Positions 1-57,264 of a stretch of DNA of 57,264 nucleotides are shown piece by piece. The notes beneath the pieces were generated by a model. It did not search any database. It saw only the letters and a list, made by a program, of their open reading frames with translations, and was not told the DNA's origin. The position numbers and the translations under genes are program-made. Position 1 is the first letter of the stretch, and each line of letters begins with the position of its first letter. Source of the stretch: Clostridia bacterium (GTDB taxonomy: Bacteria; Bacillota; Clostridia; Oscillospirales; CAG-382). The stretch is from NCBI GenBank assembly GCA_017466805.1, contig JAFTTN010000061.1, forward strand, positions 1 to 57,264, given 5' to 3'.

Positions 1-2
1 AG

Positions 3-92
3 GGCTCGGAACTTAATAAAGAACAACTTTGCGGATTGCTGGATCATAAAGGCTTTTTGCCCGAGTTCACAACAACTAATATTCGCTTGTAA
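3..92 (+). other. In-frame coding remnant upstream of the DUF815 ATPase
   Basis: Positions 3-89 read as an open frame from the window edge, ending in TAA at 90-92. This is the same frame as the ATPase starting at 102, and only three codons separate the stop from that start. The last residues (FLPEFTTTNIRL) resemble the stretch that precedes the YR..G.G.YA block in DUF815 proteins, so this is probably the amino-terminal half of the same gene cut by a nonsense codon. It could instead be the tail of an unrelated gene. The rest lies outside the window. Confidence 0.4.
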
Positions 93-101
93 GAAATTTA
101 T

Positions 102-884
102 TTGTATCGAGCAGAAAATATCGGAAAATACGGGTACGGCATTTATGCGAAGAACCGTATGTTCTATGTGGATGATAATGGCAATATCGTTCCCGTTCTA
201 CATCCCGATAAGACAGAACTTTCTGATCTTGTTGATTACGAGCGAGAAAGAACTATCATTATCGACAATACTAAAGCATTGCTTCAGGGAAAACCGGCGG
301 CAAATATTCTGCTTACAGGCGATGCAGGTACGGGCAAATCTTCAACCGTAAAAGCCGTTGCTAATGCTTTGTGGAACGAAGGACTTCGTATTGTTGAGGT
401 AAGGAAGGATCAGCTTCGCAGCATTCCCAAGATTTTGGATGAACTGTCAAGCAATCCTTTGAAATTCGTTTTGTTCATTGATGACCTCTCGTTCCTTAAA
501 GATGATGATAATTTCAATGCTCTTAAAGCGGTGCTTGAAGGCTCGGTTACTGCCAAGTCAAACAATGTGGTTATTTACGCTACAAGCAACCGCCGTCACA
601 TCATTAAAGAAAAATTCTCCGACCGTGAGGGCGATGACGTTCATCGTAACGATACGATGCAGGAACTCATTTCCTTGTCTGAGCGCTTTGGAATCCACGT
701 AACCTTCTCAAAACCCAATAAAGAAACCTTCTTGCACATCGTTCACCATTTGGTAAAGGAAAATGGTGTTGAAATACCGACAGAAGAAATTGACGGACTT
801 GCCGAGCGTTTTGCATTAGAGCGCGGCGGAAGATCTGCAAGATTGGCGAAGCAATTTGTTGATGGATTGCTTTCAAAAATTTAA
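102..884 (+). CDS. DUF815 family AAA ATPase, amino-terminally short
   Basis: The 260 residues match the ATPase part of the DUF815 family (cytoplasmic AAA-like proteins of unknown role). Visible are a P-loop GDAGTGKSS near residue 73, a Walker B-like FVLFIDDLSF, and the sensor-like block YATSNRRHII typical of the family. Family members are usually over 400 residues; this reading starts at a TTG with no convincing ribosome site, just after an in-frame TAA at 90-92. The start is therefore probably artificial and the gene may be a nonsense-interrupted DUF815 gene. A strong hairpin terminator follows. The family assignment is firm, the function is unknown. Confidence 0.8.
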   Translation: MYRAENIGKYGYGIYAKNRMFYVDDNGNIVPVLHPDKTELSDLVDYERERTIIIDNTKALLQGKPAANILLTGDAGTGKSSTVKAVANALWNEGLRIVEVRKDQLRSIPKILDELSSNPLKFVLFIDDLSFLKDDDNFNALKAVLEGSVTAKSNNVVIYATSNRRHIIKEKFSDREGDDVHRNDTMQELISLSERFGIHVTFSKPNKETFLHIVHHLVKENGVEIPTEEIDGLAERFALERGGRSARLAKQFVDGLLSKI

Positions 885-896
885 TCGTATATGAGC

Positions 897-937
897 AAAA
901 ACAGGAATCGGATACTGAAATCCGATTCCTGTTTTTT
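897..937. terminator. Bidirectional hairpin terminator
   Basis: A perfect 13-bp stem ACAGGAATCGGAT/ATCCGATTCCTGT (901-913 with 920-932) with a 6-nt loop is flanked by A-rich and T-rich tracts. It lies between the convergent DUF815 and LysR genes and can serve both strands. Confidence 0.9.
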
Positions 938-945
938 ATGTGAAA

Positions 946-1836
946 TTATTTTGAGAATTCATGCGCTATAACATAGTCAATAAATGTTTTCATAGCTTTG
1001 GACATCCACTTATTTTTATGATAAATAAGCTGTTTCCAAATATCAATGTTCATATCTTTTACGTCAAGATAACAAAGCTTACCTTGTTTTATAAGATCCG
1101 CTGTAACAAAATCAGGCAGATATGAAATCATATCGCTGTCCCTTAGCAGCGATGTTATTATATCGGTTCGTCCGATTTCAAGAACGGGATTTATCTCCAA
1201 TGATTTTTTCGCAAGTTCTCGGTCGAAAACTCGTCTATAACCTTGACCTACTTCAGTTAAAATAAAAGGTTCGTTTATAATATCTTTCATAAAAAGATTT
1301 TTTCTCTTCGCAAATTTAGAGTTTGAATCCGCAACGAAGTGCATCGGAACCAATTGCTCCTTTGCGATGATATAATCTTTATTATACAGGCGGTGGTCAA
1401 GAGTAATAATTATATCGGCTTCGTTATGGTCGAGCATACCAAGCATTATAGCTGAGTCACCCGTAGAAAATTGAATCAAAATGTGCGGGTATTTTTTATG
1501 AAAATCTTTATAATGAGCATTTATCATTTCTTCACAAACCGAGTCGGGTGTGACAATGTGAATATGTCCGCTTAAGTTTTGCTCAGCACCGATATTTTCT
1601 TTAAAATCATCCGTAAGTGCTCGAATCTGATGCGCATATGAAACGAGTTGATGACCGCGTTCGGTTAATGTTATCGTGTGATTGATTCTTTCAAAAAGTA
1701 AACACTCTAACTCGTCTTCCAATTGTTTGATTTGAAAAGAAACGGTTGACTGCGAATAACCAAGCTGTTCCGCAGCTTTTGTAAAACTGCCGAGCTCAGC
1801 AACATGAATAAATGTGATTAAATTCCGTAATTCCAT
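946..1836 (-). CDS. LysR-family transcriptional regulator
   Basis: This is a full-length LysR regulator of 296 residues. An amino-terminal winged HTH (about residues 1-60, with FTKAAEQLGYSQSTVSFQI as the recognition segment) is followed by a periplasmic-binding-protein-like effector domain. It is transcribed divergently from the ABC importer starting at 1974, the usual layout for a LysR protein controlling its neighbour. An inverted repeat at 1851-1867 sits between its start and the importer promoter and is the natural operator candidate. The ligand is unknown; it is plausibly related to the importer substrate. The start ATG is preceded by AGGAT in the reverse orientation. Confidence 0.93.
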   Translation of the reverse strand: MELRNLITFIHVAELGSFTKAAEQLGYSQSTVSFQIKQLEDELECLLFERINHTITLTERGHQLVSYAHQIRALTDDFKENIGAEQNLSGHIHIVTPDSVCEEMINAHYKDFHKKYPHILIQFSTGDSAIMLGMLDHNEADIIITLDHRLYNKDYIIAKEQLVPMHFVADSNSKFAKRKNLFMKDIINEPFILTEVGQGYRRVFDRELAKKSLEINPVLEIGRTDIITSLLRDSDMISYLPDFVTADLIKQGKLCYLDVKDMNIDIWKQLIYHKNKWMSKAMKTFIDYVIAHEFSK

Positions 1837-1850
1837 TCTTTATCCTCCAA

Positions 1851-1867
1851 TATCGAAAATGTCGATA
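1851..1867. promoter_or_regulatory. Candidate LysR operator (inverted repeat)
   Basis: TATCGA-N5-TCGATA is a perfect 6-bp inverted repeat 15 bp from the LysR start and 21 bp upstream of the importer -35 box. Position and symmetry fit a LysR recognition site; binding is inferred. Confidence 0.55.
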
Positions 1868-1888
1868 GTAAATATTGAAATCATTTGT

Positions 1889-1917
1889 TTGACTAATGGT
1901 TGAATGTATTATACAAT
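1889..1917 (+). promoter_or_regulatory. Sigma-A promoter of the ABC importer operon
   Basis: TTGACT (1889-1894), 17-bp spacer, TACAAT (1912-1917). The expected transcript start is near 1924. The leader then holds a perfect 6-bp inverted repeat AGACTC-AAAC-GAGTCT at 1936-1951 just before the ribosome site AAAAGGAG. Confidence 0.8.
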
Positions 1918-1973
1918 AAGTACAACAAAATTGCAAGACTCAAACGAGTCTAAGTCAAAAGGAGATTTTTATA

Positions 1974-2948
1974 ATGAAAAAAGTAGTTTCGATTCTGTTA
2001 GTACTTACGCTTTGCGTAGGCTGTATGATTTCCTTCAGCGGATGCTCAGGTAAGGATGACGGAAAGTATAAGATTGGTATTGTTCAGCTTGTTGAACACG
2101 TTGCGCTGGATGCCGCAACCGATGGATTTAAGCAGGCAATCATTGATGAACTCGGTGAAGATGCCGTAGAATTTGATTTCCAAAACGGTCAGAACGATCC
2201 CAACACCTGCTCTACCATTGCTAATCAGTTCGTATCGAATAACGTTGACTTGATTATGGCAAATGCAACTCCTGCACTTCAAGCGGCGGCTGCTGCAACC
2301 GGCGATATTCCGATTCTTGGCACTTCCGTAACTGAATACGGTGTTGCTCTTGAAATCAAAAATTTCAACGGAACCGTTGGTGATAACATTTCCGGCACTT
2401 CCGATCTTGCTCCTCTTGATAAGCAGGCAGCAATGATTACCGAGTGGTGTCCCGATGCAAAAAGTGTTGGTTTGCTCTACTGCTCTAAGGAAGCAAACAG
2501 CCAATACCAAGTAGACGTTGTAAAGAAGGAACTTGAAAAGAAAGGTATTAAAGCAACTCTTTATCCCTTTACTGATTCTAATGACCTCGCTCAAATCTGT
2601 ACCAATGCTGCCGATAACTGTGATGTAATTTATGTTCCTACCGACAATACCGTTGCGGAAAATACCGGTATCATTGATAACATTTGCGAACCCAAGAAGG
2701 TTCCCGTTGTTGCAGGTGAAGAAGGTATCTGCTCCGGTTGTGGTATTGCCACACTTTCTATCAGCTACTATGACCTTGGCTACACCACCGGTAAGATGGC
2801 TGTGAAGATCTTAAAGGGTGAAGCAGATATCTCTACTATGCCTATTGAATATGCCGAAAAACAGACGCCTAAATATAACAAGCAAAATTGCGAAGCTTTA
2901 GGCATCACTCCTCTTGAAGGATATACTGCTATTGAAGAAAGCAAATAA
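1974..2948 (+). CDS. ABC importer substrate-binding lipoprotein (TrpX/ABC_sub_bind type)
   Basis: The 324-residue precursor has a lipoprotein signal peptide with the lipobox FSGC near residue 24, so the mature protein is anchored outside the membrane. The body (KIGIVQLVEHVALDAATDGF onwards) is typical of the ABC_sub_bind (DUF534) family, whose best known member TrpX serves tryptophan/tyrosine import in streptococci. It is followed by matching permease and ATPase genes, completing an importer. The ribosome site AAAAGGAG is well placed. A hairpin after the stop may favour higher expression of this subunit than of the membrane parts. The substrate is not proven; an aromatic amino acid is one possibility. 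Confidence 0.9.
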   Translation: MKKVVSILLVLTLCVGCMISFSGCSGKDDGKYKIGIVQLVEHVALDAATDGFKQAIIDELGEDAVEFDFQNGQNDPNTCSTIANQFVSNNVDLIMANATPALQAAAAATGDIPILGTSVTEYGVALEIKNFNGTVGDNISGTSDLAPLDKQAAMITEWCPDAKSVGLLYCSKEANSQYQVDVVKKELEKKGIKATLYPFTDSNDLAQICTNAADNCDVIYVPTDNTVAENTGIIDNICEPKKVPVVAGEEGICSGCGIATLSISYYDLGYTTGKMAVKILKGEADISTMPIEYAEKQTPKYNKQNCEALGITPLEGYTAIEESK

Positions 2949-2957
2949 ATGACAATT

Positions 2958-2989
2958 CAGCCGGGGAGAAAAAATCTTCTCTCCGGCTG
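2958..2989 (+). terminator. Intercistronic hairpin after the binding-protein gene
   Basis: CAGCCGGGGAGAA and TTCTCTCCGGCTG form a strong stem with a short A-rich loop, followed by an interrupted T-rich stretch (TTTACCTATTTTT). It can act as a partial terminator or as a 3' stabiliser that keeps the binding protein in excess over the permease and ATPase. Confidence 0.7.
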
Positions 2990-3021
2990 TTTACCTATTT
3001 TTACTGTACGGGTGAATAATA

Positions 3022-3954
3022 ATGGAAATTTTTAGTCAATTAATGGGCGCACTGCCCGGCTCTGTTTCGCAAGGCTTGATTTGGGGCATTATGGCAATTG
3101 GCGTTTATATTACGTATCGTATTCTTGATGTTGCCGACCTTACGGTAGACGGTTCCTTCGCCACAGGAGGTGCCGTTGCCGTTGTACTCATTTTAAACGG
3201 TTGCAATTTATGGCTTGCAATGATTGCGGCTTTTATAGCAGGTCTTCTTGCAGGTGCTATTACAGGACTTTTGCATACCTTTATGGGAATTCCGCCTATC
3301 TTAGCAGGTATTTTGACTCAGCTTTCTCTTTACTCTATCAACCTTAAAATTATGGGTAAAGCTAATCAATCGGTAAATGTCAATCAGACAGACCTCCTCA
3401 TTTCGCTTCGTTGGGTTAAGGAATTTGCTCTCCATAATCCATTGATTACCGTTGGTATCGTTTTAGTTGTTTTAATTGCCGCACTCTATTGGTTCTTCGG
3501 CACGGAAATGGGTTGCGGTATCCGTGCGACAGGTGCAAATCTTAATATGAGCCGCGCTCAAGGTATCAATACCAATTTTAATAAAGTGCTCGGCATTATG
3601 CTTTCCAATGGTCTGGTTGCTTTTTCCGGTGCGTTCCTTGCTCAGTACCAAGGCTTTGCTGACGTTAAAATGGGACAAGGCGCTATCGTTATCGGTCTTG
3701 CCGCTGTTATTATTGGCGAAGCATTATTTGGGAAGATATTTAAAAACTTTGCTCTCAGACTTTTATCAGTTGCTTTCGGCTCGATTATTTATTACATTGT
3801 TGTTCAAGCCGTTATAACAATGGGACTTGATGCTAATCTCTTGAAATTACTTTCTGCGGCGATTGTTGCTATTTTCCTTGCTATCCCTTATTGGAAAAAA
3901 CAGTTTACCGAAAAGCATATGAGTCATTCGAAGGGAGGCAAAGCAAATGCTTGA
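3022..3954 (+). CDS. ABC importer permease (TrpY-like, BPD_transp_2)
   Basis: This 310-residue polytopic membrane protein shows about eight to nine hydrophobic segments and the conserved region TYRILDVADLTVDGSFATGG near its amino end, typical of ABC permeases that pair with ABC_sub_bind proteins (branched-chain-type permease family). The carboxyl end is basic (KHMSHSKGGK), as expected for a cytoplasmic tail. It overlaps the downstream ATPase gene by 8 bp, indicating translational coupling. It forms the transport channel with the binding protein upstream and the ATPase downstream. Confidence 0.9.
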   Translation: MEIFSQLMGALPGSVSQGLIWGIMAIGVYITYRILDVADLTVDGSFATGGAVAVVLILNGCNLWLAMIAAFIAGLLAGAITGLLHTFMGIPPILAGILTQLSLYSINLKIMGKANQSVNVNQTDLLISLRWVKEFALHNPLITVGIVLVVLIAALYWFFGTEMGCGIRATGANLNMSRAQGINTNFNKVLGIMLSNGLVAFSGAFLAQYQGFADVKMGQGAIVIGLAAVIIGEALFGKIFKNFALRLLSVAFGSIIYYIVVQAVITMGLDANLLKLLSAAIVAIFLAIPYWKKQFTEKHMSHSKGGKANA

Positions 3955-4744
3955 TATTATTAACGTTGAAAAAACCTTTAATCCCGGAACGATAAACGAA
4001 AAAAAGGCTCTTAACGGTATCAACCTTCATCTTGATGAAGGCGATTTCGTAACCGTTATCGGCGGTAATGGTGCAGGCAAATCTACAATGCTCAATATGA
4101 TTGCAGGTGTTTATCCTGTGGATTGCGGAAACATTATCGTTGACGGTGTTGATGTTACAAGGCTTCCCGAATATAAGCGTGCTAAATATTTAGGTCGTGT
4201 TTTTCAAGACCCTATGACAGGCACAGCGGCAGATATGCAGATTGAAGAAAATCTCGCACTTGCCGCACGCAGAGGAAAAAGAAGAACACTCAGGGCGGGT
4301 ATTACCGCCAAAGAGAGAAAAGAATATAAGGAACTTTTAAAAATTCTTGATTTAGGTCTCGAAGACAGACTTACTGCAAAGGTTGGATTGCTTTCAGGTG
4401 GACAACGTCAGGCGCTTACGCTTTTAATGGCAACTCTCAAAAAGCCAAAGCTCTTGCTTCTCGATGAGCATACGGCAGCGCTTGATCCTAAAACCGCAAA
4501 GAAAGTTCTTGATATAACCGAGGATATTGTTGCAAAGAACAATCTTATGACCATTATGATCACTCATAATATGGCAGATGCAATCCGTGTCGGTAATCGA
4601 CTGATTATGATGCATGAAGGCCAGATAGTCGTTGACGTTAAAGGAGAAGAAAAGAAAAAACTTACTATCGAACAGCTTCTCCAAATGTTTGAAGCATCCA
4701 GCGGAACACAAATGACAAGTGATAAGGTTATGCTTTCTAAGTAA
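3947..4744 (+). CDS. ABC importer ATP-binding protein (TrpZ-like)
   Basis: The 265 residues contain Walker A GGNGAGKST (about residues 38-46), the signature LSGGQRQ, Walker B LLLLDEHTAALDP and the switch histidine in MITHNM. The start overlaps the permease end, and a ribosome site GGGAGG lies inside the permease gene. The protein drives the importer encoded by the two preceding genes. A stem-loop terminator follows at 4749-4784, closing the three-gene operon. Confidence 0.93.
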   Translation: MLDIINVEKTFNPGTINEKKALNGINLHLDEGDFVTVIGGNGAGKSTMLNMIAGVYPVDCGNIIVDGVDVTRLPEYKRAKYLGRVFQDPMTGTAADMQIEENLALAARRGKRRTLRAGITAKERKEYKELLKILDLGLEDRLTAKVGLLSGGQRQALTLLMATLKKPKLLLLDEHTAALDPKTAKKVLDITEDIVAKNNLMTIMITHNMADAIRVGNRLIMMHEGQIVVDVKGEEKKKLTIEQLLQMFEASSGTQMTSDKVMLSK

Positions 4745-4748
4745 AACG

Positions 4749-4784
4749 AAGGGACTGCAAAACACAGTTTGTAGTCCCTTTATA
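4749..4784 (+). terminator. Hairpin after the importer operon
   Basis: AAGGGACT pairs with AGTCCCTT and extends inward through GCAAA/TTTGT. It is followed by a weak T-rich stretch. It separates the importer operon from the DUF554 gene 25 bp further on and may be leaky. Confidence 0.65.
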
Positions 4785-4808
4785 AGTATAAGAAAAGTGG
4801 GAAAATAA

Positions 4809-5522
4809 ATGTTAGGTGTAATTGTTAATGTAATTACAGTAATTGTCGGTTCATCCATCGGTTTGCTGTTTAAAAAAGGAATACCCGAAAGAGTGAGCCA
4901 TGCGGCTATGATTGGTCTCGGTGCTTGCACACTATATATCGGAATTTCAGGTAGTCTGTGCAGTGAAAATGTACTCATATTGATTGCCGCCGTTGTTTTG
5001 GGTGCTATTGTCGGAACATTGCTAAACATAGATGGTGCTATTAACCGACTTGCTCAAAAGGTCGAAACAAAATTCAAAAAAGAGGGTTCAACCGTTTCTG
5101 TTGCAGAAGGCATAATCACCGCCACTCTTTTATTCTGTGTAGGTTCAATGACTGTGACCGGCTCTATTCAAGCAGGTCTTACAGGCGATAACTCGGTACT
5201 GATTACAAAAGCTATGCTTGATTTGGTATCCTCAATAATGCTTGCTTCAAGCCTTGGTATCGGCGTTCTTTTGTCCTCTGTTGCCGTATTCGTTATTCAA
5301 GGTGGACTTGTTATTCTTGCCGGATTGATTTCACCCTTGATGAGTACCGGTGCCATCAATGAAATGACCTGCGCCGGTTCGATATTAATTATTATGATTG
5401 GTACAAATTTAATGGGTATCACCAAAATAAAGGTTGCAGATTTTTTACCTGCAATTCTCTTCGCTCCGATAATACATAACATTGTCCCACTGTTTGAAAA
5501 ACTTTGGAATTTGATTGTTTGA
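4809..5522 (+). CDS. DUF554 family membrane protein (YqgA-like)
   Basis: This 237-residue protein has about six to seven hydrophobic segments, starts MLGVIVNVITVIVGSSIGLLF and contains GSMTVTGSIQAGL. These are hallmark blocks of DUF554/YqgA inner-membrane proteins, which have no established function (a transporter role is often guessed). The ribosome site is weak (AAGTGGGAAAATAA). It lies downstream of the importer hairpin and 11 bp before the hotdog gene, so it may be co-expressed with both. Confidence 0.88.
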   Translation: MLGVIVNVITVIVGSSIGLLFKKGIPERVSHAAMIGLGACTLYIGISGSLCSENVLILIAAVVLGAIVGTLLNIDGAINRLAQKVETKFKKEGSTVSVAEGIITATLLFCVGSMTVTGSIQAGLTGDNSVLITKAMLDLVSSIMLASSLGIGVLLSSVAVFVIQGGLVILAGLISPLMSTGAINEMTCAGSILIIMIGTNLMGITKIKVADFLPAILFAPIIHNIVPLFEKLWNLIV

Positions 5523-5533
5523 GAGGTGCTACA

Positions 5534-5965
5534 ATGTATTTTGATGATATAGAACTTGGCATGACCGTAAAAATCGCTCCGGCTGTTATAGAAAAGCAAA
5601 AAATGTTAGATTTTGCATATACATACGATAATATTCCACTTCATACCGATGAAGAATATGCAAAGAAAACTCCCTTTGGAAAGTTGATTGCTCCCGGTGT
5701 GATGTCGTTTATGTCTGTATGGGCAAAATATCTTGAGGTAGATTTCTTCGGAGAGGACTTGCTTGCAGGTAAGTCTACCAAGATCGAATGGTTAAAACCG
5801 GTATATGTTGAAGATATCTTAACAGGTAAAGCTACCATTACAAGACTCGAAAAAAGAAGCACAAAAAATGGATTGGTTGAGGTTACAATAGAAGCGTACA
5901 ACCAAAACGGCGAACTTGTTTTGACAGATATTACCGAAGCAATAGTAAAGTGTAAAAGAGAATAA
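5534..5965 (+). CDS. MaoC-like hotdog-fold dehydratase family protein
   Basis: The ATG at 5534 is chosen over upstream codons because GAGAGGTG sits just before it and the protein then begins MYFDDIELGMTV, the usual start of MaoC-like proteins (143 residues). The block DNIPLHTDEEYAKKTPFGKL carries the conserved His-Thr-Asp of (R)-specific enoyl-CoA hydratase-type hotdog domains, followed by IAPGVMSF. The likely chemistry is acyl-CoA or acyl-thioester hydration, but the substrate is unknown. It follows the DUF554 gene closely and ends the rightward cluster. Confidence 0.85.
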   Translation: MYFDDIELGMTVKIAPAVIEKQKMLDFAYTYDNIPLHTDEEYAKKTPFGKLIAPGVMSFMSVWAKYLEVDFFGEDLLAGKSTKIEWLKPVYVEDILTGKATITRLEKRSTKNGLVEVTIEAYNQNGELVLTDITEAIVKCKRE

Positions 5966-6077
5966 TTGCATAATCATATCTTAACGGCAGGGTTTTTCTC
6001 TACCGTTTGAATATTTCGCTGGACTTGTAAAAGGTGTTGTGGTATGTATTTGTGTTGCAAAAGGAGGTGCAACGCAC

Positions 6078-6362
6078 ATGACAACACTTGAAGATTTATA
6101 CTACGGTAATATCAGTCCGCACGAAAGGTATATCAAGCGAGGAACGAGGATGGATAAGCTCGTCAAACTGATATGCAAAAACGAGGATGAACTGACGGCA
6201 GGGCTAACCGAAAAACAAAAAGAAACCTTTGAAAAGTTCAAAGACTGCACAAGCGAATTATCCTGCATCACTGAGCGTGAGGCGTTCAGTTCAGGATTTA
6301 TCCTTGCCACTCGCATAATGGTGGAAGTGATGGAAGGTCTGCAGGAGGTTGAGGATATATGA
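6078..6362 (+). CDS. DUF6809 family small protein
   Basis: The ATG at 6078 is preceded by a near-perfect AAAGGAGGTG, so the upstream extension is not used; the protein has 94 residues. The opening TLEDLYYGNISP is diagnostic of DUF6809, a small family seen mostly in Clostridia plasmids, phages and integrative elements, without known function. Its stop overlaps the start of the next gene (ATGA at 6359-6362), so the two are translationally coupled. A DUF6809 protein here is a hint that mobile DNA begins near this point. Confidence 0.85.
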   Translation: MTTLEDLYYGNISPHERYIKRGTRMDKLVKLICKNEDELTAGLTEKQKETFEKFKDCTSELSCITEREAFSSGFILATRIMVEVMEGLQEVEDI

Positions 6363-7195
6363 AGAAAGCCATAATCCTTCTTCTCTGCTGTGGGGTGCTC
6401 GTAAGTATGGTGGGATGCGGCGGCAACACCGCACTGCCACCTACCGAAAGTCCACCAACAACGGTATCCGAAACGATAATAACGGAAAAACCGCCTGTAA
6501 CGGTGGTAGAGCCGACAGAGAAAGAAAAAGAGCCTACCCCGACCGAGAGTGCGGATCAGGCAATCGAGCAGACTATGACCACCACAGAGCCAACAACGGC
6601 AAAGCCAAAAGAAGAACCAAAGCCAACGGCAACCGCCAAACTTACCGAGCCATCGGCGGCGGAAATTACGAAATCCGAAAAAGAAACACCGCCGAAAACC
6701 GAAGAACCCCAAGAAGAAATATATGTTGGCATACAGTGGCCGGAGGTTGATCCTGCGGATATAGAAAGACTTGTAATTGAAAAAATAAATGCCTATCGCA
6801 CAGCACAAGGCGACACGGTAGCTACGATGCTCCCCGGACTAACCAAGGTGGCGCGGTACAGGGCAAACGAGCTGACAACTAACTTTTCTCATACAAGTTC
6901 CCGTGATGCCTGTAACGAATTAAAATACGGAGAATTCGTAGATATGACACTGTATGGTATCACCGCCGAGGATAGTTATTATCAAGGCTACAATCGAGAA
7001 GCCATCGGCATGGGAGATTGGTTCGGTACGGCAGAAAGTATGTCAGACCGTATCGCAGACGGATTCCATCACAGCAAAGGACATTGGTCGTATGTTGGCA
7101 GTTCCCAATATCCATACATAGCCGTAGGAGTAACAAAGGCAAACGGTAAATGGTACGTCTGCGTATGTATGAGTGAGAAAAATTACGGCGGATAA
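6359..7195 (+). CDS. CAP/SCP-domain lipoprotein with Pro/Thr/Glu-rich linker
   Basis: The 278 residues begin with a lipoprotein signal (lipobox VGCG near residue 20). About 110 residues rich in Pro, Thr, Glu and Lys act as a wall-spanning linker. The carboxyl half is a CAP/SCP domain with INAYRTAQG, VARYRANELTTNFSH and a closing GHWSYVGSSQYPYIAVGV block. CAP domains occur in secreted or surface proteins of varied function. The gene overlaps DUF6809 and ends at a strong terminator. It is a surface protein, but its role is unknown. Confidence 0.88.
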   Translation: MKKAIILLLCCGVLVSMVGCGGNTALPPTESPPTTVSETIITEKPPVTVVEPTEKEKEPTPTESADQAIEQTMTTTEPTTAKPKEEPKPTATAKLTEPSAAEITKSEKETPPKTEEPQEEIYVGIQWPEVDPADIERLVIEKINAYRTAQGDTVATMLPGLTKVARYRANELTTNFSHTSSRDACNELKYGEFVDMTLYGITAEDSYYQGYNREAIGMGDWFGTAESMSDRIADGFHHSKGHWSYVGSSQYPYIAVGVTKANGKWYVCVCMSEKNYGG

Positions 7196-7198
7196 CAT

Positions 7199-7241
7199 AA
7201 AACTCCGAGCAAGTGAGAAATCACAGGCTCGGAGTTTTTGG
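7199..7241 (+). terminator. Rho-independent terminator
   Basis: AACTCCGAGC pairs with GCTCGGAGTT around a 16-nt loop that itself contains GTGA/TCAC, then TTT. It terminates the DUF6809-CAP operon. Confidence 0.88.
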
Positions 7242-7268
7242 TTATATATATGAAATGATACAATCCAA

Positions 7269-7343
7269 TTCATATGTATTTTAGAGCAATTCATATGTAT
7301 TTGACACCATTTCATATGTATTTTTGAGGTTTTCATATGTAAT
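7269..7343. repeat. Four iteron-like direct repeats with 21-bp period
   Basis: The word CATATGTA occurs at 7271, 7292, 7313 and 7334, exactly 21 bp apart, inside the longer word TTCATATGTATTT. Two helical turns of spacing puts every copy on the same face of DNA. No credible gene overlaps it; a minus-strand frame through it only encodes a repeated IHM motif. The remaining sequence to 7557 shows no gene, only an inverted repeat TCCTGT-N8-ACAGGA at 7504-7523. The array resembles replication iterons or an array of regulator sites. Confidence 0.8.
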
Positions 7344-7557
7344 TGGCTTTGTAGCGATTTGTGCGGTGCAGATAATGGTGAGCATCGATGAAAGGTTTTC
7401 TATTCGATTGTACGGGCTCCCTCGGTATTCTGCACAGGAATATTTGCTGAATAAACCTCTTCACTCCGAAATTGAAATTATAAACAGCAATATTTTCATC
7501 GTTTCCTGTGCAATATAACAGGAGATTTTTTGCTCTGATTTTTTATCAAAAAAACAG

Positions 7558-7649
7558 GTGGTTTGTACCAAAATATTGCACAAACCAAAACCCGCATAAA
7601 CACTGGGTTTTCGAGGTGTTAAAACGCTAAAAGTGGTTTGTACCAAAAT
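7558..7649. repeat. Pair of 17-bp direct repeats near the left element end
   Basis: GTGGTTTGTACCAAAAT occurs at 7558-7574 and again, identical, at 7633-7649. The first copy also faces an inverted partner: GGTTTGT at 7560-7566 with ACAAACC at 7580-7586. They lie just outside the candidate attachment repeat at 7676 and could be integrase arm sites or regulator sites. Confidence 0.6.
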
Positions 7650-7675
7650 GTAATAATAACCTCTTTTTTGATGGG

Positions 7676-7707
7676 TAAAAATTACTACGCATGAACCAAA
7701 GAAAAAG
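7676..7707. repeat. Candidate left attachment repeat of the integrative element
   Basis: The 32 bp from TAAAAATTACTACGCAT through ACCAAAGAAAAAG match 18341-18372 at 28 of 32 positions in the same orientation. It ends 5 bp before the stop of the leftmost element gene. Imperfect identity leaves doubt, since attachment cores are usually exact; the perfect core here is AACCAAAGAA. Confidence 0.4.
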
Positions 7708-7712
7708 CGTTT

Positions 7713-8585
7713 TTAAAGCTTTGCAATTTTTCTCCGTTGCAATTCTTTATATACCAACTTTTCGGACACCTTATATCTGCTCACACCGTAACTTGTGCGG
7801 TCACGGATAATAATATCCTTCGGCAGCTTGCTTAAAATTTTCTTGCTGAAGGTCGTACCGCCGAAATAAGCATCAAGAGAAACTACAGGCAAAACAACCC
7901 ACTCAATCTCATCATCAATATTTGCGAGATAATATGCAATAAGATAAGAAACCTTATCCCGTAGTTCATCAGGAACAACAGATAATTTTTTGGATATATT
8001 CTCCGGCAAAGTTTCGGGATAAACTTTTAAAGTTCCGAGTTCCAAAGCATCAGCGATCATATCGTCAAAACGGACAATCCACGCACCTTTTGTCTTTTCG
8101 GAAAAGATAGGGATTTGAAATTGAATAACCTTGTTGCGCCATTTTTTATCAAAACCGCTTTCGATAGCAAGGGCGTTATCGTATGCACCTTTACTTGTTT
8201 TGTTGGGGTTGCTTAAAATATAGTCCGCGATACCGTGAACATGGCGGTAAAACCAACCTTGTCCATCCTCGGTAACGAGTTCAGGAAACTCCTCATGTAA
8301 CTCACGAAAATCACTTTTATATTGCCACTCTTCACGGGTGGCATTTTCTTTTTTATCGGGAATACTGCACCAAGCACAAAGCGCTCTGTATGCTCGGTCA
8401 ATATCGGGAGAGTTTGTTTCGTGCATATAGCCACGTGCGATAATCGAAAGGATACGCGGTAATCCTTCGAAGTCGAGAATTGTAGCAAATGCGGTTCTGC
8501 CAAGGTAAGAGAAATCCTGCTTGTTTTTCGATGTGTATTCCGAAACGCTTGTATAAGATAAAAATTCTTGCTGTTCGTTAAGCAT
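7713..8585 (-). CDS. Unknown protein coupled to the double-psi-barrel polymerase
   Basis: I do not recognise this 290-residue soluble protein. It has no signal peptide or membrane segment, a mixed alpha/beta composition and a basic end (VYKELQRRKIAKL). Residues 37-43 (LDFEGLP) resemble the short VDFEGVF stretch near residue 88 of the adjacent polymerase. The start codon overlaps the polymerase stop by 8 bp, with its ribosome site AAGGAGGAG inside the polymerase end, so translation is coupled. That layout suggests a dedicated partner, for example an accessory or priming subunit. The gene ends 5 bp from the candidate left attachment repeat. Confidence 0.75.
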   Translation of the reverse strand: MLNEQQEFLSYTSVSEYTSKNKQDFSYLGRTAFATILDFEGLPRILSIIARGYMHETNSPDIDRAYRALCAWCSIPDKKENATREEWQYKSDFRELHEEFPELVTEDGQGWFYRHVHGIADYILSNPNKTSKGAYDNALAIESGFDKKWRNKVIQFQIPIFSEKTKGAWIVRFDDMIADALELGTLKVYPETLPENISKKLSVVPDELRDKVSYLIAYYLANIDDEIEWVVLPVVSLDAYFGGTTFSKKILSKLPKDIIIRDRTSYGVSRYKVSEKLVYKELQRRKIAKL

Positions 8586-11500
8586 GGTTCTCCTCCTTCC
8601 TTAAAACAGTATCTTCCACATACTCGCAAAGTACGTCCCACATAAAACTTCGTTTGCCAAGTGCAACCACATACGGAATTGATTCGCTCGGCTTCATTCT
8701 TTTTTCAATAAGTGCAAGACAGGTACGGATAACAGCATCACGGAAGGACTCGGCAGGTGGCTTATTAAGATAACCGTTAAGCATAGCAGTAAGCTCCTCG
8801 CGGTCTTCTTTCTTGTGAAGTTCCTTGCGCTTTTCAGATTTGTTTTCATCATCAATATCGCAAATAATATCGCCGAGCAGACGGAATCCGCCGTGACGAA
8901 AATCGCAAAGCAGGTCATAATACCGATAAAAATCCGCATTAGGAAAATGCCGCTTTACAAAATCGTAACGCTCTTCACGTTCCATCAAATGCCACTTTTC
9001 GTTAATAATAGCCTCACGAACGATAGCGATATATTCATCGTCAATCCCTGCAAAGGCAGAATAAAGGGAATCGGAATCATAAATTAATTCCTTTCCCATT
9101 GAATAAAGAATACGGTTAACGTCATTCTGACGGCTTCGGTTATTGATAGTAACACGGCTTCTTCGGATACGGTTAAGTGCTTCGTTATAATCCGCAATCA
9201 GACCTTCCATCCAAAAAAGCGTTCCGCTGTCAAGTGTATCTTTCCAATCGGGTTGGACTGCAAAGGAAAACAGTTCAGAATCGGGTATTTTCTTTTTTGC
9301 TATAGGAACGGTGTTATCTTTCAGTTTATTTGCAAGATACGGCATACGCTCTACGTTAGAAGTGATGCTGTCCCAATCGGTAGTATTCAGCAGTTCTTTC
9401 ATTTGTTTTTTATTGGAAGGCTGATACCAAGGGGTTGCAACATCCTTGTTTTCTTGCAGATATTTATATTTTAAGAATACGCTTCTCTCTGCCCGTCCGC
9501 TTCCTAAATACTCTGAAAGGTCAGGCTTTACTCCGCTTTTGCCGGAGTCGATTTCAAGACCTGTAAGGATAGCCAAGGTCTCAACTTCCTTACGGCGATG
9601 CTCACGCTCCTCGGCGCTGGAGTTTTCGTTATAAGCAATAAGACTCCTGTCGAGTGCAGCATTGGAAATCTGCCCGATACGAGAAGAAAAGGTGTTGCGG
9701 ATAGTTTCATATCGCGCAATGTTATCGTTCGCATTTCGTATTTGAGGTTCGGCAGATGGAATTTTAAGCAGCGGTATATTACTGCGATGGTTAAGATCAG
9801 CGGATGCATAGTTGCGGCTGACACATTCATTTACAAGCGGGTCGGAAACAGTGCGTATCATATCACCGTCATAGTCGGCACCGCCCAAACGCTCAGCCGC
9901 CAAAATGGTAGGATCTATCATAACAACATCGGTAAGATGATGCAGATATAAACTGCGCAGTGCATCCATTTTTTTGAGTTCGGTATGAACTCTAAGTTGC
10001 ACCTCTTCGTTTCTTGCAATATGCGGATTGCGGAGAAGCGTGCAAACCTGTCCGCTGTTATATTTTGAACCCGGCGCATAAAAAGAAAAAGGTTCTAATT
10101 TTGTTTTCTTTGCGACCTTGCTGAATATGCGCTGTGTAAATTTCTGCTTGCGGTCATCGTCCAATAACCAATATAAAAATTCTATTAAATCACCCGAAAG
10201 GAAACGGTTATCGCCTTCAATCAGGATAGTGCCGACAGCATAATCCTCAAATATTTTCTCGGCTCTTGTTTTCAGTTCATCGTGATATACAGACTCATTA
10301 ATAAATAACGGATTTTTCTCTAAAATCCGCGCGAGTCGGTAGAGCCTCCTTTCCTTGTCATATCCCTTTGTGTTTAATACTCTCAGAAAATAATTCAAAC
10401 GGTATTCTTCATTGCAACAAAGGTTGTAATATTCCACCTCCGTGCGTTTTGTGAGCCAATGACGCTCATCATCGTTGGGTGAATGATCCCATCCGTCAGG
10501 TAAATCTTTGGGGCGGAATTCTTCGTCGGTTATGGCAAGAGTGCTTATGAATTGATAATTAAGGTCGGTATATTCCTGCGGAATAACGTGGCTGACGTTT
10601 GTGATATATAAAGCGTGATTATATTTGCGAAACGCATTCCAATAATCATCCCAAGTCATATTACAATCTTTAAGCCAACCGTATCCCTTAAACATACTCT
10701 TGGTAAGGATAATATCCACATCATCAATACGATGACTATTGCCATAAATATCGGTTATGGTTTGCACACCGGCTGAGGAAAGAAAATGTTTAAAATCAAC
10801 CTTGTGAAGCATGCCTTTCACATACGGCATACGTATCTGAAATGAGGTATGAACATGTTCACCACAATACGCTTTATCAATTACCTTGGCATATTCTTTT
10901 GAAATCAAACCTTCGCCGTCAAAGGCGGTAATGGTTACATCCTCAACCGTTTCCACACGCTCATATTTGCGAACGTTGCCTTCGCCGGTTGTGTCTTTAA
11001 CGGTTATGATAGGAACATTTCTTTCATTATACTCAGGGTTATCGATGACGATAACACGGTGCGGTTTATCTATTTCAATATTATCCACACGCTCACCGCT
11101 GGAAAGCATCAAGCCATTATAAGCGTAGAGTTTAGACAATTGACAGTCGCCAAGTTCTATATCCATCATAATGCGGCGGCGAACAGGATAATAAAAATCA
11201 TCGCGGATAAAGGTGAGTTGAGATTTACGGCTCATACTTGCTGAGCGTTCGAAAGCATAGTAACGATGGTATCCTGCACCTAAATCTAATCCGATACCGG
11301 CATCGTCAAACATACTTTTCGCTTTGCTTTGCAACTCTAAAGTTTTAGGGGATGAAGAATTGCGGTCGAAAACACCTTCAAAATCCACGATACAAATAAT
11401 ACTTGAAAGGTCAGTAATTAGTTTTTTATCGGTGGGTGTTTGAAAGTCATCGCCGTGCAGCTGACACATGATCTGAAAGAACAAGGCATTGTCTTCCTGC

Positions 11501-11646
11501 TCGTGTTGGACGGTATATATTTTACATTTATCGGTCTGAGATTTGGAAAGCTTGTATCTATATTCAAAAGTATCGCGCCCGCTATTTTCAGCGTATCCCA
11601 TTATGCTTTTCGCAGACAGTCTGTAAATCTGATATTTAACTTGCAC
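8578..11646 (-). CDS. Single-chain double-psi-barrel RNA polymerase (cellular RdRP/YonO-like)
   Basis: This 1022-residue protein shows the landmarks of the two-barrel polymerase superfamily that includes eukaryotic RNA-silencing RdRPs, phage YonO and the large RNAP subunits. FQIR at 269-272 followed by K277-G278 matches the FQIR...KG block of RdRPs (first barrel). RNPHIAR at 539-545 and GGADYDGD with Asp591, Asp593 and Asp595 match the RNAP/RdRP catalytic barrel (compare RAPTLHR and NADFDGD of beta-prime). By analogy it would bind metal through the three Asp and polymerise nucleotides; template and product are unknown. The start is GTG with GAGGTGA ahead of it. It is intact, the largest gene of the element, and overlaps its partner gene. 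Confidence 0.87.
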   Translation of the reverse strand: MQVKYQIYRLSAKSIMGYAENSGRDTFEYRYKLSKSQTDKCKIYTVQHEQEDNALFFQIMCQLHGDDFQTPTDKKLITDLSSIICIVDFEGVFDRNSSSPKTLELQSKAKSMFDDAGIGLDLGAGYHRYYAFERSASMSRKSQLTFIRDDFYYPVRRRIMMDIELGDCQLSKLYAYNGLMLSSGERVDNIEIDKPHRVIVIDNPEYNERNVPIITVKDTTGEGNVRKYERVETVEDVTITAFDGEGLISKEYAKVIDKAYCGEHVHTSFQIRMPYVKGMLHKVDFKHFLSSAGVQTITDIYGNSHRIDDVDIILTKSMFKGYGWLKDCNMTWDDYWNAFRKYNHALYITNVSHVIPQEYTDLNYQFISTLAITDEEFRPKDLPDGWDHSPNDDERHWLTKRTEVEYYNLCCNEEYRLNYFLRVLNTKGYDKERRLYRLARILEKNPLFINESVYHDELKTRAEKIFEDYAVGTILIEGDNRFLSGDLIEFLYWLLDDDRKQKFTQRIFSKVAKKTKLEPFSFYAPGSKYNSGQVCTLLRNPHIARNEEVQLRVHTELKKMDALRSLYLHHLTDVVMIDPTILAAERLGGADYDGDMIRTVSDPLVNECVSRNYASADLNHRSNIPLLKIPSAEPQIRNANDNIARYETIRNTFSSRIGQISNAALDRSLIAYNENSSAEEREHRRKEVETLAILTGLEIDSGKSGVKPDLSEYLGSGRAERSVFLKYKYLQENKDVATPWYQPSNKKQMKELLNTTDWDSITSNVERMPYLANKLKDNTVPIAKKKIPDSELFSFAVQPDWKDTLDSGTLFWMEGLIADYNEALNRIRRSRVTINNRSRQNDVNRILYSMGKELIYDSDSLYSAFAGIDDEYIAIVREAIINEKWHLMEREERYDFVKRHFPNADFYRYYDLLCDFRHGGFRLLGDIICDIDDENKSEKRKELHKKEDREELTAMLNGYLNKPPAESFRDAVIRTCLALIEKRMKPSESIPYVVALGKRSFMWDVLCEYVEDTVLRKEENHA

Positions 11647-11669
11647 CTATATCACCTCGATTTGCTTTC

Positions 11670-11698
11670 AGTATATCACAAAATATAATAAAACGCAA
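11670..11698 (-). promoter_or_regulatory. Promoter of the polymerase operon
   Basis: On the minus strand TTGCGT (11693-11698), 17-bp spacer, TATACT (11670-11675), ending 24 bp before the GTG start. It is divergent from the excisionase-relaxase operon. Confidence 0.7.
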
Positions 11699-11707
11699 TA
11701 TGAATAC

Positions 11708-11733
11708 TGCCCCCACTTTTTAAGATGGGGGCA
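11708..11733. terminator. GC-rich inverted repeat between divergent operons
   Basis: TGCCCCCA and TGGGGGCA (11708-11715 with 11726-11733) enclose a 10-nt loop. It lies between the polymerase promoter and the leader peptide; it could be a terminator/insulator or an operator. Confidence 0.5.
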
Positions 11734-11757
11734 AAATTTATATTCAAGGAAGGAGTG

Positions 11758-11793
11758 ATGACGGTGCTCATTGCAGACAAAACTCCGCTGTAA
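11758..11793 (+). CDS. Leader peptide MTVLIADKTPL (candidate attenuator uORF)
   Basis: ATG at 11758 opens an 11-codon frame reading M-T-V-L-I-A-D-K-T-P-L, with the strong ribosome site AGGAAGGAG at 11747-11755. The last codons (CCG CTG TAA) are also the left arm of the hairpin at 11785-11808, so a ribosome finishing or pausing there must disrupt that stem. This is the geometry of translation- or termination-attenuation leaders. The gene is too short for ordinary gene callers. Its role upstream of the excisionase operon is inferred. Confidence 0.55.
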   Translation: MTVLIADKTPL

Positions 11794-11838
11794 ATTAGAG
11801 TACAGCGGTAGAAAAACAAAACGCAGACTCTGCGTTTT
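11785..11838 (+). promoter_or_regulatory. Tandem leader hairpins before the excisionase operon
   Basis: CCGCTGTA/TACAGCGG (11785-11792 with 11801-11808) is followed by AAAACGCAGA-C-TCTGCGTTTT (11818-11838). The first overlaps the end of the leader peptide; the second has terminator-like arms but only a short T-run. They sit 42 bp upstream of the excisionase start. Confidence 0.65.
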
Positions 11839-11880
11839 CAAATAAGAGAGTCAAATAAATTATAAAGGATTGATACAAAC

Positions 11881-12096
11881 ATGAAACATTCAGAAATCAA
11901 ATCGTATGACGAGCTACCGCTGTTTTTGAACGCAGACTTGGTAGCAAAAACACTTGGCGTGGCATCGTCCACCGCCTATGAACTTATGCACGAAAAGGAC
12001 TTCCCTGCGGTGAGAATCGGCAACCGATTTGTAGTACCCAAGGAAGAATTTCAGGCGTGGATAAAAAAGAAGATCGGAGGTAAATGCAATGAATAA
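11881..12096 (+). CDS. Excisionase-family HTH DNA-binding protein
   Basis: The 71 residues form a MerR/excisionase-type winged helix: LNADLVAKTLGVASSTAYEL is the HTH and FPAVRIGNRFVVPKEEF the wing, as in HTH_17 proteins. In an element with tyrosine recombinases it is best read as the recombination directionality factor or a regulator of mobility genes. Its stop overlaps the next gene by 8 bp. It is the first full gene of the rightward mobility operon, behind a leader peptide and two hairpins. Confidence 0.88.
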   Translation: MKHSEIKSYDELPLFLNADLVAKTLGVASSTAYELMHEKDFPAVRIGNRFVVPKEEFQAWIKKKIGGKCNE

Positions 12097-12463
12097 AAAT
12101 TTAATTTATTGGTACAAGGAAGAAGATGTGTTTGAAGCGTTGCGAGAACGTATCCTCACAAAAGAGGTGCAAGAACTTTTTGATAACACCGAAGAATACA
12201 GGATGTTGATACAGGCGTTTGCCGAACTCACCTACAGCGAAGAAATTATTGTGTTCGGTAAAATTTATTATCAAAATGATGTGCGCCGTATTCTTTGTGA
12301 TGAATTGGAATCAGGAACCGTGATAGATGCCTATGAACTTTTCAAAAACCAGTACCGTTCCAAAGGTGCAAAATTGTTAGCGTGGTTAATTTTGCGTGAG
12401 CATCTAACCGCAGAAGAATTGGCTGGACTTATGGTCGAGTATGATTTCGGGAGAGGTGCTTAA
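12089..12463 (+). CDS. Hypothetical protein of the mobility operon
   Basis: The 124 residues are acidic and mostly helical, with no motif I recognise (ends AEELAGLMVEYDFGRGA). The start overlaps the excisionase gene, with GGAGG just upstream. It abuts the HTH gene directly (stop at 12463, next ATG at 12464). It is a conserved-looking operon member; a regulatory or accessory role in element transfer is a guess. Confidence 0.65.
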   Translation: MNKNLIYWYKEEDVFEALRERILTKEVQELFDNTEEYRMLIQAFAELTYSEEIIVFGKIYYQNDVRRILCDELESGTVIDAYELFKNQYRSKGAKLLAWLILREHLTAEELAGLMVEYDFGRGA

Positions 12464-12928
12464 ATGATTTTCGGTTCACAGAAACGGGATCCGTGTAAAA
12501 ACTTTTATATGGTTCCGAATGAAATAATGCGCCTTGGTTTATCGGTTGGCGAAATCGCAGTATATAACTATCTTATTTATTGCGAAGATCACAACACCTA
12601 CCAATGTTATCCGAGCTACAGAAAAATGGGTGAGGCTTTGGGTCTCACCCGTAAAACTGTTATGAAATATGTACGAAGCCTTGAAGACAGGTGTCTTATC
12701 TCAACCGAGCCGACAACGGTAACGTTGAAATCCGGTAAAAAGCAAAATGGCAATTTGCTCTACACCATCCGTCCGATACAGGATGCTGTCGACCATTTTA
12801 ATGCAGAACAGCTTAGGAAAGCAGAGCGAGAAATGGCACGGCTGAATGTAATCCGCAAACTCGAAGAATACGACCGAAAACACAGTATTATAGACGGAAA
12901 TCGGTCGTCATTATTTGAAGCGGGTTAA
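12464..12928 (+). CDS. Winged-HTH replication/regulatory protein
   Basis: The 154 residues carry a helix-turn-helix of the HTH_36/RepA-N-like type: GLSVGEIAVYNYLIYCEDHN, then PSYRKMGEALGLTRKTVMKYVRSLEDRCLI. Such proteins occur in Firmicutes plasmids and mobilizable elements as putative replication initiators or regulators. The gene has no spacing from the previous one. A candidate oriT follows immediately. Whether it starts replication of the excised element or regulates transcription is open. Confidence 0.8.
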   Translation: MIFGSQKRDPCKNFYMVPNEIMRLGLSVGEIAVYNYLIYCEDHNTYQCYPSYRKMGEALGLTRKTVMKYVRSLEDRCLISTEPTTVTLKSGKKQNGNLLYTIRPIQDAVDHFNAEQLRKAEREMARLNVIRKLEEYDRKHSIIDGNRSSLFEAG

Positions 12929-13010
12929 AGTGCGCTATCACGCACGGCACCACATCGGACGGCAGAGCCGACCGTTTGGAGATTTTCAAAGGCGCCGTAA
13001 ACGCAAAATT
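12926..13010. other. Candidate origin of transfer
   Basis: The 110-bp gap before the relaxosome gene holds GTGCG-N6-CGCAC (12930-12945) directly followed by GGCACCAC, and a further GC-rich inverted stretch around 12957-12975. Inverted repeats next to relaxase genes are the usual mark of oriT. The nic site is not identified. Confidence 0.4.
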
Positions 13011-13038
13011 ATGCTATCTTAGCAAAAGGAGAAGAAAA

Positions 13039-13479
13039 ATGGATAAAAAGTACACTTTCACCGTCCGTATGGGCGAAAAGCTCAAAGAGGAAATTCGAGA
13101 AAACTTTGACGAAGCACACGTGCGCTCGCTCAATGCCTTCGTATTAAAGGCGATAGATTTTTATCTTGGATACCTCAGGCAAGGCAAAAATCTAAATTAT
13201 ATTTCGCCGATACTCGCATCAAGTATCAAGAGTGAAATTAAAAGTACCGAGCAAAATTTATCGGAAATTATTTTCAAAATGGCGGTGCAGCTTTCAATGC
13301 TAACGCAAGTGGTTGCAGATGACCATGAGTTTCAACCAGAATATCTTGAAGAACTTTACCGTTGGTGCGCCGAAAAGGTTGCCTCGACTAACGGTATTGT
13401 TTCACTTCAAGATATGCAGCAGAGAGAAAATGTTTATACCGACTACGATTATTTTAATAGCGGCGGAGGTGATTACTAA
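13039..13479 (+). CDS. MobC-like relaxosome accessory protein
   Basis: ATG at 13039 is chosen for its AAAAGGAGAAG site; the product has 146 residues. The amino end (YTFTVRMGEKLKEEIRENF) is a ribbon-helix-helix-like DNA-binding segment, followed by a helical region. This architecture and the position directly before a relaxase fit a MobC-type accessory protein that binds oriT. The stop overlaps the relaxase start (TAATG). Assignment rests on context and fold type rather than on a strong family motif. Confidence 0.72.
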   Translation: MDKKYTFTVRMGEKLKEEIRENFDEAHVRSLNAFVLKAIDFYLGYLRQGKNLNYISPILASSIKSEIKSTEQNLSEIIFKMAVQLSMLTQVVADDHEFQPEYLEELYRWCAEKVASTNGIVSLQDMQQRENVYTDYDYFNSGGGDY

Positions 13480-14810
13480 TGCCAAAAATTATATTCACAA
13501 GTCGGTATACCCGTAATCCGAAAGCATCGAATTCAGGAAAACTCTTACGGTATATGGCAACGCGCGAGAGCGTGGAAAAGGTGGCGGTCGGTCTCGACCG
13601 CTCACCATCAACAGTCCGTCAACAGCGTTTAATTAAAAATATTCTTGAAGCCTATCCCGAAACAAAAGACTATCTTGAATATGAAGATTATCTTAAAGAA
13701 CCGTGCAAATCTAACGCAACCGAATTTATAGATGCGGTGATTGATAGAAACATTGACAGGCTTGACGGTGTTAAAAATCTTGTGAAGTATTATGCAGAGC
13801 GCCCCGGTGTTGCGAAACTCGGCACACACGGTTTATTTTCACAGACCGATGACAAGATTGACCTTGATAAAGTTGCCGAAGAAGTTTCTAATCACAAGGG
13901 AATTATATGGACTCACGTTATCAGTCTTCGCCGTGAAGATGCCGAGCGACTTCGGTATAATAATCCGTCCCGATGGCGTGATTTGATTCGCAGTATCGTT
14001 GCTGAAATTGCCGATGCCCATAATATTGATTTGGAAAACCTCCGTTGGTATGCAGCGTTCCACAATAAAGACCATCATCCTCATGTGCATCTGATGGTCT
14101 ACTCTGCCGATGCCAAACAAGGTTGGATCACAAAGCGGTCTATTGATGATATGCGCAGTATGTTCGGTAACGAAATATTCCGCGGTGAGCAATACCGTCT
14201 TTTTGAAATGCAAACCAAACAGCGTGAGCTGGTTAAGGAAAAATTCAAGGAAAGGATAAAACACTTTGAAGAAAACGGTTACACCTTAACACCGCAGCTT
14301 GAATTTTTATTCTTTAATCTTGCCAAGCAATTAAAATCGGTAAAGGGTAAAAAAGTTTACGGATACCTGCCGAAAGATATTAAAGATACGGTAGACAGTA
14401 TCGTGCGTGAGCTTGCAAAGGATAAAGATATAGCTGACCTGTATCATAAGTGGAATGAAATTAACCGTGAAAAATTATCTCTCTACCACGAAAAGAAAAC
14501 ACCGGATATTCCGCTGGAAGACAACAAAGAATTCCGCAGTATTAAAAATATTATAGTCAAGGCGGCGGTGGAGTTTAATAACACACAGTACAGCGAAAAT
14601 TATACACCGCAGAATTATACTGCCTCTGCTTTCGGCAGAATTCTTTGTCAACTGATCCGGGCAATCAGCCAAAGCTATGACAACAGGGATAGAAAGTTAC
14701 GCTCTCAGGTTGACGGTAAACTCCGTTCCAAGATCGCGCAAAAGAAAGCGGCACTTGGTATTCGTCCCGAACAAAGCGACTATGAAAATTATTATGAGCA
14801 GAGCATGTAA
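13479..14810 (+). CDS. MobP-type relaxase
   Basis: The 443-residue protein contains the metal-binding HUH block HNKDHHPHVHLMVYS near residue 200 and an amino-terminal segment with Tyr residues (FTSRYTRNPKASNSGKLLRY) suited to DNA nicking. This arrangement matches the MobP3-like relaxases of Firmicutes mobilizable elements. It would nick oriT and pilot the single strand into a recipient through a helper conjugation system. No type IV secretion genes are present here, so the element is mobilizable rather than self-conjugative. It is intact and coupled to the accessory gene. Confidence 0.88.
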   Translation: MPKIIFTSRYTRNPKASNSGKLLRYMATRESVEKVAVGLDRSPSTVRQQRLIKNILEAYPETKDYLEYEDYLKEPCKSNATEFIDAVIDRNIDRLDGVKNLVKYYAERPGVAKLGTHGLFSQTDDKIDLDKVAEEVSNHKGIIWTHVISLRREDAERLRYNNPSRWRDLIRSIVAEIADAHNIDLENLRWYAAFHNKDHHPHVHLMVYSADAKQGWITKRSIDDMRSMFGNEIFRGEQYRLFEMQTKQRELVKEKFKERIKHFEENGYTLTPQLEFLFFNLAKQLKSVKGKKVYGYLPKDIKDTVDSIVRELAKDKDIADLYHKWNEINREKLSLYHEKKTPDIPLEDNKEFRSIKNIIVKAAVEFNNTQYSENYTPQNYTASAFGRILCQLIRAISQSYDNRDRKLRSQVDGKLRSKIAQKKAALGIRPEQSDYENYYEQSM

Positions 14811-14907
14811 AAAACTCGAACCTACGGTCAATATTGTCTGGATATTGAAAAGGTTATGTGGTATTGTGTTGTCGCAAAAAGAAAACTAAATGAAAGGAGT
14901 TGATAAT

Positions 14908-16077
14908 GTGGCAAAACGCAGACCTAACGGTGACGGAATGGTTAGAAAACTTAAAGGAAAATGGGAAGGCAGAATTATAGTCGGTCATAAGGATGACGGC
15001 TCTCCCATCTTCCGTTATGTGTACGGTAAAACACAGAAAGAACTAACCGAAAAGATGCACCGTAAATTAAATGAGTATGAAGGCGTGGAACTTACCGAGA
15101 ACAGCAAAATGACACTCGGCGAGTGGTTGGATGTGTGGCTTGAAAAGTATATGCGAAACACCATCCGTCCAAGCACCTTTGATAGTTACGAGCGTATGTG
15201 TGATGATTATATCAAGCCTAACCTTGGTAATAAAACCATCGCCTTTATTACCGCCAACGACATACAAAAAATGTATGTAAAGCTCAAAAAGGAAGGCAGA
15301 AAGAACTACCATCCCACATTCGGTAAAAGTCTCTCCGACTCGTCTATCGTCCGCATCCACAATATGCTTCACAAAGCGATGGACGATGCCGTAAAGGAAC
15401 ACCTTATACCGAAGAACCCAACGGCTGGTACAAATCCTCCGAAAAAGAAAAAGCCGGAGCTTCAGATCTTAAACGAAGAACAGCTCCAAAGATTTATGAA
15501 TGCCATAGAAAACGATATTATATGGCACGATATATTCTACACGGAAATGACAACGGGACTTCGCAGAGGTGAGCTGTGCGGTCTTAAATGGACAGACTTT
15601 GACGAAACCGAAGGTGTGCTTAAAATTAACCGCAGTATAACGCACGATAAGAAAGGCGGTTTCATTGAGGGTGAAACCAAAACAGGTCAAGGCAAGCGTT
15701 CTATACTCCTACCGCTTAGCACGGTAGAGATATTAAAAGAGCGTAAGCGCAAAAGCCGAAGCGAATGGATATTTGAACATCCTCTCGATCCGACAAGACC
15801 GATAGCGCCTTGCTCGGTATACAACAAAATGAAGGCTATCCTTAAAAGCGCAGACCTGCCGAGCATTCGCTTTCATGACCTACGGCACACCTTCGCCACT
15901 CACGCTCTCACAAGCGGAGTTGATGCCAAAACACTATCGGGAATCCTTGGTCATACCAATGCGAGCTTCACGCTTGACACCTATACTCACGTTACAACAG
16001 ATATGCAAAAAAGAGCATCCGACATTGTAGAAAACTTTGTTGAGGATATGTTCGGAAAGGGGTTGAATTTAATATGA
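14908..16077 (+). CDS. Tyrosine recombinase/integrase 1
   Basis: GTG at 14908 follows AAAGGAG with 8-nt spacing; an ATG six codons upstream overlaps that site and is less likely. The 389 residues include an AP2-like arm-binding domain (GKWEGRIIVGHKDDGSPIF), a core-binding SAM-like domain, and a catalytic domain with Arg in TTGLRRGELCGLKW, HDLRH, GH and the nucleophile Tyr in LDTYTHV. It overlaps the second integrase by 4 bp (ATGA). It would integrate and excise the element; the division of labour with integrase 2 is unknown. Confidence 0.92.
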   Translation: MAKRRPNGDGMVRKLKGKWEGRIIVGHKDDGSPIFRYVYGKTQKELTEKMHRKLNEYEGVELTENSKMTLGEWLDVWLEKYMRNTIRPSTFDSYERMCDDYIKPNLGNKTIAFITANDIQKMYVKLKKEGRKNYHPTFGKSLSDSSIVRIHNMLHKAMDDAVKEHLIPKNPTAGTNPPKKKKPELQILNEEQLQRFMNAIENDIIWHDIFYTEMTTGLRRGELCGLKWTDFDETEGVLKINRSITHDKKGGFIEGETKTGQGKRSILLPLSTVEILKERKRKSRSEWIFEHPLDPTRPIAPCSVYNKMKAILKSADLPSIRFHDLRHTFATHALTSGVDAKTLSGILGHTNASFTLDTYTHVTTDMQKRASDIVENFVEDMFGKGLNLI

Positions 16078-17519
16078 GTAAAAAGAGAAAGAAAGGTTCG
16101 GGTACGCTTCGCAAACGAGCAGACGGTCGTTGGGAAGCAAGAGTGGTTATCGGCTACGATGAAAAAGGTCTTCCCATCACCAAATGTGTCACCGCCCTCG
16201 AAAAGACAAAATGCCTTGAAAAGTTTGAAAAACTTAAAGAGGAAATAAATCTTATACAGCGTGATACCGTAAAATCGGATATGCCCTTCGGTGAGTGGCT
16301 TGACTTCTGGTACAGACATTATTGTCAGATGACCATACGGCAGTCAACTCAGGCAAGTTACGAAAACCGCATCTACAAGCATATTATCCCTCAAATCGGT
16401 AGCGTTAAATTAAACAAGCTCACGCAAAATGACCTGCAACAGTTCTATGCAAGCGCCAAGAAAGGCGGTCGGCTTCAATATGCCGAATGTTTAGGAGAAG
16501 GCTTATCCGACCGAATGATACGCTCAATACACGCTGTATGCAGACAAGCGCTTGAAAAGGCGGTAAGCGAATCGCTGATAACGGTAAACCCTGCAATCGG
16601 TTGTAAACTACCGCCAAAGAAATCCCGTGAGATGCAGGTGCTGACACCCGAAGAAATGCAACGCTTCCTCATACAAGCCAAGTACGAAGGCTACTTCGAA
16701 ATGCTACTCTTGGAACTTACAACAGGAATGCGTCGAGGTGAACTCTTAGCATTACAGTGGGATGACCTAAACTTCCAAACCGGCGAGCTACACATCTGCA
16801 GACAGGTATATCACGTCAAAGGAAGTATGCAGATCACCGAGCCTAAAACCAAAGGGTCGATAAGAACAATAATATTGCCGAAAGTGATATTAAATGTGTT
16901 GGCCGAATATAAAATGACGGTAAACTCAAGGTGGATATTCCCGTCGCCGATGATAGAGGATATGCCAAGAAATCCGCAGTCTGTGTATAAAAAGGTAAAG
17001 ACAATCCTACAGAGAGCCGGTTGCAAAAATATCCGCTTTCACGATCTACGGCACACCTTCGCTACAACGGCACTTGCCAATGGTATGGATGTTAAAACTT
17101 TGTCTTCGATCATAGGCCATGTATCATCCCAAACCACCCTTGATATATACCTGCACAGCACACTTGAAATGCAAAGACAGGCAGCAAGGAAAATTGACAG
17201 CGGTATCGCCCGAAACGACAGCGTTAACACCGAGGACGAGCAAACACCCGAACAAGACACAAACGAGCCGTGTAAGCCGAAATTTGAAGCCGTACAAGCC
17301 AAAATACGAAATCCCGGCACCGGCTGCTTGTATCAGGTCAGTGAAAACCTATGGGAAGGTAGTTACTTTCCCAAGCTTGCCGATGGCAAACGAAAGAAGT
17401 TCAATGTATATGCCAAAACGAGAGAGGAATGTGAAGTCCTCCTTGCAGAGATGATTCCAAAAGTTAAAGCTGAGATTGCAGAAGCTAAGGCAAAGCTGAA
17501 AGAACAGCAATCAGCGTAA
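16074..17519 (+). CDS. Tyrosine recombinase/integrase 2 with carboxyl-terminal extension
   Basis: The 481 residues repeat the layout of integrase 1: an AP2-like domain (GRWEARVVIGYDEKGLPI), core-binding domain, and catalytic Arg (TTGMRRGELL), HDLRH, GH and Tyr (LDIYLHS). After the catalytic domain there are about 110 extra residues. Within them NLWEGSYFPKLADGKRKKF looks like a second copy of the amino-terminal AP2-like arm-binding domain. Translation is coupled to integrase 1. Both recombinases seem catalytically intact. A perfect terminator follows. Confidence 0.92.
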   Translation: MSKKRKKGSGTLRKRADGRWEARVVIGYDEKGLPITKCVTALEKTKCLEKFEKLKEEINLIQRDTVKSDMPFGEWLDFWYRHYCQMTIRQSTQASYENRIYKHIIPQIGSVKLNKLTQNDLQQFYASAKKGGRLQYAECLGEGLSDRMIRSIHAVCRQALEKAVSESLITVNPAIGCKLPPKKSREMQVLTPEEMQRFLIQAKYEGYFEMLLLELTTGMRRGELLALQWDDLNFQTGELHICRQVYHVKGSMQITEPKTKGSIRTIILPKVILNVLAEYKMTVNSRWIFPSPMIEDMPRNPQSVYKKVKTILQRAGCKNIRFHDLRHTFATTALANGMDVKTLSSIIGHVSSQTTLDIYLHSTLEMQRQAARKIDSGIARNDSVNTEDEQTPEQDTNEPCKPKFEAVQAKIRNPGTGCLYQVSENLWEGSYFPKLADGKRKKFNVYAKTREECEVLLAEMIPKVKAEIAEAKAKLKEQQSA

Positions 17520-17528
17520 ACGAACAGA

Positions 17529-17560
17529 CCGCCACGGAACATTCCGTGGCGGCAACTTTT
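17529..17560 (+). terminator. Terminator of the mobility operon
   Basis: A perfect 11-bp inverted repeat CCGCCACGGAA-CA-TTCCGTGGCGG (17529-17552), followed by a short T-run at 17557-17560. Confidence 0.8.
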
Positions 17561-17561
17561 G

Positions 17562-17669
17562 TTATTCATCATCTTTATTAATTTCTGCAAGATAGCCAGC
17601 AGTTATAACACCGGAAGGCAGTGCGATAATTGCTATTCCAAAAACGGAAGAAATCATTGTAACTATTCT
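17562..17669 (-). pseudogene. Severed carboxyl-terminal tail of the ion channel
   Basis: Reading on in frame after the TGA at 17670-17672 gives 35 more codons. They include VFGIAIIALPSGVITAGY, the pore-lining last helix typical of Kv-type channels, and end at TAA (17562-17564). One GGA-to-TGA change would explain the break, since channels have Gly-Arg at this point (TIGRIVTM). Confidence 0.75.
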
Positions 17670-18275
17670 TCAAATCGTTGATACCGGATAGATATCTCCA
17701 TATCCTACGGTTGTAAGAGAAATGGTTGCCCAGTAAATTGCATCAAAAAAAGTTTCAAATGATTCAGGTTCAACATTGTATATTACCAATGCAGAAACAA
17801 GAACATAGGCAACTGCCATAGTAGCTACGGCTGCCAAGACTTTTTTCTGTTTTTTAAACACATTGGATATTATTTCAAAACTTTTAGAATATCTCAAAAA
17901 CTTAAATGCACGAAGCACCTTCAATGTTCGTAATAGACGGAATAGTTTAAGGAGTCTAAAACCGCTATTCAAAACCGTTACAGACGGCAATATTGAAAGC
18001 AAATCTATGATTGCCATTGGAGTAATTGGATATAGAAAAAAGGATGCAACAGATTTTTTGAGTTTAATATCTGCGGTTACTAATCTCAAAATATAATCCA
18101 AAATAAAAATTGCAACTGTTATGTAGTCAATCCACCGGAAGAATAAATTATCAGTTTTAAAAGCAAGAGGAATAATACTGATAACAATAGTAGACATCAT
18201 TATAAGATCATAAACGCTACTTAATTTTCCGCCATCATCCGATGGCTCGATTATTTCATAAATCTTTTTTCTCAT
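17670..18275 (-). CDS. Voltage-gated potassium channel, truncated by a nonsense codon
   Basis: The 201-residue product has four voltage-sensor-like helices with an Arg/Lys-rich S4 (LLKLFRLLRTLKVLRAFKFL), an S5 helix, and the selectivity filter TTVGYGD near residue 191. It stops ten residues after the filter, where the pore-lining S6 helix should begin. That helix is encoded immediately downstream in the same frame after a single TGA, so the gene is a recent nonsense mutant or relies on read-through. It lies between the integrases and tRNA-Pro and may be element cargo or host flank. As truncated it should not form a working pore. Confidence 0.8.
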   Translation of the reverse strand: MRKKIYEIIEPSDDGGKLSSVYDLIMMSTIVISIIPLAFKTDNLFFRWIDYITVAIFILDYILRLVTADIKLKKSVASFFLYPITPMAIIDLLSILPSVTVLNSGFRLLKLFRLLRTLKVLRAFKFLRYSKSFEIISNVFKKQKKVLAAVATMAVAYVLVSALVIYNVEPESFETFFDAIYWATISLTTVGYGDIYPVSTI

Positions 18276-18340
18276 ACTTTCACCATAAAATTTTAATTTT
18301 TATCATTATATCACACAACATAAAAATAAACAAGGTGGTG

Positions 18341-18372
18341 TAAAATTTACTAAGCATTAACCAAAGAATAAG
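18341..18372. repeat. Candidate right attachment repeat
   Basis: The partner of 7676-7707 (28 of 32 identical), just outside the tRNA-Pro terminator. The preceding bases GGTGGTGTA also loosely recall the 17-bp repeats at 7558 and 7633. Confidence 0.4.
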
Positions 18373-18380
18373 ACATAAAA

Positions 18381-18414
18381 AATCCGTGTCTCCCATAGGG
18401 GAAACACGGATTTT
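18381..18414 (-). terminator. Terminator of tRNA-Pro
   Basis: ATCCGTGT pairs with ACACGGAT across a loop containing CTCCC/GGGGA, with A and T runs on both sides. On the minus strand it begins directly after the CCA end of the tRNA. Confidence 0.88.
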
Positions 18415-18491
18415 TGGTCGAGGCGACAGGATTTGAACCTGCGGCCTCTGCGTCCCGAACGCAGCGCTCTACCAAACTGAGCCACGCCTCG
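18415..18491 (-). tRNA. tRNA-Pro (anticodon CGG)
   Basis: The minus strand folds as a complete cloverleaf of 77 nt. The acceptor stem is CGAGGCG/CGCCTCG with discriminator A and an encoded CCA; D-arm GCTC/GAGC; anticodon stem CTGCG/CGCAG with loop TTCGGGA, giving anticodon CGG; T-arm GCAGG-TTCAAAT-CCTGT. It lies at the right side of the candidate mobile element; tRNA neighbourhoods are common integration sites. Confidence 0.96.
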
Positions 18492-18663
18492 ATCTCTATT
18501 ATTTTATTTTCAAAAAACTACGAAAAATTTCGTATTTGTGGGTATTTATGTGGTCGTAGCCGTTTTATCGCACTTATCAGGAATACTGCGAGGGCGATAA
18601 AGTGGCATACTTTAAGGGATTGTCTCGGTTCGGTAGGTTCTGGTCGAACCGTTCGGTACGGTA

Positions 18664-18703
18664 TCCCGAACCAAGCGCTCTACCAAGCTGAGCCACACCC
18701 AGA
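18664..18703 (-). pseudogene. tRNA-Pro 5' fragment (fossil 1)
   Basis: The minus strand reads as the acceptor 5' side, D-arm, and anticodon 5' side with TTCGGGA of a proline tRNA, then becomes unrelated sequence that cannot close the anticodon stem or T-arm. It is a broken copy, not identical to the intact gene 170 bp away (CTGGGTG instead of CGAGGCG acceptor). The 18492-18954 interval otherwise shows no gene. Confidence 0.6.
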
Positions 18704-18863
18704 TATTAAATTATATATTAAAGACCTGACAAAAATCCCAAGCGCGCTTCCTGTTGCAACTAAGGCTCTGTCTTCGCGATTATAAATCGCTCGTCAATCG
18801 CCAAGTTGCTGCCACTCATTTTTGCTCACTGCAACCGCCCCCGGCGGCGTTCGCAAAAATTCC

Positions 18864-18884
18864 CCAAGCTGAGCCACACCCAGA
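18864..18884 (-). pseudogene. tRNA 5' fragment (fossil 2)
   Basis: Twenty-one bases starting CCAAGCTGAGCC are identical to 18683-18703 in fossil 1, covering the acceptor 5' side and half the D-arm only. It is a second, shorter tRNA relic or a duplicated piece of fossil 1. Confidence 0.55.
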
Positions 18885-18954
18885 CACTCGGGTATTATAA
18901 CAAAACCGAAAAGCTTTGTCAATGCTTTTGCTTGAAAAATCGCAAACCAAAATA

Positions 18955-19368
18955 TTACTTCCTGTTCGAATCGAGGTAGGATTGCAGAATTATCTGTGCC
19001 GAAAGTGCATCGACGACCTTGCGGCGTTTTTTGCCGTTGAAATCGGCGATGTTCATATAAGTGTACGCCTCGACGGTGGAAAGACGCTCGTCGACGAATA
19101 CAACCTCCAAGCCGGTTTCGGCAATTATCATTTCGGCAAAAGCGCGCGATTTTTCGGCACGGAAGGATTCGCTTCCGTCCATATTTTTCGGCAAGCCGAG
19201 CACGATTCTCGCGCCGCCAAGCTCTTTTATTTTTGCGGCGCACTTCTTCGCCGCGTCGCGCATACCCGAAACGTTAACCGTGCAGACCGTGCTCGCAAGA
19301 AATTCGGTTTCGTCGCTTATTGCAATGCCGCAGCGGGCATCGCCGTAATCTATACCTATAATTCTCAT
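18955..19368 (-). CDS. ruvX: Putative pre-16S rRNA nuclease YqgF/RuvX
   Basis: The 137 residues form an RNase H-like fold: IIGIDYGDARCGIAISD carries the first catalytic Asp, GLPKNMDGS the conserved second block, FVDERLST the catalytic Glu motif, and VVDALSAQIILQSYLD the last Asp. The family processes the 5' end of 16S rRNA (YqgF) and was earlier named Holliday junction resolvase RuvX. It is the first clear core gene after the tRNA fossils, and the base composition shifts here to a higher GC. A good promoter lies at 19396-19424. Confidence 0.93.
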   Translation of the reverse strand: MRIIGIDYGDARCGIAISDETEFLASTVCTVNVSGMRDAAKKCAAKIKELGGARIVLGLPKNMDGSESFRAEKSRAFAEMIIAETGLEVVFVDERLSTVEAYTYMNIADFNGKKRRKVVDALSAQIILQSYLDSNRK

Positions 19369-19395
19369 ATATCTTATCCTTTTTTCGTTTGATTT

Positions 19396-19424
19396 ATTTT
19401 AAATTATTTTCCTTTATTTGTCAA
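19396..19424 (-). promoter_or_regulatory. Promoter of ruvX
   Basis: Minus strand TTGACA (19419-19424), 17-bp spacer, TAAAAT (19396-19401), 28 bp before the start codon. Confidence 0.78.
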
Positions 19425-19504
19425 CCGATTATAAGTATTAAAGCGAGCAAAGCGGCAATAATATAATCGAACGAAAGAGATTCGTTCAGACAGGAGCATC
19501 AAAT

Positions 19505-19729
19505 ATGGGAAAACGAAAAAAATACAGGTTTCCCAAAGGCATTAACGACGTGGACAGATATTATTATCCTCACCCGCTTGCACCGAACGCCAATTACCCG
19601 ACTAATCTCGTTACGGACCTATTCGGATTAAACAATATGGTACCCGAAATGAATACCGACGTATTGGGCAGCTATACGGGCAGACCGATAAACGATATCA
19701 AACCGATTCAGGATGCCGATGACCTGTAA
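19505..19729 (+). CDS. Small conserved-looking protein of unknown function
   Basis: The 74 residues (basic start MGKRKKYRFPKG, then Asn/Pro/Tyr-rich YYYPHPLAPNANYPTNL) have no motif I recognise and no signal or membrane segment. The ATG is preceded by CAGGAG at good spacing, and TATAAT at 19462-19467 may be its -10 box. It is divergent from ruvX. I consider it a real gene because of the clean ribosome site and the unforced start, but the function is unknown. Confidence 0.6.
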   Translation: MGKRKKYRFPKGINDVDRYYYPHPLAPNANYPTNLVTDLFGLNNMVPEMNTDVLGSYTGRPINDIKPIQDADDL

Positions 19730-19852
19730 TTAAACGGAATTGTCGTTTGATAATTCCAAGAAGCGTTTTTTGTAAATAGTCGTTTTTAAAACTCTTTTTG
19801 CAAATTACGACAGAGCGAGAAAAGTAAATTGCCAAAAAAGGCTTTAATTATT

Positions 19853-19897
19853 CCTTGCGGCAGTTTTCTATACACCTCCTTCTGCCGTAAGGTCTTT
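19853..19897 (+). ncRNA. Hairpin with an anti-Shine-Dalgarno loop
   Basis: CCTTGCGGCAG (19853-19863) pairs with CTGCCGTAAGG (19882-19892, one G-U pair) around an 18-nt loop containing CACCTCCTT. A TCTTTTTC tail follows. It could be a terminator or the 3' part of a small RNA whose loop can pair with ribosome binding sites. The rest of 19730-20126 has no gene apart from the hairpin at 19927. Confidence 0.45.
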
Positions 19898-19926
19898 TTC
19901 AAAAAGCCATTCGCTTAATAAAAAAG

Positions 19927-19960
19927 TACCGTCGTATTAATTTACGGCGGTATTTTTTTC
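19927..19960 (+). terminator. Rho-independent terminator
   Basis: TACCGTCGTA pairs with TACGGCGGTA (one G-U) around a 6-nt loop and is followed by seven T. It may end a transcript covering the anti-Shine-Dalgarno hairpin. Confidence 0.75.
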
Positions 19961-20126
19961 GAAATTTACGAAAATTTGTTCGAAAACGCAAAGCATTGTC
20001 CCGATTATTGTACACGGTGGCGGATATAATAAGCTTGTAAGACAACCAAAGCAGATTTATATTTGATAACCGAACGAAAGAAACCCGTTTCGGACGGTTA
20101 AAAAAAGCAGAACGGAGGATATTAAA

Positions 20127-20264
20127 ATGAAAGATTTCGTTACCTTGGCAAAGAAGACGGTTAACGACCGCGACGGATTTGTGAACGGATTTATAAAAGG
20201 CGTGATGGGATCGGCATTGTTTATATCGTTGCTAACGCTTTTTACCGCTTGCTTCGGCGGCTGA
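20127..20264 (+). CDS. Small single-span membrane protein (45 residues)
   Basis: ATG at 20127 follows ACGGAGGAT with ideal spacing. The product begins MKDFVTLAKKTVNDRDGF, continues VNGFIKGVMGSALFISLL and ends FTACFGG. The second half is one hydrophobic segment, so a membrane-associated miniprotein is likely. A terminator follows at 20358. It is too short for most gene callers, and I know no family for it. Confidence 0.6.
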   Translation: MKDFVTLAKKTVNDRDGFVNGFIKGVMGSALFISLLTLFTACFGG

Positions 20265-20357
20265 TGCAAAAATCGAAAAGCTTTATATTGCTAAAAACAG
20301 CTTACTTTTTGTAAAAAGCTACGGGAAATCCCGCTTCATAATCTTTTCTTTTCCTGC

Positions 20358-20383
20358 AAAAAAGCTCCAAACGGGGCTTTTTT
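20358..20383 (+). terminator. Rho-independent terminator
   Basis: AAAAAAGCTCC and GGGGCTTTTTT pair with one G-U around a 4-nt loop. The stem is immediately upstream of the promoter for the next gene. Confidence 0.75.
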
Positions 20384-20386
20384 GTG

Positions 20387-20415
20387 TTGAATTTGCTGCG
20401 ATTGTGTGTTATTAT
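20387..20415 (+). promoter_or_regulatory. Promoter of the glycosidase-like gene
   Basis: TTGAAT (20387-20392), 17-bp spacer, TATTAT (20410-20415), 31 bp before the ATG. Confidence 0.65.
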
Positions 20416-20446
20416 AAAAGCGTAATAAACAAAAAAGGAAGATGTT

Positions 20447-21976
20447 ATGGAACTGTTTAAAATAGCTCACTATAACGGCGCGCGCGGCGCAGACGAATTG
20501 GTTATCTACAACAAGGTCGGCAACACCGGCACCAACGCATACGGGTACGAGGTTTGCGTGCTCGACGGCAGAATCGTGCGGTGCGGCAGAAACAACAACG
20601 AGGTTACCGAGGGCGGCTACGTCGCATCGGGACACGGCGAGGCTATGCGCTTTTTGAGCAAAAACGCGATGGTCGGCGCAAAGGCTGTTATCGATGAGGA
20701 AAACGGTACCTTTGGTATAGAAATCGACGAAAACGCTTTGAAAATCAATGCGGAATCAAAAATCGAGGTTATCGAAAGCCGTATTGCCGAAAGAATTGCA
20801 GAGGGCAGCGGATTTGATAAGGATAGCGCGGAAGCACTTCTTTCGCAGGCGAAGGCGGCAAAGGATAGCGGAAATTATGCTTCGGTTGCCGAAATTTGCG
20901 AGGAAGCTTACTACGTTACCGCAAAATCGGTAAAGGGCGAAATACGCGCGGTGTGGCACAGACCGCACGAAAAGAGCGAGGAGCAGGTGCGCGCAACGGT
21001 ATTGCGCTTGAAGGATGCCGGCTTTAATTCGATTCTTATCGAAACCAACTACGAAGGCTATGCAAACGCGCAAAAGTGCGTGCACGATTTTCTGCCGATA
21101 CGCAAGGGCTACGAAAACGGGTTCGACGTTATCGATTCGTTTATACGCGTATGTAAGCAGGAGGGCGTGAAGATTCATTGCTGGTTCGAGGATTATTTCT
21201 TCGGCGTGAAGGGACACGGCTGTCCGATGGCGGATATTCACCCCGAATATATGCATCGCCGCAAGGACGGCGGATTGCTGCACGATGCTTACGACGATTT
21301 TTATTTCCTTAACCCCGCATTGCCCGAGGTAAAGGCGCTTTTGCTTTCGTTGGTAAAAGAAATTTTGGATAATTACGATTTCGACGGATTCCAGCTCGAC
21401 TATATCCGTTATCCCGTTATACACGGCATCGACCGCTCGGCAGGCTTTGACGAATATACGAAGCGCGAATTTCTTGCCGATACCGGCATTGATATCGATA
21501 CCATTCCCGATACGAAGTGCGACGATTGGAAGAAATTCCTCGATTGGCGCGCAGAAAAGGTTACCGATTACGTTAAATCGGTGCGCGAGCTGATTTTGGA
21601 ATACCGCGCTCGCGGCAGAAATATCGAGCTTTCGACAGCCGTGTTCGGCGATCCTGTCGAGGCAATAAATCTAAAATGTCAGAATTGGCAGTATTGGGTA
21701 AAGCAGGGCTGGCTGGATGCAATATACCCGATGGCGTATTTGAGCGACGCCGAGGACGTTGGTAACGAGGTGCGCTATATGGTCGAAAAATACGGTGAAG
21801 CACCCAACATTTCGGGTATTTCTCCGATGTTCAGTAAGCTTCCGGTTATCGAATCGACAAAGCAGGTCGAGGAATGCCGCAAGGCAGGCGCGGTGGGTAT
21901 CGCGTTCTTCTGCGCGGGCAACTGTACCGATATTCAGCTCGAAAAATTAAAGCTCGGCGTGTTCAGAAACAGATAG
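20447..21976 (+). CDS. Family 10-like glycosyl hydrolase (GHL10/DUF187), cytoplasmic form
   Basis: The 509 residues carry a GHL10-type TIM barrel from about residue 165: EIRAVWHRPHEKSEEQV, FNSILIETNYEGYAN, the strand end DFDGFQLDYIRYP with likely catalytic acids, and DAIYPMAYLSD. The first 160 residues are a separate beta-rich and helical part. Most relatives are secreted; this one shows no signal peptide, which is unusual. Substrate unknown; the family is linked to bacterial wall or polysaccharide turnover. Single gene with its own promoter; ribosome site AAGGAAGATGTT. Confidence 0.85.
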   Translation: MELFKIAHYNGARGADELVIYNKVGNTGTNAYGYEVCVLDGRIVRCGRNNNEVTEGGYVASGHGEAMRFLSKNAMVGAKAVIDEENGTFGIEIDENALKINAESKIEVIESRIAERIAEGSGFDKDSAEALLSQAKAAKDSGNYASVAEICEEAYYVTAKSVKGEIRAVWHRPHEKSEEQVRATVLRLKDAGFNSILIETNYEGYANAQKCVHDFLPIRKGYENGFDVIDSFIRVCKQEGVKIHCWFEDYFFGVKGHGCPMADIHPEYMHRRKDGGLLHDAYDDFYFLNPALPEVKALLLSLVKEILDNYDFDGFQLDYIRYPVIHGIDRSAGFDEYTKREFLADTGIDIDTIPDTKCDDWKKFLDWRAEKVTDYVKSVRELILEYRARGRNIELSTAVFGDPVEAINLKCQNWQYWVKQGWLDAIYPMAYLSDAEDVGNEVRYMVEKYGEAPNISGISPMFSKLPVIESTKQVEECRKAGAVGIAFFCAGNCTDIQLEKLKLGVFRNR

Positions 21977-22136
21977 ACACGTTTAAACGCTTCGCTTTCC
22001 ATTTATATCCAAGGATTTTAATGGATTTTGGAACGACCGCTCGTTCGCGCAGCATTTTGGCTTGTCTAAAGACTCGGAACACAAAGAGTATTTTTCGAGG
22101 AGCATGTCCCCGAAAACACATAAATTTTCATCATAT

Positions 22137-22165
22137 AAAGAGCTCGTCACGCCGACGAGCTCTTT
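22137..22165 (+). terminator. Rho-independent terminator
   Basis: AAAGAGCTCGTC and GACGAGCTCTTT form a perfect 12-bp stem with loop ACGCC. The preceding 22000-22130 stretch has no gene; it contains GGAACGACCGCTCGTTCGCGC, a word of 20-odd bases partly shared with the ends of the 165-bp repeats downstream. Confidence 0.88.
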
Positions 22166-22212
22166 GTATGTGTTGCCTAAATCAAACGCGCGCATTTTTT
22201 GCGGTATGCGAA

Positions 22213-22241
22213 TTGAGAAAATATGCTGTTTGTGATATAAT
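22213..22241 (+). promoter_or_regulatory. Promoter of the lipoprotein gene
   Basis: TTGAGA (22213-22218), 17-bp spacer, TATAAT (22236-22241), followed by GGGAGG before the ATG. Confidence 0.78.
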
Positions 22242-22264
22242 ATAAGCGTTGGGAGGTATGGTAT

Positions 22265-23125
22265 ATGAAGTATAATCGATTTATTGCTTTTTTACTGTTT
22301 GCGTGTATTTGCATAACCGTGCTGTGCTCTTGCGGAAAAAAGGATACGCTTTCGTTAAACTCCACGCTTTTCACCGAGCTTGAAGCGCAAGAGGTGGATA
22401 TCGAATGGCTTGATAATTATTGGCACAATGATGGTACAGGATACAGCGGCACACAATTTAAAATAGTCGAGCGCGACGGAAATATTTTCCTTGAGGAAAC
22501 CGAATACCATAAAGCGTATTACTACGTAAAGACATTTTCTTGCGTAGTAGGCTACAAATATCTTGTTGCGGTTGATTACTACAAGGGTGATTATTGGATA
22601 GCCGCATACGATAACGGCACGAGCTATATCGAGGGTGCAACAAGCGAACGTCTTTTAGAAATGCGTTGCACCGGTATTTTGCCGGGACAGAAATATACGA
22701 GCTACGATGATGTTAATTACAAGTGGTATCGGGACTACGACGTTGCGTACCTATTCGTACGCGAACACGAATACAAAGATTTGCCGACTTTGGAGGATTA
22801 CGATAAGGGTTATATATACCGCTATAGAATGATTAACGAGGACGAATATAAACTCGAAAAATTCGCAGAGCTCGATTATGTCGGCACAGCGTTTATGATG
22901 GACGAGGACGATATTATCGTCGCAACAGAGGGCGGACTTTACTCGGTCGACCCCACCGGCGAGGTAACACAGCTGTTCACGTCGGAGTATTGGTGTCACT
23001 TGGGCTTCAGCTCTATCGTGAAAATCGATAATGCCTATTATCTTGGTACACATGCAGGTATTTTAAAATATGACTTGGATACAAAGCAGGACGTCTGGTA
23101 TCCGTATTATAATATCGAAGAATAA
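22265..23125 (+). CDS. Hypothetical surface lipoprotein
   Basis: The 286-residue precursor has a signal peptide with the lipobox LCSC near residue 22 and then a Tyr/Asp-rich beta-strand-rich body. Recurrent stretches such as GGLYSVDPTGEVTQLF and HAGILKYDLDTKQDVW look like beta-propeller blades. No catalytic motif is apparent. It is a single gene with a strong promoter and GGGAGG site. The end of the gene touches the first 165-bp intergenic repeat. The function is unknown; a binding or sensing role at the surface is plausible. Confidence 0.8.
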   Translation: MKYNRFIAFLLFACICITVLCSCGKKDTLSLNSTLFTELEAQEVDIEWLDNYWHNDGTGYSGTQFKIVERDGNIFLEETEYHKAYYYVKTFSCVVGYKYLVAVDYYKGDYWIAAYDNGTSYIEGATSERLLEMRCTGILPGQKYTSYDDVNYKWYRDYDVAYLFVREHEYKDLPTLEDYDKGYIYRYRMINEDEYKLEKFAELDYVGTAFMMDEDDIIVATEGGLYSVDPTGEVTQLFTSEYWCHLGFSSIVKIDNAYYLGTHAGILKYDLDTKQDVWYPYYNIEE

Positions 23126-23284
23126 AATAAAAAAGCTCACTTGGGCGATGCGCCCTTCGGTGAGCTTTTTGTTTTGGTAAAAGGAGGGAGCGGGAAAACG
23201 AACGGGAAATTGTTTTTTAGGGTAAAAAGTTTTGAAGGGGTCAAGGGGAAGCTTTTTCAAAAGCGTCCCCTTGGAATGCCCGCT
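23120..23284. repeat. Intergenic 165-bp repeat, copy A
   Basis: Begins GAATAAAATAAAAAAGCTCAC and ends in GCGTCCCCTTGGAA plus a variable tail. It contains two stems: GCTCAC...GTGAGC (terminator-like) and AAGGGGAAGCTTTTTC/AAAAGCGTCCCCTT. Copy B lies at 24343-24508 with near identity, and its first bases overlap the end of the lipoprotein gene. Confidence 0.85.
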
Positions 23285-23362
23285 CGTTCGCGCAAAGACT
23301 GTGCGCGACGATTTTAAAGAAAAAAGAGAGAGGCTTTTGTAACCTCTCTCTTTCTTTTGGAA

Positions 23363-23797
23363 TTATATTTGGTTCTTTTCGTTTTCCTTTAGCTTTTTGT
23401 TTATTTCTTCAAGCTTGCGTTTGTTTCTGTGGTCGAGAATGATGAACAAAGGAATAGTTATTGCCAAATTTCCGGTTGATCCGAGTATGAATGCAAGCGC
23501 GATTTGCTTTGCCGTGTCGAAAACGCCAAAGGCGAAAAAAGATATCGTGATGCAGGTTATATTAAACAGTGCGTTGATTATACGTTTTGCCCACAGCTCG
23601 AACGGATCCAAGCCCTCGTACTCAAGCAATACCGTAACCGCAGAAACGGGAATGCAGGCTACCGTCATCGCGGCAAGCGAAGCGACGATCTCGTCGTAGC
23701 CTATTAATGCATTTATTATAGTTATAAATACCGAAAAACCGCCAACGCCGCAGAAATACGAAACGAAAAAGCCAAAAAGCTTGTTATTGAACTTCAT
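23363..23797 (-). CDS. DUF3021 membrane protein (partner of LytTR regulator)
   Basis: The 144 residues contain four membrane segments (for example SYFCGVGGFSVFITIINALI and the final TGNLAITIPLFIILDH) and a charged coil tail. This fits DUF3021, small integral proteins nearly always encoded beside a LytTR DNA-binding protein. The gene begins two bases after the LytTR stop, so the two form one unit. In characterised cases the membrane protein restrains the LytTR regulator. A second, paralogous pair is at 41028-41887. Confidence 0.85.
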   Translation of the reverse strand: MKFNNKLFGFFVSYFCGVGGFSVFITIINALIGYDEIVASLAAMTVACIPVSAVTVLLEYEGLDPFELWAKRIINALFNITCITISFFAFGVFDTAKQIALAFILGSTGNLAITIPLFIILDHRNKRKLEEINKKLKENEKNQI

Positions 23798-23799
23798 CG

Positions 23800-24237
23800 C
23801 TATACCCCCAATTTTTCCTTGATGGAATTAAGATATTGCCGCGAAACGATAACCTTTTCGCCGTTTAACAGCGTGGCGCAAAGCCGACTGTGCTTTTCGC
23901 TGTTTATAGAACGCACTTTTTTTAGATTTACCAGCGTTGATTTGGATATGCGTGAAAATGGGGTATGCGCGAGCTTTGCTTCGATTTCGCCAAGCTTCAT
24001 TTTGGTTTCGTAGGAATCGTGTGCGGTATAGAAAAAGCATTTTCGGTCGACGGTTTCGAAATAGAAAATATCCGAAACGCTTATAAAATACGTTTCGCCG
24101 TTAAGCCTGCCTGCCATACGGTTGTCGGCAAGGCTTAAAAATGCGAGTATTTCCTCGAGCTCGCTGTCGAGATAGCCGTAGCATACGGTTATTTCGGGCT
24201 CGGCAATGCTTGGGTCGTGCTTGATTGTGAGCTTCAT
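23800..24237 (-). CDS. LytTR-family DNA-binding regulator
   Basis: ATG at 24237 is chosen because of AAAGGAGGG just upstream; longer readings run into the intergenic repeat. The 145 residues have a short amino-terminal part and a LytTR domain: FYFETVDRKCFFYTAHDSYE, FSRISKSTLVNLKKVRSI, and the end VIVSRQYLNSIKEKLGV. It lacks a receiver domain, as usual for the LytTR/DUF3021 two-gene systems. It probably controls its own operon. The sequence resembles the LytTR protein at 41028-41459. Confidence 0.92.
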   Translation of the reverse strand: MKLTIKHDPSIAEPEITVCYGYLDSELEEILAFLSLADNRMAGRLNGETYFISVSDIFYFETVDRKCFFYTAHDSYETKMKLGEIEAKLAHTPFSRISKSTLVNLKKVRSINSEKHSRLCATLLNGEKVIVSRQYLNSIKEKLGV

Positions 24238-24259
24238 AGCGTACCCTCCTTTTGAAATA

Positions 24260-24288
24260 ATGATACAATATCCGCGTGACGTTTTCAA
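24260..24288 (-). promoter_or_regulatory. Promoter of the LytTR/DUF3021 pair
   Basis: Minus strand TTGAAA (24283-24288), 17-bp spacer, TATCAT (24260-24265), 22 bp before the start. Confidence 0.72.
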
Positions 24289-24342
24289 GCGGTTTTGCTC
24301 GACCTGCAGTTGAGCTGTCGCAAAATGCAAATATATACGGTC

Positions 24343-24508
24343 GAATAAAATAAAAAAGCTCACTGCGGTGCATCGCCCTTCGGTGAGCTTTTTGTTTTGG
24401 TAAAGGGAGGGAGCGGGAAAACGAACGGGAAATTGCTTTTTTGGGGTAAAAAGTTTTGAAGGGGTCAAGGGGAAGCTTTTTCAAAAGCGTCCCCTTGGAA
24501 CGACCGCT
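24343..24508. repeat. Intergenic 165-bp repeat, copy B
   Basis: Near-identical copy of 23120-23284 in the same orientation. It has the same boundaries (GAATAAAATAAAAAAGCTC... to ...CCCCTTGGAACGACCGC) and the same two stem-loops; the loop of the first stem differs. Confidence 0.85.
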
Positions 24509-24524
24509 AATTTCAAATTCGCGC

Positions 24525-25418
24525 TTAATGGTGGTGATGGTGATGATGGTGATGCGCCGAGTGCGCAGAATGGTCGATTTGGCAGGAGATTTCGGGGCAA
24601 TGCTCGCCTTCGGCTTCCAATTCAAGCGTTGCGTGGACTATGCCGTGCTCGTTAAGCTCTTGCCTTACCTTTTGCTTAATTTCGGCGTGGTCGCCGTTTG
24701 TAACAATATGCATGGTTGCATAAATGCGCTGCCCGTCGATAGTGCGTAGGTGAATATGGTGAACGTCGAGCACCCCTTCGATTTCCAAAAGGTGATGCTT
24801 TAATTCGTTTATATCGACCGACGATTTTTCGAGAAAAATATCGATAATTTCCTTTAGATTTCTGCAGGCGTTGATTAAAATAAACAGCGCAACGCATATA
24901 GACATAATCGGGTCGATGATTGCAAAATTTGTAAACCGCATTACTATTGCGCCCAAAAGCACCAAAGCCCAGCCGAGCACGTCCTCGAGCATATGCAGGT
25001 TTACTGCTTTTTGGTTCAAAGAGCCTTCGCCGCGGGTGAAAAGCGCCGCGCAAAAGTTGACGCATACACCGACAACCGCAAAGATTATCATTCCGTTGTA
25101 GTTAATTTCGGTTGGCGTGATAATACGCTCGACCGCGTTGGAAATAACCGCCAATGAGCCGATAAAAAGAATAAGCGTGGTTATAAGCGAGCCGATAACC
25201 GAATAGCGCACATAGCCGTAGGTGTATTTTTCGTCGGGCTGCTTTTTGCTTTTCTTTTCGAGAAAATAGGATATTCCTATGCTTGCCGCGTCGCCCAAAT
25301 CGTGTACCGCATCGGATATAATTGCAACGCTCCCTGTGAAAATTCCGCCGATAAATTCAAAAACCGCAAACAGCGAATTAAGTAAAAATGCAATTAATAT
25401 GTTCCTTTCGGTTTTCAT
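24525..25418 (-). CDS. Cation diffusion facilitator metal exporter with His-rich tail
   Basis: Start ATG at 25418 follows ACGGAGGCGG; 297 residues. Six membrane helices are visible, with the TM2 metal site SDAVHDLGDAASIGISYF (Asp36, His39, Asp40 region) and a TM5 site in NLHMLEDVLGW, then a cytoplasmic CDF dimer domain (VHHIHLRTIDGQRIYATMHI). It ends in a tail of nine consecutive His, unusual and probably metal-binding. It likely exports Zn, Co or similar divalent ions. It is divergent from a TetR regulator. Confidence 0.92.
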   Translation of the reverse strand: MKTERNILIAFLLNSLFAVFEFIGGIFTGSVAIISDAVHDLGDAASIGISYFLEKKSKKQPDEKYTYGYVRYSVIGSLITTLILFIGSLAVISNAVERIITPTEINYNGMIIFAVVGVCVNFCAALFTRGEGSLNQKAVNLHMLEDVLGWALVLLGAIVMRFTNFAIIDPIMSICVALFILINACRNLKEIIDIFLEKSSVDINELKHHLLEIEGVLDVHHIHLRTIDGQRIYATMHIVTNGDHAEIKQKVRQELNEHGIVHATLELEAEGEHCPEISCQIDHSAHSAHHHHHHHHH

Positions 25419-25440
25419 AGCCGCCTCCGTGTGCTTCTGC

Positions 25441-25469
25441 TTGACTTTATAAGCCCGATATTGTATAAT
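25441..25469 (+). promoter_or_regulatory. Promoter and operator region between CDF exporter and TetR gene
   Basis: TTGACT (25441-25446), 17-bp spacer, TATAAT (25464-25469). The 115-nt leader to the TetR start carries CTGTTCGG at 25489, GTTC-AATAAC-GAAC at 25549-25562 and CTGTTCGGG at 25573, candidate repressor sites. The exporter promoter overlaps on the other strand. Confidence 0.7.
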
Positions 25470-25590
25470 ATGTTTAATACAAAACAAACTGTTCGGTTTT
25501 ATTATAAATAAAAAAATAAGGCTTTCAATAAGCAAAAACCGAAAGCTGTTCAATAACGAACAAAAAGCAAAAACTGTTCGGGAGGGGAAT

Positions 25591-26157
25591 ATGGACAGAC
25601 GGCAAAGAAAAACGCGCGACGCGATTTTTAACGCATTTTCGCGCCTGCTTTCGAAAAAGAACTACAATCAAATATCGGTGCAGGAGATTATCGACGAGGC
25701 GAACGTCGGGCGGACGACCTTTTACGCGCATTTCGAAACCAAGGATTTTTTGCTGAAATCGCTTTGCGAGGAGCTTTTCGACCATATAATCGACACGGCT
25801 ATGGGAATGCCGCACAGCCACAGCCGTTTGACCTGCGGGCTGGAGGCGGATTCGGTGTTTTTGCACCTTTTGCGGCATTTGCAGGAAAACGATTTGAACA
25901 TTCTTGCCCTGCTTTCCTCGGAAAACAACGAAATTTTTCTGCGGTATTTCAAAAGCAATCTAAAAAAGCTTATCGTTTCGCAATATGCCGAAAAGGGAAG
26001 ATTGAAGAAGTCTAACTTGCCGGAGGATTATTTGGTAAACCATATTTCATCGTCGTTTGTCGAAGCGGTGAGCTGGTGGATAACCCGCAAAATGAAGGAA
26101 ACGCCCGAGCAGATTACCGAATACTTTTTGGCAACGGTAGATATGCTTGCGCTGTAG
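25591..26157 (+). CDS. TetR-family transcriptional regulator
   Basis: The 188 residues start with a classic TetR HTH: TRDAIFNAFSRLLSKKNYNQ, ISVQEIIDEANVGRTTFYAH and FETKDFLLKSL. A helical ligand-binding region follows, of the TetR_C type seen in DhaS-like regulators (SSFVEAVSWWITRKMKETPE). It is divergent from the CDF exporter with shared promoter space and repeated CTGTTCGG words, so regulation of itself and the exporter is likely. Whether it senses metal is unknown. The site GGGAGGGG precedes the ATG. Confidence 0.93.
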   Translation: MDRRQRKTRDAIFNAFSRLLSKKNYNQISVQEIIDEANVGRTTFYAHFETKDFLLKSLCEELFDHIIDTAMGMPHSHSRLTCGLEADSVFLHLLRHLQENDLNILALLSSENNEIFLRYFKSNLKKLIVSQYAEKGRLKKSNLPEDYLVNHISSSFVEAVSWWITRKMKETPEQITEYFLATVDMLAL

Positions 26158-26160
26158 AAA

Positions 26161-26190
26161 AAAACGAGCGAAGAACACCTCGCTCGTTTT
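26161..26190. terminator. Bidirectional terminator
   Basis: AAAACGAGCGA and TCGCTCGTTTT form a perfect 11-bp stem with an 8-nt loop between the convergent TetR and hpt genes. Confidence 0.88.
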
Positions 26191-26195
26191 ATTAT

Positions 26196-26714
26196 TTAAC
26201 CTTTGAATTCTGCAATATAGGGAAGATTGCGGTACTTTTCATCGCAATCCAAGCCGTAGCCGATAACGAAAAGATCGGGAATGGTAAAGAGCGAAAGGTC
26301 CGCATCGAAATCGACAAGTCTGCGCGAGGGCTTATCGAGCAGGGCAACGACCTTTAAGGAAAGCGGATTTCTTGCCTTTAGGTTGTCGACGACAAGGCTT
26401 AGCGTTCTGCCGGTATCGACGATGTCCTCGACGATGATAACGTGGTATTTGCTTATATCCTGGTCGAGATCGAGCGTTATGCTAACGGTGCCGGTGGAAA
26501 CGGTGCCGTTGTAATAGCTTTTTGCGCACATAAAGCCGATTTCAAGCGGGGCATCGATAGCGCGGCAGAGGTCTGCCATAAAAACGAACGCGCCCTTTAA
26601 AATGCTTACAAGCAATAAAGGCTTGCCTCGGTATTCTGCGGCAAGCTGCTTGCCGACAAATGCGATTTTATTTTTGATTTCTTCTTCGGTGATAATAATG
26701 TTGTGGTTGTTCAT
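26196..26714 (-). CDS. hpt: Hypoxanthine phosphoribosyltransferase
   Basis: The 172 residues show the PRPP-binding motif VIIVEDIVDTGRTLSLVV and the flexible loop region CAKSYYNGTVSTGTV of type I phosphoribosyltransferases of the HPRT family. It salvages hypoxanthine (and guanine) to IMP/GMP with PRPP. It lies three bases after xpt on the same strand, forming a purine-salvage operon. The length is normal and the gene intact. Confidence 0.95.
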   Translation of the reverse strand: MNNHNIIITEEEIKNKIAFVGKQLAAEYRGKPLLLVSILKGAFVFMADLCRAIDAPLEIGFMCAKSYYNGTVSTGTVSITLDLDQDISKYHVIIVEDIVDTGRTLSLVVDNLKARNPLSLKVVALLDKPSRRLVDFDADLSLFTIPDLFVIGYGLDCDEKYRNLPYIAEFKG

Positions 26715-26717
26715 TTT

Positions 26718-27308
26718 TTATACAGCTACCGTTTCTCTGAATTTTATAGTGTTGGTTTCGTGGTCCATCGATTCGACAATCGCGAGCGATTCCAAACGGT
26801 AACCGAGATTGCGAAGCACTCTTCCGCCGATTTGGAAGCCCTTTTCGATAGCAATGCCGAGCCCCATAACAGTTGCGCCCGCGCTTTCGGTGATTTTAAT
26901 CAAGCCCTGCATAGCACAGCCGTTTGCAAGAAAATCGTCGACGATAAGGACGCGGTCGTTTTCGTTCAAAAATCTTTTGGAAACTATAACGCTGTTGGTG
27001 TTTTTGTGTGTGAAGGATTCAACCTCGGCGATATACATTTCGCCGTCGATATTAATGCTTTTGGATTTTTTCGCAAAAACCACCGGCACATTGAAGCATC
27101 TTGCAACCGAGCAGGCGATAGCAATTCCCGATGCTTCGATAGTTAAAACCTTGGTTATATCGCAATCCTTGAAGCGATTATAAAATTCCTCGCCGATGCG
27201 GTCCATCAGCTCGATATCCATTTGGTGATTCAAAAAGCTGTCTACCTTTAAAACGTTGTTCGGCTTTATCGTGCCGTCTTTAATAATTCGTTCTTCGAGA
27301 AAATTCAT
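26718..27308 (-). CDS. xpt: Xanthine phosphoribosyltransferase
   Basis: The 196 residues match Xpt: [20 protein letters not shown] at the start, [18 protein letters not shown], the PRPP motif [14 protein letters not shown] and the closing [18 protein letters not shown]. It converts xanthine to XMP. It is the first gene of the xpt-hpt operon with a good promoter directly upstream. No guanine riboswitch is visible in the short leader. The ribosome site is CGGAGGA. Confidence 0.95.
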
Positions 27309-27331
27309 AGCAATATTCCTCCGTTTGACGT

Positions 27332-27360
27332 ATTATAACACATAAAAATCGATTTGTCAG
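27332..27360 (-). promoter_or_regulatory. Promoter of xpt-hpt
   Basis: Minus strand CTGACA (27355-27360), 17-bp spacer, TATAAT (27332-27337). Confidence 0.8.
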
Positions 27361-27413
27361 CGGTTTTGTAAAATTATCGCGAAAAAGTGTAAAAATATAT
27401 TGGGTTTGTGCTA

Positions 27414-27442
27414 TTGATTTTGATATTAAAGGGTGATATAAT
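27414..27442 (+). promoter_or_regulatory. Promoter of coaX
   Basis: TTGATT (27414-27419), 17-bp spacer, TATAAT (27437-27442), followed by AAAAAGGAGG and the ATG at 27465. Confidence 0.78.
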
Positions 27443-27464
27443 CACAAAAAAGGAGGCGAAGACG

Positions 27465-28229
27465 ATGATTCTTGCTATCGATATAGGTAATACGAATATT
27501 GCTTTGGGCGGATTCGAGGGCGAAACCCCCTCGTTCGTGGCGCGCATTTCGACCGACGCACGCAAAACGAGCGATGAATACGCCGGTATTATTTCGAGCG
27601 CACTTTTGCTTTACGGTATAAAGAACGGCGATATCGACGGCGCGATAATCTCCTCGGTTGTGCCTCCGCTTACGAGCGTTATAAAAAACGCGGTAAGCTT
27701 TATTTGCGGTGTCGAAGCGCTCGCTGTCGGCCCCGGTATAAAAACCGGAATAAATATTCATTGCGACGATCCCTCTTCGGTCGGTGCAGACCTTATCTGT
27801 GCTTGCGTTGCGGTTAATAAACTATACAAGAGCCCTGCACTTATTATCGATATGGGCACGGCAACGAAGATGACATTAACCGATAAATCGGGCGGATTTT
27901 GCGGTGTTTCGATAATCCCCGGCGTTGCTATGGGTATGAAATCGCTTTCCGAGGGCACTGCACAGCTTCCGCAGGTAAGCCTCGACGAGCCCCGCTCGGT
28001 TATTGGGAAAAATACGGCGGACTGTATGCGCTCGGGCGTGATATTCGGCAACGCCAGCCTTATCGACGGTATGGTCGAACGCTTTTTCGAAGCGGCGGGC
28101 GGCGAAATGCCGATATATGCAACCGGCGGTCTGGCGGGCAGGGTAATAAAGCATTGCCGCCACGAAATTATTCTCGACGAAGATTTGGTGTTAAAGGGAT
28201 TATATATACTTTTTAACAAAAACAAATAA
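27465..28229 (+). CDS. coaX: Type III pantothenate kinase
   Basis: ATG at 27465 is set by AAAAAGGAGGCG; the 254 residues begin MILAIDIGNTNIALGGF, the phosphate-binding loop of CoaX (ASKHA fold). DPSSVGADLICACVAV and LIIDMGTATKMTL carry the family's conserved Asp/Gly/Thr residues. The enzyme phosphorylates pantothenate, the first step of coenzyme A synthesis, without feedback inhibition typical of CoaA. An ECF S component follows 97 bp downstream and may supply the vitamin. Confidence 0.95.
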   Translation: MILAIDIGNTNIALGGFEGETPSFVARISTDARKTSDEYAGIISSALLLYGIKNGDIDGAIISSVVPPLTSVIKNAVSFICGVEALAVGPGIKTGINIHCDDPSSVGADLICACVAVNKLYKSPALIIDMGTATKMTLTDKSGGFCGVSIIPGVAMGMKSLSEGTAQLPQVSLDEPRSVIGKNTADCMRSGVIFGNASLIDGMVERFFEAAGGEMPIYATGGLAGRVIKHCRHEIILDEDLVLKGLYILFNKNK

Positions 28230-28326
28230 ATATAGCTTTTAAATTCACATATACACGCCTTTTTCGGCGGTATAAATATAATGCGTTGCACCGCGTTTTT
28301 GCGGGCGACAGCAAGGAGGAATTTTT

Positions 28327-28911
28327 ATGAACTTAAAAAAAGGGATGTCGACAAAGACTATCGCCATAGGTGCGATAATGACGGCTATAGTAATCGTTGT
28401 TCAATGTCTTGCGACATACACCACATTCTTCGGTCCGTTTTCAACGGCAATCGCGTTGATACCTATCGTTATCGGCGCGGCTATGTGCGGTCCGTTGGTT
28501 GGCGCTTGGCTCGGATTCGTGTTCGGAATCGTCGTGATTGCCACAGGCGGTGCCGCTTTGTTCTTTGAATTCAGCATTCCGGGAACTATCGTAACCGTAA
28601 TTTTCAAAGGCACGTTATGCGGTTTGTCTGCCGGATTCGTTTATAAGCTGATCAAAAAGCACAATCTAACGGTTGCGGCAATCGCGTCGGCACTTATCGC
28701 TCCGCTCGTTAACACGGGGATTTTCTTATTGGGAAGTGCGATCTTCTTTCTTCCCAAAGCAGATATGATTGCAGAGAAATTAAGTCTCGGTGTTTCGGGA
28801 ATGGATGTGTTTGTCGCATTGGCGGGAGCAAATTTCCTTTTTGAATTGGGAATGTGCATCGTTTTAAGCCCCGTTATCGTAAGATTACTTAATATTAAAA
28901 AGAAAGCCTAA
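28327..28911 (+). CDS. ECF transporter S component, possibly for pantothenate
   Basis: The 194 residues form about six hydrophobic helices with IAIGAIMTAIVIVVQCLATY at the start and VGAWLGFVFGIVVIATGGAA, typical of the ECF substrate-binding S subunits. Such proteins capture vitamins and share an energising module encoded elsewhere. Placement after coaX suggests pantothenate (PanT-like), an inference from context. AAGGAGG precedes the ATG, and a terminator follows. Confidence 0.85.
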   Translation: MNLKKGMSTKTIAIGAIMTAIVIVVQCLATYTTFFGPFSTAIALIPIVIGAAMCGPLVGAWLGFVFGIVVIATGGAALFFEFSIPGTIVTVIFKGTLCGLSAGFVYKLIKKHNLTVAAIASALIAPLVNTGIFLLGSAIFFLPKADMIAEKLSLGVSGMDVFVALAGANFLFELGMCIVLSPVIVRLLNIKKKA

Positions 28912-28916
28912 AAACA

Positions 28917-28954
28917 AAAAACGCTGTCGCAATTTTGCTCGCGACAGCGTTTTC
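28917..28954. terminator. Bidirectional terminator
   Basis: AAAACGCTGTCGC and GCGACAGCGTTTT form a perfect 13-bp stem around a 10-nt loop between convergent genes. Confidence 0.9.
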
Positions 28955-28965
28955 TTATTGCTTGG

Positions 28966-30267
28966 TTATTTAAGCTCTTCGAAAAATTCCTTCGGCTTTT
29001 TGCAAAGCGGGCAGGTGAAATCTTCGCTCAGCTCGCCTTCGTGGATATAGCCGCAGATTTTGCAGACGTATTTTTTGCCGCCTGCCGCCGCTTCCTCGGG
29101 CAGAGTAACGGCAACACCGCCGCAGAGCTCTTCTGCCAAAGCGGAAAGCTGTTTTTCGCTTTCGGCGTTAAGCGCAGAGGTTATTTTAACGTCGTTCTGT
29201 GCTAGGGTAAGATTTTTGCTCTTCGAAAGCATTTCCTTCATCACCTTTGCCGCCATAGGCGCCCAGCTTCCGTTTTCGATAAAGCCTACGAAGCGGTTTT
29301 GGAAGTTGCGCTCGGTAAGGTGGTTTATAAATTCCTTCATAAAGGGGAATATATCTGCGTTATAGGTGGTGGTGGCAAGCACGAGCTTATCGTAACGGAA
29401 CGCGTCCTCGACAGCCTCTGCCATATCACAGCGTGCAAGGTCGTTCAAGGCAACCTTTACACCCTTTGCTTCGAGCATTTCGGCAAGCAAGCTTACCGCC
29501 TTTGCGGTGTTTCCGTATACCGAGGTATATGCGATAACCACGCCCTCTTCTTCGGGGCGGTAGCTCGACCAGATATCGTAAAGATTTATATAATATCCGA
29601 GATTTTCGGTAAGCACGGGGCCGTGGAGCGGGCAGATTATTTCGATATCGAGCCCTGCCGCCTTTTTAAGAAGCGACTGTACCTGCATTCCGTATTTGCC
29701 GACGATGCCGATATAATATCTTCTTGCCTCGCACGCCCAATCCTCCTCGGTATCGAGTGCGCCGAATTTGCCGAAGCCGTCGGCAGAGAAAAGCACCTTA
29801 TCGAAGCTGTCGTAGGTAACTATAACCTCGGGCCAATGCACCATCGGTGCGGTGACGAAGGTTAAATTATGCTTTCCGAGCGAAAGGGTACTGCCTTCGC
29901 CGACAACGATTTGCTTTTCGGGGAAATCGGTGCCGAAAAAGTTCTTCATCATAGCAAAAGCCTTTGCCGAGGAAACGATTTTCGCTTCGGGGTAGGCGTT
30001 TGCAAAATGAGCGATGCTTGCCGAATGGTCGGGCTCCATATGCTGAACCACGAGATAATCGGGGCTTTTGCCATCGAGCGCGTTTGCAAGGTTTGCAAGC
30101 CATTCGCTTGTGAAATTTATATCGACGGTATCCATAACCGCGATTTTTTCATCGATAATGCAATAGCTGTTATAAGCCATTCCGTTCGGGACGATATACT
30201 GCCCCTCGAACAGATCGATTTTTTTGTCGTTAACGCCGATATACTTTATATCGCTTGTGATATTCAT
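28966..30267 (-). CDS. FprA-type flavodiiron protein fused to rubredoxin
   Basis: The 433 residues hold a metallo-beta-lactamase-like diiron domain with H76-M-E78-P-D80-H81, a flavodoxin domain (VIAYTSVYGNTAKAVSLLAE near 250-390), and a carboxyl-terminal rubredoxin (KYVCKICGYI and FTCPLCKK, two Cys-X2-Cys knuckles). Such enzymes reduce O2 to water, or NO, protecting anaerobes. The rubredoxin domain provides its own electron donor. The gene lies 15 bp behind plsY in the same direction as the TIR operon. Confidence 0.93.
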   Translation of the reverse strand: MNITSDIKYIGVNDKKIDLFEGQYIVPNGMAYNSYCIIDEKIAVMDTVDINFTSEWLANLANALDGKSPDYLVVQHMEPDHSASIAHFANAYPEAKIVSSAKAFAMMKNFFGTDFPEKQIVVGEGSTLSLGKHNLTFVTAPMVHWPEVIVTYDSFDKVLFSADGFGKFGALDTEEDWACEARRYYIGIVGKYGMQVQSLLKKAAGLDIEIICPLHGPVLTENLGYYINLYDIWSSYRPEEEGVVIAYTSVYGNTAKAVSLLAEMLEAKGVKVALNDLARCDMAEAVEDAFRYDKLVLATTTYNADIFPFMKEFINHLTERNFQNRFVGFIENGSWAPMAAKVMKEMLSKSKNLTLAQNDVKITSALNAESEKQLSALAEELCGGVAVTLPEEAAAGGKKYVCKICGYIHEGELSEDFTCPLCKKPKEFFEELK

Positions 30268-30282
30268 TTTCTGTTTTCCTCT

Positions 30283-30906
30283 TTATTTATTACTGTGGTG
30301 TAAAAACGGAAGCAGGCAAAAGGCGATTCTTTCGTGCCTTTCGCGGCTTGCCAAAAGCTTTGCGGTAACCGTTCCTGTTATAAAAAGATATCCTGCATAT
30401 ATTGCGGCATCGTGCAGAAAAATCGGCATAAGCAACGCCGCGAGAGAAAAGCAAACAAGCGTCCGCAAAAAGTTTGGGGTTATTTTTATTATTATCGAAA
30501 AAACGATAAAGGTTATGCCGAGCACGGTGACGCTAACCAAATTCGGCGCAAGCCCCATCAGACTGCCGAAGCTTACGCTTATACCCTTGCCGCCCTTGAA
30601 CTTATGAAAAATCGGGAAGCAATGGCCGACAACCGCCGCGGCAAGCACCAAGGCAATGCCCCAAGCGTTCGTTGCAAAAAAGGAGTGGTAGATAAACACC
30701 GGCAAAAAACCCTTTGCCATATCGCAAAACGCGGTTGCACAGCCGCAGGCTATTCCGCCCTTCGAAAAAGCGTTGTAGGCACCGGGGTTTTGGTCGTCGC
30801 TTTGTGTTACAATATCCTTTTTTGCAAACAGATATCCGAAATATTTGGCGAAAAGCAATCCGCCGCTTAAATAACTTATAACCGTAAAAATCAGTGTGGA
30901 TAACAC
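30283..30906 (-). CDS. plsY: Glycerol-3-phosphate acyltransferase PlsY
   Basis: The 207-residue membrane protein shows PlsY motifs: SGGLLFAKYFGYLFAKKDI (motif 1 region with Ser/Gly), ALVLAAAVVGHCFPIFHKFKGGKGISVSFG (motif 2, His and GGKG) and the third motif near the end is weakly visible. It transfers acyl from acyl-phosphate to glycerol 3-phosphate in phospholipid synthesis. It sits between the TIR operon (24 bp upstream) and fprA with no visible terminator, so it may be read from the TIR promoter. The amino end ISYLSGG deviates slightly from the usual IP-SGY. Confidence 0.92.
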   Translation of the reverse strand: MLSTLIFTVISYLSGGLLFAKYFGYLFAKKDIVTQSDDQNPGAYNAFSKGGIACGCATAFCDMAKGFLPVFIYHSFFATNAWGIALVLAAAVVGHCFPIFHKFKGGKGISVSFGSLMGLAPNLVSVTVLGITFIVFSIIIKITPNFLRTLVCFSLAALLMPIFLHDAAIYAGYLFITGTVTAKLLASRERHERIAFCLLPFLHHSNK

Positions 30907-30930
30907 TATTAAAACACCTCTTTTAAAGGC

Positions 30931-31734
30931 TTAAATATTGCTTCTCCAGCTTTCGTCCTTTTCGATGCGCGATTGGCGCGAGCGCTTTTCGCATTCGATA
31001 CGGTGCTTACTTCCGCGGGCGAAGAGGTTTATTTTGGTATCCTCACCGAAGGATTGCTGAAGAATATCCTCGACAGTGCCGTTCGAAAGGAAGCTGCAGG
31101 AGAAGATGTCGATATTCGCAACGCGCTCTGCTATAGAATAGTGGAACGCAATATGGCTTTGCGCCACCACAAGCACGCCCGATATATATTCGGGGTTTTG
31201 CAGCTTATCGTAGATAACGTAGGGGCGGGAGATGGCTTGCATATTAATACGCGGCGCGACGTTATCGAGCCATTTGAATATGCTTTCCATATTCGCATCG
31301 ATGTTTTCGGCGGTTATCATATAGTGAGGGCCGAAATCGTTGCCGGTATCGATATTACCGCTTACCCCTTCGAAAATGCGGCGGTCAACCACGTTCGTGC
31401 TTATCGTGCCGGCATAAAGCTGATGGCGGATAAGACGGGTTACCTCCTCCTCGCTAAAGAATTGGTCGGTAAGAATATCGACGAAATAGCAAGAGCGGTA
31501 GGGGAATGTATGTATTGTTATATGCGAGCCGTTGGCGCAGATACAGAACGCGCTTACGCCGACGTCCTCCGCATCCTTGCAGTAATAGTAAGGAACGAGG
31601 AAGGGGGGCATAATAGGCTTCATTTCCAAGCTGGTTGCAAGCTGTACCAAAAGGTCGTTTACAACCATAATGCTGTTGGACTGTTCGACAAAGCAGCCGT
31701 ACGCGTCCAGCATATAATGTCTGTTTGCAAGCAT
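30931..31734 (-). CDS. Tandem SpeD-like (S-adenosylmethionine decarboxylase fold) protein
   Basis: The 267 residues contain two copies of the SpeD signature. Copy 1: Ser70-His71 in CANGSHITIHTFPY with His75, but Asp90 where Cys is expected. Copy 2: Ser193-His194 in VVAQSHIAFHYS with His198 and Cys213 in DIFSCSF. The spacing Ser, +5 His, +20 Cys equals that of bacterial SpeD (pyruvoyl Ser, catalytic His and Cys). SpeD enzymes make decarboxylated AdoMet for spermidine; some relatives decarboxylate arginine or ornithine. Here only copy 2 could mature, and the Glu before the cleavage Ser is Gln. It is the last gene of the TIR operon, 9 bp after its neighbour. Confidence 0.8.
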   Translation of the reverse strand: MLANRHYMLDAYGCFVEQSNSIMVVNDLLVQLATSLEMKPIMPPFLVPYYYCKDAEDVGVSAFCICANGSHITIHTFPYRSCYFVDILTDQFFSEEEVTRLIRHQLYAGTISTNVVDRRIFEGVSGNIDTGNDFGPHYMITAENIDANMESIFKWLDNVAPRINMQAISRPYVIYDKLQNPEYISGVLVVAQSHIAFHYSIAERVANIDIFSCSFLSNGTVEDILQQSFGEDTKINLFARGSKHRIECEKRSRQSRIEKDESWRSNI

Positions 31735-31743
31735 TCTTTGCTC

Positions 31744-33999
31744 CTAATCCACGAAAATTTCGTTAAAGTCCTTGAAGTTTATAAGTACGGGGTCTATCCA
31801 CCATGCGTTGCTGGTACGCAAAATATTGGGCAGGCAATAGAAAACGTTGCTTAAATCGTAGGAAAATTCCGAAAGCACTTTAATTTCCTTTTTTTCGGGA
31901 GCGGCGTCGCCGTCGAAATCGAAGTTAAGGGTAAGCGTTACGGTTTTAAAGCCCTCGTAGTTTTCGTTGCCGCTGTTGCAGGTTGCGGTGTAGGGATATA
32001 TCGCACGGGTGGGGTTATCGCCGCTTAGCTCAAAAGTGCCGTTGCGCAAATATTCAAGCACGCGCAAAGCAAAGGAAATCCATTCGTTAACGTTGCTCTC
32101 GTCGATTTTTTTCAAACCCTCGACGTAGCCGAGCGCGTGTTTTTTAAATTCATGCGTGTTCAAAAGCTCGTATTTGCCGATAGCCGAATAAAGCGAACGG
32201 CGCGCGCTTTCGGAGGAATTGGCACCGGAGCCGCATTTTTCACACAGCTCGATAAAGCGCTGCATAAGCGCAAGCATATCGTTGTAATCGCTTGCGTTAA
32301 AGCTCTTCAACGCCTCGGCTTCGCTCCTTGCGGCATCCAAAAAGCTTTCGTGCAGCGATTTTTGGTCCTTGGCTATATCGCTTTCCGAAAGGCAGGCGAT
32401 GTTCGATTTCGCATCGAATTCGGCTTTGGTTTCGCCGTATTTAAGCAATCCGGTATAGAAGCAGATTATGTGGCGGAAGGTTTCGCTTAAAATAATACAA
32501 ACGTATTTACAGCGCTGCTCGGGAGTCATAGTCGTCTTCATCTTTTCGAGCAGAGCCATATTATCGTAAATATTGCCCGCGCATATCGATTTTTCGACCG
32601 TTTCTTCCTCGTGAACCGCAGAAAGCGACGCGATTATAAGCATAGCCTGCGCCCTTGCCTTGAGCCTGCGGTTGTTTGCGTTGGGAACCTTGCCGAAGCC
32701 GCTCGCTTCGCCGAAAATAAGCTTTTCCTTTATAATCGTATCGACCTCCTGCATAAGCTCGCGCTTGTTGCGTCCGCGAATGAACATTTTGGGGTTATCG
32801 ATACGCTTGCAAAGGTTGCGGGCGATATCTATAAAGTTCTTTTCGAATTTTAAAAACAGTGTTTCGAGCACGCTTGTCGGGCTGTTTTCGATAAGCAGCA
32901 TTACGATAATGCTGTCCCAATCTAATTTTTGGGTTTCTATCTGCGAAGCGTCTGCGTTGCCGAAAAGCTCGTCGTTTTCGCGCTTGCGAAAGGCTTCGAA
33001 CAGCGCGGATTTCGAGCCGATGTTTATATCTATCGCATCGGATATTGCCAGCGCCAGATTTTTAATATATTTGTAATTAATCGCGTGGACCTGATGTATC
33101 AGGTTGTTTTTTTTTGAATCGCTCCCGCTGTTGTCCCAGGGAATAAGCGAAATTTCGGAATAAACCTCCTCGGGCACGCGGAGTATTTTGTTTTCCGCCG
33201 AGTCGCCTTCGTCCTCGGTTACGGTAAAGCTTACCGTTTGCGAGTTCTTTTCGCAGATATAGCGGAGCTCTAATTTATCGCCGCTTTCGCTGTCGTTTCT
33301 TTCTACGCTGAACAGCGAGAACATATCGAGATATTCTTCCTCGTTGAAATAAAGCAGATAGTTAACCGGAATATATTGGTAGTCCTCTGCTTCGAATGGG
33401 TTTTTCGAAACGAAGGTGAAATTGCCCTCTTCGTCCTGAACGAGATCGTAGGATTTAAGAAATTCGATATTTTGAAGCAGGTTATAGAACATAACCGAAA
33501 GCTCCAGCGTATCCATATTAAAGCGTGCGGGCGCAACTCGCCATTCGGCGATAAGCTTAAAGTATTTTATAAGGCTGAAATCGTGCGAGGAGAAGGGCGA
33601 AAGCCTTTTGAAAACATCGTAAAGCTCGCTGTCCTCGTCCTGAAGCATTTCGAACTGAATATCGGTAAGCACGAACTGAACCAGCTCGGGCGTGACGGGG
33701 TATTGCGAATATGCCTTTTTCAAGCTGTTTATAATACGCAGCGAGCTTTGCGACGATGCGTTTTCGCTTATCGATTCGCCGCTGTTCATATCGCACTTAA
33801 GGCTTCCGTATGCAAAAATAAACGAAAGCGTAAGTATATTATTTATAAAAACAACGTAGGAGGAGGATTTGCAGTAACGCTTAACGTTGGTGCCGCCGAG
33901 AATAAAGCTTTTCATATTATCGCAAACCTGCGTGTTGAAAAACTCCAATATGCTCGCGCGGGTTGCTTCCTCCAACGCTTTTTTGGAACGTTCGTCCAT
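31744..33999 (-). CDS. Large unknown protein of the TIR-ParA-SpeD operon
   Basis: I do not recognise this 751-residue protein. It has no signal peptide or clear membrane segment, is acidic and Ser-rich, and looks predominantly helical (for example NGTFELSGDNPTRAIYPYTA is a rare beta/turn stretch near residue 660). The carboxyl 90 residues contain a beta-rich piece (FKTVTLTLNFDFDGDAAPEK). It lies 18 bp after the ParA-like gene and 9 bp before the SpeD-like gene, so the stoichiometry is probably linked. A scaffold, sensor or effector role within the module is possible; none is shown. GAGG precedes the ATG. Confidence 0.75.
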   Translation of the reverse strand: MDERSKKALEEATRASILEFFNTQVCDNMKSFILGGTNVKRYCKSSSYVVFINNILTLSFIFAYGSLKCDMNSGESISENASSQSSLRIINSLKKAYSQYPVTPELVQFVLTDIQFEMLQDEDSELYDVFKRLSPFSSHDFSLIKYFKLIAEWRVAPARFNMDTLELSVMFYNLLQNIEFLKSYDLVQDEEGNFTFVSKNPFEAEDYQYIPVNYLLYFNEEEYLDMFSLFSVERNDSESGDKLELRYICEKNSQTVSFTVTEDEGDSAENKILRVPEEVYSEISLIPWDNSGSDSKKNNLIHQVHAINYKYIKNLALAISDAIDINIGSKSALFEAFRKRENDELFGNADASQIETQKLDWDSIIVMLLIENSPTSVLETLFLKFEKNFIDIARNLCKRIDNPKMFIRGRNKRELMQEVDTIIKEKLIFGEASGFGKVPNANNRRLKARAQAMLIIASLSAVHEEETVEKSICAGNIYDNMALLEKMKTTMTPEQRCKYVCIILSETFRHIICFYTGLLKYGETKAEFDAKSNIACLSESDIAKDQKSLHESFLDAARSEAEALKSFNASDYNDMLALMQRFIELCEKCGSGANSSESARRSLYSAIGKYELLNTHEFKKHALGYVEGLKKIDESNVNEWISFALRVLEYLRNGTFELSGDNPTRAIYPYTATCNSGNENYEGFKTVTLTLNFDFDGDAAPEKKEIKVLSEFSYDLSNVFYCLPNILRTSNAWWIDPVLINFKDFNEIFVD

Positions 34000-34017
34000 A
34001 ATGACGCCTCCTGAATT

Positions 34018-34950
34018 TTAGTCGGTTTCGACCTCGTCGATAATTCTGGCAAGCTTTTTGTATCTTTCGAGCGCTTCCTTTTCGTCGTCCATAAGCTTAT
34101 CCTTTTCGATCGAGTAAAGCTGGTCCTCCTGCCACATAAAGCGGTCTACCGCGGGAATACCGAATTCTTCGCGGTCGAGCATATCGAGAATATATTTGTG
34201 GCGAAGGTCGCTTCCGCCGAAGGAGGATTCGAAGTTGCCGCTGATTTTATCGATAGCGTAGCCGGGGTAGGTAACGCCGTTAATAGTCGTGCTGTATTTG
34301 GGAATAACGTTGGGCACAAATATAACGGTTTTTTCCTCGCCGATAGATTTATCGCCGTCCTCAACCGCGGTAAAGAAGCGGCGGGTACCGTTTACAAACT
34401 GAATGGTGGGACGCATACAGCATACCACAACGTTCGCCGCATAGTTGGAAATGTTTGCGGTTGCGGTATTACCTACCGAGGAGTCGAGCACGATTGCGGG
34501 GATATCGAAAAAGCGGTCGCAAACGTTTATAAAGCTTTCGAGCTTTTCGTAAAAGGAGTTGTTTGCATCCGAATAGTTGGATTTGGAATCCTTATCGATG
34601 TTTTTGTTATCCATTGCGGGAAGAAGCAAAATAGCATCGTTAACCGGGTATCCGTAGGCGTTGCCGACGGGGATAAGCTGGCTCAAAAAGGGGTGCTCGG
34701 AAATCGAGGGGTATTTTTTGGTTTCGATACCGTTGTGAAGCAGATATTGCAGACAGTTTGTATCGGTAACCTTGTCCTCCGCGCGCAGCAGATAGGACAT
34801 ACCGCAGCTGTCTACGTCGGTATCGATAACTATCATCGGGCTTTCGGCGGTAGGTCTTATATGGTTTGCCGCAAGGAGAGGGATAACGTTGTATGCGAGC
34901 GTGCTTCGTCCTGCACCGCCCTTATAGGAAAAGAAGGAAATAACTTTCAT
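34018..34950 (-). CDS. ParA/MinD-like P-loop ATPase
   Basis: The 310 residues open with MKVISFFSYKGGAGRST, the deviant Walker A of ParA/MinD/SIMIBI ATPases (signature Lys10). MIVIDTDVDSCGMSYLL and IPAIVLDSSVGNTATANISNYAANVV correspond to the switch and Walker B regions. It is not part of a ParAB partition pair: no ParB and no parS-like array are nearby. Sandwiched between two large unknown proteins in the TIR operon, it probably organises or times assembly of that system through ATP-driven dimerisation. The ribosome site is AAGGAGA. Confidence 0.88.
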   Translation of the reverse strand: MKVISFFSYKGGAGRSTLAYNVIPLLAANHIRPTAESPMIVIDTDVDSCGMSYLLRAEDKVTDTNCLQYLLHNGIETKKYPSISEHPFLSQLIPVGNAYGYPVNDAILLLPAMDNKNIDKDSKSNYSDANNSFYEKLESFINVCDRFFDIPAIVLDSSVGNTATANISNYAANVVVCCMRPTIQFVNGTRRFFTAVEDGDKSIGEEKTVIFVPNVIPKYSTTINGVTYPGYAIDKISGNFESSFGGSDLRHKYILDMLDREEFGIPAVDRFMWQEDQLYSIEKDKLMDDEKEALERYKKLARIIDEVETD

Positions 34951-34976
34951 TTTTGTCTATTCTCCTTATAACAGTA

Positions 34977-37217
34977 TTATTCAAACAGCGAGCTTTCGTG
35001 ATCGCTCGAATTCTTTATGCGTGCGATATAGTTGCTTACCAAAAGCTGAATATCCTTGCGGATGTAGCCCTGGAAGCGCTCGAACGCCTTTTTGTTTTCT
35101 TCGAACGATGCCTTGGAGGACTTGGATGCCGAATATACCTTTTCGCTTACAAGCGACATAAAGAACGCACCCATTGCCGCTTGGAACGCCTTGTTCGATT
35201 CATCAAGCTCCTCGGCTCCCATCGTGGCGGCGTTGACGTTTGCCGCAACCGATGCGATATAAGCGGTTATAAGCTCGGGGAACATATTTCCGACCTCGCG
35301 CTTGACTATATCGATAACCGCGCTTTCGACAGGTCTTTCGACGTTATCGAGCGCTTGCTGAAGCTCGGCGTTTTTAAGCTGAAGCTCCTTGATTTCGTTG
35401 TTCTTATCGTCGATAAGTCTTTCGCGCTTGCCGATTTCGCCCTCGGGAAGCTCGTCCTGACGCTTCTGCTCGGCAAGTATCGCTTCGCGCTGTGCCTTGT
35501 TCTTGTTATAGTTTTCTATATATTCGCTTTCGTATCTTTCGTAGTAGGAATAGAATTCTCCGAGTGCCGAAATAAAGTAGTAGTTACTGCAGCTGAAGAA
35601 GCCGTCCTTTTCCCAAATCCACTTTACCGAGCCGTTCTTCTCGTAGCGGTTTTCGAGTATATAGCCGAGATACTTGCGCATATTGTGCTGGGGATATTTT
35701 ACCAGGTATTCGCTTATCGCATTGTTGGTACGGATAAGCAGCGGCATAAGCGAGAATACGCGCATTCTAAGCTTACGAAGCTCTTTTATAATTACCTTGT
35801 GGCGAGTGAATTTTTCGTTAAAGCCGACAAGGAACTGGTCTACGATATATTCCTTGCCGTCGTTTTTAAGCTTTTCGTAGGTGCGGAACGCCTTTTGCAC
35901 CGCGAGCTGACAGGAGTCGAGCATGTCGTTGTATTCGCGCAGCGCGGATTCGAGTTCCTCTTCGTTTTTGGCAAATTCGCGGCGGGTATCGATATCCTCG
36001 TCAACGCCGGCGTCAAGCATAATGTTTATCATATAAACCGTGTTGAAGAGTGCGTCCGAGGTGGTCGCCATCGAAATATCGTTTTCGGTAAGGGTGGTGT
36101 TTATATCAAGGTCGTTATAGAAGAATGCTTCGGCAAGTCTGTCCTTCGAAAGACGCCAAATTTCGTGTGCGACCTTTTTGCAGTTATCCTCGAGCTTGCC
36201 GTATTCACCCGCGATTTCGGCAACGCCGCCGTTGATTTCGATAAAGCGAAGTCTTAATTCGTTATAGGTATCGTACTTCGAGGCTCTCTTCGCCTCGGGG
36301 TCGATATTTTCCTCGACGTCGTTTGCGGTAGCGGCGTTTATTTTTTCGAATTCGGCAATATGCTCGTTGAATTTTTCCTCCAACTCCTCGTAGCTTTCCT
36401 TTAACGCTTCAAAGCTTTCGGAGGTGTTCTGTGCCGAGGTGCTGTATTTATCGAACTTGCGCTTTTCCTTTAAGTAGGTAAGATATTCCTCGAAGGTCTT
36501 GAATATTTCAACAAGACATTCGCAAACCGTAAAGGTGTAGTACAGCGAGGGCTCCTCGCAGCCGTTGGTGAAGTTCCAGCCGATTTCGAGCTTTTTCGAT
36601 TTGCCGAGCTCGCTTTCGCCTTTAATAAAGCTTTCGTTAAGATAGCGCATACCGTAGGAAATGGCGGCAACCAATCTTTCCTGACGTCTGCATTTTTCAC
36701 GAATGCTTGCGTGGTATTTAAGAATCTGCAAAAAGCAGGATAAAACCCAAGTAATTGCTTCTACGTTTGCCGTTTCAACAGTGAAGTGAGGGGTAACGTA
36801 GGGGGTTGCGTCGAAAAGATATTTGTTGGGGTCGTCGGTTTCGATTCTTGCCAGAATATCGTCCATAACGATGTCCATTACCTCACGAATGGTAAGGTTG
36901 CCGTTTTTGATTATTTCGGCATCGTCGAAATCGAGCTTAAAGGAAGATGCAAGCAGCATAAGCGCTTGGAGCGAATGACACTGCGAAAGCAAGCCGACCT
37001 TGTGGGTATCGTCCATATAAAACCCGATATCGCCCTTGCTTGCGTCGTTGTTAAAGCGGGAATAAAGCTCTTCAAATATTTTTTTGCCTATTTTGGTTTT
37101 CGATCTGTACTGATAAAAAACCTGATTGCCTTCGTTTCTCGAGGAATAGTCGACTATATCGGCAAGGTTTCCGTATCTTGCGCGTCGGTCCAATAATCTG
37201 TTGGTTGCTTCTGCCAT
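34977..37217 (-). CDS. Large coiled-coil protein of the TIR-ParA-SpeD operon
   Basis: The 746 residues match nothing I can name. The first 240 residues are helical and contain the stretch GWNFTNGCEEPSLYYTFTV near 213, which loosely recalls alpha/alpha-toroid (terpene-cyclase-like) repeats. Residues about 255-355 and 575-650 are strongly coiled-coil (for example EEKFNEHIAEFEKINA; NNEIKELQLKNAELQQAL). Cytoplasmic, no signal peptide. It is second in the operon, 18 bp after the TIR gene, and the coils suggest a structural or oligomerising component. The function is unknown. Confidence 0.75.
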   Translation of the reverse strand: MAEATNRLLDRRARYGNLADIVDYSSRNEGNQVFYQYRSKTKIGKKIFEELYSRFNNDASKGDIGFYMDDTHKVGLLSQCHSLQALMLLASSFKLDFDDAEIIKNGNLTIREVMDIVMDDILARIETDDPNKYLFDATPYVTPHFTVETANVEAITWVLSCFLQILKYHASIREKCRRQERLVAAISYGMRYLNESFIKGESELGKSKKLEIGWNFTNGCEEPSLYYTFTVCECLVEIFKTFEEYLTYLKEKRKFDKYSTSAQNTSESFEALKESYEELEEKFNEHIAEFEKINAATANDVEENIDPEAKRASKYDTYNELRLRFIEINGGVAEIAGEYGKLEDNCKKVAHEIWRLSKDRLAEAFFYNDLDINTTLTENDISMATTSDALFNTVYMINIMLDAGVDEDIDTRREFAKNEEELESALREYNDMLDSCQLAVQKAFRTYEKLKNDGKEYIVDQFLVGFNEKFTRHKVIIKELRKLRMRVFSLMPLLIRTNNAISEYLVKYPQHNMRKYLGYILENRYEKNGSVKWIWEKDGFFSCSNYYFISALGEFYSYYERYESEYIENYNKNKAQREAILAEQKRQDELPEGEIGKRERLIDDKNNEIKELQLKNAELQQALDNVERPVESAVIDIVKREVGNMFPELITAYIASVAANVNAATMGAEELDESNKAFQAAMGAFFMSLVSEKVYSASKSSKASFEENKKAFERFQGYIRKDIQLLVSNYIARIKNSSDHESSLFE

Positions 37218-37235
37218 TTTTTATATCCTCCGAAT

Positions 37236-38396
37236 TTAATTGTTTTTAAGCTTTTTAAGGTCGTCTGCGTGTATTTCTATTACCGGACGTACGCCCGATT
37301 TTGAATTTCGGGAATTATAGCCGCTTTTGTAAACCGTACCGTTTTTGCGTATTACCTTTTGCAATGCGCCCATTGCCATATCGGCTATCCACCAGTGCGA
37401 TTCGCTGTCCTCGGGGAAGGAAAGCAGCTCCTCGATGCTCGCGCTCGATTTCTTTTGGTCCTCGATCGCCTTTATATCCTCGCAGGAGAGCAGGCGTATT
37501 TTGCGTATTGCACTACGCTCCTCCTCGTTAAATGCAAGCGGCAAAAGGCTTTGCTCAAGCCAGGCGTTCAAATCCTTGCCGCCGCAGCGCGTGTCGACCG
37601 AATATTCCGAAATCAGCACGAAAATATCGTTTTCGCTGTAAAGCGCACGCCATATAATCGGCTTTGTCGAATAGCCCTTGCCGTCGATAACCATATAAGC
37701 TTCGCCGTGCTCGGTAAAGGCTTGGTTGGCTTGCAGACGGTATGGGGGAATATTGCTTTCCGGCTTATCTCTGCATATACCGAAGGTGAGCGTTAGGCTT
37801 TCCTCCTCGACAAGCGTTTCGAGCTTTTTCATTTGCAAATAATCGGTATCAATAACGCTTTGCAGCTTTTCGTTTATGCTCGAAAACAGCTTTTCGGCGG
37901 CTTCCTCGGCGTTGGAGGAATTAACGAATATAACCCTGTCGTTAAAAAGCTGTGTGATAACCGAAAGCCTTTCGTACGGGAACTGCTGCGAAAGCTTCAA
38001 CGCATCGCAATCGAGCGTGTCGAACACCTTTTTAAGCAAAAGCAGGTTCGAATCGCCGTCCTTGTTGGCGGGGAAGGTATAAAAGCTTCCGCCGCGGCTT
38101 TTTTCGGCGGCAATGCGCTCGAGCGTCCAAAGCCTTTCGTTGTGGACCGCCTCTGCCTTGAACGCTTCGGGGCTGTTGAAAAAGATAACGCCCTTGCAGT
38201 TTTTGTTTTTTATTAACGATTTCGCTTTCTCGGTCCAATCGTCACCGCCTTGAAGGTTAACGTCGTACCAAAAGCGAACACCCTTTTCGTAAAGGATCGA
38301 AAGAATCGCCTCGACCGATTCGGCATCGGTATGCTTGTAGCTTATAAAAACAAAATCGCTTTTTTCGATTTCTTCGTTCGTATAATGCCCGATCAT
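37236..38396 (-). CDS. TIR-domain protein with DUF6273-like sensor/lectin domain
   Basis: The 386 residues begin with a TIR domain: DFVFISYKHTDAESVEAIL (14-32), RFWYDVNLQGGDDW (41-54), and an alpha-C helix with Glu87 in AEAVHNERLW as candidate NADase glutamate. After a linker, residues about 240-380 resemble DUF6273 (IIWRALYSENDIFVLISEY; ITWL-type WLEQSLLPLAFNEEE; a final GVRPVIEI), a domain of unknown binding function common in Clostridia. TIR domains in bacteria cleave NAD or make signals in anti-phage defence. It is the first gene after a strong promoter; site AAGGAG. Confidence 0.85.
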   Translation of the reverse strand: MIGHYTNEEIEKSDFVFISYKHTDAESVEAILSILYEKGVRFWYDVNLQGGDDWTEKAKSLIKNKNCKGVIFFNSPEAFKAEAVHNERLWTLERIAAEKSRGGSFYTFPANKDGDSNLLLLKKVFDTLDCDALKLSQQFPYERLSVITQLFNDRVIFVNSSNAEEAAEKLFSSINEKLQSVIDTDYLQMKKLETLVEEESLTLTFGICRDKPESNIPPYRLQANQAFTEHGEAYMVIDGKGYSTKPIIWRALYSENDIFVLISEYSVDTRCGGKDLNAWLEQSLLPLAFNEEERSAIRKIRLLSCEDIKAIEDQKKSSASIEELLSFPEDSESHWWIADMAMGALQKVIRKNGTVYKSGYNSRNSKSGVRPVIEIHADDLKKLKNN

Positions 38397-38456
38397 TGTG
38401 ACTCCTTCCCATAAATATAAACTTAATTTTAAGAAATATAATTATATGTAACAAAT

Positions 38457-38485
38457 ATTATACAATATACGACCTTTTTAGTCAA
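38457..38485 (-). promoter_or_regulatory. Strong promoter of the TIR operon
   Basis: Minus strand TTGACT (38480-38485), 17-bp spacer, TATAAT (38457-38462), with a 55-nt AT-rich leader to the ribosome site. It is the only clear promoter found for the minus-strand genes down to fprA. Confidence 0.85.
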
Positions 38486-38650
38486 TAGCAAAAAATAAAA
38501 AAGGGGCTGTCGCTTTTGGTCTAAACCGAAAAAACCCGAAAAACAATCATAAATAACAAAAGCCAAGAACCAAAAGGTGAGCTTGGCATTAAAGCAGGTT
38601 GAAATTCTTCGAATTTCTTCCGTTATAATATCGGATTTTTTCTATCGCGC

Positions 38651-38693
38651 TTTGCAAGGCCCTACGTACCTTTGTACGCCTGAGCCTTGCAAA
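38651..38693. repeat. Nested intergenic palindrome
   Basis: TTTGCAAGGC (38651-38660) and GCCTTGCAAA (38684-38693) are perfect inverted arms; inside them CGTAC and GTACG (38665-38669, 38674-38678) form a second perfect stem. It lies between galT and the TIR promoter. GAAATTC-TTC-GAATTTC at about 38601-38617 is another palindrome. There is no gene in 38486-38735. Confidence 0.7.
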
Positions 38694-38735
38694 ATTTCGA
38701 TTTTAGCCTCAAAATCGTTCGCCCAAAATAAAAGG

Positions 38736-40226
38736 CTATAAAGTATTCACAAAGCGCATAAACGCCGCTTTTCCCTCGGCATCGCGCTTGTAAACGCCCG
38801 CGTCCTCGAGCACGTTCAAGAACACCTTGCCGATTTCCTGCTCGAGTATTGTGCGTGCATTGAGCTGGTTCATTTCGGGGTGCGCCTTTTTTACCTCTGC
38901 CGCCCATTCGGCGTGCGGTGCGATAGAATCGATTTGCGAAATATCGCGCCCTGCGAGCATCGCCTCCTCGAGCATTGCAATCTCCTCGGCAAGCCTTGCC
39001 GGCAATACCGCAAGCCCCATTACCTCGATAAGCCCGATGTTTTCTTTTTTAATATGGTGCAGCTTCGGGTTGGGGTGGTATAAGCCAAGAGGGCGCTCTT
39101 CTGTGGTTATATTGTTGCGAAGCACGAGGTCTATTTCGAATTCATTGCCGTTTTTCCTTGCAATAGGCGTTACCGTGTTGTGCCTTTCGTTATCGGTTTC
39201 GGCGAAAATAAACGCCGCTTCGTCGCTGTAATTACGCCATTTTTCGAGTATATGCGCGCAGGCGTTCGAAAGGGGAGCGCGCTCCTTGCAGGAAAGACGT
39301 ATAACCGACATCGGCCATTTAACTATGCCTGCCTTTACGCTTTTGAATTCGGGGAGCGAAAATTCGGTTTCGGTTTCGGCTCTTGCCATTGCAAAGCTGT
39401 AGTTTCCGCCCTGAAAATGCTCGTGCGATAATATCGAGCCGCCGACTATTGCAAGGTCTGCGTTCGAGCCGATAAAATAGTGGGGAAGATAATCGATAAT
39501 ATCAAGCATTTTATCGAACACCGATGCATCGATTTTCATAGGAATATGGCTTGTGTTAAAGGCAATGCAGTGCTCGTTGTAATAGCCGTAGGGCGAATAC
39601 TGAAGCTGCCATTCCTCACCGTTTACGGTTATATCGATAGGGCGCAGGTTTTGGCGCGCGGGGTGGGTTGCGTGGCCGGCGAAGCCTGCGTTTTCGGCGC
39701 AAAGTTGACATTTGGGGTAGCTTGCCGATTTCGCCGCCTTTGCAGCGGCAATGTCACGCGGGTCCTTTTCGGGCTTGGAGCGGTTTACGGTAATATCAAG
39801 CACGCCGTAATCGCATTCGTATTCCCATTTTAAATCCTTGGCTATTCTGCCCGCGCGGACGTAGTTTAACTGCTTGCTGAATTCAAAATACCAATCGGTT
39901 GCTTCCTTGGGAGAAATTGCGTATTTTTCAAGAAATTTCGCCCTTACCTCGCGCGGCATCGGGGTAAAAATACCCATAATCGCCGTGTCGAACAAATCGC
40001 GCGAGTTTGACGTATCGGCGATAACGCCGTTTTCGACAGCGTAATCGATTATCGGCGCAAGAAGTCTGTCTATCTCCTCTCCGCGCCAGATTCCGCTTTC
40101 GTTTTCCCAATCCGAAAGGTTTAGCCTTTGCATAAGCATATTGCGTATAACGTATCCGTCCGCCCTTTCGGTAAGTCCGTTCTTTTCGGCGTAGTCAATT
40201 AGCTTGTTCAGTGCTTCGAAAATCAT
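38736..40226 (-). CDS. galT: Galactose-1-phosphate uridylyltransferase (Firmicutes type)
   Basis: The 496 residues match the long GalT of Firmicutes (GalT class II), with RPIDITVNGEEWQLQYSPYGYYNEHCI, FIGSNADLAIVGGSILSHEHFQGG (the HxHFQ-like nucleotidyl-transfer region) and YPKCQLCAENAGF. It exchanges UMP between UDP-glucose and galactose 1-phosphate in the Leloir pathway. No galK or galE is adjacent. It starts 14 bp after mntP on the same strand. Ribosome site: AACGGAG. Confidence 0.95.
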   Translation of the reverse strand: MIFEALNKLIDYAEKNGLTERADGYVIRNMLMQRLNLSDWENESGIWRGEEIDRLLAPIIDYAVENGVIADTSNSRDLFDTAIMGIFTPMPREVRAKFLEKYAISPKEATDWYFEFSKQLNYVRAGRIAKDLKWEYECDYGVLDITVNRSKPEKDPRDIAAAKAAKSASYPKCQLCAENAGFAGHATHPARQNLRPIDITVNGEEWQLQYSPYGYYNEHCIAFNTSHIPMKIDASVFDKMLDIIDYLPHYFIGSNADLAIVGGSILSHEHFQGGNYSFAMARAETETEFSLPEFKSVKAGIVKWPMSVIRLSCKERAPLSNACAHILEKWRNYSDEAAFIFAETDNERHNTVTPIARKNGNEFEIDLVLRNNITTEERPLGLYHPNPKLHHIKKENIGLIEVMGLAVLPARLAEEIAMLEEAMLAGRDISQIDSIAPHAEWAAEVKKAHPEMNQLNARTILEQEIGKVFLNVLEDAGVYKRDAEGKAAFMRFVNTL

Positions 40227-40240
40227 TTTTTAAAACTCCG

Positions 40241-40825
40241 TTATATAAGACTGCTTACGAATATTTCCAATCCGATAAATATAAGTATCGCGCCGCCCAA
40301 AATTCCCGCCTTGCCCGAAAGCTTGGTGCCCGCCTTTTTGCCGATAAGTATACCGCAAAAGCAGATTCCGAAGGTGACCGACGCGATTATAAACGCCGCA
40401 AGCAACGCTTCGAGCAGGTTGTATTCGGCAATGGTAAAGCCGACCGAAAGCGCATCGATAGAGGTGGCAACGCCCTGCAAAAGCAATGCCCCGAGCGTAA
40501 GCCTTTTGCAATCGCATTCCTCGCATTTGCAATGTATTCCCTCGTAAAGCATTTTGCCGCCGATAAACACCAAAAGCACAAGCGCGATTATCGGAATATA
40601 TTTTTCAAGCGAGGTGAAATATTCCACCACGGTGTGCACGCACACCCAGCCCAAAAGCGGCATTAACGCTTGGAAAAACGCAAAAACTCCGGCAACGCAA
40701 AGCGCCTTGCCGCGCTTCATCTTCGGCTCGTTCAAGCCGTTTGCAAGCGATACCGAAAACGCGTCCATTGCAAGCCCTATACCCAAAAGTATGCTGTTGA
40801 AGAAAAACGCAAAGCTTAAATCCAT
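40241..40825 (-). CDS. mntP: MntP-family manganese efflux pump
   Basis: ATG at 40825 is preferred (AAAGGAAGC upstream) giving 194 residues with six membrane helices. The two halves share the repeat ILLGIGLAMDAFSVSLANGL and LLQGVATSIDALSVGFTIAE, each with the conserved Asp-Ala/Ser of DUF204/MntP. A Cys-rich cytoplasmic loop HCKCEECDCKRL between the halves is unusual and could bind metal. No yybP-ykoY riboswitch is seen upstream. It is followed by galT with 14-bp spacing. Confidence 0.9.
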   Translation of the reverse strand: MDLSFAFFFNSILLGIGLAMDAFSVSLANGLNEPKMKRGKALCVAGVFAFFQALMPLLGWVCVHTVVEYFTSLEKYIPIIALVLLVFIGGKMLYEGIHCKCEECDCKRLTLGALLLQGVATSIDALSVGFTIAEYNLLEALLAAFIIASVTFGICFCGILIGKKAGTKLSGKAGILGGAILIFIGLEIFVSSLI

Positions 40826-40936
40826 ATTGCTTCCTTTATAATTTCCAAAAACTAACAACTAAAAAATTATATACCTAAAATTATGCAAAGTCAAGCGGAA
40901 GAATACGCGAATTCGGCTTGACACACCGCAAAATTA

Positions 40937-41004
40937 CCGAATAATTTTAAAAACCTGCCGAATGGTTAAAAACACTTGAAATATTTTTTTCGTTGCGGTA
41001 ATAT
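40937..41004 (+). promoter_or_regulatory. LytTR operator and promoter
   Basis: CCGAAT occurs at 40937 and 40958, 21 bp apart and each followed by a TT.AAAA tract, the layout of LytTR direct-repeat sites. The promoter follows directly: TTGAAA (40976-40981), 17-bp spacer, TAATAT (40999-41004). Confidence 0.65.
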
Positions 41005-41027
41005 GTGCTCACAAGGAGGACGCGAGT

Positions 41028-41459
41028 ATGAAATTCAATCTTTTTATCGGCACCGCACACGAGGACGAGGTTACGGTATACGCAAAAAATCACAGCAGGC
41101 TGGTTACCGAAATACAGCGGCTTTGCGAGGAGGATGCAATCGAGCTTATCGGCACGCGTGAATACGAAAAAATGCAGATAGTGCTTTCCGATACCTACTG
41201 CTTCACCGTCGAGGAAAGCAGGGTGTACGCTATAACCAAAAGCGGAAAATGGCAGTTAAAATGCAGGCTTTATAATTTGGAGGAATCGCTTCCGCAGAGC
41301 TTTGTAAAAATCAATCAGTCCTGCATTGCGAATATAAAAATGATACACCGCTTCGACACCTCGCTTTCGGGTGCGCTGGCGGTAAGATTCAAAAACGGAT
41401 ATTGCGATTACGTATCGCGCAGAAATTTAAAAACTGTAAAAGAAAGGTTAGGTCTTTAA
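41028..41459 (+). CDS. LytTR-family DNA-binding regulator
   Basis: The 143 residues parallel the LytTR protein at 23800-24237: a short amino-terminal part (FIGTAHEDEVTVYAKNHSRL) and a LytTR domain with YCFTVEESRVYAITKSGKWQ, QSFVKINQSCIANIKMIHRF and DYVSRRNLKTVKERLGL. It has no receiver domain. AAGGAGG precedes the ATG. It is coupled to a DUF3021 gene two bases downstream, and its own promoter carries 21-bp-spaced direct repeats suited to autoregulation. Confidence 0.92.
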   Translation: MKFNLFIGTAHEDEVTVYAKNHSRLVTEIQRLCEEDAIELIGTREYEKMQIVLSDTYCFTVEESRVYAITKSGKWQLKCRLYNLEESLPQSFVKINQSCIANIKMIHRFDTSLSGALAVRFKNGYCDYVSRRNLKTVKERLGL

Positions 41460-41461
41460 TT

Positions 41462-41887
41462 ATGAAAAGCTACGTAAAAGAATTTTTTAAGCGCGGAATG
41501 GCATTCGGCGGATTCGGCCCGATAATTGCGGGTATCGTATTTTTCGCTGTCGATTGCAGTCTGGATAATTTTTCGCTTTCGGGCGGCGAGGTGCTGACGG
41601 CGATAATTTTCACCTATCTGCTTGCCTTTGTCCAGGCTGGCGCAAGCGTTTTCAATCAAATCGAGCATTGGCCGATAACAAAATCGCTCCTTTTCCACTT
41701 TTTAACCTTTTACGTTGCGTATATCGCCTGCTATCTCGCAAATTCCTGGATCCCCTTCGATCACACCGTCGTGCTTATCTTCACCGCAATATTCGCGGTC
41801 GGCTATTTCGTTATCTGGTTTACGGTATACTTTATAGCGAGAGCAACCGGCAAAAAGCTTAATAAGGCAATCAAAGCGGGCAAATAA
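41462..41887 (+). CDS. DUF3021 membrane protein
   Basis: ATG at 41462, two bases after the LytTR stop, gives 141 residues with four membrane helices (GGFGPIIAGIVFFAVDCSL; FTYLLAFVQAGASVF; FLTFYVAYIACYLA; FTAIFAVGYFVIWFTVYFIA) and a basic tail. It is the membrane partner of the LytTR regulator and likely its inhibitor or stimulus receiver. A bidirectional terminator follows. Confidence 0.88.
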   Translation: MKSYVKEFFKRGMAFGGFGPIIAGIVFFAVDCSLDNFSLSGGEVLTAIIFTYLLAFVQAGASVFNQIEHWPITKSLLFHFLTFYVAYIACYLANSWIPFDHTVVLIFTAIFAVGYFVIWFTVYFIARATGKKLNKAIKAGK

Positions 41888-41902
41888 AACGAATAAAAAA
41901 GC

Positions 41903-41933
41903 AAAAAGGAGAAGCTTTTCGCTTCTCCTTTTT
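41903..41933. terminator. Bidirectional terminator
   Basis: AAAAAGGAGAAGC and GCTTCTCCTTTTT form a perfect 13-bp stem with loop TTTTC between the convergent DUF3021 and glgB genes. Confidence 0.92.
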
Positions 41934-41935
41934 AT

Positions 41936-43927
41936 TTACTTAATCTTTTTAAACACAATTGCGCATCTGTTGGGCAGGTAGCAGAAGAAGCCCAATCTGC
42001 CGTCGAGCGTTCTTTCGGCTTTATAGGTATACGCCTTGTCTACCCGTTCGAACCCGCCGAATTCTTTATCGTCGGTCGAAAGGACGACGCTGTAATTTCC
42101 TTCCTCCTCGACAGGAACGAAATAATTCGTAAACGAGCTTTCGGGGTGGAAATTAAAAGCAAAGACAATATTCCCTTTGGTATACAAAAGCACCTTGTCA
42201 AATTGCGAAATCCATTGGCTTTTCGGCTTTTTTGAAAGCAGACGCTTGCTTTTTAAAAGCTTGAGCATTGCAATATCGAAGCTTTGCAGGTATTCGTACT
42301 TCAGCAGCTTGTTGTCGGCAAGGCTCCATTGCCTGCGGCAGTAATGATAGCTCCAGCCGTTGCCTTCCCGCGGGAAATCTATCCATTCGGGGTGCCCGAA
42401 TTCGTTGCCCATAAAGTTCAAATACCCCTCGCCCGCGGTGGTTGCGGTTAAAAGACGTATCATCTTGTGCAGAGCAATACCTCTGTCGATAATCGGGCTT
42501 TCGCGGTCCTTGCTCATATTCCAATACATTTCGGAATCGCAAAGACGGAAAATAATCGTTTTGTCGCCTACAAGCGCTTGGTCGTGCGATTCGCAATATG
42601 CAATCGCCTTTTCGTTTTCGCGGCGGGAATAAAGCTCGTGCCAGAGCATGAACATATCCCAATCGCTGTCGCTGTATTCCTTAATCAGCTTTATCCAAAG
42701 GTCAGGAATACCCATCGAAAGACGGTAATCAAACCCGATACCGCCCTGCTTTATCGGAATACACATACCCGGCATACCCGACATATCCTCGGCAACCGTT
42801 ATTGCCTTTGCGTTAAGCTCGTGTATAAGCTCGTTCGCCAGCATTAAATAGGTTACCGCCTCGGTATCGGTGTTCAGCGAGAAATACATACTGTAATCGG
42901 TAAACGCGCTGCCCAAGCCGTGATCGTGGTAAAGCATCGAGGTGACGCCGTCGAAGCGGAAGCCGTCGAAGTGGAATATTTCCATCCAATATTTCAAATT
43001 GGAAAGCAGGAAATGCAGCACCTCGTTTTTGTTATAGTTGAACAGCATCGTGTCCCAAGCGGGATGATAGCCGCGCGCACCCTCGTGGAAATATTGGTAA
43101 TGCGTGCCGTCGAAATAATTCAACCCCTCGCCGCCGTTTTTTACCGCGTGCGAGTGCACCACGTCGAGCAAAACGGTTATGCCCATTTTGTGCGCGGTGT
43201 TAATAAGCCTTTTCAGCTCAATAGCCTTGCCATAGCGCGAGCTTACCCCGAAAAAGTTCGAAACCTGATACCCGAACGAGCCGTAATAGGGGTGCTCCAT
43301 TATCGCCATTATCTGAATGGTGTTGTAGCCGAGCTTTTTTATACGGGGGAGTATTTTTTCGGTAAATTCCGAAAAGCTGCCGACTCTGCCCTCCTCCTGC
43401 GCCATACCGATATGGCATTCGTAAATATAGGGAGTTTTTTGCGGCTTGAAGTCCTTATCGGTCCATTCGAAATTATCGAAAAGAATATCGTCGACCTCCG
43501 CGCAGAAATTATATGTGGTAGGGTCCTGCACAACACGCGTGGCATATGCGGGTACGCGGCGCATAAATTCGCGGTTGCGAATAACTATCGCTTGCACCTT
43601 CTGACCGACGCGTAAAGCGTTCTTGCCCTCCAAATATATCTCAAAAACGCCGTTTTCGATTTTCTTCATCGGGAAGGCATAGCAATCCCAGTTCGCAAAA
43701 TCGCCGGTGAAATACATTTCGTCCGCGCCGGGTGCCCATTCGCGATAAACCCAGCCGTTTTCGGTTTTGTGTATGCCGAAATATTCATATCCGTTTGCAA
43801 AATCTTTAAGACTGCCGTTTTCGCCGACAAGCTCTTTGCGCTTGGATTTGTACAATTCAACGCGTAAATTCAAATCCTTTTCAAACGGTGCGAGATACGG
43901 GTCGGCTTTTATAATTCCGAGTGCCAT
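41936..43927 (-). CDS. glgB: 1,4-alpha-glucan branching enzyme, eukaryotic-type (GH13_8)
   Basis: ATG at 43927 follows CGGAGG; 663 residues. A CBM48-like amino domain (YREWAPGADEMYFTGDFANWD) precedes a GH13 barrel with DVVHSH, nucleophile Asp326 in DGFRFDGV, acid/base Glu380 in VAEDMSGMP and a third Asp in CESHDQ. The sequence style (no long N1 domain, NEFGHPEWIDFPREGNGWSY) is that of the GH13_8 branching enzymes of eukaryotes and some bacteria rather than E. coli-type GlgB. It introduces alpha-1,6 branches in glycogen. No other glycogen gene is adjacent. Confidence 0.94.
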   Translation of the reverse strand: MALGIIKADPYLAPFEKDLNLRVELYKSKRKELVGENGSLKDFANGYEYFGIHKTENGWVYREWAPGADEMYFTGDFANWDCYAFPMKKIENGVFEIYLEGKNALRVGQKVQAIVIRNREFMRRVPAYATRVVQDPTTYNFCAEVDDILFDNFEWTDKDFKPQKTPYIYECHIGMAQEEGRVGSFSEFTEKILPRIKKLGYNTIQIMAIMEHPYYGSFGYQVSNFFGVSSRYGKAIELKRLINTAHKMGITVLLDVVHSHAVKNGGEGLNYFDGTHYQYFHEGARGYHPAWDTMLFNYNKNEVLHFLLSNLKYWMEIFHFDGFRFDGVTSMLYHDHGLGSAFTDYSMYFSLNTDTEAVTYLMLANELIHELNAKAITVAEDMSGMPGMCIPIKQGGIGFDYRLSMGIPDLWIKLIKEYSDSDWDMFMLWHELYSRRENEKAIAYCESHDQALVGDKTIIFRLCDSEMYWNMSKDRESPIIDRGIALHKMIRLLTATTAGEGYLNFMGNEFGHPEWIDFPREGNGWSYHYCRRQWSLADNKLLKYEYLQSFDIAMLKLLKSKRLLSKKPKSQWISQFDKVLLYTKGNIVFAFNFHPESSFTNYFVPVEEEGNYSVVLSTDDKEFGGFERVDKAYTYKAERTLDGRLGFFCYLPNRCAIVFKKIK

Positions 43928-44045
43928 AATTAAACCTCCGAATTTTTCTAACCTTATTATAATACATAATTTTTCATTAATCAAGGGGTTGAAAAATCGT
44001 TTTATCGGTGGTACAATTGCAATATATCGTTTTTTGGTGGTTGTT

Positions 44046-44543
44046 ATGCTTCATATAGTACTTTACGAGCCCGAAATACCGCAAAACACGGGAAATATAT
44101 CGCGCACCTGCGCCGTTACGGGTTGCCATCTTCATCTTATCGAGCCGTTGGGCTTCGAGCTTTCCGACCGCACCATTCGCCGTGCGGGGCTTGATTATTG
44201 GCAGTATCTAACCGTTTCGCGCTATAAAAATTGGGATGAATTCAAATCGAAAAATCAAAACGGCGATTTTTATTTCTGCACGACCAAGGGGCAAAAATGT
44301 CATTCCGAGGTCGAATATCCGAAGGATAGGGATATTTACCTCGTTTTCGGCAAGGAATCCCACGGCTTGCCCGAGCCGCTTTTAAAGGACAATTACGAAA
44401 AATGCATTCGTATCCCGATGCTTGCCTTCGTACGCTCGCTTAATCTTTCGAACGCGGTTGCGGTTTGCGTTTACGAGGTCTTGCGTCAGCTCGGCTATCC
44501 CAACCTTTCGGACGAGGGACATCTTACCGGCAGAGCAGATTGA
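44046..44543 (+). CDS. trmL: tRNA (cytidine(34)-2'-O)-methyltransferase
   Basis: The 165 residues match the SPOUT methyltransferase TrmL: LHIVLYEPEIPQNTGNISR, GCHLHLIEPLGFELSDR, AGLDYW, VFGKESHGLPEPLL and the knotted AdoMet site IPMLAFVRSLNLSNAVAV. It 2'-O-methylates the wobble base of tRNA-Leu isoacceptors. ATG at 44046 has only a weak GGTGG site. A single gene between glgB and the SPFH gene. Confidence 0.95.
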   Translation: MLHIVLYEPEIPQNTGNISRTCAVTGCHLHLIEPLGFELSDRTIRRAGLDYWQYLTVSRYKNWDEFKSKNQNGDFYFCTTKGQKCHSEVEYPKDRDIYLVFGKESHGLPEPLLKDNYEKCIRIPMLAFVRSLNLSNAVAVCVYEVLRQLGYPNLSDEGHLTGRAD

Positions 44544-44571
44544 GCCTTGCGAAAAAAGAAAAAATAAAACA

Positions 44572-44602
44572 GCGGTATGCTTCCAAAGCACACCGCCCTT
44601 TT
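44572..44602. terminator. Bidirectional terminator
   Basis: GCGGTATGCTT and AAGCACACCGC pair with one mismatch around CCA, followed by a run of seven T. It ends trmL and lies at the 3' end of the convergent SPFH gene. Confidence 0.82.
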
Positions 44603-44603
44603 T

Positions 44604-45695
44604 TTATTTGTGTAACAGCGTTGCGAGCTGTGTTATAACGTCGCCGTTGCCGTTTATGTTGATATTGCCGACGTTTTCGCAGATACGCTCGATATATTCG
44701 AGCTCTTTAAGCTTATAAAGGGTTTCGTTTTCCTCCATAAGCTTGGCGGTGTTAAGCAGCGAGCGTGTCGAGGCAACCTCTTCACGTCGGGTGATAACGT
44801 TCGCCTGCGCTCGCTTTTCGGCAACGAGCACGGTATTCATTATATCGCGGATCTCGCCGGGAAGGATAATATCCTTCACGTCGGCGTCGCTTACCTCGAC
44901 GAAAAAGCTTTCCTGCTTTTCGGCAAGACGGTCGAACACGACATCCGACATCGCCTTTTTGCTTTCGAGAATCTCGTCGAGCCTGTGGGCACCGACGTAT
45001 TCGCGCAGTGCGAGCTGTGCCGCAAGGTAAAGCTGATAGGAATAGTTGCCTATCTCGGTGATTGCCTTTACCGCATCGGTAACGCGGTAGTTGCAAACGA
45101 AGTTCACGCGTAACGTGACCTTATCTCTGGTGAGCATTTCCTGCCCCGAAACCTCCAGCGGAGTCAGCCTTGTGTCGACGTATTGAGTTGTTATCTTGGA
45201 GTTGCCTCTCCAAAAGTGGTAAACACCCGCGTCGAGCGTGCGGTCGATCTTGCCGTTGACAAAGAGCAAAGCCTTTTGGTAGTGCTCAACCTCGACCTTT
45301 ATAATACAGCTCGTGGGGAGCTTTGCGATAACCGATTCGGGCACGCCGATTATATCGGGCGCAGTCGTGTCGAAAATATCGACGCGTCGGCTGTCGGCGG
45401 TGTTAAAGTAGGCGTAGCTGCCGCGGGGGACCACGCAGCTAAACCTGCCGTTTAGGTACTGCAGACCGATTTTTCCGTCGCCGATTTCGTAAACCGTAAC
45501 CGCGTTTTTAAAATCGCCGTTTTCTAAAAGCCCGGCAAGCGAGCAGTATTTACTTTGTATCGGGATATCGGTGTGCACCGTTTCCAAAACGGCGTTAAAG
45601 CCGATTCGGTGTTTGCCCGGCTCGAGCACGCTTTGGAATTTGCCGTGCTTAAAAAGCAGGCCTCTTTCGTTTTCGTTGATTATTACCTTTTTCAT
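44604..45695 (-). CDS. SPFH/Band 7 (slipin-like) protein
   Basis: ATG at 45695 follows ATGGAGGTAG; 363 residues. The central SPFH domain (QMLTRDKVTLRVNFVCNYRVTD, VTDAVKAITEIGNYSYQLYLAAQLALREYV) is preceded by about 150 residues that repeat a beta-type element (ERGLLFKHGKFQSVLEPGKH; KIGLQYLNGRFSCVVPRGSY; KALLFVNGKIDRTLDAGVY). It then has a helical tail. There is no amino-terminal membrane anchor, unlike most stomatins. Three similar F.NG.F/LEPG motifs suggest tandem repeats of one unit. Probably a scaffold assembling at the membrane. Confidence 0.85.
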   Translation of the reverse strand: MKKVIINENERGLLFKHGKFQSVLEPGKHRIGFNAVLETVHTDIPIQSKYCSLAGLLENGDFKNAVTVYEIGDGKIGLQYLNGRFSCVVPRGSYAYFNTADSRRVDIFDTTAPDIIGVPESVIAKLPTSCIIKVEVEHYQKALLFVNGKIDRTLDAGVYHFWRGNSKITTQYVDTRLTPLEVSGQEMLTRDKVTLRVNFVCNYRVTDAVKAITEIGNYSYQLYLAAQLALREYVGAHRLDEILESKKAMSDVVFDRLAEKQESFFVEVSDADVKDIILPGEIRDIMNTVLVAEKRAQANVITRREEVASTRSLLNTAKLMEENETLYKLKELEYIERICENVGNININGNGDVITQLATLLHK

Positions 45696-45976
45696 ATATA
45701 CTACCTCCATAAAGAGAAATTAAAATCGTCCCAAGACCGTCACGCAGAAAAAGCGGCTTTGCATTTGCGCGGGCTATTCTGAACGCGGAGCGTATCTTCG
45801 CAAAAATACGCTTGGCGTAAAGGCTTGCACGCGCTGAAGGATGCAAGGACAAGGCTTTTAACGCGCTTGCTTCGTATGCCGTTTTCCGCAAGGGAAAAAG
45901 CATATTCGGCCGACGGTCGTGCGGATTTGCTTTTTTCAAATAAGTATGAATGATCACCAAATCCACCTGGCGTGCC
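45696..45976. other. Gene-free interval upstream of the SPFH gene
   Basis: No credible gene is seen; frames in this stretch lack ribosome sites and typical codon use. GC-rich, with short direct repeats of GCTTG/CGCGC words only. It continues into tRNA-derived sequence at 45978. Confidence 0.5.
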
Positions 45977-45977
45977 C

Positions 45978-46078
45978 GAAAGAGCACGGCGGGATTCGAA
46001 CCCGCGATAAAAAAGGGTTGTGCACCCACGGGGAGTTGAACCCCATCGATCTTCGAGCCTTAGAAATCGGCTCGATTT
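45978..46078 (-). pseudogene. tRNA 3'-half fossils
   Basis: Two T-arm-like stems are visible on the minus strand: GCGGG-TTCGAAT-CCCGC at 45989-46005 next to CGTGCTC, and GGGG-TTCAACT-CCCC at 46030-46044 next to GTGGGTGC. Preceding the second is a stem GAGCC/GGCTC around TTTCTAA (46054-46072) that looks like a tRNA-Arg(TCT) anticodon arm with two inserted bases. D-arms and intact acceptor stems are missing. No gene lies in 46079-46285. Confidence 0.45.
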
Positions 46079-46285
46079 TCGATTGCCGTTGCAGATGCGT
46101 TTTTGCGCTCTGCACAGCAAAATCGGTTCTCGAATACGCTTTGGAAGCTCCTTGCGCACGGCGGTGTAAAGCGTTTGGTAATTCCGAAACACCTGCGTGA
46201 ATCGACCTTGCAGGCATATTCTACCAAACGAAAAGGAGTTTATCACGGAAAAAAAGCTGCGAGAACTCTTTTTTCGGCAAAAAAA

Positions 46286-46317
46286 ATCCCCCGCGGAGTA
46301 TAAATCCGCAGGGGGAT
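46286..46317 (-). terminator. Terminator of the GntR-ABC operon
   Basis: ATCCCCC..GCGGA and TCCGC.GGGGGAT form a strong stem with one bulge; on the minus strand it is followed by eight T. Confidence 0.88.
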
Positions 46318-46324
46318 AGGCCTT

Positions 46325-47368
46325 TTACATATAGGAAATTTCTTTTATACAGCTCGTTATCAGCAATAAAACGATAAATCCGAGCACGCAGTAATCGATT
46401 ATTTTAAATTTAACGCTGCGGCGGAATATCCAATAAGCCGCAAACGCGAAGATAAGGCAGGCGGTAATATCCATCGGATCGCCGAGCGTATCGTAATAGC
46501 TGTATATGCCGAACAGCGAGCCCGTAATTGCATATAGCGGAATAAGAATATTGTATCCGAAAATACTTGTGGAAATTTCGCCCGCGCGCTCGTGCTGCCT
46601 TTTGCCGAAGCGCACCGCAAACAGCACGCCCGCCAAAATTCCCAAGCCGATCCAGCCGACAGTTGCCAAAACAACCCTTGTTCTGCCGAAAAGCTCGGCG
46701 GCGAAATCGCCGTCGCTGCCGCATATTTGGCGTTCTGTTGCAAACAAAACCCTTTCGAGATATTTTTCGGGCGAGAGCAGGTGCGCGTTCAGCGAATCCT
46801 TTGCGCGTGCGTGCATTATGAAGTAAAATACGTTGTGCCACAAAAACACGAACGCACAGCCGTCGAACAGCGTGTTCGCCTCGTTAAATACGAATACGTA
46901 CAGCGTGTATAGCAATATCGAATAGCACAAAACCACGCCGAAATGCAATATATACCAGCCGACAGCTATTTTTTCGATACCGTAATTAAGAACTATCGCC
47001 GTAATATTGCAGGAGTATGCGGTAATTATCGGAAGCGCGGTGGAGCTTGCTCCGAAAATATAGTGCGCCGCACCGACGGCTTTGTGACCTATCGGCATCG
47101 ATAAAAGCATATCCAAATTACGCCTGCGCTTGAACCGTGCAAACGAATATATCGCCGAGGCACCGCCGCAGTAAAGCCCGATATATCCGATAAAGCGCGG
47201 AGCGGGGAAGGAAGCGTGTACAATGCCCGATTCCGAAATTTCGGTAACCGTGCTTGCCGCCATAAGCACCGCTACCGTGGCGGAAATAACGCACAATATC
47301 AAATAAAACGCAAAATTATCCTTGAAAAGCTTTTTCAAATATCCGAAAAATCTGCTTTTATCTGCCAT
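46325..47368 (-). CDS. ABC-2-like permease, second of the operon
   Basis: The 347 residues hold about eight to ten membrane helices and the motif FKRRRNLDMLLSMPIGHKAV after the second helix. The same Arg-Lys-Arg-Asn-Leu-Asp block occurs in the permease at 47831-49126 (MKKKRNLDCFYSLPISKRET), so the two are paralogues and probably form a heterodimeric membrane part. This architecture matches GntR/YtrA-type ABC systems of Firmicutes, which respond to wall-active agents. Last gene of the operon, overlapping the lipoprotein gene by 11 bp. Confidence 0.8.
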   Translation of the reverse strand: MADKSRFFGYLKKLFKDNFAFYLILCVISATVAVLMAASTVTEISESGIVHASFPAPRFIGYIGLYCGGASAIYSFARFKRRRNLDMLLSMPIGHKAVGAAHYIFGASSTALPIITAYSCNITAIVLNYGIEKIAVGWYILHFGVVLCYSILLYTLYVFVFNEANTLFDGCAFVFLWHNVFYFIMHARAKDSLNAHLLSPEKYLERVLFATERQICGSDGDFAAELFGRTRVVLATVGWIGLGILAGVLFAVRFGKRQHERAGEISTSIFGYNILIPLYAITGSLFGIYSYYDTLGDPMDITACLIFAFAAYWIFRRSVKFKIIDYCVLGFIVLLLITSCIKEISYM

Positions 47369-47834
47369 AGCCGAGCTCCTTCAAAAGCCTTTCCGCCGCT
47401 TCGGTATATTCGATTCTTGCGTAAACGGTTATAACCGTGCTGTCGATCTGCGATGCGATAAACAGCTTTTGCGTGCTTTCGAAGCTGTCTGTGTATTTGT
47501 ATTGCAGATAGCTTTTTTGGGCGTAAAAGCGTTCGCCCTCTTGGATTTCGAGCATAGCCTCGTAGTAATTTTTGTAATCGGTTATTGCCTTCTTCGCCGC
47601 ATCCTCGTCGCAGTATTTGTCGAAGCAGACGAAATAACTGCCCCAAGCCTTTATCTGCTCGCCTTCGCCGCGGTAGAAATCAAGCGCTTGGTCGAGGTTT
47701 TCGGTGTGGTTTTCAACCGTAAAGCCCTTTTCCGCCATAAACGACGAAAAATATTCGGAATCGATAGGCTCGCCTTGCGCGCAGGCGCAAAGCGCAAGCA
47801 GGCAGGCAAGCAAAAGCGATATTATTTTTTTCAT
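47358..47834 (-). CDS. Small lipoprotein of the ABC operon
   Basis: The 158-residue precursor has a short signal peptide with lipobox LCAC near residue 18 and a soluble alpha/beta domain (AEKGFTVENHTENLDQALDF; DEDAAKKAITDYKNYYEAML). It is not a typical solute-binding protein. It is translated in overlap with both permease genes, so it is likely an extracytoplasmic partner of the transporter. I know no function for the family. Confidence 0.8.
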   Translation of the reverse strand: MKKIISLLLACLLALCACAQGEPIDSEYFSSFMAEKGFTVENHTENLDQALDFYRGEGEQIKAWGSYFVCFDKYCDEDAAKKAITDYKNYYEAMLEIQEGERFYAQKSYLQYKYTDSFESTQKLFIASQIDSTVITVYARIEYTEAAERLLKELGYGR

Positions 47835-49126
47835 ATTGCCACCACCTCGTATACTATTTCGCTATAGGTGTCGATACGCGGCAGAGAGTCTATTATTAAA
47901 TCGTACGTAAACATCGAGCAGACGGTTAGGGCAAGCATAATTCCCAAAACTATATAGTCGCTCTTTTTGAACCTTACTCCTCGGCGGTAAATCGCATAGC
48001 CCACCGCGCAGGCAACCGTTATTGCAAGGCAGGAGGTGGTTTCGGTCGAATCGAATATGCCGAGATGAATATTCGTGCTTATACAGCAAAGCGGAATCAA
48101 AAGCTTGTAGCAGAAAATGCTGCTCGAGCTTTCCTCTGCCGATTCGGCTTTCTTTTTGTTAAAGCCGTATATAAGCCCAAACGACGAAAGCAGACCGATA
48201 ACGCACCAAGCGATAAACCAATTAAGATCGCTGTCGCCGAAATATCTGCTCGTATAGTTGACGTATATCATTTCGGCGTCGCATTCCAGATAGTTTAACA
48301 GCTTTTCGAAGAAATAAAACGGCATTGCGTTATCCTCGTTAAAGGATAGGTAGCGCAACCGCGGAGCAACGCCTACTGTGCCCGGGCGAAGCGATTCGAT
48401 ATATTCCCCGTATTCCAAGCGGTAGTATATTTGGAATATTTTGTTGGTTATCGCTTCTGTGTTGGAAATCAGCAAATACAGCAAAAGCATATATACGCAT
48501 ATCATTACTATACCGTCGATAACCGTGTTCGCCTTTTCGAAAACGAAGCAGGAAAGCGAATATAGAATAAATCCGGCAATCAGGCAGATAAGAAAATGAT
48601 AAAAAATATATTTGTGCTCTAAAGTCCCGAATAATCCGTATGATGCGTTGCAGGCAAGCATAACCGCATAGCTGCATACGAACGGGATAACCGCCGCTAT
48701 ACCGCCCAGCAGATATTGCACCGTGCCGGTTTCGCGCTTGGATATCGGCAGGGAATAAAAGCAATCGAGATTACGCTTCTTTTTCATAAAGCCGAACATC
48801 CATACCGGCACCGCAACCGCAAGCAGAAAAAGCAGGCTTGCGGGGTAGGAAAGCGAAAGATCGCGGTAGCTTACCTCTATAATCTCCTCGTCGGTTATAT
48901 TAACGTAGCCCTTACCGTCGTGATATCTCGTCGGAACGTTTTTTTCGCCGTTGTAGGAATATTCAACGCTGGTGTAAACCTTTTCGCCCACCTTTACAAA
49001 AAGTGTGTAGCGCTCGTGTCGCATCGATTCGGCAGCAACGAAAAACGAAACGATCATCATAAGCACGGTAATAATGATTATCGCGCGGGAGTAGCTTTTA
49101 AGCTGATGCTTGAAATAGCTTTTCAT
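47831..49126 (-). CDS. ABC-2-like permease, first of the operon
   Basis: The 431 residues have an amino-terminal helix, an extracellular domain of about 60 residues (YTLFVKVGEKVYTSVEYSYN), and then eight or more helices with the block MKKKRNLDCFYSLPISKRE in a cytoplasmic loop. It pairs with the ATPase encoded immediately upstream and the paralogous permease at 46325. The stop overlaps the lipoprotein start by 4 bp. Confidence 0.82.
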   Translation of the reverse strand: MKSYFKHQLKSYSRAIIIITVLMMIVSFFVAAESMRHERYTLFVKVGEKVYTSVEYSYNGEKNVPTRYHDGKGYVNITDEEIIEVSYRDLSLSYPASLLFLLAVAVPVWMFGFMKKKRNLDCFYSLPISKRETGTVQYLLGGIAAVIPFVCSYAVMLACNASYGLFGTLEHKYIFYHFLICLIAGFILYSLSCFVFEKANTVIDGIVMICVYMLLLYLLISNTEAITNKIFQIYYRLEYGEYIESLRPGTVGVAPRLRYLSFNEDNAMPFYFFEKLLNYLECDAEMIYVNYTSRYFGDSDLNWFIAWCVIGLLSSFGLIYGFNKKKAESAEESSSSIFCYKLLIPLCCISTNIHLGIFDSTETTSCLAITVACAVGYAIYRRGVRFKKSDYIVLGIMLALTVCSMFTYDLIIDSLPRIDTYSEIVYEVVAI

Positions 49127-49127
49127 T

Positions 49128-50003
49128 TCACTCTCTCCTTTCGGATTCCACGTCGTGAATGAACGCCTCCTCGAAATCGAGCGGAAGCTCGTCCATAACC
49201 GCGGGGTTAAGCGATTCGAGCCTTCGGCGCATTTCGGTGCTTTCGCCTTCGAGCACTACGGTTGCAAACCTGCCCTTTATTTCGAGCGATACGATAGGCA
49301 TACCCTCGAAGCTTTCTTTGGATATTTCCTGCAGGAATGCAAGCTCGAATTTGCACATACTTGCGACGTGCTCGGCAATATCGCCCTGATTTTTGATTTT
49401 GTTGTTATCGATAAGCACGAATTTGTCGCAAAAATCCTCCAGCTCGCGCAGAGAATGGCTGGAAATAAGCACGGTGGTGTTTTCGTCCTCGACAAGCTTA
49501 ATAATCGCGTCCTTGAATATCTTGCGCGAAAGCGGGTCGAGCCCGTCGAACGCCTCGTCGAGCAGCATATACTTCGGCTTCGCCGCAAGCGCAAGCGCAA
49601 TAAATACCTGTCTGCGCATACCCTTCGAAAAGCTTCGAAGCGGAAGCTTCGGGTTTATCGCGTATTTCGAAATAAGGCTGTCGAAAACAACTTTGTCGAT
49701 ATTCGGATAAAATGCCTTGTAAAACGCAAAGGTCTTTTCGGGCGTGCTTGTCGCGGTGTAATAGGGGTCGTCGGGCAGGAAAAATATATCCTTGCGGGTT
49801 TTTGCAAGAGAGGGACTTTTTCCGTCGTAAAGCACGCACCCCTTCGAATCGTAAACCCCGGCAAGCAAGCGCAAAAGCGTCGATTTGCCTGCACCGTTTA
49901 TGCCGACAATGCCCAAAACCGTGCCGTCGGGAACGGTTAAATCTATGTTGTCGAGAACAAGCTTTTTGCCAAACGAATGTGAAAGCGATTTAATCTCTAT
50001 CAT
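49128..50003 (-). CDS. ABC transporter ATP-binding protein (YtrB-like)
   Basis: The 291 residues contain Walker A GINGAGKST near residue 35, signature SFSKGMRRQV, Walker B KYMLLDEAFDGLDP and the switch His in LISSHSLREL. Such ATPases next to GntR-type YtrA repressors export or sense wall antibiotics. Its start overlaps the GntR gene by 14 bp; the permease starts one base after its stop. Confidence 0.93.
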   Translation of the reverse strand: MIEIKSLSHSFGKKLVLDNIDLTVPDGTVLGIVGINGAGKSTLLRLLAGVYDSKGCVLYDGKSPSLAKTRKDIFFLPDDPYYTATSTPEKTFAFYKAFYPNIDKVVFDSLISKYAINPKLPLRSFSKGMRRQVFIALALAAKPKYMLLDEAFDGLDPLSRKIFKDAIIKLVEDENTTVLISSHSLRELEDFCDKFVLIDNNKIKNQGDIAEHVASMCKFELAFLQEISKESFEGMPIVSLEIKGRFATVVLEGESTEMRRRLESLNPAVMDELPLDFEEAFIHDVESERRE

Positions 50004-50349
50004 CGTATACCTCCTTCAAAATATCGGCGATAACGCCGTATTCAATACCCTTTTCCTTAAGCTCGCTCAACGCCTTGTATATCTCGGCGCGGCGGTCGTT
50101 TTCCTGCGTCGCCTCGCCCGCATAGGTGACGAACGCCCCTTTTTTCGGCAGCGAGCAGATTAACCCCTGCTCCTCGAGCAGAGTATATGCCTTTTGTACT
50201 GTGTTCGGGTTGACTCCAAGCTCGTTTGCCGCAACGCGTACGCTGGGAAGCTTGTCGCCGTCGCGCAGAACGCCGATGCGTATATATTTTTCGTACCGCT
50301 CGGCAACCTCGATATAAACGTCGCGCTTGCCTGTTAAGCCCTTGGGCAT
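49990..50349 (-). CDS. GntR-family regulator, YtrA type
   Basis: The 119 residues consist of a GntR winged helix (IRIGVLRDGDKLPSVRVAAN, ELGVNPNTVQKAYTLLEEQG) and the short helical tail of the YtrA subfamily, too short for an effector domain. It is the first gene of the ABC operon and probably represses it. Three CTGTATTAT words lie between its promoter and start, likely operators. Ribosome site: AAGGAGG. Confidence 0.93.
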   Translation of the reverse strand: MPKGLTGKRDVYIEVAERYEKYIRIGVLRDGDKLPSVRVAANELGVNPNTVQKAYTLLEEQGLICSLPKKGAFVTYAGEATQENDRRAEIYKALSELKEKGIEYGVIADILKEVYDDRD

Positions 50350-50366
50350 TCTACCGCCTCCTTAAA

Positions 50367-50426
50367 CTGTATTATCTGTATTATCTGTGTCAACTGTATT
50401 ATAACAACCGCCGCGGCGTTTGTCAA
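50367..50426 (-). promoter_or_regulatory. Promoter and triple-repeat operator of the GntR-ABC operon
   Basis: Minus strand TTGACA (50421-50426), 17-bp spacer, TATAAT (50398-50403), a consensus promoter. The word CTGTATTAT occurs at 50367, 50376 and 50394 (plus-strand coordinates), the last overlapping the -10 box. Repression by the GntR product is expected. Confidence 0.8.
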
Positions 50427-50471
50427 TAGCTTTTTTGTGTTTTTTAAAAATAGGGGAAAATGGAAAAAACG

Positions 50472-50512
50472 CCCTCCGTTCACACGAAAGGTGGCAGCCG
50501 AAGGCCGACGGA
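50472..50512. repeat. Intergenic stem-loop
   Basis: CCTCCGT and ACGGAGG form the outer stem, with GGC/GCC pairs inside (GGCAGCCGAAGGCC). It resembles an intergenic repeat of gut Clostridia. Nothing else gene-like lies in 50430-50616. Confidence 0.45.
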
Positions 50513-50616
50513 GGAGCGGCGGTTATTGTATAGGTTATCCCGTTGTTGCAATTCCAAGCTAAGCGACAATGATACACTATAAAAATTTTTGTCCTAAAAA
50601 TTTTTGGGAAAGAGCG

Positions 50617-50650
50617 CGAGAGAACCCTTTTTATAAAAAGGGTTCTCTCG
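50617..50650. terminator. 34-bp perfect palindrome, probable terminator
   Basis: CGAGAGAACCCTTTTT and AAAAAGGGTTCTCTCG meet at TA with no loop. It may terminate minus-strand WYL transcription or be the boundary of the adjoining tandem repeat. Confidence 0.65.
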
Positions 50651-50714
50651 TAAAAAAACTCGTAAAAAACTCGTAAAAAACTCGTAAAAAAACTCGTAAA
50701 AAACTCGTAAAAAA
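50647..50714. repeat. Tandem repeat (CTCGTAAAAAA)6
   Basis: CTCGTAAAAA begins at 50647, 50659, 50670, 50681, 50693 and 50704, with a period of 11-12 bp, just downstream of the WYL operon stop. Phased A-tracts at about one helical turn should bend the DNA. Confidence 0.85.
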
Positions 50715-50726
50715 TCACAAAAACCG

Positions 50727-51638
50727 TTAAAGCGTAAAGCGGCGTTGAAGCATAAGACGGTTTTTTATCAGCCCGACGAAGCGCGCGGGGGCAACCACCT
50801 TTACCATAGGGCCGAAGGAAAGGATGCGGATAATAAGCTCGCTTTCGTCGTCGGCATCGTATTTCACGGTTAGCCGATAGACGTTTTCGGATATACGCAC
50901 CGCCTGCTTTTCGAAATGCGCGAAATGAAGCATAACCCGTTCGAGCGCGTTGCGCTCGTCGAACACGTCGAGCACCACCTCGCGCGCGGTGTCGCGTAAT
51001 CGCGGGCGAGCAACGCCTTGCGCTCCGTTTTCGCAAAGCTCGCAGCTTGTAAGCCTGCCGAGGTTAACCGTTACGATATCGCGCGCGGTTTCACCGATAA
51101 GACGGAACTTGTCGTCCTTTTCGGAAAACTCAAGCTTTTTCGGCATAAGCGAAAGATGCATTTTTACTCCGCGGCGGTTTATCATAGTAAGCGAAATCCG
51201 ATTTTGCCCGCGCAACGCCGAAAGCACGGTGCGGAAGCGCGATATATAGCCGGGATCGCTGTAATTGTCGCCGTCGGAATACTTGTCGTAAATTATATAG
51301 TCCTCGTCGGTGAAAAGCGGGGTAACGTCTTCGAATCCGCTTTGGTCGATGTCGAAGAGCGCAATGCGCTTGTCGCAAAGCACCGCTTTAATAAACCGCT
51401 TTTGCAAAAGCGTTAAAGGCATAGTGGGGGAATGCAAAATCGGGGTGGAAAGGTCGGGGTTCAAAAGCTGCCATTTTTGCTTTTTAAGCGCGGGCGCAAT
51501 AGTAATCGCGCTTTCCGCAAACGCCGCTTCGCGCACGGCATCGGCAAGCGTTTTTTCGGTTAGCTCTCCTTCGATTGCAAGGCTTAATATCTTTGCAACG
51601 GTATTGTAATAGGCGGAATAAAGCTCGCTGAATATCAT
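50727..51638 (-). CDS. WYL-domain protein, second of a pair
   Basis: The 303 residues have a helical amino part and a WYL domain in the middle (FRTVLSALRGQNRISLTMIN, then MPKKLEFSEKDDKFRLIGET), with a carboxyl extension ending RFVGLIKNRLMLQRRF. WYL proteins are ligand- or nucleic-acid-sensing regulators. It overlaps the preceding WYL gene by 4 bp, so the pair likely works as a heteromer, as PafB/PafC do. No separate HTH is evident in this one. Confidence 0.8.
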   Translation of the reverse strand: MIFSELYSAYYNTVAKILSLAIEGELTEKTLADAVREAAFAESAITIAPALKKQKWQLLNPDLSTPILHSPTMPLTLLQKRFIKAVLCDKRIALFDIDQSGFEDVTPLFTDEDYIIYDKYSDGDNYSDPGYISRFRTVLSALRGQNRISLTMINRRGVKMHLSLMPKKLEFSEKDDKFRLIGETARDIVTVNLGRLTSCELCENGAQGVARPRLRDTAREVVLDVFDERNALERVMLHFAHFEKQAVRISENVYRLTVKYDADDESELIIRILSFGPMVKVVAPARFVGLIKNRLMLQRRFTL

Positions 51639-52879
51639 TCTGCGCCACCCCCGATTCCGTATAGCCTGCAGGTTTTTTCTATATCCAGCTTAAAGCAGTT
51701 TTCAACCGCGCGGTTGCTGCATTTAAAGCTTGTTATGCGGCAAATAAAGCTGCGTATCCAGGGGATAAGCTCGCTCGAATCGAAAACGCGTGCGCTGAAT
51801 TTGTAGTGAGCTTCATCGATTTTTTCGATTTCGCCGATGCGCTTTTCGCGCAGTAACCGCGAAACAATGTGCGTTTCGGCGGGCTTTACCTCGACGGTGA
51901 ATTCGATTTCCTCGAGCCCTCCTCTGCCCGAACGGCAGGAAACGCCCCACATATTTTTTTGCGCGGTTTTCAAAAGCGCGCGGTATTCGGCAAAGCTTTC
52001 GCATTCCTCGCAGATTTCGATATTGGAAATATAATCTATTCGAAGCGAGGTAAGCCCGCGGAAGCGGGGGTTGTAGGCAAGCAAATGCTGCCTGCCGCTT
52101 TGCGCCGAAACGTAAATACGCAGCGGGACAACCTTGTGCCGATGCGTAACGGTTGAATTGCGGCTTAAATTATCGAGCGTTATATAGCATTTTCGGCTCA
52201 TCGCATCGAACAGCGTTTCCAAAATACCGCTGTCGAGTGTGCCGGTGATATAGTGATGCTTGAAGCCGAAAAGGCAATCGGTGTTATTTTGCTTGTCGAG
52301 CAGGAACGATCCGATAACGCCGCAGGGAAGTATTTCCGAAAAATAATCGAGCGCGGCTTGCGAAAGCGGTTGGCGACCGCTTTCGGCGCGGCGGTATAAA
52401 AGCCTTTTGCCCTGCTTTTGCGTTGTTATAATTCCCTCCTGCGAATATTCCTTTAGCTTTTTGCGAACGGTGGATTCGTCGAAGCTTATCGGGCTTTCGA
52501 ACGCCGAAAGATATTCGTCGGCTCGGTTTAAAATATCCTCGAGCGGAAGCGCAATTTCGCTCGAATGAAGAATATCGAAAAGGATAAAATGAAGCGTAAT
52601 ATCCTTGTCGGTAAAGCTTTTCGATTTCCACGCCTTAAAAAGCGGGTTTCTGCCTGCAGTGCGGCTGTCGATGGAAATAAAGGTTACCTTGCCCTCGGCG
52701 TTGCGTACAAAGCGCATATTATCGGGCATCCAGCTTTCCATTCTGCGCCGCTCGTCGTCGTATGAACGGGCGCTTTTGCGGTCGTATTCCTCGCGGCTTT
52801 TAAAGCCGTAAACGTAAAAATCACGCATATATGCGCGCACCCGCTCGAAATTTTTTATAAGCTCGCTGTATTCCGACAA
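51635..52879 (-). CDS. WYL-domain transcriptional regulator, first of a pair
   Basis: TTG at 52879 is chosen because AAGGAGGCGG lies at the proper distance, giving 414 residues; no ATG fits. A winged-HTH-like region (FDESTVRKKLKEYSQEGIIT) is followed by a WYL domain (RNSTVTHRHKVVPLRIYVSA, QHLLAYNPRFRGLTSLRIDYI) and a WCX-type carboxyl part. It probably binds DNA and senses a ligand. Coupled to the second WYL gene and divergent from the secreted phosphoesterase. Confidence 0.85.
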   Translation of the reverse strand: MSEYSELIKNFERVRAYMRDFYVYGFKSREEYDRKSARSYDDERRRMESWMPDNMRFVRNAEGKVTFISIDSRTAGRNPLFKAWKSKSFTDKDITLHFILFDILHSSEIALPLEDILNRADEYLSAFESPISFDESTVRKKLKEYSQEGIITTQKQGKRLLYRRAESGRQPLSQAALDYFSEILPCGVIGSFLLDKQNNTDCLFGFKHHYITGTLDSGILETLFDAMSRKCYITLDNLSRNSTVTHRHKVVPLRIYVSAQSGRQHLLAYNPRFRGLTSLRIDYISNIEICEECESFAEYRALLKTAQKNMWGVSCRSGRGGLEEIEFTVEVKPAETHIVSRLLREKRIGEIEKIDEAHYKFSARVFDSSELIPWIRSFICRITSFKCSNRAVENCFKLDIEKTCRLYGIGGGAE

Positions 52880-52913
52880 AGCTCCCGCCTCCTTTTTCCG
52901 TTTCTTCCTTTTA

Positions 52914-52942
52914 ATTATAACAGCAAGGCTTGCTCTTTGCAA
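52914..52942 (-). promoter_or_regulatory. Promoter of the WYL pair
   Basis: Minus strand TTGCAA (52937-52942), 17-bp spacer, TATAAT (52914-52919). Confidence 0.78.
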
Positions 52943-53023
52943 CAAATAAAGAAAAAAACCGTTTACTTTTTTGCTTTGTCGTGTTATGATATTAATAATA
53001 AAAGCATTAGGGGGCAAAAAAAG

Positions 53024-55462
53024 GTGAAAAAATTGAACTCTTTATTTCTCGTTATCGCGCTTCTTTTGTGTCTGCTTACACAGGCGCTTTCGGCGTTCGC
53101 GACCGATACTCCCACCACCGTTACCGTAACCTTTGTGGGTGACGAATCCGAAAAGGCGGGCTTTATGCAAAGCGTTATAAGCATCACCCCCGGCGACAAC
53201 GCCATTGCCGAGGGCTATTATCTCGTTTATTACACCGACGGCAGCAAGGTTTTGCCGAATTACGATGAGCTTGCAACCGTTCCGGCTTCCGACGGAAGCA
53301 CGGTAAGCGTTAATATTTCCGACGGTATTATGATACCGCCCGAGGCAAAGGGAATTGCCGTTTTCGAAAGCGCAAAACGCTTTCTCGATACCGCTCCCGA
53401 TATTAAAAACGCGGTTGCAAAAGCCGAAATACCCGCAAGCAAGCGTATAACGCTTGGCACGGCGGAAAGCATTTTCGGTGCCGTTTCCGACGTTCATATG
53501 AACTACGAGCAATACGACCGCGGCGCTTATCAAAAATGGGCAAACGCGCTTGATTTCTATAAGAACAGCAAGGCGGAATATATTATCGTTGCCGGCGATA
53601 TGACGGGCGACAAGGGCGAAACCCCCGATTTAGAGGACCAATACAAAAAATACGTCGAAATCGTCGAAGCATCTCCCTTCCCGCTTTCGAATATCTACGA
53701 ATGCATCGGCAACCACGGCAACACAAGCGCCGACCGACCGCTGTTTAACCAATACCTGCAGGGCGCAGACGAGATTCACCCCTATGCAAATTCGCCCTAT
53801 TACCATATTTTAAAGGACGGCAAAACGCGTGACAGCCTTTTCGTGTTTATGTGCCAGGAAATCGAAGCCACCGGCGAAAGCTCGACAAAGGATAACTTTT
53901 CGAAAGCGCAGATCGATTGGCTGGAGGGGCTTTTGAAGCAATACGGCAACAGCGGCACGAATATATTTTTAATCATTCACTCGCCGTTCCTTAACTTCGG
54001 CGCGGGCGACCGCAAGGGCGGCGGTTATACCGCCTGCATCACCTTCAAGGACGAATACACCCAAACGATGCGCCTTAAAGCGATGCTCGAAAAATACAAG
54101 GACATTATCGTTATGTCGGGACACACCCACGTTTCGCTTTACGATAACGCCAACTATTCCGACGAATACAACTCCTTCGCACGCACAGTACATATCGGCT
54201 CGACCTCGCAGCCCTGCGGCTACGGCGAGGGAAGCGTTTACACCCGCAGCTACGACGGCAGATATTCGGTTACCACCACCTATGGCAGCGAGGGCTATCT
54301 CGTAGAGGTTTATTCGAACTATATCGTATACAAGGGCTACAACCTTTCGACAGGTAAATTAATTCCCGCCGCGATTATTCTTATCCCCGTGAACGCATTC
54401 GGCGGTGCGGGCAACCCCAATCTTCCCAAGGATCCGAGCGAGGTATTCGAGGGCTCGGGCACGAAGGCAGACCCTTATCTTATCACCTCGCCCGACGATT
54501 TTATGGCACTCACCGCGGGCTTCAACGCCTGCTCCACCACCGTGCAGAGCGAAATGTACGGCTACGGTAAATATTTCCGACAGACCGCCGATATCGATAT
54601 GACCAACTATTACGGCTATATCGGCACCGAGGCGAACGGTAACGCAAAGGCGTTCTTTGCGGGCATATACGACGGCAACGGCAAAACGCTTACCGTTAAC
54701 ATCAACAGCACGAATCAGCGCTCGGTATTCCCCTACGTCTACGGCGCGGTTTGCAACCTACATATAAAGGGCAGTATAAAAGCAGACGCCAGCGCACAGC
54801 CGGTCCGCACGCTTTACGGCAGTATAGTAAACTGCATTTTCGAGCTTAATCTCGATTCGGGAATAGCCAACGGCGTGCTGTATTCGAACTACGGCTTGGT
54901 TTACAACGTCTACACAAAGGGCACTCTTTCGGGCACCAACCTCAACCCGATTTCGAGCAACGACACCTCGGTTAACTACGGCAACGTTTACCATTATTAT
55001 ACCAACAACGGCGCGGCTGTAAGCGATTCATACGGCGTTCGCAGCAACGATTTGGCGGCTATTGCCAACGCCTTCAATTCGCACAGCGGAAGCGGATACT
55101 CCGCGGCGGTCAGCGCAATCGGCGGCATCGAGCTGCAATTTGCACGCGCAAACGGTAGCGCGCTCGTTTTCGGCACCGCGCCCGCACCCGATCCCGACCC
55201 CGATCCCGACCCTGATCCCGACCCCGACCCCGATCCCGATCCCGATCCCGATCCCGACCCCGAATACACTCTTGGCGACGTTAACGCCGACGGCAAAATC
55301 GACCAATACGATTACATTCTTGTAAAGCGCCACTACTTCGAAACCCGCATTCTTTCTTCGGAAGAAGCTTTGCGCGCAGACGTCAACAAGGATAACAAGG
55401 TAGACCAATACGACTACATCCTTATCGCAAGACATTATTTCGGCACCTATATCATTAAATAA
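53024..55462 (+). CDS. Secreted calcineurin-like phosphoesterase with dockerin
   Basis: GTG at 53024 (AGGGGG upstream) gives 812 residues starting with a signal peptide cleaved after AFA near residue 26. The metallophosphatase domain shows Asp156-Val-His158, Gly191-Asp192, Gly229-Asn230-His231, His319 and GHTH at 366-369, the full metal-ligand set. A beta-rich region near 490-710 (GTKADPYLITSPDDFMAL; GLUG-like repeats) follows, then a run of 12 Asp-Pro pairs, and a type I dockerin with two Ca-binding repeats (DVNADGKIDQYDYI and DVNKDNKVDQYDYI). It is probably tethered to cohesins outside the cell. The substrate is unknown. Confidence 0.9.
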   Translation: MKKLNSLFLVIALLLCLLTQALSAFATDTPTTVTVTFVGDESEKAGFMQSVISITPGDNAIAEGYYLVYYTDGSKVLPNYDELATVPASDGSTVSVNISDGIMIPPEAKGIAVFESAKRFLDTAPDIKNAVAKAEIPASKRITLGTAESIFGAVSDVHMNYEQYDRGAYQKWANALDFYKNSKAEYIIVAGDMTGDKGETPDLEDQYKKYVEIVEASPFPLSNIYECIGNHGNTSADRPLFNQYLQGADEIHPYANSPYYHILKDGKTRDSLFVFMCQEIEATGESSTKDNFSKAQIDWLEGLLKQYGNSGTNIFLIIHSPFLNFGAGDRKGGGYTACITFKDEYTQTMRLKAMLEKYKDIIVMSGHTHVSLYDNANYSDEYNSFARTVHIGSTSQPCGYGEGSVYTRSYDGRYSVTTTYGSEGYLVEVYSNYIVYKGYNLSTGKLIPAAIILIPVNAFGGAGNPNLPKDPSEVFEGSGTKADPYLITSPDDFMALTAGFNACSTTVQSEMYGYGKYFRQTADIDMTNYYGYIGTEANGNAKAFFAGIYDGNGKTLTVNINSTNQRSVFPYVYGAVCNLHIKGSIKADASAQPVRTLYGSIVNCIFELNLDSGIANGVLYSNYGLVYNVYTKGTLSGTNLNPISSNDTSVNYGNVYHYYTNNGAAVSDSYGVRSNDLAAIANAFNSHSGSGYSAAVSAIGGIELQFARANGSALVFGTAPAPDPDPDPDPDPDPDPDPDPDPDPDPEYTLGDVNADGKIDQYDYILVKRHYFETRILSSEEALRADVNKDNKVDQYDYILIARHYFGTYIIK
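55190..55261 (+). repeat. Hexanucleotide tract coding Asp-Pro x12
   Basis: Twelve GAYCCC units encode the Asp-Pro linker between the enzyme region and the dockerin. Length changes by slippage would stay in frame and alter only linker length. Confidence 0.92.
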
Positions 55463-55475
55463 CAAGGAGAAGAAA

Positions 55476-56012
55476 ATGGAAGAAAACAAGGTTATCTACT
55501 GTAAAAATTGCGGTGCAGAGCTTGACGGAAATGCATTCTTCTGCAACAAATGCGGCACACCTACAGCAAATTCGGAAAAGATTACTCCGCCCGCACAGCC
55601 CGAAACGCAAAACATAGACCCCAATATCAGCAAAAAGGATTATATGAAGCTTTGCGCTCCCGCTTCGATAAAAAAGGCGGTGCGTAATTCTGCGATCCTG
55701 TGCTATATCTGCGGCGGCATTACGGTATTGGCTTCACTGCTTTTAAACCCGCTCGGCATCATCGACGGCTTGGTGTTTATCGGGCTCGGCTTGGGAGTTC
55801 ATCTTACAAGCAGCCGTGCCTGTGCGATCATCGCGCTTGTTGTCGCGGTGCTCGAGGTTGTGCTGACCTTCGTCCTTTCGGGTACGCTTACGGGCTGGCT
55901 GTGGATAATCGCGGGTATTTCCTGCGTTATCGCGACCAACAAGGCGCATAAAAGCTATAAAAGCTTTAAATCGGGACTCGTTTCCAACCCCAACCTCCAC
56001 GATTTTCAGTAA
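55476..56012 (+). CDS. Zinc-ribbon membrane protein
   Basis: The 178 residues begin with a zinc ribbon (YCKNCGAELDGNAFFCNKCG, two Cys-X2-Cys pairs), then a linker, and three to four membrane helices (SAILCYICGGITVLASLLL; LIDGLVF region; ACAIIALVVAVLEVVLTFVL; GWLWIIAGISCVIA). A common architecture in Clostridia with unknown role. It starts 13 bp after the dockerin enzyme with AAGGAG, so it may share its transcript. A perfect terminator follows. Confidence 0.85.
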   Translation: MEENKVIYCKNCGAELDGNAFFCNKCGTPTANSEKITPPAQPETQNIDPNISKKDYMKLCAPASIKKAVRNSAILCYICGGITVLASLLLNPLGIIDGLVFIGLGLGVHLTSSRACAIIALVVAVLEVVLTFVLSGTLTGWLWIIAGISCVIATNKAHKSYKSFKSGLVSNPNLHDFQ

Positions 56013-56030
56013 AAATACACACTTGAAACA

Positions 56031-56056
56031 AAAAAGAAGGCGTCTGCCTTCTTTTT
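56031..56056 (+). terminator. Rho-independent terminator
   Basis: AAAAAGAAGGC and GCCTTCTTTTT form a perfect 11-bp stem with loop GTCT. Confidence 0.92.
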
Positions 56057-56075
56057 GTTGTGTGTTTGGTTTTTA

Positions 56076-56255
56076 GTGATATTCCGTCTTCGACGGAGTG
56101 ATATTTTGTTTTAAAAATCCCTCGCCTATGGCGAGATATTTTAAAAACAAAGTGATATTGAAACCCTGCGGCTTCAGTGATATTCTATTCGCCATAAACT
56201 GTCCGCAGGCATATCACTTGCGAAGCAAATATCACGCACCGAAGGGGCATATCAC
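56076..56255. repeat. Hairpin array with GTGATAT/ATATCAC boundary words
   Basis: GTGATAT occurs at 56076, 56098, 56152 and 56177; the inverted ATATCAC at 56211, 56229 and 56249. Between the words lie small stems with CTTCG-like loops (CCGTCTTCGACGG; CTCGCCTATGGCGAG). The direct half and inverted half make the whole array roughly palindromic around 56195. No gene lies in 56057-56314. Confidence 0.85.
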
Positions 56256-56314
56256 TCGCCGAACCTGCCCCACAAAACACAGTTTGCGGGGACCCAGTAA
56301 GGCGAATATAACAG

Positions 56315-56342
56315 AAAAACCACTTCTTGTGAAGTGGTTTTT
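56315..56342. terminator. Bidirectional terminator at the MazG side
   Basis: AAAAACCACTTC and GAAGTGGTTTTT form a perfect 12-bp stem with loop TTGT, 58 bp after the end of the MazG-like gene. Confidence 0.85.
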
Positions 56343-56399
56343 CTGTCTATGGGTAACCAAACGGAGCGGAATTAAGGTGAGAGTAAGTAAAAGTATAGC

Positions 56400-56732
56400 T
56401 TACTGTTTTTTCTCCGATAAGAAGGTTTCAAGGTTTATTGTGTGATGATATTTGATTGATGCTTTTTTGTCTTTTTCAATCATGAGTGTCGTAAGGTCGA
56501 TATCATTAATTGCAGCAATAGCAACAATGTAGTGTATCATATCCGCAAGCTCAATACCTAATTGCTCCTGAAGATCATTTTCGTCAGATGCTTTACGGCC
56601 GGCTCGCTTGTTCAACACTTCGGCAACCTCTCCAATTTCCTCTACCAACTTCATAAACATACTTTGTTCAGTGGCCCAACCACAGTAACGGTCTGCCAGA
56701 TATGTCTGCAATTCATCGATGGAAATTTTCAC
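56400..56732 (-). CDS. MazG-like nucleotide pyrophosphohydrolase
   Basis: GTG at 56732 follows AAAGGAG with 8-nt spacing; 110 residues. MFMKLVEEIGEVAEVLNKRA supplies the EExxE metal motif and EQLGIELADMIHYIVAIAA the ExxD motif of all-alpha NTP pyrophosphatases. Such enzymes hydrolyse (d)NTPs to monophosphates. The start overlaps the four-helix-bundle stop (GTGA), so the two are coupled. Both genes lie between two hairpin arrays and look like a small mobile cassette. Confidence 0.88.
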   Translation of the reverse strand: MKISIDELQTYLADRYCGWATEQSMFMKLVEEIGEVAEVLNKRAGRKASDENDLQEQLGIELADMIHYIVAIAAINDIDLTTLMIEKDKKASIKYHHTINLETFLSEKKQ

Positions 56733-57076
56733 TTTGCATTCTCCTTTGCAGTATTGATGGAGGCAATTAAGATGCGGCGAATCGTACCGCACTGATTATA
56801 AAGATCTATTGCTGTATCTCTATTCAGAATATCGGATTTTACAAACAATTCAAGCCAATATTCCGTTTCGTAGCATTCCTTCACAGCGATTTGGAATTTT
56901 GCCATAAAGTCAGGCTTTCCGTGGGCGTAATTTGCTTCGTGAATGTTGGCACCGATAGATGTAGCAGAACGCTCCAACTGCTTTACAAGGGAATAATGTC
57001 CTTTGATGGTTTCGCAGAGCTTAATGATTTTAACTGCAAAGTCTGTTGAAATATCCCGGAGTTTTGATTCAGTCAT
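56729..57076 (-). CDS. Four-helix-bundle protein (S23/IVP family)
   Basis: The 115 residues match the family of 23S rRNA intervening-sequence-encoded proteins (TIGR02436-like): VKIIKLCETIKGHYSLVKQL, ERSATSIGANIHEANYAHGKPDFMAKF-type core and KECYETEYWLELFVKSDILN. The family also includes relatives of the Avd protein of diversity-generating retroelements; no reverse transcriptase is seen here. The function is unknown. The site AAAGGCGG precedes the ATG; a TTAACT-16-TATACT promoter lies at about 57089-57116. Confidence 0.88.
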   Translation of the reverse strand: MTESKLRDISTDFAVKIIKLCETIKGHYSLVKQLERSATSIGANIHEANYAHGKPDFMAKFQIAVKECYETEYWLELFVKSDILNRDTAIDLYNQCGTIRRILIASINTAKENAK

Positions 57077-57129
57077 ATCACTACCGCCTTTCGTGAAATA
57101 AGTATATCATAATTGTCAGGAAAGTTAAA

Positions 57130-57258
57130 GTGAAATATCCTTCGGATGTGAAATAATGACCTGCGGTCATTGTGAAATATTCGGTGTGCCACCGAATGTG
57201 AAATGAAATAAATCCACTCACGCCCGCAGGCATTTCACACGCCGTAGGCGTATTTCAC
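57130..57258. repeat. Hairpin array with GTGAAAT/ATTTCAC boundary words
   Basis: GTGAAAT occurs at 57130, 57148, 57172 and 57198; ATTTCAC at 57232 and 57252. Stems lie between them: ATCC-TTC-GGAT, ATGACC-TGC-GGTCAT, ATTCGGT-GTGCC-ACCGAAT and GCC-GTA-GGC. The array runs to the window end, so its full length is not known. Confidence 0.85.
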
Positions 57259-57264
57259 GCACGA

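What the first reader, a model, noticed from the sequence alone, without database searches (positions are those of the whole stretch)
30931..38396. Five-gene TIR / ParA-like / tandem-SpeD operon with two giant unknown proteins
Seen: one consensus promoter and five tightly spaced genes combining a TIR protein, a ParA/MinD ATPase, an AdoMet-decarboxylase-fold protein and two unrecognised 750-residue proteins. Known: TIR domains serve NAD-cleaving immune systems. I know no named system with this set. Inference: a conflict or stress-sensing system linking nucleotide/NAD signals with polyamine-type ligands.
Basis: partly seen in the sequence, partly recalled or inferred. Interest (0 to 1): 0.92.

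Follow-up and report, generated by a model that had tools for sequence, protein, structure and literature searches.

The report
Mobile five-gene TIR and decarboxylase-like operon
A few scattered Clostridia-type bacteria share a set of five genes that stay together, one a probable NAD-cleaving immune-type enzyme and another a repurposed decarboxylase, which looks like an undescribed defence system with an unusual chemical partner.

Summary
The five-gene operon is real. All nine loci found with a relative of the 751-aa protein carry the same five genes in the same order and orientation, gaps -7 to +34 bp. It is rare: 2 of 295 genomes of the order, 1 of 63 of the family, own genome counted. The five genes' divergences agree with each other (r 0.85-0.97) but poorly with RpoB (r 0.18-0.39, seven genomes), which suggests transfer as a unit. 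One of seven congener loci examined has the flanking genes adjacent without it. TIR Glu87 and the ATPase K10 and R15 are invariant in 9 of 9. The SpeD's C-terminal half keeps the Ser-His-Cys triad in 9 of 9 but not the Pro I take to mark true AdoMet decarboxylases; its N-terminal half has no Cys. It is the only SpeD detected in nine genomes; no clear spermidine synthase was found. The two ~750-aa proteins match no family over a cut-off. Most likely a TIR conflict (probably anti-phage) system with an ATPase switch and a repurposed pyruvoyl enzyme. Defence is inferred; no defence-island context was seen.

The parts
38457..38485 (-). sigma-70-type promoter-like site TTGACT-17-TATAAT before the operon
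   Evidence: 11 of 12 matches, best in the region; 61 bp before the TIR start
37236..38396 (-). TIR protein: TIR domain (aa 16-93) plus C-terminal region weakly resembling DUF6273; Glu87 invariant
   Evidence: TIR_2 in 8 of 8 members; DUF6273 in 3 of 8, best E 0.0063; E87 in 9 of 9
34977..37217 (-). G2: 746-aa protein, nearly all helix in the model, long helices on the C-terminal side, no family
   Evidence: AlphaFold2 pLDDT 64.1, pTM 0.61; its profile found only the own genome among 391 class genomes
34018..34950 (-). ParA/MinD-like ATPase with KGGAGR[ST]T: deviant Walker A whose second Lys is Arg
   Evidence: NF047398 in 9 of 9 at E <= 0.01; PADLOC candidate PDC-M28B in 9 of 9
31744..33999 (-). 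G4: 751-aa protein, mostly helical with beta regions at about 184-273 and 670-722, conserved INYKYIKN stretch, no family
   Evidence: AlphaFold2 pLDDT 68.4, pTM 0.45
30931..31734 (-). tandem SpeD (two AdoMet_dc domains): N-terminal half without the catalytic Cys, C-terminal half with S193/H198/C213

Best explanation
A horizontally mobile, five-component TIR conflict system, most likely anti-phage. Shown here: the five genes form one conserved unit; TIR, ATPase and SpeD keep motifs expected for activity; no ordinary spermidine pathway was found around the SpeD. Inferred: G2 and G4 form a sensing scaffold; the KGG.GR ATPase acts as a nucleotide-dependent switch on it; on infection or damage the scaffold releases or clusters the TIR protein, whose TIR domain cleaves NAD+ (depletion, or an ADP-ribose-type signal) and stops the cell. 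The SpeD, one dead and one kept half, makes its own pyruvoyl cofactor in the C-terminal half and acts on a small molecule that bears an alpha-amino acid, and so sets the threshold, feeds or ends the signal. Which molecule is unknown.
For: Co-conservation and short gaps or overlaps in 9 of 9 loci. The five divergence patterns agree with each other, poorly with RpoB; SpeD is more alike than RpoB between some hosts (75% against 60%, 77% against 58%, 71% against 62%). No match in 62 of 63 family genomes, 23 of 23 other congeners among them. Such a patchy, transferred pattern is usual for defence modules (recalled). Flanking genes adjacent without the set in one congener. TIR E87, S19, Y20, W43, D45, G51, W54 invariant in 9 of 9; ATPase K10, G11, G12, G14, R15, D43, D45, D47, D156 invariant in 9 of 9. 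SpeD S193/H198/C213 in 9 of 9, at the spacing of S63/H68/C83 of the T. maritima AdoMetDC (alignment; roles from PMC10407285 section 7). Only SpeD detected in 9 of 9 genomes; no clear spermidine synthase.
Against: No experiment. No defence-island context. No relative of G4 or of the tandem SpeD operon in viral contigs or plasmids. The ATPase of the window scores under the NF047398 cut-off. Fold comparison of G2 and G4 could not be run, so their scaffold role is a guess from helical models of modest confidence. RpoB comparison has only seven genomes and low power (463 of 5000 permutations reach the G4 value), and one pair goes the other way (window-L015: SpeD 64%, RpoB 69%); a binning error in a MAG would also break congruence. 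Absences rest on incomplete MAGs (an rpoB-family match in only 7 of 9).
Confidence: 0.5

Rival explanations
1. A TIR signalling module for stress, growth control or cell-cell competition rather than phage defence: the same parts, but a metabolic trigger and perhaps a reversible output.
For: Solitary operon among neighbours that read mostly as housekeeping; no viral-contig or plasmid relatives; a metabolic-enzyme homologue, SpeD, is the best conserved of the five (59% mean identity).
Against: Patchy distribution with signs of transfer; catalytic-type TIR residues kept in 9 of 9.
Confidence: 0.25
2. A variant of the main reading in which the SpeD is a ligand-binding sensor, not a working enzyme: it may self-process, but its job is to bind an amino acid or polyamine and gate the complex. 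(Overlaps with the main reading; not exclusive.)
For: The N-terminal half has no Cys in 9 of 9 and no Ser in 3 of 9; the places aligned with W70, P71 and E72 of the AdoMet enzyme are S/D, I/V/T and A/K/E/Q.
Against: All three processing and catalytic residues of the C-terminal half are kept in 9 of 9, which a pure sensor would hardly need; the nearest tandem relatives lie in polyamine operons, where an enzyme is expected.
Confidence: 0.3
3. A polyamine or amino-acid decarboxylation operon with a TIR passenger: the SpeD simply supplies agmatine, putrescine or decarboxylated AdoMet to the cell.
For: The nearest tandem SpeDs found (33-35% identical) lie beside spermidine synthase, a single-domain SpeD and, in L050, an arginase-family gene. 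In the window's own genome a 291-aa ORF has a marginal, partial spermidine-synthase match (counted over the cut-off of 22.9 with its neighbours; 21.7 bits over 63 of 186 positions).
Against: No other SpeD detected in 9 of 9 genomes; no clear spermidine synthase, the second weak hit (G120) being an RNA-methyltransferase-type protein (Cons_hypoth95 177.5 bits); Orn/Lys/Arg decarboxylase-type genes (PF01276) are present in 8 of 9, so the SpeD is not obviously needed for that; the other four genes have no metabolic reading.
Confidence: 0.06
4. Chance neighbours: five unrelated genes in a row.
For: Nothing beyond the lack of a named system.
Against: Same order in 9 of 9 loci with different flanks and matched divergence.
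Confidence: 0.01

Closest known systems
Thoeris and other TIR-NADase defence systems (e.g. SpbK)
   Same: A TIR protein with the conserved Glu as the likely NAD-cleaving part; accessory genes.
   Different: No ThsA-type SIR2, TM-macro or caspase-like partner found; instead two unknown ~750-aa proteins, a ParA-like ATPase and a SpeD. Basis for Thoeris and SpbK: passages of PMC12847820.
NTP-dependent conflict systems of Kaur et al. 2020 (eLife, PMC7159879)
   Same: TIR and other domains coupled to NTPases; MinD/ParA-like domains occur among their effector domains.
   Different: Their MinD/ParA-like domains are predicted inactive; here the signature Lys is kept. The text has 'AdoMet' 0 times and 'decarboxylase' 3 times, the one passage shown being about lysine decarboxylase. 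I saw passages only.
SpeD-SpeDC fusion decarboxylases (PMC10407285)
   Same: Two SpeD domains in one chain of about 270-320 aa, one of which may be degraded.
   Different: In the degraded fusions described there the C-terminal half is the degraded one; here it is the N-terminal half, and the gene lies outside a polyamine operon (sections 6 and 7 read; elsewhere passages).
PADLOC candidate PDC-M28B
   Same: The ATPase of 9 of 9 members matches its model PDLC04559 at E <= 0.01; in the window over residues 3-194.
   Different: An unproven candidate; the window's other four proteins do not match it.

Membership tests
TIR-NADase family | TIR domain with conserved catalytic Glu | tested here: met
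   TIR_2 in 8 of 8 members; E87 in 9 of 9, in the Glu column of three of four other own-genome TIRs that could be aligned, the fourth ambiguous. The PDB matches stop at residue 68 and do not test E87
TIR-NADase family | NAD+ cleavage | not testable with these tools
   needs an assay
Thoeris | TIR gene with a ThsA effector (SIR2-SLOG, TM-macro or caspase-like) | tested here: not met
   no such domain in the five proteins; flanking genes read by eye, and 10 of them scanned with PADLOC
ParA/MinD deviant Walker A ATPases | KGGxGK[ST] with signature Lys (recalled motif) | tested here: inconclusive
   first Lys kept, second Lys is Arg in 9 of 9; NF047398 and ParA_partition NF041546 in 9 of 9 at E <= 0.01, but the window member is under both cut-offs
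AdoMet decarboxylase (SpeD, class 1b) | Ser-His-Cys processing and catalytic triad | tested here: met
   C-terminal half S193/H198/C213 in 9 of 9; N-terminal half lacks the Cys in 9 of 9
AdoMet decarboxylase (SpeD, class 1b) | Pro that tells bona fide AdoMetDC from ADC | tested here: inconclusive
   if that Pro is P71 of T. maritima (my reading; the figure is not held), the C-terminal half has I/V/T there in 9 of 9; the N-terminal half keeps a Pro in 9 of 9 but no Cys
AdoMet decarboxylase (SpeD, class 1b) | partner spermidine synthase in the genome | tested here: not met
   7 of 9 no match; G120 hit is an RNA-methyltransferase-type protein; own-genome hit marginal and partial, without the tetramerisation domain. 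MAGs are incomplete
SpeDC ornithine decarboxylases | four diagnostic residues Gln, Thr, Phe, Tyr | tested here: inconclusive
   their positions are in a figure not held; Q192 and Y199 are invariant beside the triad but cannot be placed
defence-island genes | neighbourhood enriched in defence genes | tested here: not met
   PADLOC: 8 of 10 chosen flanking proteins no match; 2 matched (TmtA/REase_II models and mad8), which I read as an HtpG-type chaperone and a kinase-type enzyme; a second TIR gene 3 kb away in L011

The most novel reading that the evidence does not exclude
The SpeD works on the TIR product. AdoMet is an amino acid joined to adenosine, and some bacterial TIRs make an amino acid joined to ADP-ribose (His-ADPR; passages of PMC12847820). 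A SpeD with a kept pyruvoyl triad and a changed pocket, locked in one operon with a TIR, could decarboxylate an amino-acid-ADPR conjugate, to mature, tune or switch off the alarm: an enzyme that edits a TIR signal by decarboxylation, a kind I know no example of.
Probability: 0.1. Interest if true: 0.95.

Novelty: new variant of a known kind. Interest (0 to 1): 0.77.

Why it matters
TIR proteins are shared by bacterial, plant and animal immunity, and what controls and edits their NAD-derived signals is an open question. A compact mobile operon that ties a TIR to a self-processing pyruvoyl-type enzyme, an unusual ATPase and two unrecognised large protein families offers a testable control chemistry, and suggests a metabolic enzyme fold recruited out of polyamine synthesis. 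Nine diverged sequence sets are at hand to design point mutants and search profiles.

Tried and rejected
Rejected: chance neighbours (9 of 9 co-conserved); AdoMet decarboxylase for spermidine (no clear synthase); the phylum hit in G410 as a degenerate copy, because its frame and neighbours read as an ABC-transporter set and no other operon gene is there; a phage or plasmid carrier (searches found no relative; the three phage records, 32-33% identical, match SpeD sequence alone in a stretch of about 340 bases).

Resolved late: of the two weak spermidine-synthase hits, the G120 one is an RNA-methyltransferase-type protein and the own-genome one stays marginal.

Opened: PMC10407285 (sections 6 and 7, else passages), PMC7159879, PMC9092222 and PMC12847820 (passages). 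This covers open PMC text only. My by-eye idea that G2 holds an alpha/alpha-toroid fits a helical model but is untested.

Full report
What is there. Five minus-strand genes fill 38396-30931 behind one good promoter-like site (38485-38457). In order of transcription: a TIR protein (386 aa), G2 (746 aa), a ParA/MinD-like ATPase (310 aa), G4 (751 aa) and a tandem SpeD (267 aa). Gaps are 18, 26, 18 and 9 bp. A glycerol-3-phosphate acyltransferase gene (30906-30283) follows 24 bp after the SpeD.

Is the set real? A search with G4 over 295 genomes of the order found the window genome and one more; one pattern-led scan of the genome collection found seven more loci. All nine loci carry all five genes, same order, same strand, gaps -7 to +34 bp, every frame open. 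Identities to the window are about 26-41% (TIR), 27-53% (G2), 38-64% (ATPase), 28-56% (G4) and 51-78% (SpeD). The G2 profile finds only the own genome among 391 class genomes. The tandem SpeD does exist elsewhere (below).

Distribution and transfer. The G4 profile finds 1 of 63 genomes of the family, the own one, with 23 of 23 other congeners negative, and 2 of 398 genomes of the phylum sample: the own one and a false hit. Titles of the seven named loci are Clostridia-type MAGs; four name roe deer cecum, sheep colon (two) or yak colon. Distance matrices of the five proteins agree with each other (r 0.85-0.97; at most 2 of 5000 permutations as high). For the seven genomes with an RpoB sequence they agree poorly with RpoB (r 0.18-0.39; 463 to 1289 of 5000 permutations as high; two genomes without an RpoB hit left out; RpoB pieces are partial, 815 shared columns). 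SpeD is more alike than RpoB in several pairs (window-L012 75% against 60%; L011-L012 77% against 58%; L016-L017 71% against 62%) but not in all (window-L015 64% against 69%). I read this as transfer of the whole unit; seven genomes give little power, and misbinned contigs could mimic it.

Empty site. Of 16 other congeners with a galT-type match I fetched seven loci. One (L076) has fprA, galT and mntP adjacent, where the window holds plsY and the five genes between fprA and galT; the other six have other neighbours and say nothing. Flanking genes of the operon differ between loci and read by eye mostly as housekeeping; of ten scanned with PADLOC, eight had no match and two matched models that I read as general ATPase and kinase similarity.

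TIR and ATPase. Glu87 is invariant in 9 of 9, as are S19, Y20, W43, D45, G51 and W54. It falls in the Glu column of three of four other TIRs of the same genome that could be aligned, the fourth being ambiguous; three further own-genome loci gave no match to the profile and were dropped. Nearest solved chains by profile are bacterial TIR domains, one named an NAD+ hydrolase, at E 4e-4 to 3e-3 over residues 17-68 only. The C-terminal part weakly resembles DUF6273 (3 of 8 members, best E 0.0063). PADLOC matches are domain-level: SAVED5--SAVED_TIR E 2.6e-8 over residues 5-92. The ATPase has K10, G11, G12, G14, R15, D43, D45, D47 and D156 in 9 of 9; NF047398, NF041546 and PDC-M28B are each found in 9 of 9 at E <= 0.01, the NCBIfam ones under their cut-offs for the window member.

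G2 and G4. No family over a cut-off in the window members; member-by-member Pfam scans gave scattered hits for G2 and one of E 0.17 for G4; no PDB relative by sequence. Hydropathy gives no clear membrane segment in four of the five; G4 has one borderline stretch near residue 49 (19-residue mean 1.71), a helix in its model, so membrane contact is not excluded. AlphaFold2 from eight sequences gives a nearly all-helical G2 (pLDDT 64.1, pTM 0.61) and a mostly helical G4 with two beta regions (pLDDT 68.4, pTM 0.45). These are modest models; fold comparison could not be run.

The SpeD. Pfam sees two AdoMet_dc stretches. Alignment with solved AdoMetDCs puts S193, H198 and C213 of the C-terminal half on the Ser, His and Cys that PMC10407285 section 7 names S63, H68 and C83 of T. 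maritima and calls essential for self-processing; all three are in 9 of 9. The places aligned with W70, P71 and E72 are S/D, I/V/T and A/K/E/Q. The same section says a Pro tells AdoMetDC from ADC; I take it to be P71, but the figure is not held. The N-terminal half has D or N where the Cys would be in 9 of 9, and Gly for Ser in 3 of 9. Degraded SpeD fusions described in section 6 have the damage in the C-terminal half; this is the reverse.

Where the SpeD came from. Of 28 of 391 class genomes with a SpeD-profile match, two besides the own one have a full-length tandem. Both have the same layout, are 33-35% identical, and lie in polyamine operons, beside spermidine synthase, a single-domain SpeD and, in L050, an arginase-family gene. 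The operon SpeD was perhaps recruited from such a gene. In all nine operon genomes it is the only SpeD detected. Spermidine synthase: no match in 7 of 9; the G120 hit is an RNA-methyltransferase-type protein; the own-genome hit is a 291-aa ORF with a partial match of 21.7 bits (cut-off 22.9; one search counted it over with its neighbours), against 200.8 and 204.2 bits for the true ones in L050 and L051. Orn/Lys/Arg decarboxylase-type genes (PF01276) are present in 8 of 9, and also in both polyamine-operon genomes, which weakens any guess that those tandem SpeDs replace them. MAG gaps limit the absences: an rpoB-family match was found in only 7 of 9.

How it most likely works. I place it among TIR conflict systems: a sensing scaffold (G2, G4) under a nucleotide switch (ATPase) holds a TIR enzyme, and a pyruvoyl enzyme (SpeD) handles a small molecule that tunes it. 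Conservation, motifs and the lack of a visible spermidine pathway are shown; transfer is well suggested; trigger, NAD cleavage, complex and substrate are inferred. The boldest reading is that the SpeD edits an amino-acid-ADPR product of the TIR, by analogy of AdoMet with the His-ADPR signal described in passages of PMC12847820.

Against known systems. No ThsA-type partner was found, so it is not filed as Thoeris; nor is it a polyamine operon. The listings showed no paper on it. The NTP-dependent conflict systems of PMC7159879 (passages only) are the nearest published idea: they pair effectors with NTPases and include MinD/ParA-like domains, but those are predicted inactive.

Noticed in passing
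window 30283-30906: A plsY-type acyltransferase gene (G3P_acyltransf) follows the SpeD by 24 bp and is missing together with the operon between fprA and galT in L076; by eye it is not beside the operon in the other loci.
   Followed up: partly
window 7713-17519: Reads by eye like an integrated mobile element: a 1022-aa protein, a relaxase-like gene and two tandem integrase-like genes, about 13 kb from the operon. No family search was made.
   Followed up: no
L050 3582-4382 and L051 8231-9031: Tandem SpeDs with a degraded N-terminal half and an intact C-terminal triad inside spermidine operons that also hold a single-domain SpeD; their activity is not known to me and may be arginine or ornithine decarboxylation.
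   Followed up: partly
own genome, eight TIR_2 places, e.g. L008: The genome has eight TIR matches, the operon's included; the one on contig C72 (L008) lies beside a long run of similar short repeats that read by eye like MORN repeats.
   Followed up: no
L011 1152-2429: A second TIR gene lies about 3 kb from the operon on the other strand.
   Followed up: no
L016 1-603: The end of an integrase-like gene lies about 5 kb from the operon (by eye).
   Followed up: no
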